Source: Chitinophagaceae bacterium
Lineage (GTDB): Bacteria; Bacteroidota; Bacteroidia; Chitinophagales; Chitinophagaceae
Length of the DNA: 64,000 nucleotides
NCBI GenBank assembly: GCA_947446645.1
Contig: CANFHA010000011.1
Location: 1-64,000, forward strand
Reading direction: 5' to 3'
A model generated the notes under the pieces. That model did no database searches. It had not been told where the DNA came from and saw only the letters and a program-made list of their open reading frames with translations. The position numbers and the translations under genes are program-made. Positions 1 to 64,000 of this stretch are shown piece after piece (the stretch's first letter is position 1; each line of letters starts with the position of its first letter).

Positions 1-128
1 GTGATATATTTTCGTTTTGTGAATACAAAGATATAAAACATTTTTGTAATAGACAAAATATATTTAATATATCTGTTGAAATCGTTGTCTGGATTGAGGA
101 AAAGTTTTCAACTATATCGGTATAGATT

Positions 129-770
129 TTAGTATTGACTTTTGACCAACCATTTTAAGAAAGGACTGGTCTTCACTCTAAAAAATAAAAAATGGAAGAC
201 CAAACAAAGGGGGTTTATAAACTGGATATTTACACTAAAGAATACATCTACTTTATTCTTACTTGAAACATTTCCTTTTGAATAAGCATTTCCATATGGA
301 GTATTAATTACTAACTCAATATATCTTGAGTTAACAAAGTTTAGAATTGGTTGTATTAGCCCCAAACTTACGTAAAATGCAAAATCAAATTCTTGGTCAA
401 TTACGGCCGCTTCTCCAATTGCGCCAACTCTTGTTATAAGAATATCTCCTATTTCAGGCTTCTTATTTTTTATACATTATAAATACGCTTCGTATGAAAC
501 ATACTTCCTATTATCAGGTGTAAACTTAAATGGCTTTACGTGCTGTGCTGAAATAAATGGAATGCCATCGTTTGTGTATGTTGGTGTTTGGTGTGTTCCG
601 TCAGTAATGTTTCTACATATTTCATCAAGTTTACACCAAATCCATTTTTGTGGAATATCAAAAAGTAGTTCATCTTGTTTTTCAGCTTCTTGTAATTTCC
701 CTTGCTTGATAGTTTTTTCAGCAATCAGTTTTCGGAGAAAGTCTGATTTAGTACGTGAGGCTATTACATT
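129..770 (-). pseudogene. hsdS: Degraded type I restriction-modification specificity subunit (HsdS), partial
   Basis: Read on the minus strand in one frame, this stretch encodes the linker and second target-recognition domain of an HsdS protein. A Lys/Glu-rich linker leads to FDIPQKWIWCKLDEI, then ITDGTHQTP, GIPFISAQHVKP, KPEIGDILITRVGAIGEAA and GLIQPI, the usual order of the Methylase_S domain. HsdS sets DNA sequence recognition for HsdM/HsdR. An in-frame TAA at 477-479 splits the reading frame. A stop at 771-773 removes the N-terminal half, and after about position 245 the protein no longer resembles the family. No hsdM or hsdR is present in the window. It is therefore a relic, either of a lost R-M system or of a silent hsdS cassette. 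The family call is fairly sure; the exact ends are not. Confidence 0.75.
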
Positions 771-940
771 CTATATCCAGAGCATACACAAACAATAATT
801 TACCCCACTCCAGCTCCTATATTTGCCGACAGAACGAAGTAGCAACTTGATGGTCTACTCACGAGAGAAAAGTCAAGGAAGGGGGCTTAAAATGAGGAAA
901 ATATGAAGAATACACCAACCACTGGGAAGTTCTCGAATCG

Positions 941-1207
941 ATGGCTGAAATGATGGTTGCACAAGGACGAAAAGCTCAGCTCCTAAATTCAACAGATAGC
1001 CCTTTACAAACAGCAGGAGAGATAGATTTTGAAATATTTGCTGTGAAAAGCCTCGTCTGTATTAGCAATGTTTTATATCGGTACAACTTTATGGCGGAGG
1101 GTCAGGCAGTATTAGAAGAGGCTGAAGGAGTGATTCGTACGATGGAAAATGATATTGACGAAGCGGATGCTCAGAGCTACGTCAAAATGGAGAGCCTGTA
1201 TTATTAA
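941..1207 (+). CDS. Hypothetical small helical protein, possibly a gene fragment
   Basis: An 88-residue acidic, apparently all-helical reading frame with no signal peptide or recognised motif. The frame stays open upstream to about 896 without another usable start, so it may be the 3' end of a truncated gene rather than a complete one. The second half (ISNVLYRYNF, VLEEAEGVIRTM) resembles a TPR-like helix pair, but that is only an impression. It lies between the broken hsdS and a truncated regulator, so decay is plausible here too. Confidence 0.3.
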   Translation: MAEMMVAQGRKAQLLNSTDSPLQTAGEIDFEIFAVKSLVCISNVLYRYNFMAEGQAVLEEAEGVIRTMENDIDEADAQSYVKMESLYY

Positions 1208-1211
1208 AAAA

Positions 1212-1373
1212 CTACAACTCAGAAGAAGAAGTAAATAACTCTTCAATTTTTATCCCCAGACCCTTGCATACTTGATTCAGATAAATGAATGAAGGATTAA
1301 ATTGTCCATTTTCTAAGTAAGCCCTCTTAATTGGTAAATCAAAGCCGTGTTTTTTACGACACGGCTTCTTATT
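1212..1373 (-). pseudogene. Truncated XRE-family (HTH_3) regulator remnant
   Basis: Minus-strand reading gives a C-terminal Cro/C1-type helix-turn-helix: RAYLENGQFNPSFIYL, then QVCKGLGIKIEELF, followed by a short tail and a TAG stop. These match the recognition helix and the closing helices of XRE regulators, which typically end in a LxxICKALGIxLxELF pattern. The first two helices are missing or scrambled, and no start codon fits. Such regulators often control restriction-modification genes, so this may be a remnant of the same island as the broken hsdS. The family assignment is reasonable; a link to the hsdS is inference. Confidence 0.5.
1342..1367. terminator. Perfect 8-bp hairpin
   Basis: AAGCCGTG (1342-1349) pairs with CACGGCTT (1360-1367) across a 10-nt T-rich loop. 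The T-tract after it is weak, so terminator function is uncertain. It overlaps the regulator remnant, which suggests that the sequence there has been rearranged. Confidence 0.35.
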
Positions 1374-1489
1374 GTCCTGAATTTTTTATACTTTCACGGA
1401 TATGCTACAAAGAAACTTTAAAGGGAAAGCATGGTTACAGAATTGAAGGTCCTGATGTAAATTTTGTTGATTGAATTTATTCGTGAGGT

Positions 1490-2107
1490 ATGAAAATATA
1501 TTTATTTATTGCCTTTTATTTTATTTTATTCTTAATTAGTTCATGTACTGATAGCCGTAGTTATGATAGTAATAACTCTGCTAACACCTCAAAGGAATAT
1601 ACTACTTCCCAAACTCAATCGTCGTCATTGCCGGCTGTAGAACAAAAGATAGAAGTTGATATTTGTAGATGTCTTACAGAACCACAAAATTCAGAATATA
1701 ATATAAAAAATAAGACTGCATGTTACGAGGCAATTGATAAGGAATTAGGAGTTGTGCATTGGTCATCCATAAATTTCAGACAGAATAAAGCCGTATCTCA
1801 ACGCTGGGATGATTTGGTTTATAAATGCACTGGTAAAAAAACAAATCATGCTGAAATAGCCGGAGAGTATGTAGGGACAAACAATTTCGGGAGCCAGTCA
1901 GTCATTACTCTTTATAATAGCGGAACGCTTATTATTCAAAGTGAAGGTTTGGATATGATAGGGGGAAGATGGACTGGAACGGCAGATGAGCTGAACTTAT
2001 ACACCAAAGATGATTATGGTAATGAGGTTCTTTTTGGAAATGCCAAGGTTAGGGAAGATGGGCTACAAATAACAAGTGGTGGCGGGTTTTATCGAAGGAG
2101 GCAATAA
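1490..2107 (+). CDS. Hypothetical lipoprotein
   Basis: A 205-residue protein that starts with a short basic end, a hydrophobic stretch and the lipobox LISSC, so it is predicted to be cleaved by signal peptidase II and lipid-anchored. A Ser/Asn/Thr-rich linker follows. The middle part has four cysteines (ICRC, KTACYEA, VYKCTG). The last 80 residues look like a small beta-barrel or sandwich (AGEYVG, VITLYNSGTLII, GGRWTGTADELNLY). No family is recognised. It lies 37 bp upstream of a DGR-target-like membrane protein on the same strand and may be co-transcribed with it. Function unknown. Confidence 0.75.
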   Translation: MKIYLFIAFYFILFLISSCTDSRSYDSNNSANTSKEYTTSQTQSSSLPAVEQKIEVDICRCLTEPQNSEYNIKNKTACYEAIDKELGVVHWSSINFRQNKAVSQRWDDLVYKCTGKKTNHAEIAGEYVGTNNFGSQSVITLYNSGTLIIQSEGLDMIGGRWTGTADELNLYTKDDYGNEVLFGNAKVREDGLQITSGGGFYRRRQ

Positions 2108-2144
2108 TTATAGTGAAAATACTTAACAGTTAAAAATTTTATAC

Positions 2145-2816
2145 ATGACACAATCTGAATTGAATTTGTATATCACACTAGGTGTATTGGTTTTAGTATT
2201 GATTGGAATATTATCGGAATATTCATTAAAACGCTTACTCTTAGTTGTTGTTTGTGTGCTCATCTACTGGTGTGGGTATTCATTGTATAACATACATTCC
2301 GCAAAGCAACAAATGGAACAACTACAAGGCAACTTAAAGAATTCATTAAACAACTTATCAGGCAATCTCGGTGAGAATAATCATGGACCAGAATCTGACA
2401 AAAAACAATATGCCCAATCTAAAAATGGCGATGGTGGAATAGTATATTGGACAGATGCATCAGGGCAACATGGATTAATGGCAGATGACCATGATCTGGG
2501 AGAGATGAACTGGGAGGAAGCCAAGAGAGCCTGTGAGGCTAAAGGCAATGGCTGGCATTTACCTACAAAGGAAGAACTACTGAAGCTATATGAGAATAAA
2601 GACAAGGTAAGCGGGTTGAAAAATTCCTCCTATTGGAGTTCGAGTGAGGTCAACTACTACGGCTACGCCAACGCATGGGTCCAGTATTTCCCCAGTGGCG
2701 TTCAGGCCAACGGCAGCAAGAACGTCTCAAACTACGTGCGTGCAGTTCGGGCTTGTAATCAGGTAATCAAGAAAATAGATAGATATATGTGGACTGGCCA
2801 AAAAATCGAAGGATGA
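2145..2816 (+). CDS. Membrane-anchored C-type-lectin-fold (DUF1566/Lcl-type) protein with DGR-like variable C-terminus
   Basis: A 223-residue protein with two N-terminal hydrophobic helices (about residues 9-27 and 29-47), a Gln/Asn-rich linker, then a DUF1566/Lcl_C-type domain. The landmarks are GGIVYWTDASGQHG, NWEEAKRACEAKG, WHLPTKEEL, YWSSSE, AWVQYFPSG and YVRAVRAC. This domain has a C-type lectin (formylglycine-generating-enzyme-like) fold and is a common target of diversity-generating retroelements. Residues about 162-203 match the layout of DGR variable regions, and most of their codons end in C, unlike the AT-rich rest of the gene. No reverse transcriptase, Avd or template repeat is visible in this window. 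Ligand binding is inferred from the fold. Anchoring by membrane helices rather than a lipobox is unusual for such targets. Confidence 0.8.
   Translation: MTQSELNLYITLGVLVLVLIGILSEYSLKRLLLVVVCVLIYWCGYSLYNIHSAKQQMEQLQGNLKNSLNNLSGNLGENNHGPESDKKQYAQSKNGDGGIVYWTDASGQHGLMADDHDLGEMNWEEAKRACEAKGNGWHLPTKEELLKLYENKDKVSGLKNSSYWSSSEVNYYGYANAWVQYFPSGVQANGSKNVSNYVRAVRACNQVIKKIDRYMWTGQKIEG
2628..2752 (+). repeat. Candidate DGR variable region (VR)
   Basis: From codon 169 (position 2649) eight consecutive codons end in C: GTC AAC TAC TAC GGC then TAC GCC AAC. About twenty of the following thirty or so codons are NNC. This is what adenine-directed mutagenesis of AAC codons in a template repeat would leave. 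Fixed scaffold residues (WSSSE, AW, SG, YVRAVRA) sit where DGR targets keep them. The matching template repeat was not found in the window. Confidence 0.6.
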
Positions 2817-2838
2817 TTTGGCCAGTCCTTTTCTTTCT
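2791..2838 (+). terminator. 12-bp perfect hairpin after the lectin-fold gene
   Basis: GGACTGGCCAAA (2791-2802) pairs perfectly with TTTGGCCAGTCC (2817-2828). The loop contains the stop codon of the gene, and a T-rich run follows. It fits an intrinsic terminator. Because it stands about 40 nt after the variable region it could also be the hairpin that DGRs need downstream of their target. Confidence 0.75.
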
Positions 2839-3130
2839 CATTTTGTTATTTATAGAGCAGCTGCAGAGCAGCCGTAAAGATTCTCAATACAGAAAAAGAC
2901 GGTTTTGGACAAGGCTGGACATCCACCTCCATTTTGATAGTTTTTGAAAAATACTATGACGCGTCCAAAGATGTCCAGATTTGTCCAAATTCAATACGGC
3001 GCAGAGTGCTAATTTCAGTCCGCAAAAAAGCTTCCTAAATCTGGGGCTATTTTTTTTGCGCCTTTACCCCTTGTTTATTCCTGATTGTTAACAATTTGTT
3101 GAGGTAAAGGAAACATTAATGTAACTATTT
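2829..3130. other. Non-coding stretch with inverted repeats
   Basis: No plausible gene is seen between the lectin-fold gene and giant protein 1. The stretch contains a long two-part inverted repeat (2905-2988). It also contains a hairpin made of CGCAAAAAA (3021-3029) and TTTTTTGCG (3052-3060) flanked by a run of eight T, which may stop transcription. Confidence 0.6.
2905..2988. repeat. Two-part inverted repeat, 19-nt arms, 46-nt spacer
   Basis: The left arm is TTGGACAA, ggc, TGGACATC (2905-2923). The right arm is GATGTCCA, gat, TTGTCCAA (2970-2988). Both 8-nt blocks are perfect inverse complements and the central 3 nt do not match. This layout resembles binding sites for a dimeric DNA-binding protein or a recombinase site at an element boundary. 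No such gene lies next to it. Confidence 0.7.
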
Positions 3131-3154
3131 AATAACACTGCTTAGGCACTTTTG
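3131..3154 (+). promoter_or_regulatory. Shared promoter-like box upstream of giant protein 1
   Basis: AATAACACT, 7 nt, then CACTTTTG. The second element fits the Bacteroidota -7 motif TAnnTTTG except at its first base. The same two elements with the same 7-nt gap occur before giants 2 and 3 and before two other surface-gene units in this window. The gene start at 3180 lies 25 nt downstream. Confidence 0.6.
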
Positions 3155-3179
3155 TAGCTCGCTAAATAGTGTTAATATA

Positions 3180-6100
3180 ATGTTCCAATTTAATAGAGTT
3201 GCAGTCTCCCGATTTGTGCTTTTTGTCAACACTTTATTAATACTTTTTTTTACCACTCACAACATTAATGCTCAGCCGTTTACTCCCGGCAGCCTTGTTG
3301 TTTTAAAAGTAGGAGATGGCACCGGGCTCACCAGCGCCGCACAGCCAATATCTGTACTGGAGTATTCAACCTCTGGCGTAGCTTCTGGTGTCAACATTGT
3401 GCTCCCTTCATCAGGTTCAGGTCCGCGGATAACGAATAGTGGAACTGCTACTTCAGAAGGGCAGATGACATTGTCTGCGGAAAGAGACCGGTTGATACTT
3501 GTGGGCTATGATGCGAACGCCGGAACTACAGGAGTAGTAACGTCTGCTTCGTCTGCCGTGAACAGACAAATGTTTGCGATCACACCTGCTGCAACGTATT
3601 CGCTTGCTGCGTCTACAGCTACTTTGTATAACGGAAACAACATTCGTTCAGGTACTGCCTCGGGCTCAAATTACTTCGGAGGAGGACCAGGAAGCGGCAT
3701 CAGCTTAATGAATGCCGGATTTTCGCTTATGACTACGCCGGTAGTCAATACCAGGGTTGTTCAGATATTTAATGGGCAGATCTATTTTTCGTCTGCAACA
3801 GGCGCTAACCTCGGAGTGTTATCACTTGGAACAAACATAACCACTGCGTGTTGTGCAGCTTCAACATTGCTTAATGCATCACCTTCGCCAAGCGCGTATG
3901 GCTTTTCATTAAGTCCTGATGGGAATACACTCTACATTGCTGATGACGCGCAAGGTATTAACAAGTATACGAAAAGTGGTGCAACCTATGCACTTGCCTA
4001 CAACGTTAATTCAACGTTGGTGCGGAGTATTGCTGTAGATTATTCGAGTGTTAATCCAATCATCTATGCAACAACGGCATCTTCTATAACACCAAACCAG
4101 ATCATTAAAGTTACAGATGCGGGAATGAGTTCGACATCAACAGTGCTTGTTGCTGCATCGCCTGCCAATACGGTGTTTCGCAGTATTTCGTTTACTCCAT
4201 CCTGCCAGGCAAGTATAACGTTGTTGAGTTTGCCTTCTGTTTGTGTGGGTAGTACTGCCAAAGTGGTTATAAAAGGTAATCCAACAGGAGTTGTTTCCTA
4301 CAATGTAAACGGCGGTGCAACGCAGACTACTACTATAGATGCGCGTGGGTACGATACAGTCAACATTGGCCCACTAACAGGTAACACGACTATTAACCTC
4401 GTGAGCATTAACACACCGGCATGCACGGCGGCGCCGGTAACTGGTAGTGTTTCAGTAAATGTATTTCCGACATTTAGTGTTACTGCCGTATCAAATGACG
4501 GTCCCCTATGTGCCGGCAACGATTTGCACCTTGGAGCCAGCATTAGTGCGTCTGTAAGCCCTTATACCTATGTATGGAGTGGTCCGGCAGGTGCTGTAAG
4601 CAGCCTCGGGTCTACAGCCTCACTTACCAGTTCCGTAACTGTAACGACTATACCCACGTTACCAACTTTCCCAGCATACTCACTTGCGGTAACAGATGCT
4701 ACCGGTTGTGCGGCTTATGCAACCACAACTACAACGGTAAATGCCAGGCCGGTCTCCTATTCTGTATTCGGTTCCGGAAGTTATTGCTCGGGTGGAGCTG
4801 GGGTAGATGTTCAGTTGAGCAATTCAGAGTCTGGTGTAAACTATCAGCTTTACAATTCATCAGGCACCGTAGGAGTTGCGATAGCAGGAACCACTGGCGC
4901 TCCGCTCGATTTCGGAGTGCAGCCCGCCGGTATATATACCATTTCAGCGATAAATTCAACGAGTGGTTGTAGCAACAGTATGTCTGGGTCTGCAGCGATA
5001 ACGATGAATCCTTTACCTGCTGCGATAACAGGGAATGTGCCGTTGTGCGTATCCTCGGTTATTCCACTTACTGATGCCTCGGGTGGAGGCACGTGGAGCT
5101 CAGGTAACAGTTCTTTAGCGTTATTAAGTTCTGGTACAGGCATTGTAACGGGCGTTAGCGCTGGTAATCCGCTTGTCACCTATACGTTGCCTACAGGTTG
5201 TTTTATCACTGCGGTATTAACGGTAAATCCGACACCCCTTCCCATATCTGGTCCGGGGGGAGTCTGCATCACCTCAACTATTTCGTTGTCTGATGGAACA
5301 GGAAGTGGCAGCTGGTACAGCAGTAATACGGGCGTTGCTACCATTGTAGGTGGCTTAGTTAGTCCCGTTAGTTTAGGAACAACGACAATCAGTTACGTTG
5401 TGCCCACCGGTTGCATGGCAAACCGAATTATAACAGTAAATCCGTTGCCGGCAGCGATAACGGGATCGATGAATGTATGTGTGGGGTTAACAACGACATT
5501 GACTGACGGCGGTGGAGGAACCTGGAGCACAGCAGGTGCGTCTTTCGGGTCGATTGATGCGGTTACTGGTATACTCACAGGCATTACAGCAGGTACAGCT
5601 TCCGTGACTTATACGTTACCAACTGGGTGTACGATTAACAACATTGTGACGGTGAATCCACTGCCACTAAGTATTAACGGAGGACTTAACGTTTGTGCCG
5701 GATATACCACAACTTTAAATGAGCTGACATCCGGCGGAAGCTGGAGCAGCGGAAATGTATCGATCGCGTCTGTCGGATCCGGCAACGGCATTGTGTCCGG
5801 GATCACTGCTGGAAATACAAATATAACCTATACGCTGCTAACGACAGGCTGTTATACAAGTACTTCATTTACCGTTAATCCGTTGCCGTCGATGATCAGC
5901 GGCCCGGCGAATGTTTGTGCAGGTTCATTAACCACGTATTCAGATGCTTCCGGTGGCGGTACATGGGCAAGCAGCAACACAGGGATCGCCACTATAGGAT
6001 CTGGCAGCGGTGTGCTTTCCGCAATTATGGCGGGAACTACTACACTCACCTATACCATTGGTACCGGGTGTACAATAACTACGACGATTACCGTAAATCC

Positions 6101-9100
6101 GCTACCTGCGGCTATAAACGGATCGGGTCGTGTTTGTGAGGGGCTTTCGACAAGTTTTTCTGATATCACACCTTTGGGAAACTGGATAAGTGGCCTGCCG
6201 GCAAGTGCGTCTGTCGATGCAGTTGGTAATGTGACTGGCCTGGTTTCCGGGACCGTAGTTATATCTTATCAATTGCCTACTGGTTGTTATACAACCTCTG
6301 TACTAACTGTTGATCCGCTTCCCGGGGCTATCGCAGGTCCATCGGGCATGTGTGCCGGCTCTTCTACAGTACTTACTGATGTTGCAACCGGTGGAAGCTG
6401 GTCGAGCAGCAATCCCAGCTTTGTTTCTGTTAATTCCGTTTCCGGGCTTATTTCGGCTATCATGGCAGGATCTTCCACGGTAACGTATACTTTGCCCACT
6501 GGTTGCCTTGTAACAATGGGTGTAACGGTGAACCCCTTGCCGCCTGCAATTACGGGTTCAGTAGCGGTTTGTGCAGGTGCTTCGTTCCCATTGACCAATG
6601 CAGCGGCAGGTGGGACATGGAGTAGTAGCAATACTTCGTTTGCGGATGTAGGTTCAGGTAGCGGTATTGTTACCGGTACGGGTGGCGGATCTCCGGTAAT
6701 CACGTATACTTTACCAACATCCTGCTACACAACTGCAGTGGTCACTATTAATGGGCTGCCTTCTGTTATATCAGGAAGTACGGTTGTTTGTTTAGGTGCA
6801 ATCAGTTCATTATCATCTGCACCCGCCGGAGGCGTCTGGAGCAGCAGTGCACCAAGTAGTGTGAGCATTGGTTCTGCAACAGGAATAATTAGCGCTAATT
6901 TAACCGGCGCTGCAACTATAACGTATACTTTGGGTACGGGATGTAAAACAACAACGGAGGTTACAGTCAATCCGCTGGCTCCCGGCATTACAGGAACTAC
7001 TATTGTATGTCCCGGTGCTACAATCACTCTAAGTAATGTTGTTCCTGGTGGAACCTGGAGCAGTACGGCAGTCTCAGTAGCCACTGTCGGCTCGGTTTCC
7101 GGAATTGTATCAGGGATGTCAGCGGGAGCTGCGGTAATTTCTTATCTGCCACCATCTGGCTGTGGTAACTATATCACCGTTACAGTTTCGCCTTTACCTG
7201 CCACGATATCCGGGAACCGTTCACTTTGTCCCGGTTCTGCAAATAACCTAAGTGATGCGACACCGGGAGGCAACTGGAGCAGCAGCGATGCAAGCATTGC
7301 GACAATTATTCCTGCAACAGGTGATGTGACAGGTGTAGCGATAGGCACTGCCATAATAACCTATACTTTGCCAACAGGATGTTTTATTACCGGCACTGTG
7401 ACGGTCAATCCATTGCCTGCTTCCATTACAGGGTGGGCAAGGCTTTGCGCAGGAGCAACAACATCGTTGAGCAACCTGTCTGCCGGAGGCACCTGGACGA
7501 GCTCAGCACCGGGAACTTTTACCGTATCTTCTTTGTCTGGCATTGTTACCGGAGTTTCAGCAGGTACAGCTTTTGTTACTTATTCGCTTAACACCGGGTG
7601 TATTGCTACGGCATTGGTCACAGTAGATCCGTTGCCCGCTGCCATTTTGGGAACGAGGGCAATATGCCAGGGGCTTACGAGCTCGTTTACAGACGTTAAT
7701 ACCGGAGGTGCCTGGATCAGCGCACTACCGCTGACCGCATCCATTGATGCAGTAACAGGTATTGTTACCGGCATTGCTACTGGTACGGCCACCATAAGCT
7801 ATACACTGCCCACAAGCTGTGCAATAACAGCAGTCGTGACAGTAAATCCATTGCCAAATCCTGTTACAGGTAATACGCCACTGTGTGTTGGTGCAGTAGT
7901 AACTTTAAGTGATGCAGGAGGTGGCTCCTGGAGCACTATGACACCCGCAGTAGCAACAGTTGGCGGTGCCGGAAACGTCCTGGGTATAGCAGCAGGAACC
8001 GCTATTGTAAGCTATACTTTGCCAACAGGCTGTGGCACTACAACAATAGTTACTGTGAACCCGCTTCCGTCTGCAATTAGCGGCGCTTCGGATGTATGTA
8101 TTGGTCTGAATACAATGCTGACTGATTTAAGCCCGGCAGGATACTGGAGTAGCGGAAATGTAGCAGTGGCTGTAGTAGATGCTGCAAACGGCATTGTAAC
8201 TGGCGTATCGGCCGGGAGTGTAAATATTACTTATTCATTTTTGGCAACGGGCTGCAGCGTAGTGAAGACAGAGACAGTAGTGCCTTTACCTCCGGCTATC
8301 AGCGGCCCGGCAAGCTGGTGTGTTGGCAATACAGTATCGCTTAGTGATCCCTCTCCGGGTGGAATCTGGAGCACATCAGATCTCAACATTTCGATAAGTC
8401 CATCCGGTAGTGTAACCGGCTTATCGGCAGGCACTGCAAATGTTACTTATACTATTCCGGCGGGATGTGCTTCCATAAAGAATGTTACAGTAAATCCATT
8501 GCCGCCAGCAATCGCTGGTATCAAATTTATTTGCGCCGGAGCAAATACGACGTTGTCAGATGCTGCTCCGGGGGGCACATGGAGCAGCGGTGTTCTATCT
8601 GTAGCAAGCATCAGCGGATCTGGTTTACTGTCCGCTTTCAGCGCGGGAACTTCCATAGTTAGCTATACGCTGCCGACTGGTTGTGCGACAGCTACACTTG
8701 TGACCGTAAATCCATTACCAGCAACAATAGGCGGGCAATTAGCGATATGCACAGGAGTAACGTCCACACTTTCTGATCTGTCGCCGGGTGGTCTCTGGAG
8801 TGTTGATCCCTTGGTGGCGGGTATTGCAGTTATTGATCCTATTAACGGAAGCGTATCTGCACTGGCTGCGGGCACTGTTGGCGTTAGCTATACTTTGCCC
8901 ACAGGTTGTTTTGTGAATACTATACTTACAGTAGATCCTATACCACTCACAATAACTGGAACAACTTCAATTTGTGTTGGGACTACCTCAGCACTTTCGA
9001 ATGTTACTATTGGCGGGGTATGGAGCAGCAGCAACTCATCTTTGGCCTCTGTCGGTTCATTGACCGGCGTGGTCTCTGCTATCACAGATGGTACAGCGAT

Positions 9101-11168
9101 AATCAGCTATAGAATTCCAACAGGTTGTTTCACAACGCTTCCGTTTATTGTAAATCCGCTACCCGCTTCTATCACCGGTAACAGGAGTGTTTGCCTTGGT
9201 GCGAGCTCACTGTTAAGTGACGCGTCAGCTGGCGGAACATGGAGTATCAGTGGTTCCCCTGTAATCGCCACAATTGGCGTTTCCAGCGGATTGGCGTCAG
9301 GAGTATCATTAGGAACGTCAGTTGTTACCTATACATTACCTACCGGATGCTCTATAAATTCTTTACTTACAGTGAATCCATTTCCCGCGGCTATTTCGGG
9401 AGACACTATTCCCGTATGCCAGGGGTTCAATATTTTTTTAAGTGATAGTACGCCGTCAGGGATATGGAGCAGCGCTAATCCTGAAATAGCCGGGGTAGTT
9501 GCCGGGACTGGTGTTGTGAATGGAACAGCTGCCGGCACTGTTAGTATATCGTATACGCTGCCCACCGGTTGCGGAGTGGTCGCAGTTGTTACCGTGAATC
9601 CATTGTTCCCTATATCAGGCAGCAGAACTGTTTGCACCGGGTCTGCCATCTCGCTGAGCGATCTTGCGGGTGGTGGTACATGGACGAGCAGTAATAGCAG
9701 TGTAGCGACAATAGGAAGCATAAGTGGCCTGGTTGCAGGGCTCGCTTCTGGAGCTACGTTGATCAGCTATCACCTGAACACGGGCTGCACTGCAATTGCG
9801 GCAATTACCGTAAATGCGATTCCTGCTGCCTTCAATGTTGCAGGTGGCGGCGCTATATGCGCTGGTGCACCGGGAGTGCCCATTACGCTTGATGGTAGCT
9901 TTCCTGCTGTCAATTATGAATTGTTCAATGGATCTGCATACGCAGGCACACAACCCGGTTCAGGAGCATCTGTTAGCTTTGGCCCTTTTGCAACTGCAGG
10001 TTTTTACACTGTTCGTGCTACAGATGCGGTAACGGGATGCGTAGCGGAAATGACAGGAAGCGCAATAATAACAGTAAACCCGAATATTGCACCCGTAGTT
10101 TCTGTATCTGTTGATCCTGGGTTGGTCGTATGCGAAGGAACTACTGTGTCATTTATTGCAAATGCAATAAATGGTGGCGCATCCCCTTCTTACCAGTGGT
10201 TAGTAAATGGTATTAGCGTGGCAACTGGTGCAGGATATAGCTATATCCCGCTGAACAGCGATTCTGTTTCTGTTGTGCTTACCAGTAGTGCATCTTGCGT
10301 ACTGCCTGCTACTTCATCGGCCGGTGTAGTTATGAATACGGTAGCCGGTGTCGTGCCTTCTTTAAATATTTCGGCAAGCCCCGGAGATTCATTGTGTCCC
10401 GGTACACCGGTTACACTTACCCCCACACCAATGTTTGGAGGGTTCACTCCAGCCTATAGGTGGATAAAGAATGGTATTTATGTGGGTACCGGCAGTAATT
10501 ACACTTATTTGCCGGTCGATGGCGATAACGTCTTCTGTGAGTTACACAGCAGTTTAAGCTGTAGTCTTGTCGACACGGTGTATAGCAACAACATAAATAT
10601 GCATGTGCCACCTATCAGCATACCAATTGTTTCTCTCAGCGCCTTTCCTGGTCTTGTTATCGCAGCCGGACAAGCTGATACTCTTGTGGCCGACGTAGTA
10701 TTTTCAGGCCTGAGCCACAGCTACCAGTGGACGATAAATGGTGTGCTGATACCAGGTGCTAACTCAGATACGTTTATAAGCAATACTTTTAACAATCTGG
10801 ATACGGTAAAATGTATAGTGACTGGTAATAGTACTTGCGGCTCTACTGAGCGAATTTCGCAGGTTATTATCTTAGAGACAAAAGCGCTGGCCTTAACAGG
10901 GATTGAAAACTCGCTGGATGAGATAAGGCTTTTACCTAATCCGAACAATGGCACTTTCGTGATCAAAGGGCAGGTATCAGCAATTGAAGAGATAAGCGTA
11001 GAGATAACCGATATGCTTGGTCAGAATGTTTACTCTAAAGTTGCCAGGGTGCAGAATGGATGGGTTAATGAGGACATAAAGCTCGGCGGCCTAGCCAATG
11101 GTATGTACTTGCTCACATTGAAATCAGGTGGCGCCAATAAGGTGGTGCATTTTTCAATAAGCCAATAG
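3180..11168 (+). CDS. Giant T9SS-secreted Ig-repeat protein 1 (2662 aa)
   Basis: A Sec signal peptide (cut after about residue 31, INAQ) leads to a propeller-like module of about 315 residues (GDGTGLTSA, SAERDRLILVGYDA, YGFSLSPDGNTLYIADD, VDYSSVNPIIYATT). Ig-like domains follow, then 22 BIG_2-type repeats of about 73 residues (about 608-2212), then three longer Ig/PKD-like domains, and a T9SS type A sorting domain from about 2573 (LPNPNNGTF, DMLGQNVYS, LANGMYLL). Each BIG_2 repeat has one Cys after strand A (VCxG) and one near the end (TGC), which suggests an internal disulfide. It is probably exported by the type IX system and anchored to the cell surface as an adhesin or matrix protein; this role is inferred from architecture only. 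It has its own promoter box, and a shared terminator lies before the convergent EEP gene. Confidence 0.92.
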   Translation: MFQFNRVAVSRFVLFVNTLLILFFTTHNINAQPFTPGSLVVLKVGDGTGLTSAAQPISVLEYSTSGVASGVNIVLPSSGSGPRITNSGTATSEGQMTLSAERDRLILVGYDANAGTTGVVTSASSAVNRQMFAITPAATYSLAASTATLYNGNNIRSGTASGSNYFGGGPGSGISLMNAGFSLMTTPVVNTRVVQIFNGQIYFSSATGANLGVLSLGTNITTACCAASTLLNASPSPSAYGFSLSPDGNTLYIADDAQGINKYTKSGATYALAYNVNSTLVRSIAVDYSSVNPIIYATTASSITPNQIIKVTDAGMSSTSTVLVAASPANTVFRSISFTPSCQASITLLSLPSVCVGSTAKVVIKGNPTGVVSYNVNGGATQTTTIDARGYDTVNIGPLTGNTTINLVSINTPACTAAPVTGSVSVNVFPTFSVTAVSNDGPLCAGNDLHLGASISASVSPYTYVWSGPAGAVSSLGSTASLTSSVTVTTIPTLPTFPAYSLAVTDATGCAAYATTTTTVNARPVSYSVFGSGSYCSGGAGVDVQLSNSESGVNYQLYNSSGTVGVAIAGTTGAPLDFGVQPAGIYTISAINSTSGCSNSMSGSAAITMNPLPAAITGNVPLCVSSVIPLTDASGGGTWSSGNSSLALLSSGTGIVTGVSAGNPLVTYTLPTGCFITAVLTVNPTPLPISGPGGVCITSTISLSDGTGSGSWYSSNTGVATIVGGLVSPVSLGTTTISYVVPTGCMANRIITVNPLPAAITGSMNVCVGLTTTLTDGGGGTWSTAGASFGSIDAVTGILTGITAGTASVTYTLPTGCTINNIVTVNPLPLSINGGLNVCAGYTTTLNELTSGGSWSSGNVSIASVGSGNGIVSGITAGNTNITYTLLTTGCYTSTSFTVNPLPSMISGPANVCAGSLTTYSDASGGGTWASSNTGIATIGSGSGVLSAIMAGTTTLTYTIGTGCTITTTITVNPLPAAINGSGRVCEGLSTSFSDITPLGNWISGLPASASVDAVGNVTGLVSGTVVISYQLPTGCYTTSVLTVDPLPGAIAGPSGMCAGSSTVLTDVATGGSWSSSNPSFVSVNSVSGLISAIMAGSSTVTYTLPTGCLVTMGVTVNPLPPAITGSVAVCAGASFPLTNAAAGGTWSSSNTSFADVGSGSGIVTGTGGGSPVITYTLPTSCYTTAVVTINGLPSVISGSTVVCLGAISSLSSAPAGGVWSSSAPSSVSIGSATGIISANLTGAATITYTLGTGCKTTTEVTVNPLAPGITGTTIVCPGATITLSNVVPGGTWSSTAVSVATVGSVSGIVSGMSAGAAVISYLPPSGCGNYITVTVSPLPATISGNRSLCPGSANNLSDATPGGNWSSSDASIATIIPATGDVTGVAIGTAIITYTLPTGCFITGTVTVNPLPASITGWARLCAGATTSLSNLSAGGTWTSSAPGTFTVSSLSGIVTGVSAGTAFVTYSLNTGCIATALVTVDPLPAAILGTRAICQGLTSSFTDVNTGGAWISALPLTASIDAVTGIVTGIATGTATISYTLPTSCAITAVVTVNPLPNPVTGNTPLCVGAVVTLSDAGGGSWSTMTPAVATVGGAGNVLGIAAGTAIVSYTLPTGCGTTTIVTVNPLPSAISGASDVCIGLNTMLTDLSPAGYWSSGNVAVAVVDAANGIVTGVSAGSVNITYSFLATGCSVVKTETVVPLPPAISGPASWCVGNTVSLSDPSPGGIWSTSDLNISISPSGSVTGLSAGTANVTYTIPAGCASIKNVTVNPLPPAIAGIKFICAGANTTLSDAAPGGTWSSGVLSVASISGSGLLSAFSAGTSIVSYTLPTGCATATLVTVNPLPATIGGQLAICTGVTSTLSDLSPGGLWSVDPLVAGIAVIDPINGSVSALAAGTVGVSYTLPTGCFVNTILTVDPIPLTITGTTSICVGTTSALSNVTIGGVWSSSNSSLASVGSLTGVVSAITDGTAIISYRIPTGCFTTLPFIVNPLPASITGNRSVCLGASSLLSDASAGGTWSISGSPVIATIGVSSGLASGVSLGTSVVTYTLPTGCSINSLLTVNPFPAAISGDTIPVCQGFNIFLSDSTPSGIWSSANPEIAGVVAGTGVVNGTAAGTVSISYTLPTGCGVVAVVTVNPLFPISGSRTVCTGSAISLSDLAGGGTWTSSNSSVATIGSISGLVAGLASGATLISYHLNTGCTAIAAITVNAIPAAFNVAGGGAICAGAPGVPITLDGSFPAVNYELFNGSAYAGTQPGSGASVSFGPFATAGFYTVRATDAVTGCVAEMTGSAIITVNPNIAPVVSVSVDPGLVVCEGTTVSFIANAINGGASPSYQWLVNGISVATGAGYSYIPLNSDSVSVVLTSSASCVLPATSSAGVVMNTVAGVVPSLNISASPGDSLCPGTPVTLTPTPMFGGFTPAYRWIKNGIYVGTGSNYTYLPVDGDNVFCELHSSLSCSLVDTVYSNNINMHVPPISIPIVSLSAFPGLVIAAGQADTLVADVVFSGLSHSYQWTINGVLIPGANSDTFISNTFNNLDTVKCIVTGNSTCGSTERISQVIILETKALALTGIENSLDEIRLLPNPNNGTFVIKGQVSAIEEISVEITDMLGQNVYSKVARVQNGWVNEDIKLGGLANGMYLLTLKSGGANKVVHFSISQ
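5011..9816 (+). repeat. Array of 22 BIG_2-like Ig repeats in giant protein 1
   Basis: Twenty-two units of about 210-225 bp follow the pattern VNPLPxxIxG, VCxG, LSD, GGTWSSSN, VATV, GxVTG, AGT, ITYTLPTGC. They are conserved as protein but clearly diverged as DNA, so this array is older than the near-identical arrays of giant protein 3. Confidence 0.85.
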
Positions 11169-11229
11169 TTCTTTTGACTAGCGGGAAGCAAGTAGAACCA
11201 GTTATGGCAATGGATAGTATAGTAAGAAT

Positions 11230-11267
11230 TGCTGTATGCGATGCGAAGGTTCGGATCACATACAGCA
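11230..11267. terminator. Hairpin between convergent genes
   Basis: TGCTGTATG (11230-11238) pairs with CATACAGCA (11259-11267). It stands between the stop of giant protein 1 and the stop of the minus-strand EEP-fold gene, so it could serve both strands. The T-tracts are weak. Confidence 0.55.
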
Positions 11268-12626
11268 TCATTCTTTAACGACCATTTTGTTGCAGATGTA
11301 CTGGCCGGCTGATATACTTAAGGAGTAAAGTCCGGGTGCCAGTACAGAGGGTATTTCCAGCTCTTCTTTTGTGATATGAAAACTAGCGTGTAGTATTATC
11401 TGGCCCAGCATGTTAGTACATTGTATAGTTACATCTTTGCCCAGCAATTCACTGCTGAAGTTCAGCACCAGTAATTCTCTTACTGGATTTACAACATTTA
11501 CTTTCTCCTTTTGGTCTAGATCTTTGCTTACGCCGGCAGTTTGTGCATTTATTTCAAGATCAACCATCACGGGATATTTGTTAGACATTTGAAAGATAGC
11601 TTCGATAACGTCTGGTGGAGCTGATGTGTTGGTGGGTGCATCGTTAACAGATTTTCCTACGCGGTTACCATCATTTCCCATAGTTCGATAGGAGTGCGGT
11701 ATGTAGCGCATACCGTCCTGGTTATACACTAAGGCTTCTGAAATAAAAATGTGATCGTACCATGATTTGCCACCCCCGTTTGAGCCACACGAATTCGGAA
11801 TGTTTGATAGTCTTGTTGTCGTTGTAAGATACGGCGCGAATGACGAAGGATTGCTATCCCAGTCTGCTGGGTAGGATACATCTCCGTCTGGTGAAAACGG
11901 AGGGTCGTAATATCGGAAAGCTTCATTGGCAGGTGCAACCAATCTTTGATAACAGGCTTCACTGCTCTTATGGGTATTAAAGTCTCCCATGTTAATAGCG
12001 TTTGGTAGCCTGGAGAAATGGGTTTGAATTCCCGCCATTTCGCCATTTATCTGATCGGCTCTTATGGCCTGGTCGCTACTGCTGCTTCCCGAATTGTCGT
12101 GGTTCAGCGTAACATAAAGAAATACGGTGTCGTGTGTAGTGGCGAGATCATTGCTTTTGTAAAAAAGTTTGTAGGTATTGAAATCGGTTATGTTTGGGTA
12201 AGAGTCGGTGATATTTACGAATCCTAGTTTAAGCTGGTTGTAAAATAGTATAGAGATATTGTCAGCTCCTGACGAATTAGTGTAGCTGCAAAAAGCGTAC
12301 TTGCCTGGATAGGCTGCATTCAGTGAAAAACGGAGAATGGAATCTGCAAATCCTACCGGAGCTGAACCTGAATGATCTCCCGCAAACATGGGTATTGCAG
12401 CCATCTTGTTGAGCCCTATTATATCAGGATTCGCGTAAGCTACAATTGTCCGCAGGTAGCCGTGTGATTCCGTATGTGAGCCCTGGCAGGGTGGTTTGTC
12501 GCCATAGTAGAGCACATTGTATGTCATCGCCCGTAGCGTGTCTGCTTGTGCAAGCGCAGTATCACTTAAGATGGCCAATGCCCCGCACAATAGCGAGGCA
12601 TTGATTTTTAATCGACTTTTGCTCAT
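11268..12626 (-). CDS. Secreted endonuclease/exonuclease/phosphatase (EEP)-fold protein A, catalytic residues substituted
   Basis: A 452-residue protein with signal peptide (cut near residue 27), EEP/DNase I-like domain (about 30-360) and a T9SS-type C-terminal domain (NPVRELLVL, TNMLGQIIL, LAPGLYSL). EEP landmarks present are MTYNVLYYG, the His of NHDNSG (H176), MGDFN (D215, N217) and YDHIFIS (D291). The metal-binding Glu usually found after PDI is Lys here (GLNKM, K74), and the closing SDH is SNK (N349, K350). The family cleaves phosphodiesters or phosphomonoesters, but these changes suggest loss of normal catalysis. It is the last gene of a four-gene minus-strand operon (gap of 26 bp) and has a paralogue at 16598-17953 with the same substitutions. 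Confidence 0.85.
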   Translation of the reverse strand: MSKSRLKINASLLCGALAILSDTALAQADTLRAMTYNVLYYGDKPPCQGSHTESHGYLRTIVAYANPDIIGLNKMAAIPMFAGDHSGSAPVGFADSILRFSLNAAYPGKYAFCSYTNSSGADNISILFYNQLKLGFVNITDSYPNITDFNTYKLFYKSNDLATTHDTVFLYVTLNHDNSGSSSSDQAIRADQINGEMAGIQTHFSRLPNAINMGDFNTHKSSEACYQRLVAPANEAFRYYDPPFSPDGDVSYPADWDSNPSSFAPYLTTTTRLSNIPNSCGSNGGGKSWYDHIFISEALVYNQDGMRYIPHSYRTMGNDGNRVGKSVNDAPTNTSAPPDVIEAIFQMSNKYPVMVDLEINAQTAGVSKDLDQKEKVNVVNPVRELLVLNFSSELLGKDVTIQCTNMLGQIILHASFHITKEELEIPSVLAPGLYSLSISAGQYICNKMVVKE

Positions 12627-12652
12627 TGGGAATGTCCTTATTGAATTGCCTT

Positions 12653-13297
12653 TTATTGTTTTATTCCATAGAGTGTAATATTATCGAAACGGTCGTTGCC
12701 GGTAGTAGTACCGGTGGCATTTGAGAAATTGATCTTTACTTTAAAGTTTGGATTATTATTTACACTTGCATCTGACGAAAAATCAAGAGTAATCAGACTG
12801 TAAAGCGTATCTACAGCGTATACGCCGGATGCAGCTATCGCAGTATTTATGTAGTTCGTTCCGTCAGTGGTGTAGGTGACCGTGTTTGTTGCAGCTCCTT
12901 TGCTGGAACGTGCTACTGCATACTTCAGAATAAGGTCCTTATATCCAGTGGTAGGTAACGATAATACGAAGGGACCTGAAGGATTTCGCAGACGCAGCGC
13001 CGCAGTTCCGGCTATTGCAAGTGTGTCATCTCCTACTGCGTTAAGATTAGTGCCATTTTGAACGGTGTCGAATCTTATACCGCCATAGGATAAACTAGCG
13101 CCCGCCACGATGGATTGAGTGGGAGTACCCATAATAGTTAACGTATCCTCATTGCAGTTCCAGTAGTGAATCAACGTGTCATTTCCTGTATTTACAGGCG
13201 GTGGGGTGATCTTGCCAATTATTCGATCTTTAACACATGCTCCTGCCAGCAAGGTAATGGTAGTAAGCAGCGCCATGGGAAGTAGATATTTTTTCAT
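12653..13297 (-). CDS. Lipoprotein with beta-sandwich domain, partner of EEP-fold protein A
   Basis: A 214-residue protein. The N-terminus has a hydrophobic stretch and the lipobox LLAGAC, so it is predicted to be lipid-anchored. The rest is a beta-rich domain of the type often found in Bacteroidota secreted proteins: LIHYWNCNEDT, GGIRFDTV, ALRLRNPSGPF, YKDLILKYAVARSS, NDRFDNITLYG. The protein at 15568-16500 carries the same domain but with a T9SS sorting domain in place of the lipobox. In both places the gene sits directly upstream of an EEP-fold gene, which suggests that the two products act together. The biochemical role is unknown. Confidence 0.75.
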   Translation of the reverse strand: MKKYLLPMALLTTITLLAGACVKDRIIGKITPPPVNTGNDTLIHYWNCNEDTLTIMGTPTQSIVAGASLSYGGIRFDTVQNGTNLNAVGDDTLAIAGTAALRLRNPSGPFVLSLPTTGYKDLILKYAVARSSKGAATNTVTYTTDGTNYINTAIAASGVYAVDTLYSLITLDFSSDASVNNNPNFKVKINFSNATGTTTGNDRFDNITLYGIKQ

Positions 13298-13331
13298 AAA
13301 ATTATTTTTAAAGAGTTGTGGATGTTAAAAA

Positions 13332-14579
13332 TTAAAAAACGACCTGGTAGCCAATGCGTATTTGTCCGTAATATTTGAGTGGATTCAGAGACGCAGATTC
13401 GATTGCCGGCCTGTAGTACTCCGCTTTAAACACGGAATTAAAGCCATTTACCTTATATGCATAGCCCAGGTAAAGCCAGGCCTGTTCACCAGACATATGA
13501 CTGGAGCTTGAATTAACAGCGAGGTCATTCGCATTGAAGTCTTCGTACATTACAGAGAACACCGAATGAAGCGCTTCCCAATTGTAATTAAGGCCTGCGC
13601 AATATCCGCCTGCATTTACGTATTTGCCATTAAGCGTAGTAGAGCTGGTGTTGTACAGCGGATCATTAATACTGGCGGGTTGCATTCTCACGATATCTGT
13701 TTCGAACGTTGCAGAAATGCCCCGGTATTTTACTACAGCATCGCCGCCGTAAACTCCTCTTTTGCCATTTAACATTCGTATGCCGTAAGCGCCAGGCATA
13801 TCGGGATATGAGGTAAGTACATTACCTGCGTTTGGCTGTGTCTTGTCTTCATAACGGGCGTTAGCCGCAACCCGGAATTGCAGAACGGGTGAATTCTCCT
13901 CGTCGATAACGTGGTATTTCATTTTGCCGGGATAGCAAAATTCGGCGCGGGCAACATATTCAAAGCGTCCGCTTGCATCGTTGCCATACTCGAAGAAATT
14001 CTCACCCATGCCACTGTAGATTCCTCCATATAGATTTATTCTGTTTTTCCAGAGGCGCGACTGTAGCGTAAGGCCTATATCCCTGCGGGCAAAAAGATCA
14101 CCTCCATAGAGGTTAGCATGGCTCCACATGGGCGTACCATATACTTCACTCAATGAGCCCTGAGAAAATGGAAGTTTGTCGTAGCCAAACTTAATATACA
14201 CTGGAAATCCTGTGTACTGCAGGTATGCGGCTTTAATGCCGGGATTTGCCGGGTTGGCCGTGTTGCCTGTTGCCGCTGCAGTTGCCAGGTCTATAACACT
14301 GAGGTGAAATTCATAGGTGAATTTATTAGCCGTTTTGCCCAAAAAATTGAGGTCAGCATCTTTCACGTCGAAGCCATTGTGCTTAAGGTTGTCTTCATTT
14401 GACTTAAGAAACCTATTCTGGTAATAAAAGGAAACTCTCCCGCCGATCTGGAAAGTATTGTTGTCTGAGCTGAGCGTAAATGGCGATGTGCCAATATTAT
14501 TCTGAAACTCTGAGAACTGGGCGCGTGACGCAACGGAGAAAGTGATGCCCCCAATTATAAAAAGCAATAGTTTTTTCAT
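13332..14579 (-). CDS. OprO/P-like outer-membrane porin
   Basis: A 415-residue outer-membrane beta-barrel protein with signal peptide (cut near SRAQ) and a C-terminal Phe (IRIGYQVVF). FQIGGRVSFYYQNRF, FLGKTANKFTYEFHLS, YIKFGYDKLPFSQGS and FARRDIGLTLQSRL fit the phosphate-selective porin O/P family, which forms anion-selective channels in the outer membrane. The gene follows the SdiA-regulated-type gene by 9 bp in the same operon. With EEP-fold proteins encoded next to it, uptake of phosphate or phosphorylated compounds is a reasonable guess, but substrate specificity cannot be read from the sequence. Confidence 0.8.
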   Translation of the reverse strand: MKKLLLFIIGGITFSVASRAQFSEFQNNIGTSPFTLSSDNNTFQIGGRVSFYYQNRFLKSNEDNLKHNGFDVKDADLNFLGKTANKFTYEFHLSVIDLATAAATGNTANPANPGIKAAYLQYTGFPVYIKFGYDKLPFSQGSLSEVYGTPMWSHANLYGGDLFARRDIGLTLQSRLWKNRINLYGGIYSGMGENFFEYGNDASGRFEYVARAEFCYPGKMKYHVIDEENSPVLQFRVAANARYEDKTQPNAGNVLTSYPDMPGAYGIRMLNGKRGVYGGDAVVKYRGISATFETDIVRMQPASINDPLYNTSSTTLNGKYVNAGGYCAGLNYNWEALHSVFSVMYEDFNANDLAVNSSSSHMSGEQAWLYLGYAYKVNGFNSVFKAEYYRPAIESASLNPLKYYGQIRIGYQVVF

Positions 14580-14588
14580 TTTTTATCT

Positions 14589-15320
14589 TTAGTTGTGTGG
14601 TAGATTTTTGAAAAAATATATTTTCTGCATGTCGTCGGAAGTGATGATCAAATTACCCTCACGATCAAAAGCAAGTCCTTCGGGATTCAGGATATTGATT
14701 TTGAAGCTTTCTTTTATTTCATAAGAAGTCGGATCGCACTTAAATATGGTTTCATCCAGGGCACTCAGTAAATACAAGCTGCCATTATACCACTTTGCAT
14801 CAGAGATATCCCTGGCACTGCGAAACCTGAATCTTTTTGTTTCATGGAAGTTTGTATCGTACTCAACAATAACTACCGGGCTCTGCGATACAAGCAGGAA
14901 ACAATTCTTTATGTGGTTGTAAGTAATGGACTCAAAGGCTTTATTTATTGCACCGCCCCACGATACCGAGTATTCTTTTACTAATGAAAGATCACTTTTT
15001 CTATACTGGTATACCTTTCGAGGAGATTCATCTGAAACATACACGAAGCTGTCTTTGATTTCCACGCCTTCAAAGTCCATGCCTTCCTTTTCAGCGCGAC
15101 GTAGGATATTGCCTTGGTTGTCGCACTCAAATAATATTCCGTGATCACTGACAATAAAGAGATGGTCGGTTGTGCTGTCATAAGCTATCCCAGAGGGTTC
15201 CGGAATATGCTTCAATGACCTGGAATGCTCGAACTTAAGTTGGGAATGGGGCTTAACTTTTTGCCACGATGACAAAAGCATTGATGCGAACAATAGACTA
15301 ACAATAAAAAATGTACGCAT
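14589..15320 (-). CDS. SdiA-regulated (YjiK-like) domain protein, secreted
   Basis: A 243-residue protein with an N-terminal hydrophobic export signal and repeated beta-propeller-like strands: IPEPSGIAYDSTTDHLFIVSD, EGVEIKDSFVYVSDE, ESITYNHIKNCFLLVSQ, NPEGLAFDREGNLIITSD. This is the SdiA-regulated/YjiK family, whose molecular role is poorly known. It is the first gene of the minus-strand operon with the porin, the lipoprotein and EEP-fold protein A. The promoter-like box at 15350-15373 lies 30 bp upstream of the ATG. Confidence 0.8.
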   Translation of the reverse strand: MRTFFIVSLLFASMLLSSWQKVKPHSQLKFEHSRSLKHIPEPSGIAYDSTTDHLFIVSDHGILFECDNQGNILRRAEKEGMDFEGVEIKDSFVYVSDESPRKVYQYRKSDLSLVKEYSVSWGGAINKAFESITYNHIKNCFLLVSQSPVVIVEYDTNFHETKRFRFRSARDISDAKWYNGSLYLLSALDETIFKCDPTSYEIKESFKINILNPEGLAFDREGNLIITSDDMQKIYFFKNLPHN

Positions 15321-15349
15321 TAAAGATCAGTAGCACTGTGTTGAGTGTG

Positions 15350-15373
15350 CGAAAGTCTACATCCAATGTTATC
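15350..15373 (-). promoter_or_regulatory. Shared promoter-like box upstream of the SdiA-regulated/porin/EEP operon
   Basis: On the minus strand GATAACATT, 7 nt, then GACTTTCG. It differs from the other boxes by one base in the TTTG core but keeps the 7-nt gap. It is divergent from the box at 15529-15552. Confidence 0.5.
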
Positions 15374-15528
15374 GTAAAATTACCGGAATGTTATTTTCTG
15401 GTAATCAAATTAATATGGATGGTTGGTAGCAGCGGATTGTATCTCGCAAATGGTTTCACCATAAGTCAGGTAGTCTTATTTATTATTTCTGACTGGGTAA
15501 CCTTTCCTTAATGTAGCGGTAATATTCG

Positions 15529-15552
15529 CGTAACATTAGATGTTGTCCTTTG
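15529..15552 (+). promoter_or_regulatory. Shared promoter-like box upstream of secreted beta-sandwich protein B
   Basis: CGTAACATT, 7 nt, then GTCCTTTG. The TTTG covers the upstream in-frame TTG at 15550, which argues that translation starts at the downstream ATG (15568). Confidence 0.6.
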
Positions 15553-15567
15553 CATGAAAATGTCTTT

Positions 15568-16500
15568 ATGAGTAAAAATGTATTTGCGCTGTTACTAACG
15601 GTTTGCTTTTTGGTCGGGTTTGGAGAACGGAGCAATGCCCAGACGCTGATTCACTACTGGCACTTCAATAATTATAACCAGGGTGCGATGTATACACCTA
15701 CCATTAATGGTATTGTTGCGGACTATACTGATCTTGCAGGTTCAAACCCAAACATTTTATACAAGAGCAATACAGGCACGCTACCTGTAACTTATATTGA
15801 TTCGCTGCAGCCAGTGGCGTCGGATATGGACGTGTTGAACGCAAGGATGGGTGAGCCATCAGGCGCGGCGATAAGAGTGCGCAATCCAAGCGACAGCATG
15901 AAGCTTTATTTTTATATTCCTACTACCCATTTCAAAAACGTAGTGTTGAAATATGCGACCGAGCTCTCTAGTCTTACGCACGGCATGCTTTCGCAGCAAT
16001 TTGACTACAGTACTGATGGCGGCACGAACTGGAAAACAAGCGGCTTATCACAGACTTCAGCTGCAGCTGATACGATTTTTAAATTGGTTACCGTATCGTT
16101 CAGCGATACTACGGCCAATAATAATGCCAACCTGGTTTTCCGTATCACATTTTCCGGAAATGATACAGGTACACAGGGTAATAACAGGTTTGATAACGTG
16201 ACTGTTGAAGGTGATAGCATAGGCGGTGTATCCACAACTGTTGTCACCAATTTGCAGCAGGTGGCTACCTGTACTTTTTTCCCAAACCCGGTGACTAACA
16301 AGCTGGAAATAACAACTACAATGGAAGGTGACAAGTCAATAGAAATTTTGAATGGGGTAGGGCAGTGCGTGTACACAGCTAATAGTACTGGAACATCAAT
16401 GTCAATAAACACCTCGTGGTTGACTGCGGGTAATTATTTTGTTAGAATTCGTGAAAATGGTTCAGGGCAAGCCGTTAGGTTAATGTTCATTAAGAAATAA
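15568..16500 (+). CDS. T9SS-secreted beta-sandwich protein, partner of EEP-fold protein B
   Basis: About 310 residues. I chose the ATG at 15568 because the promoter-like TTTG element overlaps the longer TTG start at 15550. A signal peptide (cut after SNAQ) precedes the domain LIHYWHFNN, AIRVRNPSDS, FKNVVLKYATELSS, NNRFDNVTVEG, which is shared with the lipoprotein at 12653-13297. The C-terminus is a T9SS type A sorting domain (FFPNPVTNKLEI, LTAGNYFVRI). It is followed by a weak hairpin with a T-run, then by EEP-fold gene B. Together with EEP B it forms an inverted copy of the end of the neighbouring operon. Confidence 0.82.
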   Translation: MSKNVFALLLTVCFLVGFGERSNAQTLIHYWHFNNYNQGAMYTPTINGIVADYTDLAGSNPNILYKSNTGTLPVTYIDSLQPVASDMDVLNARMGEPSGAAIRVRNPSDSMKLYFYIPTTHFKNVVLKYATELSSLTHGMLSQQFDYSTDGGTNWKTSGLSQTSAAADTIFKLVTVSFSDTTANNNANLVFRITFSGNDTGTQGNNRFDNVTVEGDSIGGVSTTVVTNLQQVATCTFFPNPVTNKLEITTTMEGDKSIEILNGVGQCVYTANSTGTSMSINTSWLTAGNYFVRIRENGSGQAVRLMFIKK

Positions 16501-16525
16501 GAAAGACATATCGAAATTAATTTGG

Positions 16526-16557
16526 AAAGTGCCGTAAAATGGCCTTTTCTTTTTTTA
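16526..16557 (+). terminator. Weak intrinsic terminator
   Basis: AAAG and GCC pair with GGC and CTTT around a single bulged T, followed by TCTTTTTTTATT. It lies between the beta-sandwich gene and EEP B, so EEP B may be expressed partly by read-through or from its own promoter. Confidence 0.5.
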
Positions 16558-16597
16558 TTCCGGTGTATTGTTTTAAATGCCATTCTGCAAATATTAT

Positions 16598-17953
16598 ATG
16601 AAGCGTCTTATTCTCGCTGTTCTCCTCTCCGCATCTTGCTTAGTTTCCCTTGCACAAAAGGACACGCTTCGTGTGATGGGATACAATGTACTTTACTATG
16701 GCAGCGGCTGCCAGGGGCCAAACTCTCTTTACCATTCTTACCTTAAAACCATTGTTGGTTATACTAATCCAGACATTCTTTCGCTGGAAAAAATGGGCTC
16801 CATTAAGTTGACGCCTGATGATAAGTATGGTGCAGCACCATATGGCTTTGCTGATTCTATATTACTGTATGCGTTAGATAGTGCTTTCCCGTGCAGATAT
16901 GGACATTGCCCGTTTACAAACGAATCGAGGACCAACAACATGTCTGTAATATTTTACGACAAGCGAAAATTAGGGTTTGTTTCCATTGTGTATTCTTATG
17001 CTAATATCACTGATTTCAACCTTTACAAGCTATATTACAAAGACCGAAACTTGGCAAAAACGCATGATACAACTTTCCTGTACATTATGCCCAATCATGA
17101 CATGTCAGGAGATGAGTTTGAAAGTGTGAGGGGTTTGCAGATTGGTGAAGTAGTAAAGCGAATGAAAGCGCATTTCTCCCATTTGCCCAATATGATAAAT
17201 ATCGGAGATTTTAATGTTAGAACGTCAAGGGAACCATTTTACCAGGAACTTACAGATCCTGACGATACTAATTTTAAATTTTTCGATCCGCCTTTTTTAC
17301 CTGACCAAAAATTAAAATATCCGGCAAACTGGGATCATGATTCACAGTATGCGGCGTATTTTACAACCTCCACACGGGAGTCTTCCTTTGTTCCAAATCC
17401 ATGTGGTACCGGCGGCGGAGGCAAGAACTGGTACGATCATATCTTCTTGTCTGGCTGGATAGTAAATGGTGCCAATTATATAAAGTATGTACCGCATTCA
17501 TACCGCACCATAGGGAATGATGGTCAGCGGCTTAAAGTTGCTATAAACAACAGCAATGTGCATGTAAATACGTCTGCACCTGCAGATGTAATAGAAGCCT
17601 TATATCAGATGTCGAATAAGTACCCGGTAATGCTCGACATGGAGGTCTCTCCAAATATCAATGGCGTAAGTCCTCCGGACCCGGAAATTGCAGGGAAGCC
17701 CGTTGCTAATAAAGAAAGCGTTTTTGTCGACCCTGTATCTGATGGAATATTGTCTGTGCACTTACCAGCAGATGTGATCGGGCAGCAGATAACTATATCG
17801 TTCTTAAAAGATGGCGACACAAAATTGAAAAAGACGTTACTGATAAAAGACCGCAATGTGCAGATAAAGTGCAAGTTGTCGCCGGGTGCTTACTTCCTTC
17901 AAATTACCGGGCACCACAATGTAATGTTTGACGAGCAGATGTTAGTGAAATGA
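16598..17953 (+). CDS. Secreted EEP-fold protein B, catalytic residues substituted
   Basis: About 451 residues from the ATG at 16598, which gives a clean signal peptide (MKRLILAVLL ending SLAQ). An upstream ATG at 16577 is also possible. The EEP domain keeps VMGYNVLYYG, the His of NHDMSG, IGDFN and YDHIFLS. The catalytic Glu position is Lys (LSLEKM, K65) and the terminal SDH is SNK, exactly as in paralogue A. A T9SS-type C-terminal domain ends the protein (LSPGAYFLQI). It lies downstream of the beta-sandwich partner and 79 bp upstream of giant protein 2. It may be a surface-exposed non-catalytic EEP protein or an enzyme with an altered active site. Confidence 0.85.
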   Translation: MKRLILAVLLSASCLVSLAQKDTLRVMGYNVLYYGSGCQGPNSLYHSYLKTIVGYTNPDILSLEKMGSIKLTPDDKYGAAPYGFADSILLYALDSAFPCRYGHCPFTNESRTNNMSVIFYDKRKLGFVSIVYSYANITDFNLYKLYYKDRNLAKTHDTTFLYIMPNHDMSGDEFESVRGLQIGEVVKRMKAHFSHLPNMINIGDFNVRTSREPFYQELTDPDDTNFKFFDPPFLPDQKLKYPANWDHDSQYAAYFTTSTRESSFVPNPCGTGGGGKNWYDHIFLSGWIVNGANYIKYVPHSYRTIGNDGQRLKVAINNSNVHVNTSAPADVIEALYQMSNKYPVMLDMEVSPNINGVSPPDPEIAGKPVANKESVFVDPVSDGILSVHLPADVIGQQITISFLKDGDTKLKKTLLIKDRNVQIKCKLSPGAYFLQITGHHNVMFDEQMLVK

Positions 17954-18004
17954 CAACAGTTTATAAACTGAATTATCATAAAAGTAACAAAAAAATAGCT
18001 TTCC

Positions 18005-18028
18005 GGTAACATTGCAATACCACTTTTG
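18005..18028 (+). promoter_or_regulatory. Shared promoter-like box upstream of giant protein 2
   Basis: GGTAACATT, 7 nt, then CACTTTTG. It ends only 4 nt before the ATG at 18033, so the transcript may be nearly leaderless. It also rules out the longer TTG start at 18012, which lies inside the box. Confidence 0.6.
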
Positions 18029-18032
18029 CAGC

Positions 18033-21000
18033 ATGAGAAACAGTTCTGCCACGCTGCGGTATTTAATCGGTGCGCCTGTAAAGTATTTTGCGTTAATCCT
18101 TCTTTTTACAACTTATCTATGCGGTGGCAGGGCGTTTGGACAGACAGACCCTGTTGCCCAGGCATTGCCATACACCCAGAATTTTTCTACACTTACAGGC
18201 AGCACAACAACATACCCGGCAGGTTTCCAGGGATGGGCTGTGCCGGGTTCACTTACATCTGTTGCGTTAACTGCCGCACCATCAGGTAACCTGCCTTTGT
18301 TTGCAGGGCAAACCAATGCAACCACTACTCCGTTTGTTGGAGATATGTGGGGTAAAATAGGGATATTGTCTGGCTCATCTGTGAATGCACTCTGTCTTGC
18401 GCTCAATACTACTTCTGTTAGCGCAGGTAATGTGCAGCTTATCTATACTGCGGCAACGCAGGGGCAAACCGCGGGTGGATATGTAGACGAACTGGATCTT
18501 CAATACCGTGTAGGCACCTCCGGTGCTTTTACTACAATAGCAAATGCCACCTACCGCAATAACGCACTGACTACAACTAATACAGCCATAACTACAGCCG
18601 TTAATCCTGCTACAGTTTATGTTGTATTGCCTGCTGCTTGCACTAATCAGCCGGTTGTAGAGTTAAGATGGATATCCAGGACCGTATCGGGCAGTGGTAC
18701 TGTGCATCCGGGATTTTCCATTTCGAATGTTGTTGCGCAGCAAAACACCACAACGGAATATTATAGCAAATCTGCAGGCAACCTGGATGCGCTATCTACC
18801 TGGGGGACAAATCCCGATGGCAGCGGAGCAGCACCCGCATCATTTACGGCAGATGGCCAGGTGTTCCATATATCAAACGGCACACCAGGTACATTGGGTA
18901 GTAGCTGGGCCGTATCCGGAGCCGGGTCAAAGATCGTAGTAGATGGCACAGACTTTACAAATACGACTTCAAATACAATAACGGCTACAATAGATGTAAA
19001 CGCCGGAAGAACTCTGACGTTGCAGAATGCAACCATCCCAACCTTAGGTGCCATGAGCCCGTATAGTACGGTAGTGTTTTCAAATCTTACAGGTGTTACT
19101 ATTCCTACAGTAACGCCATCCTATGGCAGCATCACTTTCAATAATTCAACTGTAACCTTGCCCACAGCAAATCAGAAGGTGCACTTTTCAGGAAATTTTA
19201 CACTCCTGGGTACATCAGTATTTAACGGTGCAGATGCCACCAAGGGATACTCCCTGACTGCCTACGGAAATAATGCACAGGTAATAAATGCTAACAGCTT
19301 ACCCCTGACTTTATGGAATCTTGACGTAGGAAGTACTAACCTGAAAACTGCTGGTCCGGTTACGTTAGCCGCAAGCACCACTATTACTACCCAGAACAGC
19401 GTGCTTATGGTATTAAGTGGCAGTACTCCACTTTTTAATGATGGTGGCAACACAATCAATGTCATTAATAATTTTGACTGTGGTGGCGCGGCTTCGGCAT
19501 ACAATTTCACCGGCACGGTAAGTTTGAATTCCACTGGTGGCGGATCTTGTAACATCAGGGGCAATGGCGTGTCTTCAAATCCTTGCGTGGCAGCAGTGAA
19601 TAACCTGGTGCTCAATAACGCTATAAACGTAAAAATAAACCCAGCTATAGGTGGCTCAACATTTGTAGTTAAAGGCAACCTGACTTATTCTGCTACTGCC
19701 GTAGGGCACTTTAATAGCCAGGATAATAATATTTCTGTTGGCGGAAATTTTAATTATGCCAACTCCGATAATACTTTGCTGAGTACGGGTGCAGGTGCGT
19801 TGATATTTAATGGTGCCGGTGTGCAAACGTATAGCTCAAGTGTAACCGGGGGAAATACACTAAGTAATATTACCATGGCTAATACTGGGGGCGGACTTGT
19901 GCTAAACGCGCCATTAACCATTACCGGCAATGTTACACTAAACAATGGTATCATAGCTACGGGCAGCTACTCACTTAGTGTAGCTGCGAGTGGCGTCGTC
20001 TCTGGTGGAAACAGCGCATCATATGTAAACGGTAAACTGGTGAAGGCAATGCCTGCAGCAGGCACTACTAGTATGTTTTACGAAACCGGGGATGTAAACA
20101 GTTATGCTCCCATTCAACTCACCTTCAGCAGCATTATAAACAGCGGAAGTATTGCTGCCAGTGCTATACCTGGTTCTCATCCATCATTATCTGCATCTTA
20201 TGTCAACGCAAGCAATTTTGTAAATCGATACTGGACGATAACAAGTACCAGTGTAAATCCTGCAACTGTAAACATTGCCTTGGGCTATAACAGCGCAGAC
20301 ATTACCAGTGGTCTTGGTCTCAATACAGGTTATACAATCAGAGAATTTACGGGTGGTTCATGGAGCACATTACCTTCTGTTGCCAATACAACCAGCGCAG
20401 CTGCACCTATGCTACCTTTTTCATCTTTTTCTACAGGTGTGAACGGCAGCACATTCTCTGGTGATTATGTTGCAGGTGCATTTGATTGTACAACTTCTGC
20501 CGGCACTACTACCGGAACACCAGCTTTTCTGTGTGGGTCGGGAACTACCACGCTTAGCCTGGCGGGAGCAACTACCAATACCGGTAACAGTTATCAGTGG
20601 CAGTCATCTGCCGACGGCTCATTATGGACAAACATCACAGCCGCCACGGGCGCTACGTATACAACCTCCGTAGTTGCTACTTCAATTTACTACAGAAATA
20701 TTGTTGGATGTATTCCCACTTTAACAACGCTGAACTCTGCTACTGCGCTTGTTTCTGTTAATCCGCTTCCGGCTTCTATCAGCGGTATCACAAGTGGCTG
20801 CATAGGGCTTAGTGCCACATTGAGCGATGCTACAGGTGCAGGTACATGGTCTAGCAGTAATACAAGTGTAGCAACTATCGGATCCTCCGGCACTTATAAT
20901 AGCCTGGCGTCTGGCAATGCTACGATCACGTTCACTGCAGCTGGTACAGGTTGCATTGCTACTACGCAACTAACGATCAATCCTACGCCTCCGGCACCGG

Positions 21001-24000
21001 TGGTGTCGCCGCTGCTTGTGAGCCTTTGCCCCGGTAGCCCCGCCCGTTTAATTTCGGCATCGGGAGACACCGCAGTACTTTCTTTTGCCGGTAATTCGGG
21101 AGGCATATCTATCCCTATACCATATAACACAGCTATCACCAGCACCATACCCGTAAGCGGTATTCCCGCAGGTGCAATTATCACGAATGTTGCCGTTACG
21201 TTCAGCGATTCAAACTCGTCAGGCTCACAAGGAAGAGACTTTGTATATAATCTCGGTGCACCTAATGGTAACATTCTTAACCTGATCAATGCTACAGGCG
21301 GTTCTGCACCAAATTACCATTTCCGCAACATCCAGGTTGGATCAGCAGGCACGGTAGTGCAAGGAACAACTCAATTGGTGCCGGGCGTGCTGTACAGTGC
21401 CTCCCTTGTCAACGGTGTTCCTTCTACCGCCGGTTTTACCACTCCGGCACTTAGATCAAACGTTACCAGCTGGTCCAGCTTATACAGTACCCCCAATGGG
21501 AACTGGACCTTCATAGCAGATAATATATATGCATTTGGCGCCGGTGAAGGCACCCTGGCAAACTGGATATTGAATATCTCATATATCGTTCCTCCTGTAG
21601 TGACATGGACGCCGGCATCAGGCCTTTTTACCGATGCGGGTGCTAGTATACCTTATTCGGGCGCCAATGCCGGCAGCGTGTACGCAAAACCTGCGTTAAC
21701 TACTACTTACAATGTTATAGCGGCGATTGGCGCATGTACCAACACGGCTACAGTTGTAGCACAACAGAATCCGGTCCTTTATCTGCCTCCTTTATCCGGC
21801 CCCTCTGTATTGTGTTTTGGTTCTAACATAAATTTGACAGACTCTGTAGACGGTGGTGTTTGGAGTAGCTCAGGATCGGCCTCCATTGGTTCTGCCTCCG
21901 GCATAGTCATTGGCACAGCAGTCGGTACCGCTGTGGTTACTTATACTTATTCAAATGGGGTTTGTTCTGGTTCTGTTACAAAGGTAATTTCTGTAGACGC
22001 ATTACCTGCAGTATCGCCTATAACCGGGACCGCTAATCTTTGCTATTCTGGCGCGCCGGTAATAACATCGCTGACCGATGCAACAACGGGCGGCGCGTGG
22101 AGCAGTGGGAATACCGCTGTTGCAAGCGTTGTCGGTTCTACTGGTGTTGTAACGGGTATATCTGTCGGAAGCTCAATCATCACTTATACTTTTAATGACG
22201 GGAACTGTTCTGCCACGGTAAATGCAACTGTGAATGTATTTAATCAGCCGTCTGCCGTAAGCGCATCGCCAACATTTGCTTATGTGTGTGGAGGTAGTGC
22301 GCCACAAATCTTTACTGCTTCGGGCGGACTTATACCGGGCCGCACAATGGCCGCATCAGGACCGATCTCAGTACTGTGTACTACCATTACACCAACAGCG
22401 ACTACGCTTGATGTAAGTGGAGTGCCGGCAGATGCTACTGTTACCGGCATAGCGGTTACTTTTAACGTCAACTGCAGTTATGATGGAGACGCCGAATTAA
22501 ATCTTGCTGCGCCCAACGGAAGCGTTATTAATTTGTTTTCTGCCGGAACGGGTAATAGCGGTGTTAATTTTGTGAATACAACTATTAGTTCTGCAGGTGT
22601 CACAGCTATTCCCAATTCCGCAGCCGGAGCTCCATGGACGGGTACCTATGCAGCAAGCGCACGTACTAATGCGGCATTGACCAGGCCTTTCTCGTCATAC
22701 TCTGTAACCACTACTTCGTGGGCACCACTGAAAGCATCCAATCCTAACGGGACATGGTCTCTTGTGGGGCTTGATAACTATAAGGATTCTACGTTTACAA
22801 TTACATCATGGTCTATAAGTATCTCTTACAACTACCAGGCAAATGTCACCTGGGCCGGCGTAGGTGGATTGTACACCAATTCGGCGGGGACGTTGACTTA
22901 TACAGGATCAGCAACGGACACAGTATATTCAGCTCCTGTTAGCACTACCATCTATACGGTTTCCTCTACAAATGGTACCTGCAGCAGCACAGCCAATGTG
23001 ATCATGTCAATCAATCCGGCTCCGGCGCCTATCTCTGGCAACCTGGGAGTTTGCCTTGGTTCAAATACACAACTTACTGACGCAGGAGGTGGTACCTGGA
23101 GCACTGCCAGTCCGAATATTTCAATTGGCAGTTCTGATGGACTTGTTACAAGTGTATCTCTTGGTACTGCCGTTGTCACCTATACATCAGTGACCGGTTG
23201 TGCCATAACAGCTGTAGTAACAGTGAATGCTGCGCCGAACGCTATAAGCGGAACACTAACGGTATGCCAGTTGCGTGCAACTTCACTGGCCGACGCCGGA
23301 GGCGGAACCTGGTCGAGCAGCAATCCGGGTAATGCATCAGTTGGCAGCGCCGGCCTGGTAACTGGGGTAACCGGTGGTACTACCGCCGTGATCACATACG
23401 CTCTGCCTACTGGTTGCTTTACAACAGCAGTTGTTACTGTAAATGTAGCGCCATCAGCTATCACCGGCACGCGTACTGTTTGCGTAGGCGCTACTACTTG
23501 CCTGAGTGACGCGGTTGCGGGGGGGACATGGAGCAGCAACAACGGCAATGTAACTGTTGGCTCTACAGGTTGCATTACCGGTGCCGTCGCAGGCACAGCA
23601 ATCTTGACTTATAAGTTGCCCACGGGTTGCGTTAGCACTATCATTACAACTGCTAATCCTGTACCAGCGAATATTACTGGTGTATTAGTTGCCTGTCAGG
23701 GTACAACAACCCAGCTTACGGATGCTGGTGCTGGCACATGGAGCAGCAGCAATACCGCCGTGGCCACTGTGGCTGCTGGTTTAGTGAGTGGCGTGGCCGC
23801 TGGCACCAGTAACATTAGTTTTTCATTTTCTACAGGATGCGCTGCGGTGAAGGTGGTTACAATTAATCCTTTACCGGGTACAATTGGTGGAAATTTGGCA
23901 ATATGTCTCGGGTCCGCCAGTCAGCTTACCGATGCGGACGCCGGTGGCACATGGGTTAGTAGTAACGGCAACGTGACTATAGGATCGACCGGGCTTGCGA

Positions 24001-27000
24001 CAAGTGCAGTACCTGGAACTTCAACTATTACCTATACTTTACCTACAAGCTGTGCAACAACAACTACTGTAACAGTAAATGCCAATCCGGGAAACATCAA
24101 CGGCGTACTCAAAATATGCCAGGGAGCGGGAACGCAACTAACCGATGCCGACGCTGGTGGAACATGGTCGAGCAGTAATGCTGGTAATGCAACCGTATCC
24201 GGAGCTGGTTTTGTATCCGGTGTCGGGGGTAATACTACAGCAACCATAACCTACACTTTGCCTACCACCTGTAATAGTACTGCGGTAGTAACAGTCGATC
24301 CATCACCCGAGGCAATTGACGGAACTTTGGCTCTATGCCGTGGTGAAGTAACGCAATTGTTCAACCCCGTAGCCGGCGGTACATGGAGCAGCAGTAATAG
24401 CAATGCGATTGTTGGGTCGGCGGGATTGGTAAATGGTGTAACGGCAGGTACGGCAATTATCAGCTATACATTGGCCAGCGGTTGCGGCGCAACAGCTGTA
24501 CTTACCGTAAATGCTGACCCCGGTGCTATAAATGGAACGCTTTCCGTATGTGAAAGTGCGACTACACAACTTACGGATGCTGGTGCGGGAAACTGGGCCA
24601 GCAGCAATACTGCTAATGTTAGTATTTCTGCATCCGGACTGGCAAGCGGAATTATCGGTGGTACTACGGCCATAGTTACCTACACCTTGCCTACGGGCTG
24701 CAGCATTACAGCAATTGTTACAGTAAATCCGCTGCCGGCATCAATAACCGGAACCTCTGGCGTATGCCAGGGTGCAACCATTCAGCTATCAGATGCAGGC
24801 GGTGGTACATGGAGTGCAGACGGTATAAATGCCAGCGTAAACAGCACTGGTCTGGTTACCGGACTTACAGGCGGCAATACGGCGATCATTACCTATACGC
24901 TTCCTTCAGGTTGCGCAGCTACTACTACCGTTACCGTATATTCATTACCTGCGCCTATATCGGGTGCCGGAGGTGTTTGTGTTGGCACAACCATTACTCT
25001 GAGCGACGCTGATGCCGGCACATGGAACGGAAGTAATGCAAATGCAACTATAGATGGTTCAGGAAATGTTACCGGTCTGTCATCGGGTTCCGTCGTGGTT
25101 ACCTACACAACAGGCAGCGGGTGCACTGCCAATGCCGCTCTTTCTGTATATGCAGCTGCCAATCCAATATCAGGAATCGCTACCGTATGTGAGGGAGGGA
25201 CAACAGTGCTTTCTGATGCAGGTGGTGGAAGCTGGAATTCGAACAACGGGAATGTGTCCGTGAATATATCTGGTGTTACAACAGGTGTTAGTGCGGGCAC
25301 TTCTATCATAACATACACTTTGCCGGTCGGCGGGTGTTATACAACCCGGGTGGTAACCATAAATCCTCTGCCTTCACCAATTATTGGCGCTTCAACGGTA
25401 TCAGTAGGGTATACTACACAACTGAGCGATGCCGGTAGTGGCATCTGGGCAGTTAATAATGCTAATGCAACTATTGATGCCTCAGGATTAGTTACGGGCG
25501 TGTCAGCTGGTACATCAATCATTTCGTATACACTATCAACCGGTTGTTATGTCACCCACACGATTACAATTGTTGCTACACCGCCCGCTATTACCGGAGA
25601 ACTAACTGTATGTGCGGGTTCCGCAACTGTTTTAAGCGATCCGGGATCAGGCACGTGGAGCAGCAGTAATGTCAATACTTCTGTGGGGTCAGCTACGGGT
25701 ATTGTTACCGGCATCAGCGCAGGTACTTCAATAATTACTTTCTCATTCACCGGTGGAGGCGAAGTATATGCTACCGTCACAGTAAATCCATTGCCACTTG
25801 CGATAACCGGGCCAGATTCGGTTTGTCAAGGATCACCAATTACACTGACCGATGCTTCAGGAGCGGGGTCGTGGGGCACTACGGCAAATGCCGTCATAGG
25901 CTCTACCGGAGTGGTAACTGGTATTAACCCTGGCACAGCTACAGTAACCTTCGCCTTCAACACAACTGGTTGCTCTGTTTCAAAGGTGATCACAATAAAT
26001 GCATTGCCGGAATCAATATCAGGCAGTAATCGTTTATGTGTTGCTTCAACAATTTCGCTGACGGGCTTACCCGGCAGTGGTATCTGGGCAGCCAGCAATA
26101 CAAATGCGACCATTGGCTCATTGTCTGGATTGGTTAGCGGTGTTTCACCCGGTTCTACTACGATTACTTATACATCAGCATCGGGTTGCTTTATCACTAA
26201 AGGCATATCCGTTGATGCATTGCCCGGGCCTATAACAGGTACTGCCAATATTTGTGTTGGACAGAGCATTACGCTCAGTGATGCAGGCAGTGGCTCATGG
26301 AGCAGCAGTAATGGCAATGTAACAATTGATATGGAAACAGGCCATGCAGTTGGTGTGTCCGCTGGAACATCCGTTATCTCCTATATTCTGTCTACAGGAT
26401 GTTTCACTACTGTGGTTGTTACTGCAAATGCCGCAGTTATGCCGTCGGTCACAATTTCTAAGACCAGCGCTGACACTGTTTGCTCAGGTACATCAGTTGT
26501 GTTTACAGCAACTCCGCTAAATGGTGGCGCGTTACCTGTATACGAATGGAGCTTAAACGGCTCAATAATTGGGGGTGCCACATCGGATATTTATAGTGTT
26601 GTTCCTTCAGATGGAGTTAATATAATAACTGTTGGACTCACTAGTAATGCTGCATGTGCAATGCCGTCAATGGTTTCAGCAGCGGATACCTTCGTTGTTA
26701 TACACACAAATACCAGTTCTGTCAGTGTGTCTGTATCGCCCAATGATACTGTATGTTTGGGTTCATATGCTCTGTTTACGGCGTTAGGTAGTAACGCAGG
26801 TAGCAGTCCCGTATATACATGGTTAGTTAACGGAGCTCAGGTTGCTACCGGCATAGCATATGGTTATGTCCCGGGCAATGGTGATGAAGTTTATTGTACT
26901 GTTGCCAGCAGTCTTCGTTGCGTGGCCGCAGACACTGTTGCAAGCAATCATATTACTATGTCTGTTGACACCTCTTATATACCTACGGTTGAAATTAACG

Positions 27001-27530
27001 TTGTTCCCGGTACAAGCGTATCAAGTACGCAAACCGTCACATTTAATGCGTTGGTTAGCAATGCCGGTCCATTGGTCAGCTACCAGTGGTTTATTAATGC
27101 AGAGCCAATAACAGGCGCCACGTCTTCTGCGTTTACACATGCCTATTTTGCAAATAATGATTCAGTGTCCTGTGGCGTGGTAAGCGTTGGCCCATGCGGC
27201 TATTCTTCTTTCAATGCGGTGAAAATGCATGTAATAAGAACGGACGTGGAGCAAGTGATCAATGGGGCGAACGATATCAGGCTCATACCTAATCCGAACA
27301 AGGGACAATTCAGCATAAAGGGCGTGCTACAGTCAAAAAGCAATGAAGATGTCTATGTTGAGGTTACGGATATGCTGGGACAAGTTGTCTTTAACAGCAC
27401 GGCTCGCTCCATTGCTGGAAACCTGGATGAACAAATTTCCTTGCGCGACGGAATTGCCAATGGTATGTATCTGCTCAATCTTCGGATAGGTAGCGAGCGC
27501 GTAGTATTCCATTTTGTTGTAGGGCAATAA
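18033..27530 (+). CDS. Giant T9SS-secreted Ig-repeat protein 2 (about 3165 aa)
   Basis: The ATG at 18033 gives a signal peptide (YFALILLFTTYLC, cut after AFGQ). Order of parts: a choice-of-anchor/MAM-like sandwich (about 40-230), a beta-helix-like region (about 240-800), BIG_2 repeats interrupted by two P-domain-like modules of the proprotein-convertase type (about 1010-1186 and 1430-1603), a BIG_2 array (about 1653-2803, with about 19 such repeats in the whole protein), three longer Ig/PKD-like domains, and a T9SS type A sorting domain (LIPNPNKGQF, VTDMLGQVVF, IANGMYLL). Repeats carry a Cys pair, but the repeat near 25380-25560 lacks the first Cys and the next one (to 25780) lacks the second. 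A strong terminator follows. Role as adhesin or surface scaffold is inferred. Confidence 0.92.
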   Translation: MRNSSATLRYLIGAPVKYFALILLFTTYLCGGRAFGQTDPVAQALPYTQNFSTLTGSTTTYPAGFQGWAVPGSLTSVALTAAPSGNLPLFAGQTNATTTPFVGDMWGKIGILSGSSVNALCLALNTTSVSAGNVQLIYTAATQGQTAGGYVDELDLQYRVGTSGAFTTIANATYRNNALTTTNTAITTAVNPATVYVVLPAACTNQPVVELRWISRTVSGSGTVHPGFSISNVVAQQNTTTEYYSKSAGNLDALSTWGTNPDGSGAAPASFTADGQVFHISNGTPGTLGSSWAVSGAGSKIVVDGTDFTNTTSNTITATIDVNAGRTLTLQNATIPTLGAMSPYSTVVFSNLTGVTIPTVTPSYGSITFNNSTVTLPTANQKVHFSGNFTLLGTSVFNGADATKGYSLTAYGNNAQVINANSLPLTLWNLDVGSTNLKTAGPVTLAASTTITTQNSVLMVLSGSTPLFNDGGNTINVINNFDCGGAASAYNFTGTVSLNSTGGGSCNIRGNGVSSNPCVAAVNNLVLNNAINVKINPAIGGSTFVVKGNLTYSATAVGHFNSQDNNISVGGNFNYANSDNTLLSTGAGALIFNGAGVQTYSSSVTGGNTLSNITMANTGGGLVLNAPLTITGNVTLNNGIIATGSYSLSVAASGVVSGGNSASYVNGKLVKAMPAAGTTSMFYETGDVNSYAPIQLTFSSIINSGSIAASAIPGSHPSLSASYVNASNFVNRYWTITSTSVNPATVNIALGYNSADITSGLGLNTGYTIREFTGGSWSTLPSVANTTSAAAPMLPFSSFSTGVNGSTFSGDYVAGAFDCTTSAGTTTGTPAFLCGSGTTTLSLAGATTNTGNSYQWQSSADGSLWTNITAATGATYTTSVVATSIYYRNIVGCIPTLTTLNSATALVSVNPLPASISGITSGCIGLSATLSDATGAGTWSSSNTSVATIGSSGTYNSLASGNATITFTAAGTGCIATTQLTINPTPPAPVVSPLLVSLCPGSPARLISASGDTAVLSFAGNSGGISIPIPYNTAITSTIPVSGIPAGAIITNVAVTFSDSNSSGSQGRDFVYNLGAPNGNILNLINATGGSAPNYHFRNIQVGSAGTVVQGTTQLVPGVLYSASLVNGVPSTAGFTTPALRSNVTSWSSLYSTPNGNWTFIADNIYAFGAGEGTLANWILNISYIVPPVVTWTPASGLFTDAGASIPYSGANAGSVYAKPALTTTYNVIAAIGACTNTATVVAQQNPVLYLPPLSGPSVLCFGSNINLTDSVDGGVWSSSGSASIGSASGIVIGTAVGTAVVTYTYSNGVCSGSVTKVISVDALPAVSPITGTANLCYSGAPVITSLTDATTGGAWSSGNTAVASVVGSTGVVTGISVGSSIITYTFNDGNCSATVNATVNVFNQPSAVSASPTFAYVCGGSAPQIFTASGGLIPGRTMAASGPISVLCTTITPTATTLDVSGVPADATVTGIAVTFNVNCSYDGDAELNLAAPNGSVINLFSAGTGNSGVNFVNTTISSAGVTAIPNSAAGAPWTGTYAASARTNAALTRPFSSYSVTTTSWAPLKASNPNGTWSLVGLDNYKDSTFTITSWSISISYNYQANVTWAGVGGLYTNSAGTLTYTGSATDTVYSAPVSTTIYTVSSTNGTCSSTANVIMSINPAPAPISGNLGVCLGSNTQLTDAGGGTWSTASPNISIGSSDGLVTSVSLGTAVVTYTSVTGCAITAVVTVNAAPNAISGTLTVCQLRATSLADAGGGTWSSSNPGNASVGSAGLVTGVTGGTTAVITYALPTGCFTTAVVTVNVAPSAITGTRTVCVGATTCLSDAVAGGTWSSNNGNVTVGSTGCITGAVAGTAILTYKLPTGCVSTIITTANPVPANITGVLVACQGTTTQLTDAGAGTWSSSNTAVATVAAGLVSGVAAGTSNISFSFSTGCAAVKVVTINPLPGTIGGNLAICLGSASQLTDADAGGTWVSSNGNVTIGSTGLATSAVPGTSTITYTLPTSCATTTTVTVNANPGNINGVLKICQGAGTQLTDADAGGTWSSSNAGNATVSGAGFVSGVGGNTTATITYTLPTTCNSTAVVTVDPSPEAIDGTLALCRGEVTQLFNPVAGGTWSSSNSNAIVGSAGLVNGVTAGTAIISYTLASGCGATAVLTVNADPGAINGTLSVCESATTQLTDAGAGNWASSNTANVSISASGLASGIIGGTTAIVTYTLPTGCSITAIVTVNPLPASITGTSGVCQGATIQLSDAGGGTWSADGINASVNSTGLVTGLTGGNTAIITYTLPSGCAATTTVTVYSLPAPISGAGGVCVGTTITLSDADAGTWNGSNANATIDGSGNVTGLSSGSVVVTYTTGSGCTANAALSVYAAANPISGIATVCEGGTTVLSDAGGGSWNSNNGNVSVNISGVTTGVSAGTSIITYTLPVGGCYTTRVVTINPLPSPIIGASTVSVGYTTQLSDAGSGIWAVNNANATIDASGLVTGVSAGTSIISYTLSTGCYVTHTITIVATPPAITGELTVCAGSATVLSDPGSGTWSSSNVNTSVGSATGIVTGISAGTSIITFSFTGGGEVYATVTVNPLPLAITGPDSVCQGSPITLTDASGAGSWGTTANAVIGSTGVVTGINPGTATVTFAFNTTGCSVSKVITINALPESISGSNRLCVASTISLTGLPGSGIWAASNTNATIGSLSGLVSGVSPGSTTITYTSASGCFITKGISVDALPGPITGTANICVGQSITLSDAGSGSWSSSNGNVTIDMETGHAVGVSAGTSVISYILSTGCFTTVVVTANAAVMPSVTISKTSADTVCSGTSVVFTATPLNGGALPVYEWSLNGSIIGGATSDIYSVVPSDGVNIITVGLTSNAACAMPSMVSAADTFVVIHTNTSSVSVSVSPNDTVCLGSYALFTALGSNAGSSPVYTWLVNGAQVATGIAYGYVPGNGDEVYCTVASSLRCVAADTVASNHITMSVDTSYIPTVEINVVPGTSVSSTQTVTFNALVSNAGPLVSYQWFINAEPITGATSSAFTHAYFANNDSVSCGVVSVGPCGYSSFNAVKMHVIRTDVEQVINGANDIRLIPNPNKGQFSIKGVLQSKSNEDVYVEVTDMLGQVVFNSTARSIAGNLDEQISLRDGIANGMYLLNLRIGSERVVFHFVVGQ

Positions 27531-27550
27531 TTAATGCGAAACTTTTTTTA

Positions 27551-27586
27551 AACGTGGGCGTCCATCAGGATGCCCACGTTTTTATT
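27551..27586 (+). terminator. Strong intrinsic terminator after giant protein 2
   Basis: AACGTGGGC and TCC pair with GGA and GCCCACGTT, with a single g/t mismatch inside the stem and a 4-nt loop. TTTTTATTT follows. Confidence 0.85.
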
Positions 27587-27818
27587 TAGAATTAATAAAG
27601 ATTATAGAGAATCGCCAGATCAAATCAGGAAGTAATATTAGTTGTGAATGATATTCTTAGAAGCAATAAAAGTAGCTTTCCGATAACTATTTGAACATAA
27701 AATTTTAATACACAGTTAACCTTGTTAATAACTTGTTTTTATAACTCTTTGTTTTTCCATGGCTTATACAATTTGGCAATATTTTGTTCATAATTGCATA
27801 ACATGTGAGTAGCGATTC
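27587..27818. other. AT-rich intergenic region upstream of giant protein 3
   Basis: No gene is seen. TAGCTTTCCGATAAC near 27672-27687 repeats, with one change, the TAGCTTTCCGGTAAC found at the promoter of giant protein 2. This suggests that the giant-gene promoter regions share ancestry. Confidence 0.6.
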
Positions 27819-27842
27819 GGTAACATTCGATAGTAATATTTG
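27819..27842 (+). promoter_or_regulatory. Shared promoter-like box upstream of giant protein 3
   Basis: GGTAACATT, 7 nt, then AATATTTG. It lies 22 nt before the ATG at 27865 and downstream of the longer GTG start at 27805, which supports the shorter start. Confidence 0.6.
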
Positions 27843-27864
27843 CAGTTCAAAATCCCCCAAATTT

Positions 27865-30800
27865 ATGTTACGAAAGTATCACACCAGATTCGCGAAGTCG
27901 CTCGTATGCGCTAGTATCTTCGCAGCACTATTTATGCTCGCGGAGCGGGTCTCTGCGCAGTCCGTTGGCACGTACACATCAACTTCGAGCACTACCTGGC
28001 TGACAGCCGGCAACTGGTCGACTAGTGCTGTACCAGGCTCTGCTGATATTGCACAATTCAGCACAAATACTGCTCCTGCGAGCCAGTGTGTCATCAACTT
28101 GAATACCCCTACCACACACATCCAACCCGTTGGTGCAGTATCTGTTCTGTCTTCGAGGGGAGCAAACTTAGCAATAGGGAACAGCAGCACTACAATTGGC
28201 GGTTTTTTACAGTTAAATGGAGCTACGGTTAACTCTGTTGCCAATACGATCATTTCAAACAAGATGGCTGCAACTTTCACCTTATCGCTCAACCCAACTG
28301 CGGGCGGTACTTTTCCGATGATGGTTACTTTAGGGTCATCTCTTTCGGGCGGCGTAATACAAGGAGGAGGGGGGACCACTAGTGCGCTTGGCAGTACGAC
28401 GACCCTCACTACCACGCTTAATGCAACTTCTTCACAGCTAATTACATATCTTGGTGGCGGCACATATGATGCGGTATTAAATACAGGTGGCATAAACGGA
28501 GGAACATTAAATCTCAGGACAACAAATACATTTTCGGGCGGAATTACTGTAGGAGACAATAGCGGCAGCCCAACTTATGGTAATGGCGGTACGCTACAAA
28601 TAGATGCTGTTGGCGCTTTCAGCAATACAGCTACAAATAACATAGTTATCAATAAGAATAGCCAGCTGGTATTAAATGTGGCAGGCACTTATAACACAAG
28701 CGCACTGACTACGACAGTAAATGGTATAGGCACACAGGCCAACTCAGGCGCAATAAGGATAAAGGCTAATGCTTTGTGGACGGGTAATATAGTTTTAGGT
28801 TCAGATGCAATGTTTGCACCTACCACCGGCAATACATTTAGTGTAACAGGAACGGTAACCGGTGCTAATGTGTTACAGCTGCAAGGATCCGGTACTACTT
28901 ACTTCGGTAATTCAGGTAATACCTGGGGTTCTACACAAATAGGTAATGGTACTGCTTTGGTTCCATCTGGTGGATCTTTCAGCACCGGTGACTTGTACTT
29001 TAACCAGACAAGCACAAATACTCCTGTTGTTCAATTTAATAACACTGCGCAGCTTATTGGAACTTTGACGGGTTCTTTTTCAGGAACGGCTGGTTCTAAT
29101 AAATTGCAGATCAATGGAACAAGGCTTACTATAAATCAAACGGCGAATGCTACTTTCGGTGCAGCTGCTACATTTACGAGTACCATTACCGGTACAGGTT
29201 CTGTTGTTAAGTCGGGCGCAAACAGGTTAACCTTGCTCGCAACAACTGCTGACTTCAGCGGCGGCCTTAAAATCAGCCAGGGCGAATTGCGTTTCAATCC
29301 GCTAACTGGGTTTACGATGACGAATACTTCGCCAGATACTCTGGATGGTGGAACGTTAGGTACAAATGGTATTGGTGCAAACACTGCACTTACACTTAGC
29401 ACGCTTGCTTTAACTAATAATTCAACAATTGACCTGGATACAACTGCACACCGGATAAACTTCTCTGCAAGCAATAGCATAGTATGGACATCTGGTAAAA
29501 CACTTACAATTACAAACTGGACAGGAAGCTATGCAGGTGGCGCCGCGGGAACCAAAGGAAGGATATTCTTTGGAAGCAGCACTTCAGCACTTTCGGCAAC
29601 TCAGTTGGCTCAAATCAGGTTCTATGATGGTTCGTCTTATTATCCTGCAATTTTGCTTTCTACAGGTGAGTTGGTGCCAACACCAACTATCACTACTACG
29701 GTTGCATCATACGGGCCTTTCTGCAACGGCGTATCAAATCCGCTTAGTGTTGCATTCACTACATCAGGCACTTTTGGAAGTTCTACTTTTAGCGTTCAAT
29801 TGTCAAATGCTTCCGGCACTTTCCCAGATGCTACTTCTAATATTATAGGTACAGGTACTTCTTCACCTATATCTGCTTCTATCGGAGCGGGTACAGTAGC
29901 AGGCACTTATCGTGTTCGCGTTATTAATGCCGGACAGACTATTTTAGGTAATGACAACGGTTCTAATATTGTTTTGAACCCAACACCATCTTCCTTCTCT
30001 CTTTCACCTGCTACGGCTTCCATATTCACCGGTCAAAGCAGGGTACTTACTTTCAGTGGTACCAGCGGCGATGTGATCGCTTATAGCTGGACGGGCGGTG
30101 GCACTGCAACTACAACAGTAGGCGCAGGCGGCACGGTTACCGTTGCAGTTACACCTTCGGTTGCAGGTACTTATACTTATGCTATCACCAGCGCAACATC
30201 TGCTGCTGGCTGTACTAATTCGTCACCTACCGGCAGTATCCAGTCTGTGCTAACGGTAACTAATCTTGCAGCTAGCGTAGCGGGGGCTACAGCTATTTGC
30301 TCGGGTGTTAGCACCAACCTTACATTTACCGGTACGCCAAGTACCACGGTAACTTATGGAGATGGCACTACCGCAGGCCTTACTACACTGCTTTCTGCAG
30401 GTGGTTCATCTACTGTTTCGGTTACGCCTTCGGCTACTACCACTTATACATTAACAAGTGTTACTTCCGGTACATTTACGGCTACTGTAAGTGGCAGCAC
30501 TACGGTAACCGTTAATCCATTACCAACATCAGTATCAGCGAGCGCGTCTCCTAACCCTGTTTGTAACGGTTCAAACCTTACACTTACCGGCAATGCTACC
30601 GACGCTGCTACTTATGCATGGTCTGGTTCCGCAGGCTATTCATCAACAACACAAAGCCCTGTCTTTGCTGCAACAACGGCATCTGGGGGTATTTATACAT
30701 TTACAGCAACAACAGCGGCTGGCTGTAGCGTTACCTCTGTAACGGCTACGGTAAGCGTTAACCCAACACCATCGCCTACACTTTCACCGGCTACGGCTTC

Positions 30801-33800
30801 TGTATTCACAGGTTCAAGCCAGGTGCTTACGTTCAGCGGTGTAAGTGGTGATGTTATAACTTACTCATGGACAGGCGGTGGCCCGGCTACTACTACTATA
30901 GGTGCCGGTGGCACGTCTACAGTTAGTGTTACCCCGGTATCTGCAGGCAGCTATACTTACGCTATTACCAGTGCCACATCTGCAGCCGGTTGCGTTAACG
31001 CAGCTCCTGCAGGTAGCATACAGTCTGTAATAACATCAGCCGATCTTCCTACAGCAAGTATCTCTGGTTCTGCTTCAATTTGCCCGGGTGGTAACACCAA
31101 CCTTACTTTTACGGGTACAGCAGGCGCTACGGTAACTTATGGAAATGGCACTACTGCCGGCATTACCACTACGCTTAACGGTAGCGGATCGACTACAGTT
31201 TCTGTTAGCCCGGTTTCAACTACTACTTATACATTAACAAGTGTTTCTTCAGGCACTGTAGTGGCTACGGCTACGGGCAGTGTTACCATAACTGTTAATC
31301 CACTACCGTCACTGGTATCTGCAAGTGCATCGCCAAACCCTGTTTGCAACGGTTCAAACCTTACGCTTACCGGCAACGCTACCGGCGCTGCTACTTACGT
31401 ATGGTCAGGTCCTGCAGGCTATTCATCAACAACACAAAGCCCGGTCTTTGCTGCAACCTCAGCAACTGCCGGTATTTATACATTTACAGCAACCACAGCG
31501 CTTGGCTGCAGCGTTACCTCTGTAACAGCTACGGTAAGCCTCAATCCAACTCCGGTACCATCTCTTTCACCAGCTACTGCTTCGTTGATCACCAGTTTGA
31601 GCCAGGATCTTACGTTCAGCGGTGCAAGTGGTGATGTTATTACTTACTCATGGACAGGCGGTGGCCCGGCTAATACCACTATAGGGGCTGGCGGCACATC
31701 CACTGTTAGTGTTACCCCTTCGTCTGCGGGTAGCTATACCTATGCTATCACCAGCGCTACATCTGCTGCTGGTTGTGTTAATTCATCTCCTACAGGCAGT
31801 ATTCAGTCTGTATTAACAGTTACTAACCCAACTGCTAGCATAAGTGGCAGCACTACGATCTGTGACGGATCAAGCGCAACGCTTACTTTCAATGGCACAC
31901 CAAATGCAACAGTTACTTATGATGACGGCACAACCAGCGGTCTTACAGCTTTATTAGATGGCGCAGGTACTGCTACCGTTAGCGTAACTCCGGGGGTTGG
32001 CGCTACTATTTATAGTCTCACAAGCGTTACTCCTTTTGGCGGTTCTGACATTACCGTAAGCGGCAATGCTACAATAATAGTTAACCCGCTTCCCGGCACT
32101 ATCAATGGTGCACTTACAGTATGTGTTGGTGCAACTACTACGCTTACTGATTTATCTTCAGGTACATGGAGCACTTCCGGCTCAGTAGCTACTATTGGCT
32201 CTGCTTCGGGTGTTGTAACAGGTTCTTCGGCAGGTACTGCAACAATTGTGTTCACTGCATCCGGATGTACTACATCTGCTGTTGTAACCGTAAATCCGGT
32301 TCCTTCAATATCTGCTATTTCAGGTGCTTCAAGCGTGTGCGCAGGCAGCAATATCTCGTTGTCTGATGCCACTGCAAGCGGCGTATGGAGCAGCACTTCA
32401 GCGAATGCTACTATTGATGGCACCGGTGGTGTGAACGGCGTAACTGCAGGTACTACTACTATATCTTATACAGTGACCAGCCTCGGCTGTTCTGCGGCAG
32501 CTACGCGCGTACTTACCATAAACGCGTTGACAAGCGCCGGCACAATAACAGGATCAACTTCTGTGTTACTGGGCAGCACAACAACATTATCAGATGCTAC
32601 TGCCAGTGCCAGCGGCACATGGAGCAGCACTAACACAGCTGTTGGCACAGTAGGTTCTACTACAGGTGTTGTAGCTGGCATTTCGCTGGGTACTACTACG
32701 ATCTCTTATTCAGTTACCGGGGTATGCGGCACAGTAGTTGCTACGCTCAATGTAACAGTAATACCAGTACCTCCATATTCTGTAGGTAACATTACTGTTT
32801 TACAGCAGGGTAATGGTACAGAAACCCTCTCTGCAAATGGTAACTCTCTTTTTGTGAAGGAAATAAAAGCAACTGACGGTAGCACCGTACAAACGGTTGC
32901 AATAACCAATACAGGTTCGAATGCACTTATTGAAAGCGGTGCTGCAGCATCAGAAGGTCTGATGTCGAGGGCTATGAATGGTAAATTCCTGGCAATACCA
33001 GGTTATTCTGCGAATATTGGCGGTACTGTAAGCGTAAGTGCGGCATCTAGTGCATCTATACCAAGGGCAGTAGGAAAAGTAGACGCCTTTGGTGCATATA
33101 GTTTTGTTAAGTCCAGCACTACTTTCTGCACTGCGAATAACTTCAGGAGCGTAGCAAGTGACGGTGGCAATAATTTCTGGTGTGGTGGAGCAACAGGTGG
33201 TCTAAACTTGTTTGTTGTAGGCGGGTCTGATGTAGCGGGTGTTTACACCGTAGCGCCAAGTAATCTGCGTACGATCAAGGAGATCAACAACCAACTATAT
33301 TTTTCAACAGGTAGCGCTACAATAGGTATCTATTCTGTTAATCCATCTTTGCCTACATCTACCGGAGCCACTGCAACGCTTATGATAAGCACAGCAGGTT
33401 CTCCTTATGGGTTTGCATTTAACAGCGCTGCTGATATTTGCTATGTTGCTGATGACGGCACCACTACTGCCGCAGGCGTAAAAAAATACACCAGGTCAGG
33501 ATCTACGTGGACCCTTCAGTACACTATAAATGCAGATGCAAACAATGGCTGCCGCAGTATTGCTGCTGATTTCTCTGGTGCATCTCCTGTTATTTACGTT
33601 ACTACTCAGCAATCTTCAGCAAACAAAGTGGTGAAGATTGTTGATGGCGGCAGCGTAGGTACTGCAACAGTTACAACAATAGCTACTGCCCCTGCCGGCA
33701 CAAGGTACACAAGTCTTGATTTTGCTCCATTCTCAGCAACTATTTCAGGTGGCGCGTCTTTCTGCGGCACTGGTAGCTCTACTATCTCATTTACAGGTAG

Positions 33801-36800
33801 CCCTAATGCAACAATGACTTACAGTGTGAACGGTGTTGCCGCTTCTCCTGTTACTTTTGGTGCAACCGGTACTTATACAGTAAGCACTGGTACTATTACT
33901 TCAAGCGCTACTTATGTGCTGGGTTCTGTTACAGATGGTACTATAACTCAGACCATTGGTTCTTCAGTTACAATAACAATTAATCCAACACCGGCGCCAA
34001 CGCTTTCACCAGCTACTGCTTCTGTAGCTACTGGCACCAGCCAGGCGCTGGTATTCAGCGGTAATGCCGGTGATGTGGTAACTTATACATGGACAGGCGG
34101 TGGCCCGGCTACTACAACAATAGGCGCTGGCGGCACATCTACAGTGAACGTGACACCAGCTACAGCAGGAACTTATACATATGCTATCACTTCTGCAACT
34201 TCTGCGGCAGGTTGTGTTAATGCAGCTCCTACGGGCAGCATACAGTCTGTATTAACAGCTGTCGACGTGCCTTTCGCTACAATAAGCGGTGGTACAAGCA
34301 TCTGTAACGATGGTGTATCAAGCGCAAATATTTTGTTTACTGGTAATGCAGGATCAACTGTAACCTATGGTGATGGCACCAGTTCTGGTCTCACTATTTT
34401 AATGAGCGGTACTCTTGGTTCAGGCTCCGGTACAGCTACATTGAATGTGACGCCGGCGGTTGGTGTTACTACTTATACTTTAACAAGTGTTACATCAGGA
34501 ACGGTTACTACTACAGTAAGTGGCAGCACTGCTGTAACGGTTAATCCTTTACCTTCAGCAATATCAGGTTCACTTTCTATCTGTAATGGTACTTCAACTA
34601 CCCTTACCGATGCATTCTCCGGTACATGGAGCTCACTCAACACTGGTGTTGCAACTGTCGGTTCTGCTTCGGGTGTTGTAACTTCGGTAGCTACAGGTAC
34701 AGCTACTATCGTGTTCACTTCTACTGCAGGTTGTACTACATCTTCAGAGGTTACTGTAAATGCAGCGCCAACGGTTGCTGCAATCACCGGTGCCGCTTCT
34801 GTATGTGTTGGTGCTACCACCACATTGTCTGACGTTACTGGTAGTGGCGTATGGAGCAGCGCAAACACTGCTGTGGGTAGTGTAGATGCATCTGGTAATG
34901 TTACCGGTGTTTCAGCTGGTACAACAACTATTTCTTACACAGTTACTACTTTAGGTTGCAGCACAACTGTAACAACGAACATTTCTGCGGTTGCTCTTCC
35001 TACAGTAAATGCGATAACTGGTACTACAACAATATTTACAAGTGGTACTACTAACCTTACAGATGCCACTACAGGTGGTACTTGGAGCAGCACTAATACT
35101 GGTGTTGCAACAGTAGGTACTAACGGGCTTGTTTCTGGTCTCTCAGCTGGTACAACAATAATATCTTATACTTTAACCAATATCTGCGGTTCAGTAGCGG
35201 CTACGGTGAATGTTACCGTTAACGCAGCCCCAACAGTGTTCTCAAGGGGTAACCTGGTAGTTTCACAGGTAGGTGACGGCACGGCTGCTCTTACAAGTGC
35301 ATCAGCGCCTGTAAAACTGGTGGAGTATGCTACTTCAGGTGCAGCCACCGGTTATGTATTGCCAATGCCAACAACAGGCACTTATTCACTTACAAATAGC
35401 GGTTCTGCAACTTCTGAAGGCGCAATTGGCCTTTCTGCTGAAAGGGACCGTATTATTGTAGCCGGTTATAATGCTCCTGCAGGCATAGCAAGTATTACTG
35501 GCACGGCTGGATCGACTTATCCAAGAGAGCTGGTATCAGTAAGCATCACCGGTAGCTATACGCAGGTTGCTACATCGACTACTGTTTATTCAGCAAACAA
35601 TATCCGTGGTGGTACAGCATCAGGCAGCAATTTCTATGGCGGTGGCCCTACTTCAGCGGCCATCACTTTGTTCCCAGGTACTACTATATCAGGCACGAAT
35701 ACCCGTTACCTTAAAATATTTAACGGTCAGTTATTTGCAACCAGCGGCTCTTCCCCGGTAGGTATCTATTCAGTTGGTGTAGGTATACCAACAACTTCAG
35801 CAACAGCTGTAACTGCCCTCGCAGCTGTATATACGGTAACAACAGGCGCAGCAAGTCCATATGGCTTCTCTTTCAGCCCTGATAGAACCAAACTGTACAT
35901 AGCAGATGACGGTAGTACTACCGGCGGTATCTACAAATTTGTTTTAAGCGGCAGCACATATGCTTTCGACCATAAACTAACTTCAACTGCTTCAAGGGAC
36001 CTTACTGTAGACTATTCAGGATCTAACCCTGTAATCTATGCCACTAATGCAGCAGGAAGTAATATAAACAGCCTTACGGATGTTGGTACAGGTACAGTAA
36101 CGGTTACTTCTATAGCAACTGCTCCAACCAATACTGCATTCCGTGGTATCATTTTCTCACCAGCTTGCTACGCAGGTGTTACCACACTTTCTGCTCCATT
36201 CTGCGCAGGTGGCAATGGCCAGGTAGTGTTTACTGGTAACCCTACAGGTGTTGTTTCTTATAGTGTGACTGGCGGTTCAACTACTACTGCTACACTTGAT
36301 GCAACCGGTAGCGCTACAGTTACACTGACAGCACTTTCTTCTACTTCTACTGTAAATCTGATCAGCATCAATACTGCCGGTTGTTCATCTGCTACCGTAT
36401 CTGGTAGCACTGTGGTAACTGTTAATCCATTGCCAACCGTAGGTGCCACAGGTGGTGGTGGTGTAATATGCTCAGGCGCTACTGCTGCACTTAGCGGCAC
36501 AGGTGCAGTATCTTACAGCTGGACCGGCGGCATCACCAATGGTGTTGCGTTCGTTCCTACAACAGGTACTAACTCTTATACAGTAACAGGTACAGACGCT
36601 AACGGCTGTTCTAATACCGCAACTACTACATTAACAGTTAACGCCCTGCCTACGGTAGGTACTACAGGCGGCGGTGTTGCGATATGCACTGGCGCTACTG
36701 CTACACTTAGCGGCACAGGTGCAGTATCTTATAGCTGGACAGGTGGCATCACCAATGGTGTTGCGTTTACCCCTGCTACAGGCACTACCTCTTATACAGT

Positions 36801-39800
36801 TACAGGTACAGACGCTAACGGCTGCTCTAATACAGCAGTTGCTACAGTAACAGTAAATGCATTGCCAACTGTTGGCAGCACAGGCGGCGGTGTTGCGATA
36901 TGCACTGGCGCTACTGCTACACTTAGCGGCACAGGCGCAGTATCTTACAGCTGGACAGGTGGCATCACCAATGGTGTTGCGTTTACCCCTGCTACAGGCA
37001 CTATCTCTTATACAGTAACAGGTACAGACGCTAACGGCTGCTCTAATACAGCAGTTGCTACAGTAACTGTAAATGCATTGCCAACTGTTGGCAGCACAGG
37101 TGGCGGCATTGCAATATGCGCTGGCGCTACTGCTACACTTAGTGGCACAGGCGCAGTATCTTATAGCTGGACAGGTGGCATCACCAATGGTGTTGCATTT
37201 ACCCCTGCTACAGGCACTAACTCTTATACATTAACAGGTACAAATGCCAACGGATGCTCTAATACAGCAGTTGCTGCGGTAACTGTTAACGCCCTGCCTA
37301 CGGTAGGTACTACAGGCGGCGGTGTTGCGATATGCACTGGCGCTACTGCTACACTTAGCGGCACAGGTGCAGTATCTTACAGCTGGACAGGCGGCATCAC
37401 CAATGGTGTTGCGTTTACCCCTGCTACAGGCACTACCTCTTATACAGTAACAGGTACAGACGCTAACGGCTGCTCTAATACAGCAGTTGCTATGGTAACA
37501 GTTAACGCCCTGCCTACGGTAGGTACTACAGGCGGCGGTGTTGCGATATGCACTGGCGCTACTGCTACACTTAGCGGCACAGGTGCAGTATCTTACAGCT
37601 GGACAGGCGGCATCACGAACGGTGTTGGGTTCGTTCCTACAACAGGTACTAATTCTTATACAGTGATAGGTACAGACGCTAACGGCTGTTCGAATACAGC
37701 AACTACTACGGTAACGGTTAACCCATTGCCGGTTGCTGGTTCAATTACAGGTACAGCAACAGTATGCACAGGGTTTACGACTAACCTTACTGATGCAACA
37801 GCAGGTGGTACATGGAGCTCAACTTCGCCATCTGTCGGTAGCGTTGATGCGTCTGGTGTAGTTACTGGCCTTGCAGTAGGTACAACAACAATATCTTATA
37901 CAGTTACCAACAGTTGTGGCACTGCTGCCGCTACTACAGTAGTAACAGTAAACTTGTCGCCTGATGCTGGTACAATAGCCGGTACTGCAACAGTTTGTGC
38001 AGGTGCTACTACAAATCTTACAGATGTAGCCGCCGGCGGTACATGGAGTTCTTCTACTCCTTCTATTGGCACAGTTGATGCATCTGGTGTGGTTACAGGC
38101 ATAACAGCTGGTACAACAACAATATCTTATTCAGTGACAACTGCCTGTGGTTCGGTTTCTGCCACTTCAGTGGTAACAGTTAACCCATTACCGGTTGCAG
38201 GTACAATTACAGGTACAGCAACAGTATGCACAGGGTTTACGACTAACCTTACTGATGCAACAGCAGGTGGTACATGGAGCTCAACTTCGCCATCTGTCGG
38301 CAGCGTTGATGCTTCTGGTGTAGTAACCGGACTCGCAGTAGGTACAACAACAATATCTTATACAGTTACAAACGGTTGCGGTACAGTTGCCGCAACTACA
38401 GTAGTAACAGTAAACTTGTCGCCTGATGCTGGTTCAATTACCGGTACTGCAACAGTGTGTGCAGGTGCTACAACAAACCTTACCGATGCTACTGCTGGTG
38501 GTGCTTGGAGCTCTTCTACTCCTTCTATTGGCACAGTTGATGCATCTGGTGTGGTTACAGGCATAACAGCTGGTACAACAACAATATCTTATTCAGTGAC
38601 AACCGCTTGTGGTTCAGCAAGTGCTACTTCAGTAGTAACAGTTAATGCTACTAATGCAGGTACGATAACTGGTGCGTCAAGTGTAGCCTTAAGTGCAGAT
38701 ATCACGCTCACTGATGCAGTTTCCGGTGGTACCTGGAGCGCAAGCAATGCAAACGCAACAGTAACCGGCGGTCTTGTTCATGGTGTAAGTAATGGTACAG
38801 TTACAATATCTTATGCAGTTAGTGGTACCTGCGGTATAGCATATGCAACTAAGGTGATTACCGTAGGTGCCAGTGTAGCGCCAATTACAGGGAATTTGAC
38901 TGTATGTAACGGACTTACCACTCAATTAACAGATGCTACTTCTGGTGGCACATGGTCAAGCAGCAATGTTCTTGTGGCAACGGTAGGTACTTCCGGCATT
39001 GTTACCGGTGCTGCTGGTGGCTCAGGTACAGCAACGATTTCTTATACATTCAGCGGTGTTTCTTCAACTGTCGTAGTAACGCTAAATGTTAACCCGTCAG
39101 GTATAGGTGGAGCAGAGGCTGTATGTACAGGTTCTTCTATCACCCTGAGTAATTTCACATCGGGCGGCACATGGTCTAGTACATCTGGTTTGTCTGTAAC
39201 TAATGGCACAACAACCACTACTGTTACAGGTATTACTGCAGGTGTCAATACAGTTACTTACTCATTATCTACTGGTTGTTTCCGTACTTATGGAGTGACT
39301 GTAAATAGCTCACCATTGCCCATTTCTGGTAACCTGAATGTTTGTATCGGTACTACTACTACGCTTACAGATGCTACATCCGGCGGTTTGACCTGGACTA
39401 GCAGCACTACTTCTGTGGCTACAGTTAACGCCGCTGGCGTAGTAACAGGTGTTTCAGCAGGTACTTCAACTATTACATTTGCCCTCTCATCCGGTTGTAC
39501 TGCAAAAGCAGTAGTAACTGTAACTGCTGCGCCGGCTGCCATTACTAACAATACCGCGTTCTGCCAGGGTTCTTCAATTACTCTTAGTGATGCAACTTCT
39601 GGTGGTACATGGAGCAGCAGCAATCTTGCTGTAGGTACAATAGATGCTTCTTCAGGAACAGTGGCGGGTATCGCACCCGGCACCGCGACTATCACTTATG
39701 CCCTTGCTGGTGCAGGTTGCCGCGCTACTACAGTAATCACAGTTAACCCATCGACTAGCGCAGGAACGATTACTGGAACAGGAACTGCGTGTGTGGGTGC

Positions 39801-42800
39801 TACTACATCACTTACCGATGCCGTAACAGGTGGCACATGGAGCTCTACTGCAACGGGTGTTGCTTCTATTAGCTCTATGGGTGTTGTTACCGGTGTCTCT
39901 GCAGGCACTGCTACAATATCATATTCTATTACTAATATCTGCGGTGTTAGTGCATCTACAGTGGTTGTAACAATAAATGCAACAGCTGTTGCAGGCACAA
40001 TTACAGGTACCGGCAGCGTATGTGTAGGTTTCACCACGTCGCTCACTGATCTTACATCAGGTGGCGTTTGGAGCACTGGCGCTTCGTCAATAGCTACTGT
40101 CGGTACAGACGGCACCGTAACTGGTGTCGCTAACGGCACTGCAAGGATCAGCTATACAGTTACAAATAGCTGTGGTAGTGCTTACGCTACTTCTGTTGTA
40201 ACGGTTAATACCTTTACCGCAGGAAGTATTAGCGGTCCTTCAAGTGTTATCGCAGGCCTCACTATCTCGCTGACTGACGCAGTAACGGGTGGTGTTTGGT
40301 CTGCATCTAATGCTAATGCAACCGTAAATCCAACGGGTGTTGTAACAGGCGTTACTGCTGGCACACTTACCATCAGCTATACTGTAACAAACAGCTGCGG
40401 TGTAGTATCTGCTACACAGCTTATTACGGTGGCCGCATCAAGCACGTCTAGTATTGCCGGTGTGTTTAGTGTATGTAATGGTATGACCACTGCGCTTACT
40501 GATGCTACACCAGGTGGCACATGGAGCAGCAGCAACCCTTTGATCGCGTCAGTAGGTACTTCTGGTATCGTAACTGGTGCTGTAAGTGGCTCTGGTACTA
40601 CAACAATATCTTATATAGTTGCCGGTGTACCTGCAACTGTAGTAGTTACACTTAATCCTAATCCTTCTGGTATTGGTGGGTCAACCTCTGTATGTACTGG
40701 ATCATCAGTAACTATGAGCGACTTCACATCAGGTGGAACCTGGACTAGCACTGCTGGTGTATCTGTGACAAATGGCACTACACTTACTACCGTTACAGGT
40801 GTGAGCGCTGGCCTTAACACAGTTACGTACTCATTGTCTACCGGATGTTACAGGACATTTAATATCACCGTTAATACCCCTCCTGCTGCAATATCCGGCA
40901 ATCAGGAAGTATGCGTAGGTTATGCAACTACACTTAGTGATGTCACAACTGGTGGCATATCATGGAGCAGCAGCACAACTTCTGTAGCTACAGTTACTGC
41001 TTCAGGTTCAGTAATGGGCGTGTCCGCAGGAACCACAAATATCACCTATACATTAGCAACTGGTTGCCGTGCAACAACTACGGTAACTGTTTATGCCGTA
41101 CCTGCAGCCATTACGAACAATGCGGCATTCTGCCAGGGTTCTTCAATTACCTTGAGTGATGCTACAACTGGTGGTACATGGAGCAGCAGTAACCTTGCAG
41201 TAGGTACAATAGATGCTTCTACGGGCGCAGTTGCTGGTATCGCGCCAGGTAACGCAACTATTACTTATGCCTTTGCTGGTGTAGGTTGCCGTGCTACAGC
41301 TGTGGTAACAATAAATGCAGCTTCATCTGCAGGTACAATTTCTGGTACGCAAACTGTATGCGTAGGAACAACAACAACATTTGCCGATCCAATTATTGGT
41401 GGTGCTTGGAGTTCTACTGCAACAACTATTGCTACTGTAAGCCCAATGGGGGTTGTACGTGGCATAACCGCAGGAACAGCTACAATTTCTTATACGATTA
41501 CAAATATCTGCGGCACTAGTGCTTCATCAGTAGTTGTAACGGTGAACCCTGCACCAGATGCAGGAACAGTAACAGGTACTGGTACAGTTTGTGTCGGTCT
41601 TACAACTTCGCTTACTGACCTTACTTCAGGCGGTATCTGGATAAGCGCAATGACATCAGTTGCTGCAGTTGGTACGGATGGTACTGTAACCGGTGTCGCT
41701 GCTGGTACTGCAAGAATTAGCTATACAGTTACAAATAGCTGTGGCAGCGTTTCCGCTACGTCTGTTGTTACGGTTAGTGCATTCAGCGCAGGAACAATAA
41801 GCGGTGCTTCAAGCGTTATTGCTGGTCTCACAATTACTTTGTCTGACGCAGTATCTGGTGGTGTTTGGTCTGCAACTAATGCAAATGCTACAATAAGCCC
41901 GGCGGGTGTTGTTACTGGCGTTAGCGCGGGTGTTGTTACTATCAGCTACACAGTAACGAATGGTTGCGGCACAATAGCTGCTACTAAAGATGTTACAGTA
42001 AACGCATCAACCACATCGGGTATCATTGGAACACTTAGTGTATGTAATGGTATGACCACTGCGCTTACAGATCTTACCCCAGGTGGTACATGGACAAGTA
42101 CTAATCCTTCAGTTGCAACCGTAGGTACTTCAGGTATCGTGACAGGTGCTGCATCAGGTTCTGGCACGGCTACCATATCTTACACTGTAGGTGGTGTTCC
42201 GGCAACAGTGGTGGTGACGCTTAATGCTAATCCTTCAAGTATTGGCGGCACAAGTTCTGTATGTAACGGTTTGTCTGTTACCCTCAGCGATCTGACATCT
42301 GGCGGTACATGGACCAGCACTTCCGGTGTTTCTGTTACAACGGGTACTACAGTTACTACAGTTACAGGCACTTCTGTTGGCACTAGCACAGTTAGTTACA
42401 CGCTTGCCACGGGGTGTTACAAGACATACAATGTAACTGTTAAGGCATTACCTTCTGCGATCCTGGGTAATCTGAATGTATGCGGAGTAGGAGGTGTGAC
42501 GTTCCTGTCTGATCTGACTGCTGGTACTTCATGGACGATTGCTCCAGCTACTGTTGCAACGGTCAGCCCTTCAGGTCGTGTATATGGCGCTTCTACAGGT
42601 ACGGCTACAGTTACCTACAACGCTGCAAATGGTTGTATAACTACCGCGGTTGCTACTGTTAATGCGTTGGTTACGGTTGCTCCTATCCTTGGCGCAACTA
42701 ACGTAGGTCATGGCTTGACAATAACGCTCTCTGATGCAACTGCATCGGGAGTTTGGAGCAGCAGCAACGCAACCCTTGGTAGCGTAGACGCATCAGGCAA

Positions 42801-43407
42801 TGTAACAGGTGTTGGTACTTCTGGCACAGTTACTATCTCTTATTCAGTTTCTTACGCTGGTGGTGGTTGCACTGCTTATGCTACTAAGCCGATTACTGTT
42901 CATACTCCTGCACCTCATGGCGCTACAGTTAGCAGTGCGGTTAACGTTTCAGCAGGTTGCGCAATAACCCTTAACGAAGAGGTATTCTCTGGAACCTGGA
43001 GCAGCAGCAATGATAATGTTGCAACTGTAGACGGTGGTGTTGTTATCGCTATCGCACCTGGTATCACCAATATCACGCATACGGTTGAAAACAGCCAAGG
43101 CGATGTTACTACAACTGTTACTCCTGTTATAGTTAGCGTAATCGCAATGGATGCCAGGGTTATTCCTAACCCTAATGCTGGTGCGTTTGCTGTGAAAGGA
43201 ACTCTTGGCTCTGCGAACGACGAGGAAGTAACTTTTGAAGTAACAGACGTGCTTGGACAGGTTGTCTATAAAAGCAATGTAACTGCCTTAGGCGGGAAGA
43301 TCAACGAAGCAATATCGCTGAGCAGTTCACTGGCAAATGGTATGTATATGCTAAATGTGCACACCAACAATGATAGCAAAGTGATTCACTTCGTAATAGA
43401 GAAATAA
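27865..43407 (+). CDS. Giant T9SS-secreted mosaic repeat protein 3 (about 5180 aa)
   Basis: The ATG at 27865 gives a signal peptide (SLVCASIFAALFML, cut after RVSAQ). Order of parts: an autotransporter-like beta-helix with PATR-type motifs (FSGGITV, GTGSVVKSG, FSGGLKISQGEL) to about residue 610; Ig/PKD-like three-domain units (about 713-1410); BIG_2 repeats; propeller-like module 1 (about 1637-1956); further Ig; propeller-like module 2 (about 2459-2767); six near-identical 72-residue Ig units (2856-3287); about twenty more BIG_2 domains in higher-order repeats (to about 4940); and a T9SS sorting domain (VIPNPNAGAF, VTDVLGQVVY, LANGMYML). The DNA repeats imply recent expansion and likely length variation between strains. 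A surface adhesin role is inferred. An exact repeat count needs long-read support. Confidence 0.92.
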   Translation: MLRKYHTRFAKSLVCASIFAALFMLAERVSAQSVGTYTSTSSTTWLTAGNWSTSAVPGSADIAQFSTNTAPASQCVINLNTPTTHIQPVGAVSVLSSRGANLAIGNSSTTIGGFLQLNGATVNSVANTIISNKMAATFTLSLNPTAGGTFPMMVTLGSSLSGGVIQGGGGTTSALGSTTTLTTTLNATSSQLITYLGGGTYDAVLNTGGINGGTLNLRTTNTFSGGITVGDNSGSPTYGNGGTLQIDAVGAFSNTATNNIVINKNSQLVLNVAGTYNTSALTTTVNGIGTQANSGAIRIKANALWTGNIVLGSDAMFAPTTGNTFSVTGTVTGANVLQLQGSGTTYFGNSGNTWGSTQIGNGTALVPSGGSFSTGDLYFNQTSTNTPVVQFNNTAQLIGTLTGSFSGTAGSNKLQINGTRLTINQTANATFGAAATFTSTITGTGSVVKSGANRLTLLATTADFSGGLKISQGELRFNPLTGFTMTNTSPDTLDGGTLGTNGIGANTALTLSTLALTNNSTIDLDTTAHRINFSASNSIVWTSGKTLTITNWTGSYAGGAAGTKGRIFFGSSTSALSATQLAQIRFYDGSSYYPAILLSTGELVPTPTITTTVASYGPFCNGVSNPLSVAFTTSGTFGSSTFSVQLSNASGTFPDATSNIIGTGTSSPISASIGAGTVAGTYRVRVINAGQTILGNDNGSNIVLNPTPSSFSLSPATASIFTGQSRVLTFSGTSGDVIAYSWTGGGTATTTVGAGGTVTVAVTPSVAGTYTYAITSATSAAGCTNSSPTGSIQSVLTVTNLAASVAGATAICSGVSTNLTFTGTPSTTVTYGDGTTAGLTTLLSAGGSSTVSVTPSATTTYTLTSVTSGTFTATVSGSTTVTVNPLPTSVSASASPNPVCNGSNLTLTGNATDAATYAWSGSAGYSSTTQSPVFAATTASGGIYTFTATTAAGCSVTSVTATVSVNPTPSPTLSPATASVFTGSSQVLTFSGVSGDVITYSWTGGGPATTTIGAGGTSTVSVTPVSAGSYTYAITSATSAAGCVNAAPAGSIQSVITSADLPTASISGSASICPGGNTNLTFTGTAGATVTYGNGTTAGITTTLNGSGSTTVSVSPVSTTTYTLTSVSSGTVVATATGSVTITVNPLPSLVSASASPNPVCNGSNLTLTGNATGAATYVWSGPAGYSSTTQSPVFAATSATAGIYTFTATTALGCSVTSVTATVSLNPTPVPSLSPATASLITSLSQDLTFSGASGDVITYSWTGGGPANTTIGAGGTSTVSVTPSSAGSYTYAITSATSAAGCVNSSPTGSIQSVLTVTNPTASISGSTTICDGSSATLTFNGTPNATVTYDDGTTSGLTALLDGAGTATVSVTPGVGATIYSLTSVTPFGGSDITVSGNATIIVNPLPGTINGALTVCVGATTTLTDLSSGTWSTSGSVATIGSASGVVTGSSAGTATIVFTASGCTTSAVVTVNPVPSISAISGASSVCAGSNISLSDATASGVWSSTSANATIDGTGGVNGVTAGTTTISYTVTSLGCSAAATRVLTINALTSAGTITGSTSVLLGSTTTLSDATASASGTWSSTNTAVGTVGSTTGVVAGISLGTTTISYSVTGVCGTVVATLNVTVIPVPPYSVGNITVLQQGNGTETLSANGNSLFVKEIKATDGSTVQTVAITNTGSNALIESGAAASEGLMSRAMNGKFLAIPGYSANIGGTVSVSAASSASIPRAVGKVDAFGAYSFVKSSTTFCTANNFRSVASDGGNNFWCGGATGGLNLFVVGGSDVAGVYTVAPSNLRTIKEINNQLYFSTGSATIGIYSVNPSLPTSTGATATLMISTAGSPYGFAFNSAADICYVADDGTTTAAGVKKYTRSGSTWTLQYTINADANNGCRSIAADFSGASPVIYVTTQQSSANKVVKIVDGGSVGTATVTTIATAPAGTRYTSLDFAPFSATISGGASFCGTGSSTISFTGSPNATMTYSVNGVAASPVTFGATGTYTVSTGTITSSATYVLGSVTDGTITQTIGSSVTITINPTPAPTLSPATASVATGTSQALVFSGNAGDVVTYTWTGGGPATTTIGAGGTSTVNVTPATAGTYTYAITSATSAAGCVNAAPTGSIQSVLTAVDVPFATISGGTSICNDGVSSANILFTGNAGSTVTYGDGTSSGLTILMSGTLGSGSGTATLNVTPAVGVTTYTLTSVTSGTVTTTVSGSTAVTVNPLPSAISGSLSICNGTSTTLTDAFSGTWSSLNTGVATVGSASGVVTSVATGTATIVFTSTAGCTTSSEVTVNAAPTVAAITGAASVCVGATTTLSDVTGSGVWSSANTAVGSVDASGNVTGVSAGTTTISYTVTTLGCSTTVTTNISAVALPTVNAITGTTTIFTSGTTNLTDATTGGTWSSTNTGVATVGTNGLVSGLSAGTTIISYTLTNICGSVAATVNVTVNAAPTVFSRGNLVVSQVGDGTAALTSASAPVKLVEYATSGAATGYVLPMPTTGTYSLTNSGSATSEGAIGLSAERDRIIVAGYNAPAGIASITGTAGSTYPRELVSVSITGSYTQVATSTTVYSANNIRGGTASGSNFYGGGPTSAAITLFPGTTISGTNTRYLKIFNGQLFATSGSSPVGIYSVGVGIPTTSATAVTALAAVYTVTTGAASPYGFSFSPDRTKLYIADDGSTTGGIYKFVLSGSTYAFDHKLTSTASRDLTVDYSGSNPVIYATNAAGSNINSLTDVGTGTVTVTSIATAPTNTAFRGIIFSPACYAGVTTLSAPFCAGGNGQVVFTGNPTGVVSYSVTGGSTTTATLDATGSATVTLTALSSTSTVNLISINTAGCSSATVSGSTVVTVNPLPTVGATGGGGVICSGATAALSGTGAVSYSWTGGITNGVAFVPTTGTNSYTVTGTDANGCSNTATTTLTVNALPTVGTTGGGVAICTGATATLSGTGAVSYSWTGGITNGVAFTPATGTTSYTVTGTDANGCSNTAVATVTVNALPTVGSTGGGVAICTGATATLSGTGAVSYSWTGGITNGVAFTPATGTISYTVTGTDANGCSNTAVATVTVNALPTVGSTGGGIAICAGATATLSGTGAVSYSWTGGITNGVAFTPATGTNSYTLTGTNANGCSNTAVAAVTVNALPTVGTTGGGVAICTGATATLSGTGAVSYSWTGGITNGVAFTPATGTTSYTVTGTDANGCSNTAVAMVTVNALPTVGTTGGGVAICTGATATLSGTGAVSYSWTGGITNGVGFVPTTGTNSYTVIGTDANGCSNTATTTVTVNPLPVAGSITGTATVCTGFTTNLTDATAGGTWSSTSPSVGSVDASGVVTGLAVGTTTISYTVTNSCGTAAATTVVTVNLSPDAGTIAGTATVCAGATTNLTDVAAGGTWSSSTPSIGTVDASGVVTGITAGTTTISYSVTTACGSVSATSVVTVNPLPVAGTITGTATVCTGFTTNLTDATAGGTWSSTSPSVGSVDASGVVTGLAVGTTTISYTVTNGCGTVAATTVVTVNLSPDAGSITGTATVCAGATTNLTDATAGGAWSSSTPSIGTVDASGVVTGITAGTTTISYSVTTACGSASATSVVTVNATNAGTITGASSVALSADITLTDAVSGGTWSASNANATVTGGLVHGVSNGTVTISYAVSGTCGIAYATKVITVGASVAPITGNLTVCNGLTTQLTDATSGGTWSSSNVLVATVGTSGIVTGAAGGSGTATISYTFSGVSSTVVVTLNVNPSGIGGAEAVCTGSSITLSNFTSGGTWSSTSGLSVTNGTTTTTVTGITAGVNTVTYSLSTGCFRTYGVTVNSSPLPISGNLNVCIGTTTTLTDATSGGLTWTSSTTSVATVNAAGVVTGVSAGTSTITFALSSGCTAKAVVTVTAAPAAITNNTAFCQGSSITLSDATSGGTWSSSNLAVGTIDASSGTVAGIAPGTATITYALAGAGCRATTVITVNPSTSAGTITGTGTACVGATTSLTDAVTGGTWSSTATGVASISSMGVVTGVSAGTATISYSITNICGVSASTVVVTINATAVAGTITGTGSVCVGFTTSLTDLTSGGVWSTGASSIATVGTDGTVTGVANGTARISYTVTNSCGSAYATSVVTVNTFTAGSISGPSSVIAGLTISLTDAVTGGVWSASNANATVNPTGVVTGVTAGTLTISYTVTNSCGVVSATQLITVAASSTSSIAGVFSVCNGMTTALTDATPGGTWSSSNPLIASVGTSGIVTGAVSGSGTTTISYIVAGVPATVVVTLNPNPSGIGGSTSVCTGSSVTMSDFTSGGTWTSTAGVSVTNGTTLTTVTGVSAGLNTVTYSLSTGCYRTFNITVNTPPAAISGNQEVCVGYATTLSDVTTGGISWSSSTTSVATVTASGSVMGVSAGTTNITYTLATGCRATTTVTVYAVPAAITNNAAFCQGSSITLSDATTGGTWSSSNLAVGTIDASTGAVAGIAPGNATITYAFAGVGCRATAVVTINAASSAGTISGTQTVCVGTTTTFADPIIGGAWSSTATTIATVSPMGVVRGITAGTATISYTITNICGTSASSVVVTVNPAPDAGTVTGTGTVCVGLTTSLTDLTSGGIWISAMTSVAAVGTDGTVTGVAAGTARISYTVTNSCGSVSATSVVTVSAFSAGTISGASSVIAGLTITLSDAVSGGVWSATNANATISPAGVVTGVSAGVVTISYTVTNGCGTIAATKDVTVNASTTSGIIGTLSVCNGMTTALTDLTPGGTWTSTNPSVATVGTSGIVTGAASGSGTATISYTVGGVPATVVVTLNANPSSIGGTSSVCNGLSVTLSDLTSGGTWTSTSGVSVTTGTTVTTVTGTSVGTSTVSYTLATGCYKTYNVTVKALPSAILGNLNVCGVGGVTFLSDLTAGTSWTIAPATVATVSPSGRVYGASTGTATVTYNAANGCITTAVATVNALVTVAPILGATNVGHGLTITLSDATASGVWSSSNATLGSVDASGNVTGVGTSGTVTISYSVSYAGGGCTAYATKPITVHTPAPHGATVSSAVNVSAGCAITLNEEVFSGTWSSSNDNVATVDGGVVIAIAPGITNITHTVENSQGDVTTTVTPVIVSVIAMDARVIPNPNAGAFAVKGTLGSANDEEVTFEVTDVLGQVVYKSNVTALGGKINEAISLSSSLANGMYMLNVHTNNDSKVIHFVIEK
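30001..31563 (+). repeat. 783-bp three-domain tandem unit in giant protein 3
   Basis: A unit of three Ig/PKD-like domains (starting LSPATAS, ISGSASIC-type, SASASPNPVCNGSNL) occurs twice in tandem (30001-30780 and 30781-31563; 780-783 bp). A partial third copy begins at 31564 and a displaced partial copy at about 34003. Confidence 0.75.
36430..37725 (+). repeat. Six tandem copies of a 216-bp Ig-domain repeat
   Basis: Six units of exactly 216 bp (72 codons) encode LPTVGTTGGGVAIC, GAVSYSWTGGITNG and GTDANGCSNTA. The marker (g/a)atatgc recurs at 36465, 36681, 36897, 37113, 37329 and 37545. Copies are nearly identical as DNA, so the array is young and in frame for gain or loss of units. Confidence 0.9.
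37726..38649 (+). repeat. Two tandem copies of a 462-bp two-domain unit
   Basis: LPVAG starts at 37726 and again at 38188, 462 bp apart. Each unit holds two BIG_2 domains of 77 residues, beginning SITGTATVC and TIAGTATVC. Long stretches are identical at DNA level. Confidence 0.85.
38650..42690 (+). repeat. Higher-order repeat of about 1569 bp (seven BIG_2 domains), about 2.5 copies
   Basis: The marker encoding SVCNGMTTALTD or close variants lies at 38902, 40471 and 42040, twice 1569 bp apart. Seven distinct BIG_2 domain types recur in the same order. The third copy is cut off after three or four domains. Copy boundaries are approximately 38650, 40213 and 41782. Confidence 0.85.
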
Positions 43408-43426
43408 TGGATTGTCGTTAAATTAG

Positions 43427-43461
43427 AGGGGTGGGTTGCGAGAGCAACCCACCCCTTTTAA
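43427..43461 (+). terminator. Strong intrinsic terminator after giant protein 3
   Basis: AGGGGTGGGTTGC pairs with GCAACCCACCCCT around a GAGA loop, followed by TTTAATT. Confidence 0.9.
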
Positions 43462-43593
43462 TTAGTACCCACCTTGGTAAGAGAAATTTAGTATCTGCCC
43501 TTTCATAAAGAAATTCAGAATGAAATAACATCAAATGTTAGATTGGTTAGGCTAACACTAGTCCATTGTAGGGTGGCAGCATGACTGTTTGTC

Positions 43594-43758
43594 TCAGCCT
43601 AACTTGCTGCTTACTTCCTCTTTCATTTGCCTGGTTTTTTTCTTTAGGCCATTAAATTTTGCCGTGAGGTTTTGTCGTGCCCTAAGACCTGTATTTTCTA
43701 TTATAAGACCAGCAATTATGCCGCCTATTGCGTAGGCTAATATTCGTTCAGTTTTCAT
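43594..43758 (-). CDS. Small YtxH-like membrane protein (54 aa)
   Basis: A 54-residue reading frame starting MKTERILAYAIGGIIAG. It has one glycine-rich hydrophobic helix (about residues 6-20) followed by a basic, probably coiled tail (KKKTRQMKEEVSSKLG). The layout is that of small YtxH-type stress-associated membrane proteins common in Bacteroidota; no function can be stated. It stands alone between the terminator of giant protein 3 and the AlkB-like gene, on the same strand as the latter. Confidence 0.65.
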   Translation of the reverse strand: MKTERILAYAIGGIIAGLIIENTGLRARQNLTAKFNGLKKKTRQMKEEVSSKLG

Positions 43759-43847
43759 ATTTATTTGATTTAAAGATATGTTGCATAAAATTCATGCCGC
43801 GCCTACTTCTCGGTTCACGTTCTTTTTTGCAGCCGGGTCTTCATTCG

Positions 43848-44453
43848 TTAATGGATTGTCCTGAATGTAAGGTTTACCCTTGCTCCAATGTTCTGTGTCT
43901 GCTTAGGTATACTGTGCTCCCAGTGATGTTGCAGATCTCCTTTCATAATTAGCAACGAACCATGTCGGAGCTCCAGCGAATATTTCTGGCGGTGATCTTC
44001 TTTTTTGCGGAAATCAAAGCATCTTGGGTGGCCCAGGCTAAGAGATGCAATAACGGGATTAACTCCCAGCTCCTTTTCATTATCCCTATGCCACGCTACA
44101 GAGTCATTGCCATCGCGATAATAGTTCAGAAGCACGCTATTGAATGAGTATGTTGTAAAAGATGTTATCCTGTCTTTCAGATTCAGCAAGGTTTCCGTCC
44201 AGGGTATAGGGTCGTATTTGGTTCCGGTATATTTATACGTTTTATCATTATCTCCATACCATGCAGTAAGCCTCGGTGTCAATACCTTCCTGCCATACAT
44301 TTGGATTTCTTGCTGAATCCATGGCGTTGTATTTATAAGGTGGGTCAACAGCTGCATGCCTGGGCTTTCGTCCAGGAAGTTGGGATAGAAATCCAGTAAG
44401 TCTTCAGGAAAAAGTAGTCCTTCATTGTTTGTGAAAAAGCTTAGATGGTCCAT
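43848..44453 (-). CDS. alkB: AlkB-like 2-oxoglutarate/Fe(II) dioxygenase
   Basis: About 201 residues from the ATG at 44453; an upstream in-frame TTG at 44483 is less likely. It repairs N-alkylated bases in DNA (or RNA) by oxidative demethylation. Visible motifs are LTAWYGD, NSVLLNYYRDGNDSVAWH, the iron-binding HRD (H-x-D in WHRDNEKELG), SLSLG, a distal iron-ligand His in QHHWEHSIPK, and the 2-oxoglutarate-binding ARVNLTFR. The pattern is closest to the ALKBH2/ALKBH3-type branch found in many bacteria. It is divergently oriented to the FAD/Rieske oxidoreductase gene and near the ligase-associated repair cassette. Confidence 0.9.
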   Translation of the reverse strand: MDHLSFFTNNEGLLFPEDLLDFYPNFLDESPGMQLLTHLINTTPWIQQEIQMYGRKVLTPRLTAWYGDNDKTYKYTGTKYDPIPWTETLLNLKDRITSFTTYSFNSVLLNYYRDGNDSVAWHRDNEKELGVNPVIASLSLGHPRCFDFRKKEDHRQKYSLELRHGSLLIMKGDLQHHWEHSIPKQTQNIGARVNLTFRTIH

Positions 44454-44539
44454 AATATACCCACTATGAAAAGATTGTACCAATAGACTAAATAGCGAAT
44501 GGCATGATGTTTATTGTAAAAGTACCATACTGCCTTTCT

Positions 44540-46093
44540 ATGAAATCGAAAATTACAACATCTGAAATTGCTTTAAGGGATGGATCTAATGACAGCCCCT
44601 GGCAGGCCGGGCCAGCGGGAAGTGTAATTCCTAAGAATGCGACCCTATTGAAAGATGTTGTTTATGATGCAGTAATCATCGGCGGGGGTATTACCGGAAT
44701 TACAACAGCATTGCTGTTGCAGAGCGCCGGAAGGCAATGCCTGATCGCGGAGGCCTACACTATAGGATTTGGTACTAGCGGTGGCACTAGCGCGCATATC
44801 AATACTTTTGCCGATACTACCTATAAAGAAGCAGAAAGTGCTTTCGGGAAAGAAGGGGCTGAATTATTTGCAGCGGCAATTAATGAAGGCTTTTCTATAA
44901 TTCGCGAAAATATAAAAGCACATAGGGTATCCTGTGATTTCGAAGAGAAGAAAGGCTACGTATATGCGGAAGATGACAAACAGGTAGATGAACTACAGGA
45001 TATACACGGTGGTATTGCAAATGTAGGCTTGCAGGTGCGTTACACTAAAAACGTACCTACGCCCATTCAATATAAAAAGGCTATAGAATTAGACGGGCAA
45101 GCGCAGTTTCATCCGTTCAAATATATTGCCGGTCTGCTTAAAGCATATTTAAAGGCAGGAGGCATCTTACTTGAAAATGCCAGCGTAACAAAGGTCGATA
45201 GCCGGGATGATAGCCATGTGGTCAGGGCTGGAACATTTTCTATAAGGACAAAGAATGTCACCTATGCCACCCATATTCCTCCGGGTATGAACATATTCAG
45301 CCTTCGGTGTGCACCCTACAGGAGCTACGTATTAGGTGTTACCTTAACAGACAACAATTATCCCGATGCCCTGGTGTATGATATGCAGGAACCCTATCAC
45401 TATTTCCGTACGCATGAACTGGATGGTAAAAAGTGTCTCATAGCCGGAGGTAACGATCATAAAACCGGACATGATGACCCCGAACAGGCATTTGCAGATC
45501 TCGAAAAGTACGTTCGCAAACACTATAAGGTTAAAAATGTAGACTATAGATGGTCCTCTCAATACTATGTGCCCGTGGATGGTTTTCCGTATATAGGCCA
45601 GATGCCAGGCCAGGATAAGGGGATTTACTGCGCTACGGGATATAATGGGAACGGCATGATGCTGGGTAGTATAGCAGGAAAAATATTGACCGATCTCATA
45701 GTAGATGGCAAAAGCAAGTACGAAAAAATATTCGATCCGGGGAGAATAAAACCAATGGCCGGGTTTAAAGAGTTCATCTCGGAGAATGCCGATGTGGCAT
45801 ATCAGTTTGTAGCATCACGTTTCAAGGCACACGAAGTGGATTTCCTGAAGCGGGTGCAAAAGGATACCGGAAAGCTGGTTGAATTCGATGGGAGACAAAT
45901 CGCTGTATATCGTGATGCAGAGGGCAATATCCACGCGCTTAACCCGGTATGTACCCATGCGAAGTGTATTGTAAACTGGAATAGCGAAGAGAAAAGTTGG
46001 GACTGCCCATGCCACGGCGCACGCTACGATATTGACGGCAACGTATTGAATGGCCCCGCCGACAAGGGTCTGGAGCAGATCAATATAGAATAG
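44540..46093 (+). CDS. FAD-dependent oxidoreductase with C-terminal Rieske [2Fe-2S] domain
   Basis: About 517 residues from the ATG at 44540; a longer start at 44504 is possible but adds an unusual leader. The N-terminal part is a DAO-type FAD fold (VIIGGGITGITTALLLQ, later GIYCATGYNGNGMMLGS). The last 100 residues are a Rieske domain with both ligand pairs (CTHAKC and CPCHGARYD). This fusion is common in soil bacteria and is annotated as a glycine/D-amino-acid oxidase-like (DadA-type) protein with a Rieske domain. The substrate is not known. It is cytosolic, with no signal peptide. Confidence 0.88.
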   Translation: MKSKITTSEIALRDGSNDSPWQAGPAGSVIPKNATLLKDVVYDAVIIGGGITGITTALLLQSAGRQCLIAEAYTIGFGTSGGTSAHINTFADTTYKEAESAFGKEGAELFAAAINEGFSIIRENIKAHRVSCDFEEKKGYVYAEDDKQVDELQDIHGGIANVGLQVRYTKNVPTPIQYKKAIELDGQAQFHPFKYIAGLLKAYLKAGGILLENASVTKVDSRDDSHVVRAGTFSIRTKNVTYATHIPPGMNIFSLRCAPYRSYVLGVTLTDNNYPDALVYDMQEPYHYFRTHELDGKKCLIAGGNDHKTGHDDPEQAFADLEKYVRKHYKVKNVDYRWSSQYYVPVDGFPYIGQMPGQDKGIYCATGYNGNGMMLGSIAGKILTDLIVDGKSKYEKIFDPGRIKPMAGFKEFISENADVAYQFVASRFKAHEVDFLKRVQKDTGKLVEFDGRQIAVYRDAEGNIHALNPVCTHAKCIVNWNSEEKSWDCPCHGARYDIDGNVLNGPADKGLEQINIE

Positions 46094-46118
46094 GATATTA
46101 CGTAAATTTAATGTTGCT

Positions 46119-47152
46119 ATGGTCACTTTCGATAATTGCGGGATATACTGTGCACAGGCCGATATTTATATCGACCCATGGAAGCCCGTAAAAAAGGCGA
46201 TCATAACACACGCCCATTCCGACCACGCACGTTTTGGAAATGGCTTTTACATCGCGCATGAGCATGCGATACCAGTAATGAAGTACAGGCTCGGCGCGGA
46301 TATTCAATGCCAGGCACTGAAGTACCAGGAAGAGATCGCAATCAATGGCGTAAAAATTAGCCTGCACCCGGCCGGCCACATTTGGGGATCAGCACAGGTG
46401 CGGCTTGAATATAAAGGTGAGATATGGGTGGTAAGCGGCGACTACAAGCTGCAACAGGATGGCATTTCAGCGCCATTTGAGCCCGTAAGGTGCCATAGCT
46501 TTATTACCGAAAGCACTTTTGGATTACCTATTTATAAGTTTCCCAAACCACAAGATGTTCATGATGATATTAACACTTGGTGGCGTAAAAACCAGGATCA
46601 GGGTAAAAACTCTGTGATATGCGCCTATGCACTCGGTAAGGCGCAACGTGTGTTAAAGCATCTGGACACATCCATCGGCAATATATATATACGCATGGTG
46701 CGGTTGACAATGTAAATAGGCTATACGAAGAAAACATCGGTGGACTACCGCAAACACAACGCATTGACGCTACTGTGAATCGTAAAGAAATCAAAGGTGC
46801 AATGATAATAGCGCCGCCATCGGCCATGGATACTCCATGGATGCGCAGCCTTCAACCTTATAAGCTAGGTGTATGTAGCGGCTGGATGCAACTGCGCGGT
46901 ACACGCCGCAGGCGGGGGGCAGACCGAGGCTTCATATTATCAGACCATGCAGATTGGGACCAGCTAAATACCGCAGTAAAAGAAACAGGAGCGGAAAATG
47001 TTTACGTTACCCACGGTTATAAGTCAATATATGCAAAGTGGCTGGAAACCAATTACGGCCTCAATGCAAAAGAGGTAGAGACACTATACACCGGGGAAGC
47101 CCTTGATGATACTTTAGATACAGTACAAGCAGGCAAGAATGAAGGCGTTTAG
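46119..47152 (+). pseudogene. Ligase-associated MBL-fold DNA exonuclease, frameshifted
   Basis: The first part (46119-46715) is a metallo-beta-lactamase-fold nuclease of the ligase-associated exonuclease family: THAHSDHARFG carries the HxHxDH metal motif, followed by HPAGHIWGSAQ and VSGDYK. The remainder (frame seen from 46775) has GFILSDHADWDQL and YVTHGYKSIYAKW. The two parts are out of frame by 2 nt at a TA run (46680-46692). Removing one TA restores GNIYTHGAVDNVNRLYEEN, as expected for an intact protein of about 340 residues. The stop overlaps the start of the ligase gene. It may be a true mutation, a slippage hotspot or a sequencing error. Confidence 0.85.
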
Positions 47153-48752
47153 CGAACTGTTTACCAATATAGACCAAACGACATCTACCAACGAAAAAAT
47201 AGATGCGCTGGTAAACTATTTTGCTACTGCTGACGAACAGGACACTATATGGTGCGTAGCCCTGCTATCTGGCAGGCGGCCCAAACGCACTGTCAAAACC
47301 AGCGAACTATGGGAGTGGAGCGGCGAACTAAGCGGATTACCTACCTGGCTACAGGCGGAATCTTACCATATTGTGGGTGATCTGGCGGAAACAATATCGC
47401 TGTTGCTCCCTGAAAATTATAACTCGCAAGATCACGCATTGCACGATGTCATTAATGACCTGATATCTCTTGCCAACAAAGATGAGCAGCAACGGAAAGA
47501 ATACATAACAGGAATGTGGAAGCAGTTTAACAAGCAGGAGCTGTTTGTTTTTAATAAGCTCATCACCGGAGGCTTCAGGGTCGGTGTTTCTGATAAGATC
47601 ATTATTAAGGCCCTTGCGCTGCACTACAAGATTGATGAGAACGTAGTAGCTCATCGGCTTACCGGTCAGTGGGAAGCGCAGAACAACACCTTGCCTGCCT
47701 TACTTGCCGGCAATGAAAGTTCAGTTGACTTGTCAAAGCCTTACCCATTTTATCTCGCATATCCGCTGGAAACACCACCTGGCGAACTAGGGCTTGTTGA
47801 TGACTGGTTTATCGAAAGAAAATATGATGGCATTCGTGGGCAGATAATAGTGCGCGATGCTGCCCTGTTTATCTGGAGTAGGGGCGATGACCTGCTAACT
47901 GAGAAGTTTGTAGAATTTCATGATCTCATAAATATATTGCCGAATGGTACGGTAATAGATGGTGAAATACTTCCTACGAAAGATGATAAATACCTGCCTT
48001 TTCATGTGATGCAAACCCGTATAGGCAGAAAGAACGTAACAAAGAAAGCATTGCAGGAGGCGCCACTGGTGATGGTGTGTTACGACCTGTTAGAGCATAA
48101 CGGCATTGACATACGGCATTTATCGCTACAGGAGCGACGTACCCTGCTCGAAACATTGCTTGATGAAATACAGACCGCTCATAATGTGCCGCTGCACATT
48201 TCTCCTTTAGTGCATTGTAGCACCTGGGATGAAGTGGCTGCCGAACGGCTTCGCTCCCGCGAAAACTACTGTGAGGGGCTGATGCTTAAGCGAAAGAACA
48301 GTGAATACAAAACCGGCCGCAGGCGGGGCGACTGGTGGAAGTGGAAAGTAGATCCTTTGTCGATTGATGGGGTATTGCTCTATGCCCAGCGTGGGCACGG
48401 AAGGCGTGCCGACTTGTATACCGACTTTACCTTTGCAGTATGGGATGGCGACGAGCTCGTACCTTTCTGCAAAGCCTATTCCGGCCTTACGGACAAAGAA
48501 ATGGCGCAGGTAGATGCATGGGTAAAGAAAAATACACTGGATAAATTCGGCCCGGTGCGCAGTGTTACGCCTAACCTCGTATTTGAAATAGGGTTCGAGG
48601 GTATTAATCCATCTCCTAGACATAAGTCGGGTGTTGCGTTGCGTTTTCCCCGTATCTTGAGGTGGCGTACAGATAAGAGCGCTAAAGAAGCGAATACGAA
48701 AGCAGACCTTCAGGAACTGCTGAACATCTATGGCATTGGCGACGGAAAATAA
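47139..48752 (+). CDS. ATP-dependent DNA ligase (ligase-associated cassette)
   Basis: A 537-residue enzyme that seals nicks in DNA using ATP. The adenylated lysine lies in ERKYDGIRGQ (K228, motif I KxDGxR). Further nucleotidyltransferase motifs are VIDGEILP, EGLMLKRKNSEY and WWKWK; an OB-fold follows. The N-terminal 200 residues form the DNA-binding domain of archaeal/bacterial LigB-type ligases. The start overlaps the exonuclease frame by 14 bp and the end overlaps the helicase start by 23 bp, so the cassette is translationally coupled. Confidence 0.93.
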   Translation: MKAFSELFTNIDQTTSTNEKIDALVNYFATADEQDTIWCVALLSGRRPKRTVKTSELWEWSGELSGLPTWLQAESYHIVGDLAETISLLLPENYNSQDHALHDVINDLISLANKDEQQRKEYITGMWKQFNKQELFVFNKLITGGFRVGVSDKIIIKALALHYKIDENVVAHRLTGQWEAQNNTLPALLAGNESSVDLSKPYPFYLAYPLETPPGELGLVDDWFIERKYDGIRGQIIVRDAALFIWSRGDDLLTEKFVEFHDLINILPNGTVIDGEILPTKDDKYLPFHVMQTRIGRKNVTKKALQEAPLVMVCYDLLEHNGIDIRHLSLQERRTLLETLLDEIQTAHNVPLHISPLVHCSTWDEVAAERLRSRENYCEGLMLKRKNSEYKTGRRRGDWWKWKVDPLSIDGVLLYAQRGHGRRADLYTDFTFAVWDGDELVPFCKAYSGLTDKEMAQVDAWVKKNTLDKFGPVRSVTPNLVFEIGFEGINPSPRHKSGVALRFPRILRWRTDKSAKEANTKADLQELLNIYGIGDGK

Positions 48753-51168
48753 AATAGCGGACACATGGTTCCAGAAAAACAACTGGCAACCCTACGACTT
48801 CCAGGTCAAAACATGGAAAGCAATTGCGGAGGGAAATTCCGGGCTATTGAATGCTCCTACCGGCTTTGGTAAAACTTACGCTATTTGGTTTGGTGTACTG
48901 CAGAATTTCTATGCCAAAAAGAAAAAACATTACGGACTGCATTGCCTTTGGATAAGCCCACTGCGTGCACTATCAAAGGAAATTTATATAGCTACTGAGC
49001 GGGTGAGCTCCGAGCTGCAATTAGACTATACGATAGGCTTGCGCACGGGTGATACAACTGCTAAGGATCGGGCAAAGCAAAAGAAAGCTATGCCACACGC
49101 GCTCATCACAACCCCGGAGAGTGTGCACCTGCTCATGGCGCAGAAAGGCTACAATGAAACTTTTAAAAACCTTGACTTCATAATAGTTGACGAATGGCAC
49201 GAACTGTTAGGGACTAAACGTGGAGTGCAGGTAGAGCTTGCTTTATCAAGACTGAAAGCCATAAATCCGGATCTCAAGATATGGGGTATATCAGCCACCA
49301 TAGGCAACCTGGAAGAAGCAAAAGATGTTTTGTTAGGCGCTTACGCAGGCAAGCAGGTAATGGTAAGAACACAGCTCGAAAAGAAGTTAATTACGGAAAC
49401 AGTTTTTCCGGATGTTATTGAAAAATATCCGTGGGGCGGGCACCTGGGTATAAAGCTTATTGACAAAGCCTTAGAGATAATCCGAAATAGTAAATCTACA
49501 CTGCTCTTCACTAATACAAGATCTCAATGCGAGATATGGTATCAACGGTTGCTGGAACGTGACCCTGATCTTGCGGGGGCTATGGCTATACATCACGGGT
49601 CGCTCAGCGAAGACACAAGGCTCTGGGTGGAGGATGCCCTGCACGACGGCATTTTAAAGGTAGTTGTCTGTACCAGCAGCCTCGATCTTGGCGTTGATTT
49701 CAGGCCTGTAGATACCGTAATACAGGCTGGTTCACCAAAAGGCGTCGCGCGCTATATGCAGCGGGCCGGCCGCAGTGGTCACCAGCCGGGTGCCACCAGC
49801 AAGATTTATTTTCTGCCTACCCATTCATTGGAGATCGTGGAAGGTGCAGCCTTGCGGCATGCCATAGCACATAGCGAGATTGAACAACGTATACCTTATA
49901 TACGGTCGTTTGATGTGCTGGTACAGTACCTCGTAACGCTCGCTGTATCGGATGGGTTTAAAGCGAACGATATCTATAATGAGATACTGCAAACCCATTG
50001 CTATTCATCGGTAAGTCGCGAAGAATTTGACTGGTGCCTTTCTTTCATAACAGAGGGAGGAAACACCCTTGATGCTTATAATGAGTTTCATAAAGTGGTT
50101 ATTGAAAATGGTATATACAAAGTTACCAGCAAGCGCATAGCCATGCGGCACAGGTTGAGCATAGGTACTATTGCCAGCGATAGCATGATGCAGGTGAAAT
50201 TTCTTGGTGGCGCAAGAATCGGCTCCATTGAAGAATGGTTTATTTCCAGGTTGAACCCGGGCGATGCATTCTGGTTTGCCGGCAGGAACCTGGAATTGAT
50301 AAGGGTCAAGGAAATGAACGCTTTTGTGCGTAAGAGCTCAAGTAATAAAGGTTCATTCCCTTCTTGGCAGGGTGGGCGGTTTCCTCTTTCGTCTAACCTG
50401 ACAAGGGTAATAAGGCAGAAGATTGACGAACATTATTCTACCGGGGAGAAATATATAGAGATCAGTAAGCTGGCAACTTTGTTTGAAGAGCAAAAGAAGC
50501 GCTCCCACCTGCCACATATAGGTGAGTTGCTCATCGAAAAAATTAAGACCAAGGAAGGATACCATATTTTCATTTATCCATTTGAAGGGCGAAATGTCCA
50601 CGAGGGGATGGCTATGCTTTTTTCTTATCGTATTTCGCAGATACGCCCAATGACCTTCTCAATATCTATGAACGACTATGGGTTTGAGTTATTAAGTGAC
50701 CAGGAAATACCCCTGGAAGAGGCGCTGGGCAATGCATTGTTCGATTCCTCGAACATTTCCAACGATATCTACCACAGTATTAATATCGCAGAGATGGCTA
50801 AGAGGAAGTTTCGTGATATTGCCAGCATTGCAGGCCTTGTCTTTACAGGCTACCCTGGCAAACAGGTAAAAACAAGGCATACCCAGGCTTCTGCGCAATT
50901 ATTCTTTTCCGTATTTTCAGACTATGAAAAGAACAACCTGTTGCTGCAGCAGGCGTATGATGAGGTAATGACCTTTCAAATGGAGGAAGCGCGCATGGTG
51001 GATGCTTTGCATCGAATGGAGTCACAGGATGTTATAATTAAAGAGCTGAAGCAATTTAGCCCGTTTTGCTTCCCTATATTTACTGAACGGTTCAGGGAAA
51101 AATTCACGAATGAAAAGCTGGAAGACAGGATAAATAAGCTGATAGATCAAATTGAAAAGCAGGCATGA
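48730..51168 (+). CDS. Ligase-associated DEXH-box (Lhr-like) helicase
   Basis: An 812-residue superfamily 2 helicase. Walker A is APTGFGKTYA, the DExH box is VDEWHELLG, motif III is SATIGN, and motif VI lies in RYMQRAGRSGHQPG. A C-terminal Lhr/DUF4145-like region follows. Members of this family are encoded beside the ligase, exonuclease and PdeM and are thought to help process damaged DNA. It overlaps its neighbours by 23 and 4 bp. Confidence 0.93.
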   Translation: MALATENKIADTWFQKNNWQPYDFQVKTWKAIAEGNSGLLNAPTGFGKTYAIWFGVLQNFYAKKKKHYGLHCLWISPLRALSKEIYIATERVSSELQLDYTIGLRTGDTTAKDRAKQKKAMPHALITTPESVHLLMAQKGYNETFKNLDFIIVDEWHELLGTKRGVQVELALSRLKAINPDLKIWGISATIGNLEEAKDVLLGAYAGKQVMVRTQLEKKLITETVFPDVIEKYPWGGHLGIKLIDKALEIIRNSKSTLLFTNTRSQCEIWYQRLLERDPDLAGAMAIHHGSLSEDTRLWVEDALHDGILKVVVCTSSLDLGVDFRPVDTVIQAGSPKGVARYMQRAGRSGHQPGATSKIYFLPTHSLEIVEGAALRHAIAHSEIEQRIPYIRSFDVLVQYLVTLAVSDGFKANDIYNEILQTHCYSSVSREEFDWCLSFITEGGNTLDAYNEFHKVVIENGIYKVTSKRIAMRHRLSIGTIASDSMMQVKFLGGARIGSIEEWFISRLNPGDAFWFAGRNLELIRVKEMNAFVRKSSSNKGSFPSWQGGRFPLSSNLTRVIRQKIDEHYSTGEKYIEISKLATLFEEQKKRSHLPHIGELLIEKIKTKEGYHIFIYPFEGRNVHEGMAMLFSYRISQIRPMTFSISMNDYGFELLSDQEIPLEEALGNALFDSSNISNDIYHSINIAEMAKRKFRDIASIAGLVFTGYPGKQVKTRHTQASAQLFFSVFSDYEKNNLLLQQAYDEVMTFQMEEARMVDALHRMESQDVIIKELKQFSPFCFPIFTERFREKFTNEKLEDRINKLIDQIEKQA

Positions 51169-51803
51169 CGATTGAGATAAACAACTTTACATTCACACTA
51201 CTCTACGAGAAAGCACTATATAAGCACGATGAGCGCTTGCTCATCATTGCTGATGTTCACCTCGGCAAGGCAAATCACTTTCGCAAAGAGGGCATATCCA
51301 TACCTGCTGAAGCACAGGCGGGTGACTATCTTAATCTTGAAAAACTATTTAATAAGATAAATCCGCTAAAAGTCTATTTCCTCGGCGACCTGTTCCACAG
51401 CACCTATAATAGGGACTGGCATTATTTCTGCGATCTGATCGCGGGCTTCCCCTCTATTAAGTTCACGTTGATAAAGGGTAACCACGATATCATTAACCAT
51501 AAAAAATTCAAAGAGATCTGCATTGAGGTTACCGAGACCATTGAGGACAGTGCTTTCGTTTATTCGCATGATTTGCTTAAAACAACGATCACAGGAAAAT
51601 TGAATATCGTAGGCCATATCCATCCGGGCACTGTGCTCTCCGGTATGGGTCGGCAAAGTATAAAATTGCCCTGTTTTTACCTCACAGAATCTGTAATGAT
51701 AATTCCGGCATTTGGCGTACTTACCGGCCTGTATAGTATGGACAAAAGTGCTGCTGCAAAAATTTATGCAGTGTTGCCGGATGGCGTTCGAAGAATCTCC
51801 TGA
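51165..51803 (+). CDS. pdeM: Ligase-associated DNA damage response endonuclease PdeM
   Basis: A 212-residue calcineurin-like metallophosphoesterase. Metal-binding motifs are IIADVHLGKANHFR, YFLGDLFHS, IKGNHDI, SHD and VGHIHPG, the usual order of this fold. It is the last gene of the ligase-associated cassette, overlapping the helicase by 4 bp, which fits the PdeM family. It presumably cleaves phosphodiesters at damaged DNA ends. It converges on the SemiSWEET gene with a 14-bp gap. Confidence 0.92.
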   Translation: MTIEINNFTFTLLYEKALYKHDERLLIIADVHLGKANHFRKEGISIPAEAQAGDYLNLEKLFNKINPLKVYFLGDLFHSTYNRDWHYFCDLIAGFPSIKFTLIKGNHDIINHKKFKEICIEVTETIEDSAFVYSHDLLKTTITGKLNIVGHIHPGTVLSGMGRQSIKLPCFYLTESVMIIPAFGVLTGLYSMDKSAAAKIYAVLPDGVRRIS

Positions 51804-51817
51804 TCTTTTTGTAGCCT

Positions 51818-52090
51818 TTATCGGCCTGCTCCTCGCTTCTTGTAATAACTTCTGAGCAAGATGATCAGAATGTTTATAGCAAAGGAGAAGCTATTGGTTA
51901 AGATGATTGGCCAATCCTTTTTTAGCATGCCATACCATATCCACAAAGCTAAACCCATTATCAGGGTCACCACCATTACTATCGAAATGTCAGTAGCTTT
52001 TCTTTCTTTTATCATTTTCACCAGTTGTGGTAAGGATGATATGCCGGTGAGCATGCCGGCCACGCTGCCTATTATCGTTTGCAGTTCCAT
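51818..52090 (-). CDS. SemiSWEET family sugar transporter
   Basis: A 90-residue membrane protein with three hydrophobic helices and the PQ-loop signature SSLPQLVKMIKERKATDIS, characteristic of SemiSWEETs. These dimerise to form a sugar facilitator in the inner membrane. Length fits the family. The start codon is only 14 bp from the catalase terminator stem, so expression may depend on read-through or on a promoter inside the catalase 3' end. Confidence 0.9.
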   Translation of the reverse strand: MELQTIIGSVAGMLTGISSLPQLVKMIKERKATDISIVMVVTLIMGLALWIWYGMLKKDWPIILTNSFSFAINILIILLRSYYKKRGAGR

Positions 52091-52104
52091 GCTATTCTAT
52101 ATAA

Positions 52105-52133
52105 AACGAGGCGCCATGTAAAGGCACCTCGTT
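52105..52133 (-). terminator. Intrinsic terminator of the catalase gene
   Basis: On the minus strand AACGAGGTGCC pairs with GGCGCCTCGTT (one mismatch) around a 7-nt loop and is followed by TTATATAG. Confidence 0.8.
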
Positions 52134-52156
52134 AGTGTTTTGATATTCTCCATGCG

Positions 52157-54289
52157 TTATGCTGGTACCTGCGATGCTGCTTCACGCTCCCAGAAACGGT
52201 GCTGCGCTATAGCATTAATAAAGCTTTTCGCATTACCATCGGTAATGATGCCGTCCTGTGGCTTATCGCCTATGTAGGTGGCGCTTAGCAGTTGTGCTGC
52301 GTCCTTGTCGGCTGCTATCGATTTGCAGTGCTTAAACGCTTGGTTTACAAAGTGTATCGCCTCCGGCTCATTGAGCAGTGCATTTATACTGGCTGTTCCG
52401 CCAGGGACGTATACTGCATCAAATAGGACAGAAGATGTATTTAGCAGGCGTTTATCTACTGCTATAGCTTTGCCTTTGTTGCCTTTTATCTCGCCATGAT
52501 GCGGCGCTACAATTTTGCAGGTAGCACCGGCGGCTGTCAATTTATTTTTCATGCTCGCCAACGTGTCCTCATTCACTCCATCGGCTGCCAGTATCGCTAC
52601 CTGGCGCGACTTAACAGAGTCATTTACGGTGTTTGCCATGCTCAGCGTTTCAGAAGCATTTATTGACGACGTCACTTTTGTGGGTTGGTAGTCGGCAGGG
52701 CGTCCGTCAGCAGGTATGCTGTGGTTCATGGGCTGCTCTGGTTTTTTAGGCACAGCCATTCCCAGGCCATCTGCCACACGCTGTGCCAAAGTTCTATCTA
52801 TCATAGATAGTATGCCCAGCATACGCTCACGGATGGCTGGTATGGTTACATTGCCCAGCTCAAAGCGCAAAGCATTCACTATGTGATTTTGCTCGGCCTC
52901 GCTCTGGCTGTTAAAGAATAGGGTAGCTTGGCTGAAATGGTCGAAGAAGCTCTTGCTCCTGCCGCGTATCTTCTTGCTGTCTATCCTTTCCATATAGCTG
53001 GTAAATCCTCCTTCTGCGGCCTTTGCCTGGAAGGGGCAGCCACCGCCAATGGTATTTGGATGATAGCTGGATGTTCCTTTGTTTATTTGCTGGCGCATAT
53101 GCCCGTCGCGCTGATTGTTGTGTACTTCGTTTATAGAGCGGTTGATAGGTATCTCATGAAAATTGGGACTGCCCAGGCGCGAAAGCTGCGTGTCGGTATA
53201 AGAAAACAGCCGGCCTTGCAGCAGCGGGTCGTTAGTGAAATCAATACCCGGTACCAGGTGGCCAGGATGGAAGGCTACCTGCTCTGTTTCTGCAAAGAAG
53301 TTGTCTGGGTTGCGGTTTAGCGTCATTTTACCAATACGCTGCACGGGCACCAGTTCTTCAGGTATCAGCTTGGTAGGGTCCAGCAGGTCGAATTCAAACT
53401 TATGTTCATCAGCTTCGGGCACTATCTGCACGCCCAGCTCCCATTCAGGGAAAGCGCCTGACTCAATCGCCTCATACAGGTCGCGACGGTGGAAGTCAGG
53501 ATCTTTGCCGGATATCTGCTGTGCTTCATCCCACGCTACGGAGTGTACGCCCAGCAATGGCTTCCAATGAAATTTCACAAAGCATGCCTGGTTCTTATCA
53601 TTTATGAAGCGGAAAGTATGCACGCCGAAACCCTCCATCATACGTAGGCTGCGCGGCAGTGCGCGGTCGCTCATGGCCCACATGATCATATGTGCAGACT
53701 CTGGCATAAGCGATATAAAATCCCAGAAGGTATCGTGTGCGCTTGCAGCCTGTGGTATGTCGTTGTGGGGCTCTGGTTTTACTGCATGTATAAGGTCAGG
53801 AAATTTTACCGCATCCTGTATAAAGAATACGGGGATATTATTTCCCACAAGGTCGTAGTTGCCTTCGTCTGTATAAAACTTTACTGAGAAGCCGCGCACA
53901 TCCCTTGCCAGGTCGGTAGAGCCCGGGGAGCCGGCCACTGTGGAGAACCTCACGAATACCGGCGTCTTGCGGCTGGTGTCATTCAGGAATTTTGCCCTGG
54001 TGTATTTGCCCATGGGCTGGTATAGTTCAAAAAAGCCGTGTGCCGCGCTACCCCTGGCATGCACAATGCGCTCTGGTATGCGCTCGTGGTCAAAATGAGT
54101 GATCTTCTCCCGGAGGATAAAATCTTCCAGCAGCGTAGCGCCGCGCTCGCCGACTTTCAGTGAGTTCTGATCATCATTAATAGCCAGGCCGTGGTTAGTG
54201 GTCAGGAATTCGCCGGTACCCACTTCGGTATCCGGTGCCAGGTCAATACTTTTCTTATTCTCTGTTTTGGAGGATACTTTTTTTGCCAT
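52157..54289 (-). CDS. katE: Large-subunit monofunctional catalase (clade 2, KatE type)
   Basis: About 710 residues from the ATG at 54289 (MAKKVSSKTENK); an upstream in-frame start at 54352 is less likely. It splits hydrogen peroxide. The active-site His lies in RIVHARGSAAHG, the catalytic Asn in VGNNIPVFFIQ, and the proximal haem Tyr in RLFSYTDTQLSRLG. The extra C-terminal domain (AILAADGVNEDTL, AVYVPGGTASI) is the DJ-1/GATase1-like flavodoxin-like domain of large catalases. A terminator follows. It is divergent from a small membrane protein and an SDR gene, probably a stress-response group. Confidence 0.95.
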   Translation of the reverse strand: MAKKVSSKTENKKSIDLAPDTEVGTGEFLTTNHGLAINDDQNSLKVGERGATLLEDFILREKITHFDHERIPERIVHARGSAAHGFFELYQPMGKYTRAKFLNDTSRKTPVFVRFSTVAGSPGSTDLARDVRGFSVKFYTDEGNYDLVGNNIPVFFIQDAVKFPDLIHAVKPEPHNDIPQAASAHDTFWDFISLMPESAHMIMWAMSDRALPRSLRMMEGFGVHTFRFINDKNQACFVKFHWKPLLGVHSVAWDEAQQISGKDPDFHRRDLYEAIESGAFPEWELGVQIVPEADEHKFEFDLLDPTKLIPEELVPVQRIGKMTLNRNPDNFFAETEQVAFHPGHLVPGIDFTNDPLLQGRLFSYTDTQLSRLGSPNFHEIPINRSINEVHNNQRDGHMRQQINKGTSSYHPNTIGGGCPFQAKAAEGGFTSYMERIDSKKIRGRSKSFFDHFSQATLFFNSQSEAEQNHIVNALRFELGNVTIPAIRERMLGILSMIDRTLAQRVADGLGMAVPKKPEQPMNHSIPADGRPADYQPTKVTSSINASETLSMANTVNDSVKSRQVAILAADGVNEDTLASMKNKLTAAGATCKIVAPHHGEIKGNKGKAIAVDKRLLNTSSVLFDAVYVPGGTASINALLNEPEAIHFVNQAFKHCKSIAADKDAAQLLSATYIGDKPQDGIITDGNAKSFINAIAQHRFWEREAASQVPA

Positions 54290-54478
54290 AAGTGAGGATT
54301 TTAAACCGGAGTAGCATATCCGGCGAACAGGCTTACTATAATTTTGTGCCAACTATTTTGAGGTCAATCTTTTGCACGGAATTGACGTGGCAGCCTTTTT
54401 CGCTTAAGTAATGTCAGAGGAAAAGTCCGGCACAATTTTTATGAGAAAAATTATCATCAGCTTTTCAAACAAATCCTA

Positions 54479-54643
54479 ATGACAAACAAGAACTTAAGAA
54501 CTAATGAACGTGCTACGTTAACACAACGACTGATCTTACTTTTTTCATTAATTATGGTAGTCGGTCTTTTTACCTCAGCAAGCAAGACTAACCCTGATCA
54601 AAGGTCCGTTACGCCAAGAACCGTAGCCACTAATCGGCATTAG
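54479..54643 (+). CDS. Small single-pass membrane protein (54 aa)
   Basis: A 54-residue reading frame with a polar N-terminus (MTNKNLRTNERATLT), one hydrophobic segment (LILLFSLIMVVGLFT) and a polar, basic tail. No family is recognised. It lies 47 bp upstream of the SDR gene on the same strand, divergent from catalase. Coding status is plausible but unproven. Confidence 0.45.
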   Translation: MTNKNLRTNERATLTQRLILLFSLIMVVGLFTSASKTNPDQRSVTPRTVATNRH

Positions 54644-54690
54644 TTATTAATAAAGATTTTCCTGGAGTCTAAATCTTCAGTTTAAGAGCC

Positions 54691-55683
54691 ATGCAAAATA
54701 AGTCAAAATTCCAGGCCGGAGCCGAAAAGACCGCGCAAAAGCAGCGGCAAATTCAACAGACGATTGATAAGACCGATGAGAAGAAGCCTCATAAGGAATC
54801 AGCGAAAGCTATGCAGGCAGGAGCCAGAAATCATCCGCAGTCGCCGGTTTCAAAGCAACATCTTACCAAACCAGGAAAAGAAGCAGATCTGGAGGCTCAG
54901 CCCATGTATGATGCGCCCTATTATAAAGGCTCAGACAAACTGAAAGACAAGATTGCGATAATTACCGGTGGCGATTCAGGCATCGGAAGGGCAGTAGCGG
55001 TTCTGTTCGCCCGGGAGGGTGCCGATATAGTTATTATGTATTTGAATGAGCATGACGATGCCCGGCAAACTAAAACGATGGTGGAAAAAGAGGGCAGGAA
55101 ATGCATTGCAATCTCTGGAGATGTCTCAGATCGCAAGTTTTGCCTGGCCGATATAGAAGCTACAGTAAAAGAGTTTGGTGGTATAGATATATTGGTCAAC
55201 AATGCTGCCTTTCAGTTGCATGTTCCGGATTTTGAAGATCTCTCTGAGGAACATTTTGATTGTACGCTGAAGACAAATCTTTATGGTTATTTTCATATGG
55301 CCCAAGGGGTGATAAAATACATGAAGCCCGGGAGCGCAATAATAAATACCGGCTCTGTTACAGGTCTCATGGGCAATAAAGATTTGCTTGACTATTCGCT
55401 CACCAAGGGCGGCATTCATGCATTTACCCGCTCACTTGGTACCCACCTCATCCCCAAAGGTATAAGGGTGAATGCTGTGGCTCCCGGCCCGGTATGGACC
55501 CCGCTAAATCCTGCGGACAAGAATGTAAAAGCTATTGCAAAATTCGGCCAGGATACGCCCATGAAAAGACCCGCACAACCTGAGGAGATCGCACCGGCTT
55601 ATGTATTCCTCGCATCACCCCAATGTTCCAGTTATATTACCGGCGAAGTTTTACCAATAATTGGCGGCTATATCGGTGGCTAG
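54691..55683 (+). CDS. SDR-family oxidoreductase with basic N-terminal extension
   Basis: A 330-residue NAD(P)-dependent short-chain dehydrogenase. The nucleotide-binding motif is ITGGDSGIGRAVA, followed by NNAAF, the catalytic Ser in NTGSVTG and YSLTKGG (YxxxK). The C-terminal half has the conserved PGPVWTPLNP. A Lys/Gln-rich extension of about 75 residues precedes the fold, as in YhdF/YdaD-type general-stress SDRs. The substrate is unknown. An intrinsic terminator follows. Confidence 0.88.
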   Translation: MQNKSKFQAGAEKTAQKQRQIQQTIDKTDEKKPHKESAKAMQAGARNHPQSPVSKQHLTKPGKEADLEAQPMYDAPYYKGSDKLKDKIAIITGGDSGIGRAVAVLFAREGADIVIMYLNEHDDARQTKTMVEKEGRKCIAISGDVSDRKFCLADIEATVKEFGGIDILVNNAAFQLHVPDFEDLSEEHFDCTLKTNLYGYFHMAQGVIKYMKPGSAIINTGSVTGLMGNKDLLDYSLTKGGIHAFTRSLGTHLIPKGIRVNAVAPGPVWTPLNPADKNVKAIAKFGQDTPMKRPAQPEEIAPAYVFLASPQCSSYITGEVLPIIGGYIGG

Positions 55684-55724
55684 GCTTATTTATTCCGCTT
55701 GTTTATTACTGCATTACCTTTATC

Positions 55725-55749
55725 CTGTGCCGGGGACGGCACAGTTTTT
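55725..55749 (+). terminator. Intrinsic terminator after the SDR gene
   Basis: CTGTGCC pairs with GGCACAG around GGGGAC, followed by TTTTT. Confidence 0.85.
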
Positions 55750-55766
55750 ATACGGGCTAGTAATCA

Positions 55767-58700
55767 ATGTGTAAAGCTTTAAAGATCATCCTCTTCTCAT
55801 TCGGTGGCATCATACTATTGCTGCTGCTGGCCGTCGCGTATTTAAATACGCCTTGGGGGCAGAATTTTGTCCGCGCAAAGGCTGAAGGGTTTTTACGTTC
55901 TAAAATCAAAACCGTTGTTCACATTGGTCACCTCGGCTACGGCCTACCCAAGTACATCGTACTCAATGATGTCCTTTTTCTTGATGAAGCAAACGACACA
56001 TTACTGGCTGCCGGAGAATTGAAAGTGGATATCGCCATGTTGAAACTACTGCACAAAGAAGTCGATGTTCAGCAGTTGGTCTTCAAAGCGGTTCATTCGC
56101 ATATCTATCGTAATCTTCCCGATACTACTTACAATTTCTCTTACATCGTTGCAGCTTTCACGGGAAATAAGCCAAAGGATCCTAATAAGGTAAAGGACAC
56201 TGCCAGCTCATCCTTTCACATAGATCTGAATCGCGTAAGGTTGGATGACATCCATATGCGTTTCGATGACTATACCGGTGGAACTCGTATGGCGGTTAAC
56301 CTTGATCATCTGGATCTGAACATGAAAGAGCTGGATCTGCAGCAGATGTCATTCCACGTCCGGGATTTGGCCATTGCCGGGCTGGATGCGAAGTTCTCGC
56401 AGGACAGTTCATTCCTACCGCCTAAGGTTAAGGACACTGGTAAAACCCGGTTCACACTTATTGCCGACAACATTAATTTGCAGCAGGTTGCGTTCAATTA
56501 TGATGATGCCCTGCACAAGCTTTTATTTGGGCTGAAGCTTGGCGATCTGAAATTGCAATTGGATAAATTCGCTTTGGCTGACAATATCATTGATGTCAGG
56601 AAGCTGACTATGGACAATACTGCCATTACACTTTCTATGGGCTCCGAGTCTACCGCCCCTGCCTTTGTTGACACACTGATAAAGAAAGATACTACTGAAG
56701 GTTGGCACATAAACGCTAAGGATGTAAGCCTGGCCGGCACCAGCTTCAAAATGGACAATAATAGTGTAAAGCATATTGCCTATGGTATGGACTATGCACA
56801 CATGTTTTTCCAGAACACATCAATGTCCCTGACTGACTTGTTATACACGTCCGATACAATCTCAGGTAACGTTAGTCATTTCGCTGGTCACGAGCAATGT
56901 GGGCTTACCGTTAAGGAGCTTAAGACCATATTTAGGTACGATCCGCAAGGTGTCGTGCTGTCCGGGCTATTCTTGCAAACACCAAATACTACGCTTCAGG
57001 ACCATGTAGAAGTTCGGTATCCCTCTCTGGCAGCATTGAAAAGCAATACAAAATCACTGCAGCTGAATCTTAATCTCAAAAACAGCAGCGTAGATATGGC
57101 TGATGTTTTTTTATTCGCTCCGCAGTTAAAGGATATAGATGCATTTAAAAAAGTTGGGCGTGAACATTTTAAACTGGAGTCAATAGTAACAGGCACTCTT
57201 GGCAATATGAATATCGCCCGGTTTTATCTTGCTGGCTTAGGTAATACACAAATCGAATTGAAGGGCCGCCTGAATGGTCTGCCCGCGCCCAAAGATCTGA
57301 GTTATAACCTGGCCATTTCAAAGTTTGTTTCTTCTCGCAGGGATGTATCTTTATTTGTACCTGATTCCTTGCTTTCATCAGTAAGGCTGCCAGACAGGTT
57401 TGGTATTACTGGCCAGCTTGCAGGTACAGAGCTGGACTACAAAGCGGATATGCTGCTGGTAAGTACAGATGGCCGGGCATATATAAAGGGAACATTGGCA
57501 ATGTCTGCAGTTAAAGGCAAGGAAAGCTACAATATGTTCGTGAAGACGGACGCGCTTAACCTGGGTCATATACTAAAGAAAGATTCCCTTATAGGTGTGG
57601 TCTCGGCCAATGTCTTTCTGAAAGGTAAAGGCTTCGACCCAAAGACAATGAATACCGTGGCAGATGGCGAAATAGTTGCCGCTGATCTCAAAGGATATAA
57701 ATACCATGGCATAAAAATACGTGGCGATGTTGCATCGCAGGTAGGCAACGTTGTCGTAAAAGCCGCCGATTCTAACCTGCGCGTAAGCATGAACGCCCAC
57801 GCCGACTTTACCGCAAAATATCCTGCTTTCGTTGCAGATGTGCAAATGGACAGCATCGATTTTCACGCACTAAAGCTCTATAGTAGTGAGCTGCGTACAA
57901 GGGGTGTTATTCATGCAGACTTCCCTGAGTTCAATCCTGATTATCCACGTGGTTCTTTTGTTTGGCGCCAGCCAACTATTACCGCAGACGGTCGCCGGTA
58001 TTATATCGACAGTATGTATGTTATTTCCCGTCCCAGCCAGGATACCGGGCAGAACATTATTGCAAACCTTGACGTACTGCAGGCAACTATAACCGGGAAA
58101 ACGCCGCTAACAAAGATCGCTGCTATAGTACAGGACCACATAAGCCGGCACTACAATTTTGCTGCATTAGACAGCGCCAGGCGCGCAGTACCGGCTATCG
58201 TAAAGAAAGATACCAGCATACCGGCTGATTATAATCTTAACCTGATCGCACACGTCACAGACAGGCCATTGCTGCATAGCTTGTTACCCGGACTTACTTC
58301 TCTGGATTCTGTGCATATAGATGGGGCACTCACGCCAAAAAATCTCAGTCTTAATATAGCCATTCCTGATCTTGTATATGGCTCCAATTCCATTCAGAAT
58401 GGTACTGTACAGGTCAGTGGCGTTGATTCTGCATTTACCTACAAAATAAATGCTGACCAGGTATCCACCGGTGGTTTTAAACTCTGGTATGCCGACGTGC
58501 ATGGCAAGCTGGACGAGAATAAGATTACCACGGTCATCAGTCTTGCCGATAGTACTAAGAAAGAGGAATTTGCGCTGGCGGCAGAGGTGCAGATGGGAGG
58601 AGACACACAAAGCGTGACACTGCAAAAAGGATTAAAGTTGAACTACCAGGATTGGGACGTCGCTACGCCCAATCGAATTGTGTTGGCAAAGAAAGGATTT

Positions 58701-60803
58701 TACATTAGTAATTTCAGCATCAGCAATTTAGGTCAATACATTAAGGCCAACAGCGAGCAGCAACAGGCAAATTCCCCCGTAAAAATAGACATCAGCAATT
58801 TCCTGCTGGCCAATATCACCGCTGTTATGAGCAGGCACGATTCCATGCTGGTAAACGGGGGGCTGGGTGGCAATGTCACTATACAGCGCTTTACTCCATC
58901 ACTGCAAATGACAAGCGACCTCGCTGTGCAAAATTTATCTGTCCTTGGCGATACGCTGGGAAATTTGCGCGCACAGGTGTCTAACGCAAACGAAAATGCG
59001 CTGGACGCAAAAATCACGCTGAATGGCCAGGGTAATGACATAGGTCTTAGCGGCTCTTATTATTTGCAGAAGAAGGGTGGCGATGATTTTAATTTCGATA
59101 TAGATGTAAAAGCACTCGCGTTGCGTAGTTTTGAAACCATCGCACAGAACCAGGTCAATCATAGCTCCGGTTACATTCGCGGCAATCTGAAATTAGAAGG
59201 TACTCCTTCAGCGCGGCTGGTTACAGGCGCGCTGCGCACAGACAATATCACCACTACAATAACCCAGTTAAATGCTGTCTTTAAAATGCCTGCGGAGAAA
59301 ATTACTTTCGGCGGTAATACTGTAACATTCGACAACTTTACCATTCACGACAGCGCGGACAATAAGGCAGTATTTACCGGGGATATCAATACCGCTGATC
59401 TCTCTAATATCGGTTTTGATATGAAGGTGAAAGCCAACAACTGGAGGGCCATTCATTCAAAACCCAAGGACAACAAAAGCTTTTATGGCGATATGCTGCT
59501 GACCACTTCATTGACAATTAAAGGTACCATAGCTGCACCGATGGTAGATGGAGAGCTCAAGATATTAAAAGGTACAGATTTTACAGTAGTCACTCCGGAA
59601 AGCAATCCTGAAATACAAGCGACAAAAGGCATTGTGGTATTTGTGAACATGAAAGATACCGCACGCCGGAATGTGCTCGCGCCTAAGGTGAAAAAAGATA
59701 CAGTGAGGCGCAAACTGGCTAAGGGGTCAGACATCAATGTGAATATTTCTGTAGATAAAAATGCAAAGTTTAGTCTGATTATTGATCAGGCATCGGGAGA
59801 CTTCCTCAGTGTAAGGGGTGATGCCTCGCTTAATGCTGCAGTAACACCTGGTGGCGTACTCTCCCTGTCTGGTAACTACGATCTTCACGATGGGGCGTAC
59901 CAGCTCAACTATAATTTTATCAAGAGGAAATTCATCATTAAGGATGGCAGCACCATCACGTTTGCAGGCGATCCTGTAAAGGGCACTAACCTTGATGTCA
60001 CAGCTGTGTACGAAGTAAATATTCCGCCCTACGATCTTGTGGAGCGGCAGGTGACCGACCAGGCCCAGCTAAACTACTACAAGCAGCGTCTGCCCTTTGA
60101 CATCGATCTGCATATGAAGGGAAAAATTCTACAGCCATCAATTAATTTTGATGTCGTATTGCCAGACAACAAAGTGTACCCGCTTTCTTCCGACCAGATT
60201 GAGCTCATACAAAGTAAGCTCAGCCAGGTGCGCACAGATACCTCTGAACTGAACAAGCAGGTTTTTGCTGTGCTCATTCTCAGCCGCTTTGTTTCTGACG
60301 ATCCGTTCAGCTCCGGCGCTTCAAGTAGCCTCACGTTCACCGCATTACAGAGCGTGAGCACTTTTATTGGCGAGCAGCTTAACCAATTGGCTGGTAAGCT
60401 CATAAAAGGGATTGATATCTCGGCTGATCTGCAAACAACTGAGGATTACACGACAGGTGACATGCGCCAGCGCACAGATTTGAATCTCGCTGCATCGAAG
60501 ACGCTACTCAATGACCGGCTGAAGCTGACCATTGGTAACGATTTTGAATTAGAAGGTCCGCAAACAAACAACAATAATCAAAGCAATCTTGTTCCCTCAA
60601 ATCTTGCCGCGGACTACTTGCTGTCGGCAGATGGCCGCTACTCCATGCGCGCCTACAGGAAGAATTATGATGAAGGTGTGTTACAGGGTTATGTTATCGA
60701 AACGGGTTTGAACTTTATCGTAAACCTGGACTATAATCATTTTAAAAACGTGCTCCGTAAGAAAAAGAAGAACAAGGATAACCACGACACAGCAGGCAAA
60801 TAA
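55767..60803 (+). CDS. tamB: TamB-like translocation and assembly module protein
   Basis: A 1678-residue protein with one N-terminal membrane helix (IILFSFGGIILLLLLAV) and a long beta-rich body of AsmA/TamB type that would span the periplasm. The C-terminal TamB (DUF490) domain is recognisable (GDASLNAAVTPGGVLSLSGN, GAYQLNYNFIKRKF, SADGRYSMRAYRKN). TamB proteins act with an outer-membrane Omp85 partner in lipid transport or outer-membrane protein assembly. The TamL gene starts 10 bp downstream, which supports this role. The length is at the large end of the family, as is usual in Bacteroidota. Confidence 0.93.
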   Translation: MCKALKIILFSFGGIILLLLLAVAYLNTPWGQNFVRAKAEGFLRSKIKTVVHIGHLGYGLPKYIVLNDVLFLDEANDTLLAAGELKVDIAMLKLLHKEVDVQQLVFKAVHSHIYRNLPDTTYNFSYIVAAFTGNKPKDPNKVKDTASSSFHIDLNRVRLDDIHMRFDDYTGGTRMAVNLDHLDLNMKELDLQQMSFHVRDLAIAGLDAKFSQDSSFLPPKVKDTGKTRFTLIADNINLQQVAFNYDDALHKLLFGLKLGDLKLQLDKFALADNIIDVRKLTMDNTAITLSMGSESTAPAFVDTLIKKDTTEGWHINAKDVSLAGTSFKMDNNSVKHIAYGMDYAHMFFQNTSMSLTDLLYTSDTISGNVSHFAGHEQCGLTVKELKTIFRYDPQGVVLSGLFLQTPNTTLQDHVEVRYPSLAALKSNTKSLQLNLNLKNSSVDMADVFLFAPQLKDIDAFKKVGREHFKLESIVTGTLGNMNIARFYLAGLGNTQIELKGRLNGLPAPKDLSYNLAISKFVSSRRDVSLFVPDSLLSSVRLPDRFGITGQLAGTELDYKADMLLVSTDGRAYIKGTLAMSAVKGKESYNMFVKTDALNLGHILKKDSLIGVVSANVFLKGKGFDPKTMNTVADGEIVAADLKGYKYHGIKIRGDVASQVGNVVVKAADSNLRVSMNAHADFTAKYPAFVADVQMDSIDFHALKLYSSELRTRGVIHADFPEFNPDYPRGSFVWRQPTITADGRRYYIDSMYVISRPSQDTGQNIIANLDVLQATITGKTPLTKIAAIVQDHISRHYNFAALDSARRAVPAIVKKDTSIPADYNLNLIAHVTDRPLLHSLLPGLTSLDSVHIDGALTPKNLSLNIAIPDLVYGSNSIQNGTVQVSGVDSAFTYKINADQVSTGGFKLWYADVHGKLDENKITTVISLADSTKKEEFALAAEVQMGGDTQSVTLQKGLKLNYQDWDVATPNRIVLAKKGFYISNFSISNLGQYIKANSEQQQANSPVKIDISNFLLANITAVMSRHDSMLVNGGLGGNVTIQRFTPSLQMTSDLAVQNLSVLGDTLGNLRAQVSNANENALDAKITLNGQGNDIGLSGSYYLQKKGGDDFNFDIDVKALALRSFETIAQNQVNHSSGYIRGNLKLEGTPSARLVTGALRTDNITTTITQLNAVFKMPAEKITFGGNTVTFDNFTIHDSADNKAVFTGDINTADLSNIGFDMKVKANNWRAIHSKPKDNKSFYGDMLLTTSLTIKGTIAAPMVDGELKILKGTDFTVVTPESNPEIQATKGIVVFVNMKDTARRNVLAPKVKKDTVRRKLAKGSDINVNISVDKNAKFSLIIDQASGDFLSVRGDASLNAAVTPGGVLSLSGNYDLHDGAYQLNYNFIKRKFIIKDGSTITFAGDPVKGTNLDVTAVYEVNIPPYDLVERQVTDQAQLNYYKQRLPFDIDLHMKGKILQPSINFDVVLPDNKVYPLSSDQIELIQSKLSQVRTDTSELNKQVFAVLILSRFVSDDPFSSGASSSLTFTALQSVSTFIGEQLNQLAGKLIKGIDISADLQTTEDYTTGDMRQRTDLNLAASKTLLNDRLKLTIGNDFELEGPQTNNNNQSNLVPSNLAADYLLSADGRYSMRAYRKNYDEGVLQGYVIETGLNFIVNLDYNHFKNVLRKKKKNKDNHDTAGK

Positions 60804-60813
60804 ATAAACATCG

Positions 60814-63111
60814 TTGCAGGGATTTTGTAAAATATCATCAAAAGTATTCGTGGCGCTATTGTGCGCTATGCTTGCTGCATGTAGCAACAGCAGGCATTTG
60901 CCGGCAGGCGAGTCTTTGTATAAAGGCAGCAAGGTTCATATAAATGACAACGCAGCAAGCAAGAAGGAACGGAAAATTCTGAAGAACGACCTTGTGGGCG
61001 CAGTAAGGCCTAAAACAAATACTAAATCGCTTGGTGTCCGTTTAAAGCTCTCGCTCTATAACCTTGCAGGCGATACTAAAAAAACGAAAGGTATAAGACC
61101 ATGGTTACGCAATAAAGTTGGTGAGCCTCCGGTGTTGGCCAGCAGTGTGCACCTGGACCATAACAAGGAGATTATGATAAACCTCCTGCAGAACAGGGGC
61201 TTTTTTGATGCTAAGGTTTCAGCGAAGATGAATACCGACAAGCGTAGGAAATCCACTGCTGTGTTTAGTGTGGTTACAGGCACGCAATACAAAATAAACA
61301 AAGTTTATTTCAGGAATGATTCCTCCGACATTGCTCACAAGGTAGACAGTGCTTTCTCCGAAACGCTGTTGAAGCCAGGCGCACCATACAACCTTGATCT
61401 TATCAAAGCAGAGCGTGTGCGCATTGACCGGGGCCTTAAAGAACTCGGTTACTTTTACTTTAAGCCAGACTATGTGCTCGTAGTTGTCGATAGCTCTATT
61501 GGCAGCAACAAGGTGAATATGTACGTGAAATTAAAGCACAGGGAGATACCACCGGAGGCATATCGTGTATATACTATCAACGATATTTTCATTTATGCGA
61601 ACTATAAGTTGCACGGCAAAAGCGAAGACACAGGTAAGGCGGAGGCTGTGGTAATTGATAATTATCAGGTTATTGATAAGAAGAAGACCTTTAAACCCAT
61701 CGTTTTTTCGCAGGCAATGGTATTTGAAAAGGATGACATTTACAGCCTCGATGACCAAAATGTATCTATAAGCAGGCTGGTAAATATGGGCGTTTTCAAA
61801 TTCGTTAAAAATCGCTTCGACCCTATCAGTGAGTCCCTGATAAATGTTTACTACTACCTCACTCCATATCCAAAAAAGTCGCTTCGTTTTGAAATCGGTG
61901 CACTTACGCAGAACGACAACAGGGCAGGTACGGAGGGGAGTATAAGCTGGCGAAAGAGGAACACATTCAAAGGGGCTGAAGAGCTCATGTTTAAGATTAG
62001 GGGAGGCTTTGAAGCGCAGTACAGCGGGCCGGTGAAACAGCCCAATATTTACAATTTGGGCGCAGAGGTGAATCTTTCTTTTCCAAGGTTTGTAGTTCCG
62101 TTTCTTGATATTCAGACATCAAGCAGGTTTCTCCCCCGGTCCATTATTAAGTTAAAGTACAATTACGAGTCTGAGAAGGGTTTGGTAAGAATCAGTTCCT
62201 ATACGGCTTCTTATGGCTATAACTGGAAAGAAGGCCCCCACAAAGAACACCAGTTGTATCCGTTCAATTTTACCTACGTAACGACCGATACATTGGGAAA
62301 CGTATCAGACTTGCACCTCTTATATGGCAACCTGGTATTCGACGGTATCATACTCGGTCCCACCTATGAGTTCACCTACAATTCTCAGAAAAATGGTCTG
62401 CAGCGCAGGCATTCAGTATATTTCGATGGGCTTATAGATCTTTCGGGTAACATACTCGGCATTGCAGAGCGCGCGGATTACAAAACACATCCGCAAACGA
62501 TACTTGGCTCCCGGTATGCACAGTACGTAAAGCTGCAGCCTGACTTCCGCTATTACCTGCGCCTCTCTGGCGCATCTACTCTTGCGGCGCGTGTAATGGC
62601 CGGTTTAGGCATACCATACGGTAATTCCGATCAGCTGCCCAATATCAAACAGTTTTGGGCAGGTGGCAACAGTGATCTAAGAGGTTTTCCATCACGCCTT
62701 GTTGGCCCGGGTACTTTCAATGAGTACAGTGTGTATCACACCACTACTTATCTGCAGACCCTTGGCGATATGAAGCTGGAGGCCAATCTGGAATTGAGGC
62801 AGCATGTATACAAGTTTCTGAATGCTGCTGTTTTTTACGACATGGGCAATATATGGCTCTATAACAATACTACGGTTTACCAGCGCGGCACATTTACTCG
62901 CGATTTCTACAAGGAGTTTGCTGCAGATGTAGGGTTCGGTCTGCGCTTCGATTTTAAAATTCTCATCCTGCGTCTCGATCTGGGTATGCCTGTACGCAAA
63001 CCATGGTTGGCGCCGGATCAGCGCTGGGTCTTTAATCAGATCGATTTCTCTAATTCTCAATGGAGAAGAGATAACCTCGTCTTCAATATTGCGATTGGAT
63101 ATCCTTTCTAA
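60814..63111 (+). CDS. tamL: TamL: lipoprotein-type BamA/TamA-family outer-membrane protein
   Basis: A 765-residue Omp85 protein. The N-terminus has a lipobox (LAAC, Cys about residue 22), so unlike proteobacterial TamA it is predicted to be lipidated, as in Bacteroidota TamL. POTRA-like parts follow (about 100-350), and a 16-strand barrel ends at NIAIGYPF with C-terminal Phe. The start appears to be TTG (60814): no ATG gives a complete signal, and this start supplies the basic residues before the hydrophobic stretch. It lies 10 bp after tamB and is probably translated from the same mRNA. Confidence 0.92.
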   Translation: MQGFCKISSKVFVALLCAMLAACSNSRHLPAGESLYKGSKVHINDNAASKKERKILKNDLVGAVRPKTNTKSLGVRLKLSLYNLAGDTKKTKGIRPWLRNKVGEPPVLASSVHLDHNKEIMINLLQNRGFFDAKVSAKMNTDKRRKSTAVFSVVTGTQYKINKVYFRNDSSDIAHKVDSAFSETLLKPGAPYNLDLIKAERVRIDRGLKELGYFYFKPDYVLVVVDSSIGSNKVNMYVKLKHREIPPEAYRVYTINDIFIYANYKLHGKSEDTGKAEAVVIDNYQVIDKKKTFKPIVFSQAMVFEKDDIYSLDDQNVSISRLVNMGVFKFVKNRFDPISESLINVYYYLTPYPKKSLRFEIGALTQNDNRAGTEGSISWRKRNTFKGAEELMFKIRGGFEAQYSGPVKQPNIYNLGAEVNLSFPRFVVPFLDIQTSSRFLPRSIIKLKYNYESEKGLVRISSYTASYGYNWKEGPHKEHQLYPFNFTYVTTDTLGNVSDLHLLYGNLVFDGIILGPTYEFTYNSQKNGLQRRHSVYFDGLIDLSGNILGIAERADYKTHPQTILGSRYAQYVKLQPDFRYYLRLSGASTLAARVMAGLGIPYGNSDQLPNIKQFWAGGNSDLRGFPSRLVGPGTFNEYSVYHTTTYLQTLGDMKLEANLELRQHVYKFLNAAVFYDMGNIWLYNNTTVYQRGTFTRDFYKEFAADVGFGLRFDFKILILRLDLGMPVRKPWLAPDQRWVFNQIDFSNSQWRRDNLVFNIAIGYPF

Positions 63112-63203
63112 GTGTGCGAAGCAAACTCCCTTCTGCTTATGTTCATTATTACGCTGTAGTATAGGCACGTTTTTTATAGCCTTGTACCTAAAATGTGATT
63201 GCT

Positions 63204-63983
63204 ATGCGCGCGATATGGTCAGGTTCTATAGGTTTCGGTTTGGTAAATATACCGGTACGCTTATTCAGTGCTACACAGGAGAGCAGGCTGGATCTGGATA
63301 TGCTGGATAAGCATGGACATGCCCAGATCAGGTATGCGCGCATAAACGCCAACACGGGTAAGGAAGTAGCATGGGAGAACATCATTAAGGGCTACAAATA
63401 CAACGATGAATATGTTGCGCTTACTGACGAAGACTTCGAGAAAGTGAACCCTAAAAAAAGTAAGATGATAGAGATAACAGAGTTTGCGTCAGCAGACGAT
63501 GTTGATGTTGTCTATTACGACACGCCTTACTATCTTGAGCCGGTAAAAGGGGGAGAGAAAGCCTATGTGCTGCTAAGGGAGGCGCTTAAGAAAAGTGGCA
63601 AGGTTGCTATAGGTGAGTACATTATGCGCACAAAAGAAAACCTTTGCTTGCTAAAGCCGCAGGGTGAAATGTTGCTTTTGCTTAAGATCAGGTTTGCAGA
63701 GGAGATTCGCGACTATAGTGAACTCAATATTCCTAAAGATATTACCATAAAACCCGCCGAGCTTAAGATGGCCGAATCGTTAATTAAACAGTTAACACCT
63801 CGTAAGCTCTCTATGGATAAGTACAAAGACACTTACGATGAAGAGCTGATGAAAATAATAGAGGCGAAAGCTAAAGGGGGAAGGGTAGTAAAGCCCAAAT
63901 TTAAGATCATACATAATAAGAGCAAAGACCTTATGGAGCAGCTGAAAGCCAGCCTCGCAACTCCAAAAAAGAAGGCTTCATAA
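63204..63983 (+). CDS. ku: Ku protein of bacterial non-homologous end joining
   Basis: About 259 residues from the ATG at 63204, which gives the usual Ku start MRAIWSGSIGFGLVNIPVRL; a GTG nine bases upstream is less likely. It binds DNA double-strand ends and recruits LigD. Family landmarks are YVALTDEDFEKV, IEITEFA, YYLEPVKGGEKAY, and the basic C-terminus (VVKPKFK). An ATG at 63996 just after the stop may begin the next gene, possibly ligD, but the window ends there. Confidence 0.95.
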   Translation: MRAIWSGSIGFGLVNIPVRLFSATQESRLDLDMLDKHGHAQIRYARINANTGKEVAWENIIKGYKYNDEYVALTDEDFEKVNPKKSKMIEITEFASADDVDVVYYDTPYYLEPVKGGEKAYVLLREALKKSGKVAIGEYIMRTKENLCLLKPQGEMLLLLKIRFAEEIRDYSELNIPKDITIKPAELKMAESLIKQLTPRKLSMDKYKDTYDEELMKIIEAKAKGGRVVKPKFKIIHNKSKDLMEQLKASLATPKKKAS

Positions 63984-64000
63984 ATACTTTATTTTATGGC

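Follow-up and report, generated by a model that had tools for sequence, protein, structure and literature searches.

The segment 2628-2751 of the window, the 64,000-nucleotide stretch of a Chitinophagaceae genome analysed here, is, as judged from DNA comparisons with related species, a genuine DGR variable region (VR) that stands as an orphan in its own assembly. In a diversity-generating retroelement (DGR), as established for Bordetella phage BPP-1, a reverse transcriptase (RT) copies RNA of a template repeat (TR) into cDNA in which adenine positions receive random bases, and this cDNA then takes the place of the corresponding 3' part of a target gene. The full reading, held at a probability of about 85%, is that a DGR of the family found in congener G019 wrote this VR into a gene of a separate, membrane-anchored Lcl_C subfamily, which is now an orphan target. 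The first-pass annotation had proposed a DGR-type variable region at 2628-2752; this proposal is supported by the fit of the VR to a congener TR at nearly all non-adenine sites, and the coordinates were nearly exact, the first variable codon being 2628-2630 and template homology running out at ~2751.

Table 1. Predicted features of the target locus, in window positions.
Feature	Position	Strand	Basis
Target gene: two hydrophobic segments, linker, Lcl_C domain, C-terminal tail of ~20 residues	2145..2816	+	ORF listing, profile search, hydropathy
First hydrophobic segment, residues 7-23	2163..2213	+	hydropathy
Second hydrophobic segment, residues 31-47	2235..2285	+	hydropathy
Lcl_C (C-type-lectin-like) domain	2463..2750	+	profile search
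VR	2628..2751	+	alignment to TRs of congeners; 9 bases (3 NNC codons) longer than known TRs
Eight consecutive NNC codons inside the VR	2649..2672	+	codon count
Nearly invariant 3' end of the VR (TACGTGCGTGCAGTTCGGG); putative place of the initiation-of-mutagenic-homing segment	2733..2751	+	alignment
Perfect 12-bp hairpin, then TTTTCTTT; terminator-like, speculatively also a DGR target-site hairpin	2791..2828	+	sequence inspection

Adenine-directed changes in the variable region

The differences between the window VR and the TR of congener G033 lie mainly at template adenines, with 21 of 44 adenine sites changed against 3 of 68 others (P = 6e-8; a cross-species comparison, in which the Fisher test treats sites as independent), and a protein-guided alignment gave 20 of 44 against 3 of 67. 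Where a VR was longer than the TR, as the window VR is by nine bases, the counts omit the excess bases following the GAG codon. The nucleotide test took in 14 VRs, with G010a, G010b, G013 and G018a aligned but left out of it, and the protein-guided test took in all 36 sites of a motif search, including four TRs (that of G006, identical to one G019 TR, was merged with it). The motif search misses the C26-48k VR of the own genome, which reads VLAVR, and returned nothing in the loci given for G003, G015, G017, G023, G027 and G028. The genomes G019, G006, G033, G018, G010, G008 and G026 are other species of the same genus, one genome per species.

Among same-locus VR-TR pairs, 17/43 adenine and 0/69 other changes were counted in G019b, 20/44 and 0/68 in G033, and 22/43 and 2/69 in G006; the pair G019a was less clean (27/43 and 5/69), and the G018 VR differed from its own TR at 16/44 and 6/68 sites, respectively. 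Two more VRs of the own genome, C26-48k and C26-51k, each had 19 of 44 adenine sites changed, together with 3 and 9 of 68 other sites, respectively. A non-DGR Lcl_C paralog on contig C4 of the own genome, used as a control, showed no adenine bias (25/44 against 35/67, P = 0.39). A low P value alone is no proof of a VR, since a set of intermediate genes (G019 L125, L127 and L104, G010 L032, G008 L131, G011 and G012, and the G013 and G018 VRs) reaches P values of 0.0002 to 0.02 with 13-25 non-adenine changes, and it is the low non-adenine count that sets the window VR apart; the intermediate genes may represent old VRs, or VRs with a different TR.

The first-pass annotation had also noted eight C-ending codons in a row from 2649, within a mostly NNC stretch on an AT-rich background, and had ascribed them to adenine mutagenesis, an origin with which the above counts of 21 adenine and 3 other changes agree. 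The run is of exactly eight codons and is the longest among the 21 window genes listed (the next longest is 5), and in the densest part of the target gene 20 of 30 codons end in C, versus 22.8% of the 19,411 codons in the other 20 window genes (binomial P = 4e-7, uncorrected for the choice of stretch); the densest 30-codon stretches of the next five best genes contain 15-17. The GC content is 57% in the VR, 41% in the target gene and 46% in the window, and the AT-rich background thus holds for the gene but is less apt for the whole window. Ordinary codon bias as the cause of the NNC stretch was ruled out by the codon counts and the template comparison of the 36 sites.

In the protein-guided alignment, 17 of the 18 C-ending codons of the TR keep their C in the window VR, versus 1 of 18 in the C4 paralog and 63-67% in rpoB of the three nearest species (binomial P = 0.007, with one gene as the yardstick), a retention which argues for recent writing or recent arrival of the VR. 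Against the favoured DGR reading, the own assembly yielded no TR or RT, so that the VR-TR comparison is cross-species, and the five TRs found are nine bases shorter than the window VR; the missing GAA-loop hairpin of the window gene and the NCBIfam scores of avd and RT, both described below, likewise count against it. The G019a VR (L035 9412-9540, on G019 contig C106) likewise carries nine extra bases, and the two VRs have in common an eight-codon stretch where the five TRs have five codons; no TR with eight codons was found in the 35 genus genomes, and an unsampled TR is therefore implied.

Cassettes and orphan variable regions in the genus

The components of a complete DGR, namely RT, TR and the accessory protein gene avd, were all without a match in the own assembly (32 contigs totalling 4.71 Mb, with 98.4% completeness and with gaps). 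RVT_1 gave no match in it at E <= 10, in a search that was positive in 4 of 14 control genomes, and neither did the G019 RT as query, which was positive in G019, G006 and G033. Searches for the TR with VR DNA, avd-TR DNA and a TR pattern yielded only VRs and weak matches, and no avd was found by DNA search, which a diverged avd could escape. The first-pass annotation had seen no RT or template repeat nearby, which extends to the whole assembly, and had suggested looking in the genome for an RT and for a repeat matching 2628-2752 except at adenines: these exist in a sister species, G019, with two full cassettes, but were not found in the own assembly. The RT and the TR are absent from the assembly, yet the adenine-directed differences are strong.

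VR-like DNA was detected by DNA search in 11 of 60 genomes (own genome included), all of the same genus and hence in 11 of its 35 genomes. Five TR copies occur in 4 of these 35 genomes and a cognate RT (89-100% identity to the G019 query) in 3, or in 8 when weaker matches are counted. Predicted orphan VRs are common in the genus. A complete RT is present only in G019, in two copies, each within a complete cassette of the order target (Lcl_C), avd, TR and RT. The G019 RT scores 76.7 bits to RVT_1 and possesses the motifs IGNLTSQ and YVDD, which we take to count toward the DGR RT class, while its avd scores 77 bits to bAvd; against Lcl_C, scores of 44 and 56 bits were obtained for the two targets. 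The NCBIfam Avd model gave 65.1 bits on the avd, below its cut-off of 80, and none of the NCBIfam RT models reached its cut-off for the RT (the nearest, a group II intron model, was far below), so that the DGR class of this RT rests on neighbours, motifs and phage matches. It is 42-44% identical to the RTs of Bacteroides phages F2/F4, records apparently linked with the B. uniformis phages that, according to PMC8143477, carry DGRs. No RT match of at least 60% was found in the 105 phage and 481 plasmid matching records; the viral contigs contained one RT relative at 42%, and two protein searches of them gave one and nine relatives, respectively, of the target proteins, at 33-46%.

Other congeners retain parts of the cassette. 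Both G006 and G033 possess TR and avd, but similarity to the RT ceases near residue 288 of 414 in G006, ~280 bases before the contig end, and at about residue 229 of 414 in G033, inside a 14-kb contig. In G018, target, avd and TR are present and the RT is absent after the TR; at this locus (L046 997-1300), the TR is followed by unrelated sequence, seemingly repeated nearby, in place of the RT. Truncated avd copies occur in G010, G008 and G026, mostly after VRs. Three copies in G010 (L042 8087-8439, 9528-9735 and 15575-15907, of which one lacks a VR) and a single G008 copy (L038 10651-10919) stop at almost identical avd positions, which looks like duplication of a unit of VR plus partial avd. 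The cassettes of G019 and G033 are 91.5% identical at nucleotide level over 1,508 columns, versus 83.8% for rpoB, which suggests that the cassette moved between species; the G019 and G006 cassettes are 98.4% identical, G006 being without an rpoB match for comparison.

Both further VRs of the own genome lie on contig C26 (L010), one in a target gene truncated on its 5' side by the contig end and the other in a 3' target fragment. This fragment (L010 6707-6997, minus strand), with a little decayed VR and no visible 5' part, lies directly past the stop of a Big_2/T9SS adhesin gene. C26-48k was considered as a diverged TR and ruled out by its VR-type 3' flank (GCTTTTTAA) and its 19 changed adenine sites out of 44. 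The predicted target genes at both own loci adjoin Big_2/T9SS adhesins. The window itself contains giant ORFs at 3180-11168 (2662 aa, with Ig-like repeats and a T9SS sorting domain), 18012-27530 (3172 aa, with one Big_2 match in the first 1000 residues) and 27805-43407 (5200 aa), and, on the minus strand at 1-500, what is presumably a fragment resembling a type I restriction specificity subunit.

The first-pass annotation had left a choice between a remote (trans) target and the relic of a lost cassette, and these are still the right pair of alternatives. It is probable that the chromosome lost the cassette and that the VR is frozen and slowly decaying, in line with the successive stages of cassette decay among the congeners (a broken-off RT in both G006 and G033, a TR without RT in G018), the truncated avd copies after VRs in G010, G008 and G026, and the nine non-adenine changes of C26-51k; the same situation has been published for Treponema denticola strains, in the relevant part of PMC4891356. 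A relic nonetheless sits less easily with the little decay of the window VR, and the assembly has gaps, while several genus genomes are fragmented and their breaks could be assembly errors. None of the three own VRs is more than ~3.5 kb away from a contig end (4.8% chance for one random site), and the left end of C11 and the right end of C26 are among the 23 of 64 contig ends without a repeat in common with another end; the comparison of these two ends gave neither an overlap nor a common repeat. A missing segment is thus a live possibility. TR, avd and RT could accordingly reside in a gap by these two ends, or on an unbinned mobile element, and still be rewriting the window gene. Such an active trans target would suit the position of the VRs, the little decay of the window and C26-48k VRs (3/68 non-adenine changes each) and a cassette that seems mobile, given its G019-G033 identity relative to rpoB and a resolvase gene 3' of the RT in one G019 cassette; with RVT_1, G019 RT, TR and avd all unmatched in 4.71 Mb, it is possible rather than probable. 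The congener G010, with three VRs on one 80-kb contig, is also without RVT_1 (E <= 0.01, in a search of 34 genomes rather than of the whole genus), so that orphans seem real.

The target gene and its origin

The first-pass annotation had described the gene as a C-type-lectin-fold DGR target with two membrane helices, unusual for such a target. The ORF encodes a predicted protein of 223 aa with an Lcl_C domain (PF07603) at residues 107-202 (46.2 bits in one profile search, versus a curated cut-off of 34.9, and 48.7 bits in another), and the VR occupies the 3' end of the gene for this C-type-lectin-like domain, as in DGR targets. The two helices were recovered as hydrophobic peaks (17-residue Kyte-Doolittle means of 2.51 and 2.39 for residues 7-23 and 31-47, respectively); a passage of PMC7517822 mentions membrane localisation for some cyanobacterial targets. 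The KR between the two segments suggests, by the positive-inside rule, that both ends of the protein are placed in the periplasm. A membrane-anchored binding protein of the periplasm is the probable product, its binding surface being frozen or still changeable in trans. Among sequences of solved structures, HbP1 (PDB 8q4e) is the nearest, a likeness by sequence with E = 3.7e-6 over residues 95-203, and botrocetin, a C-type lectin, matches at E = 0.48 only.

Within bases 1-3180, matches to DGR loci elsewhere in the 35 genus genomes are confined to 2626-2761 (up to eight first-look candidates per genome were scored), and looser scoring gave 75% identity over 2626-2766. The part before the VR is 54-58% identical (73-85 bits) to three Lcl_C paralogs without a VR (L123, L134 and L140), versus at most 33 bits to VR-bearing targets among the 36 sites compared; many long-bodied non-VR paralogs also score low against it, so that it is the subfamily that counts and not the missing VR. 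The gene is a mosaic, with the VR alone akin to DGR loci in DNA and the rest of its domain nearest to non-DGR Lcl_C paralogs, and a gene outside the standard targets may thus have received the VR by DGR writing.

The perfect 12-bp hairpin that had been reported after the VR is present (Table 1). Its stem begins 41 nt past the CGG ending the VR, and its 14-nt loop is followed by a T-run, which makes a terminator the default reading; it is nevertheless missing from the output of a terminator scan that allowed loops of at most 8. The loop contains CGAAG at +57, versus +46 in most of the other loci with such a loop, and the same motif occurs in the loop of one other among 13 GC-containing hairpins in 111 kb sampled; as a putative target-site signal it is only suggestive. 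A different hairpin, with a stem of at least 4 bp (CCGC/GCGG in eight cases and GGGC/GCCC in one) and a GAA (once GAG) loop, lies 35-46 nt past the VR at nine of the 17 other loci examined, among them all five with adjoining avd and TR (G019 twice, G033, G006 and G018), and is absent or broken at 8 loci, all without an adjoining TR. Such hairpins were found in the flanks of L035, L036, L037, L038, L040, L045, L046 and L010. The window gene, where this hairpin is absent, has the conserved 3' end of the VR and a different, terminator-like hairpin.

In the favoured reading, a DGR of the G019 family would have written the VR by mutagenic retrohoming, recently relative to species divergence, diversifying the binding surface of a membrane-anchored lectin-like target. 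Either homing or recombination of the VR by itself would have placed it in an Lcl_C gene belonging to a distinct subfamily with a membrane anchor, and this gene would now be an orphan target, its cassette lost or residing in unassembled or mobile DNA. As a tentative version, to which we give somewhat less than even odds, cDNA homing at the conserved YWSSSE...VRAVRA codons (target hopping) would have made a new target out of a membrane-anchored Lcl_C paralog, the VR being copied without flanks and the paralog's own terminator hairpin (CGAAG loop, stem 41 nt past the VR) replacing the target-site hairpin. Possible rather than probable is that the target gene was acquired as a whole, together with its VR, from an unsampled lineage in which the DGR normally targets the compact Lcl_C subfamily: the window gene lies on the left side of 3076, the point at which similarity to the G015 locus ends, and the eight-codon stretch in common with the G019a VR implies an unsampled TR, but among the 36 sites compared no VR-bearing target with a compact body was found, the window gene aside. 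That the segment is biased but ordinary Lcl_C sequence without any DGR is very improbable, since, although alignments show YWSSSE and VRAVR to be conserved in Lcl_C proteins anyway, 16 of the 36 motif sites have an NNC fraction of at most 0.48 (0.03 in the own paralog) and show 13-35 non-adenine changes of 66-67, versus 3 in the window VR, and the TR match makes it unlikely.

Relation to known systems

DGRs are targeted protein hypermutation systems, and the genus spans intact cassettes, a TR without RT and orphan VRs, one of them in another Lcl_C subfamily. PMC10907252 raises the question of how genes come to be new DGR targets and discusses duplication and recombination in one passage; a VR-only graft, if true, would be a further testable route, and target hopping, if true, would represent a caught example of a new target without domain duplication. 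A VR-only graft into a non-target paralog did not appear in the literature on DGR targets examined, which is no claim of its absence from print. If confirmed, the mosaic of the window gene, with only its VR grafted into a different Lcl_C subfamily, would be a new feature, while orphan and remote DGR targets have been described before. RT-centred surveys can miss orphan targets such as the window gene, and PMC8144416 notes in one passage that remote targets would escape that survey.

A close parallel is offered by Treponema denticola, where, in the passages of PMC4891356 concerned, orphan targets of strains without RT and TR differ from the TR of relatives mostly at adenines and are read as leftovers. 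That case concerns one species, with lipoprotein signals in 62% of targets, whereas here the comparison is cross-species, the target has membrane helices and only the VR is common in DNA. Remote variable proteins and action in trans are described in parts of PMC7517822 for cyanobacteria and of PMC10907252 for Thiohalocapsa PB-PSB1, with targets far from the cassette, degenerate loci, evidence for trans action and VR-domain shuffling, resembling the present case; unlike the own assembly, those genomes contain RT and TR. DUF1566 (now Lcl_C) is a frequent DGR target domain according to sections of PMC4159848 and PMC6642488, with the same domain and a VR at the 3' end as in the window gene, but those targets were located by way of an RT or TR present in their own data set. 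In BPP-1, as described in part of PMC3240598, a hairpin with free stem sequence and conserved loop lies shortly past the VR; the GAA/GAG-loop hairpins at 9 of the 17 other VR loci resemble it, whereas the window hairpin, with its longer stem and loop and its T-run, reads as a terminator.
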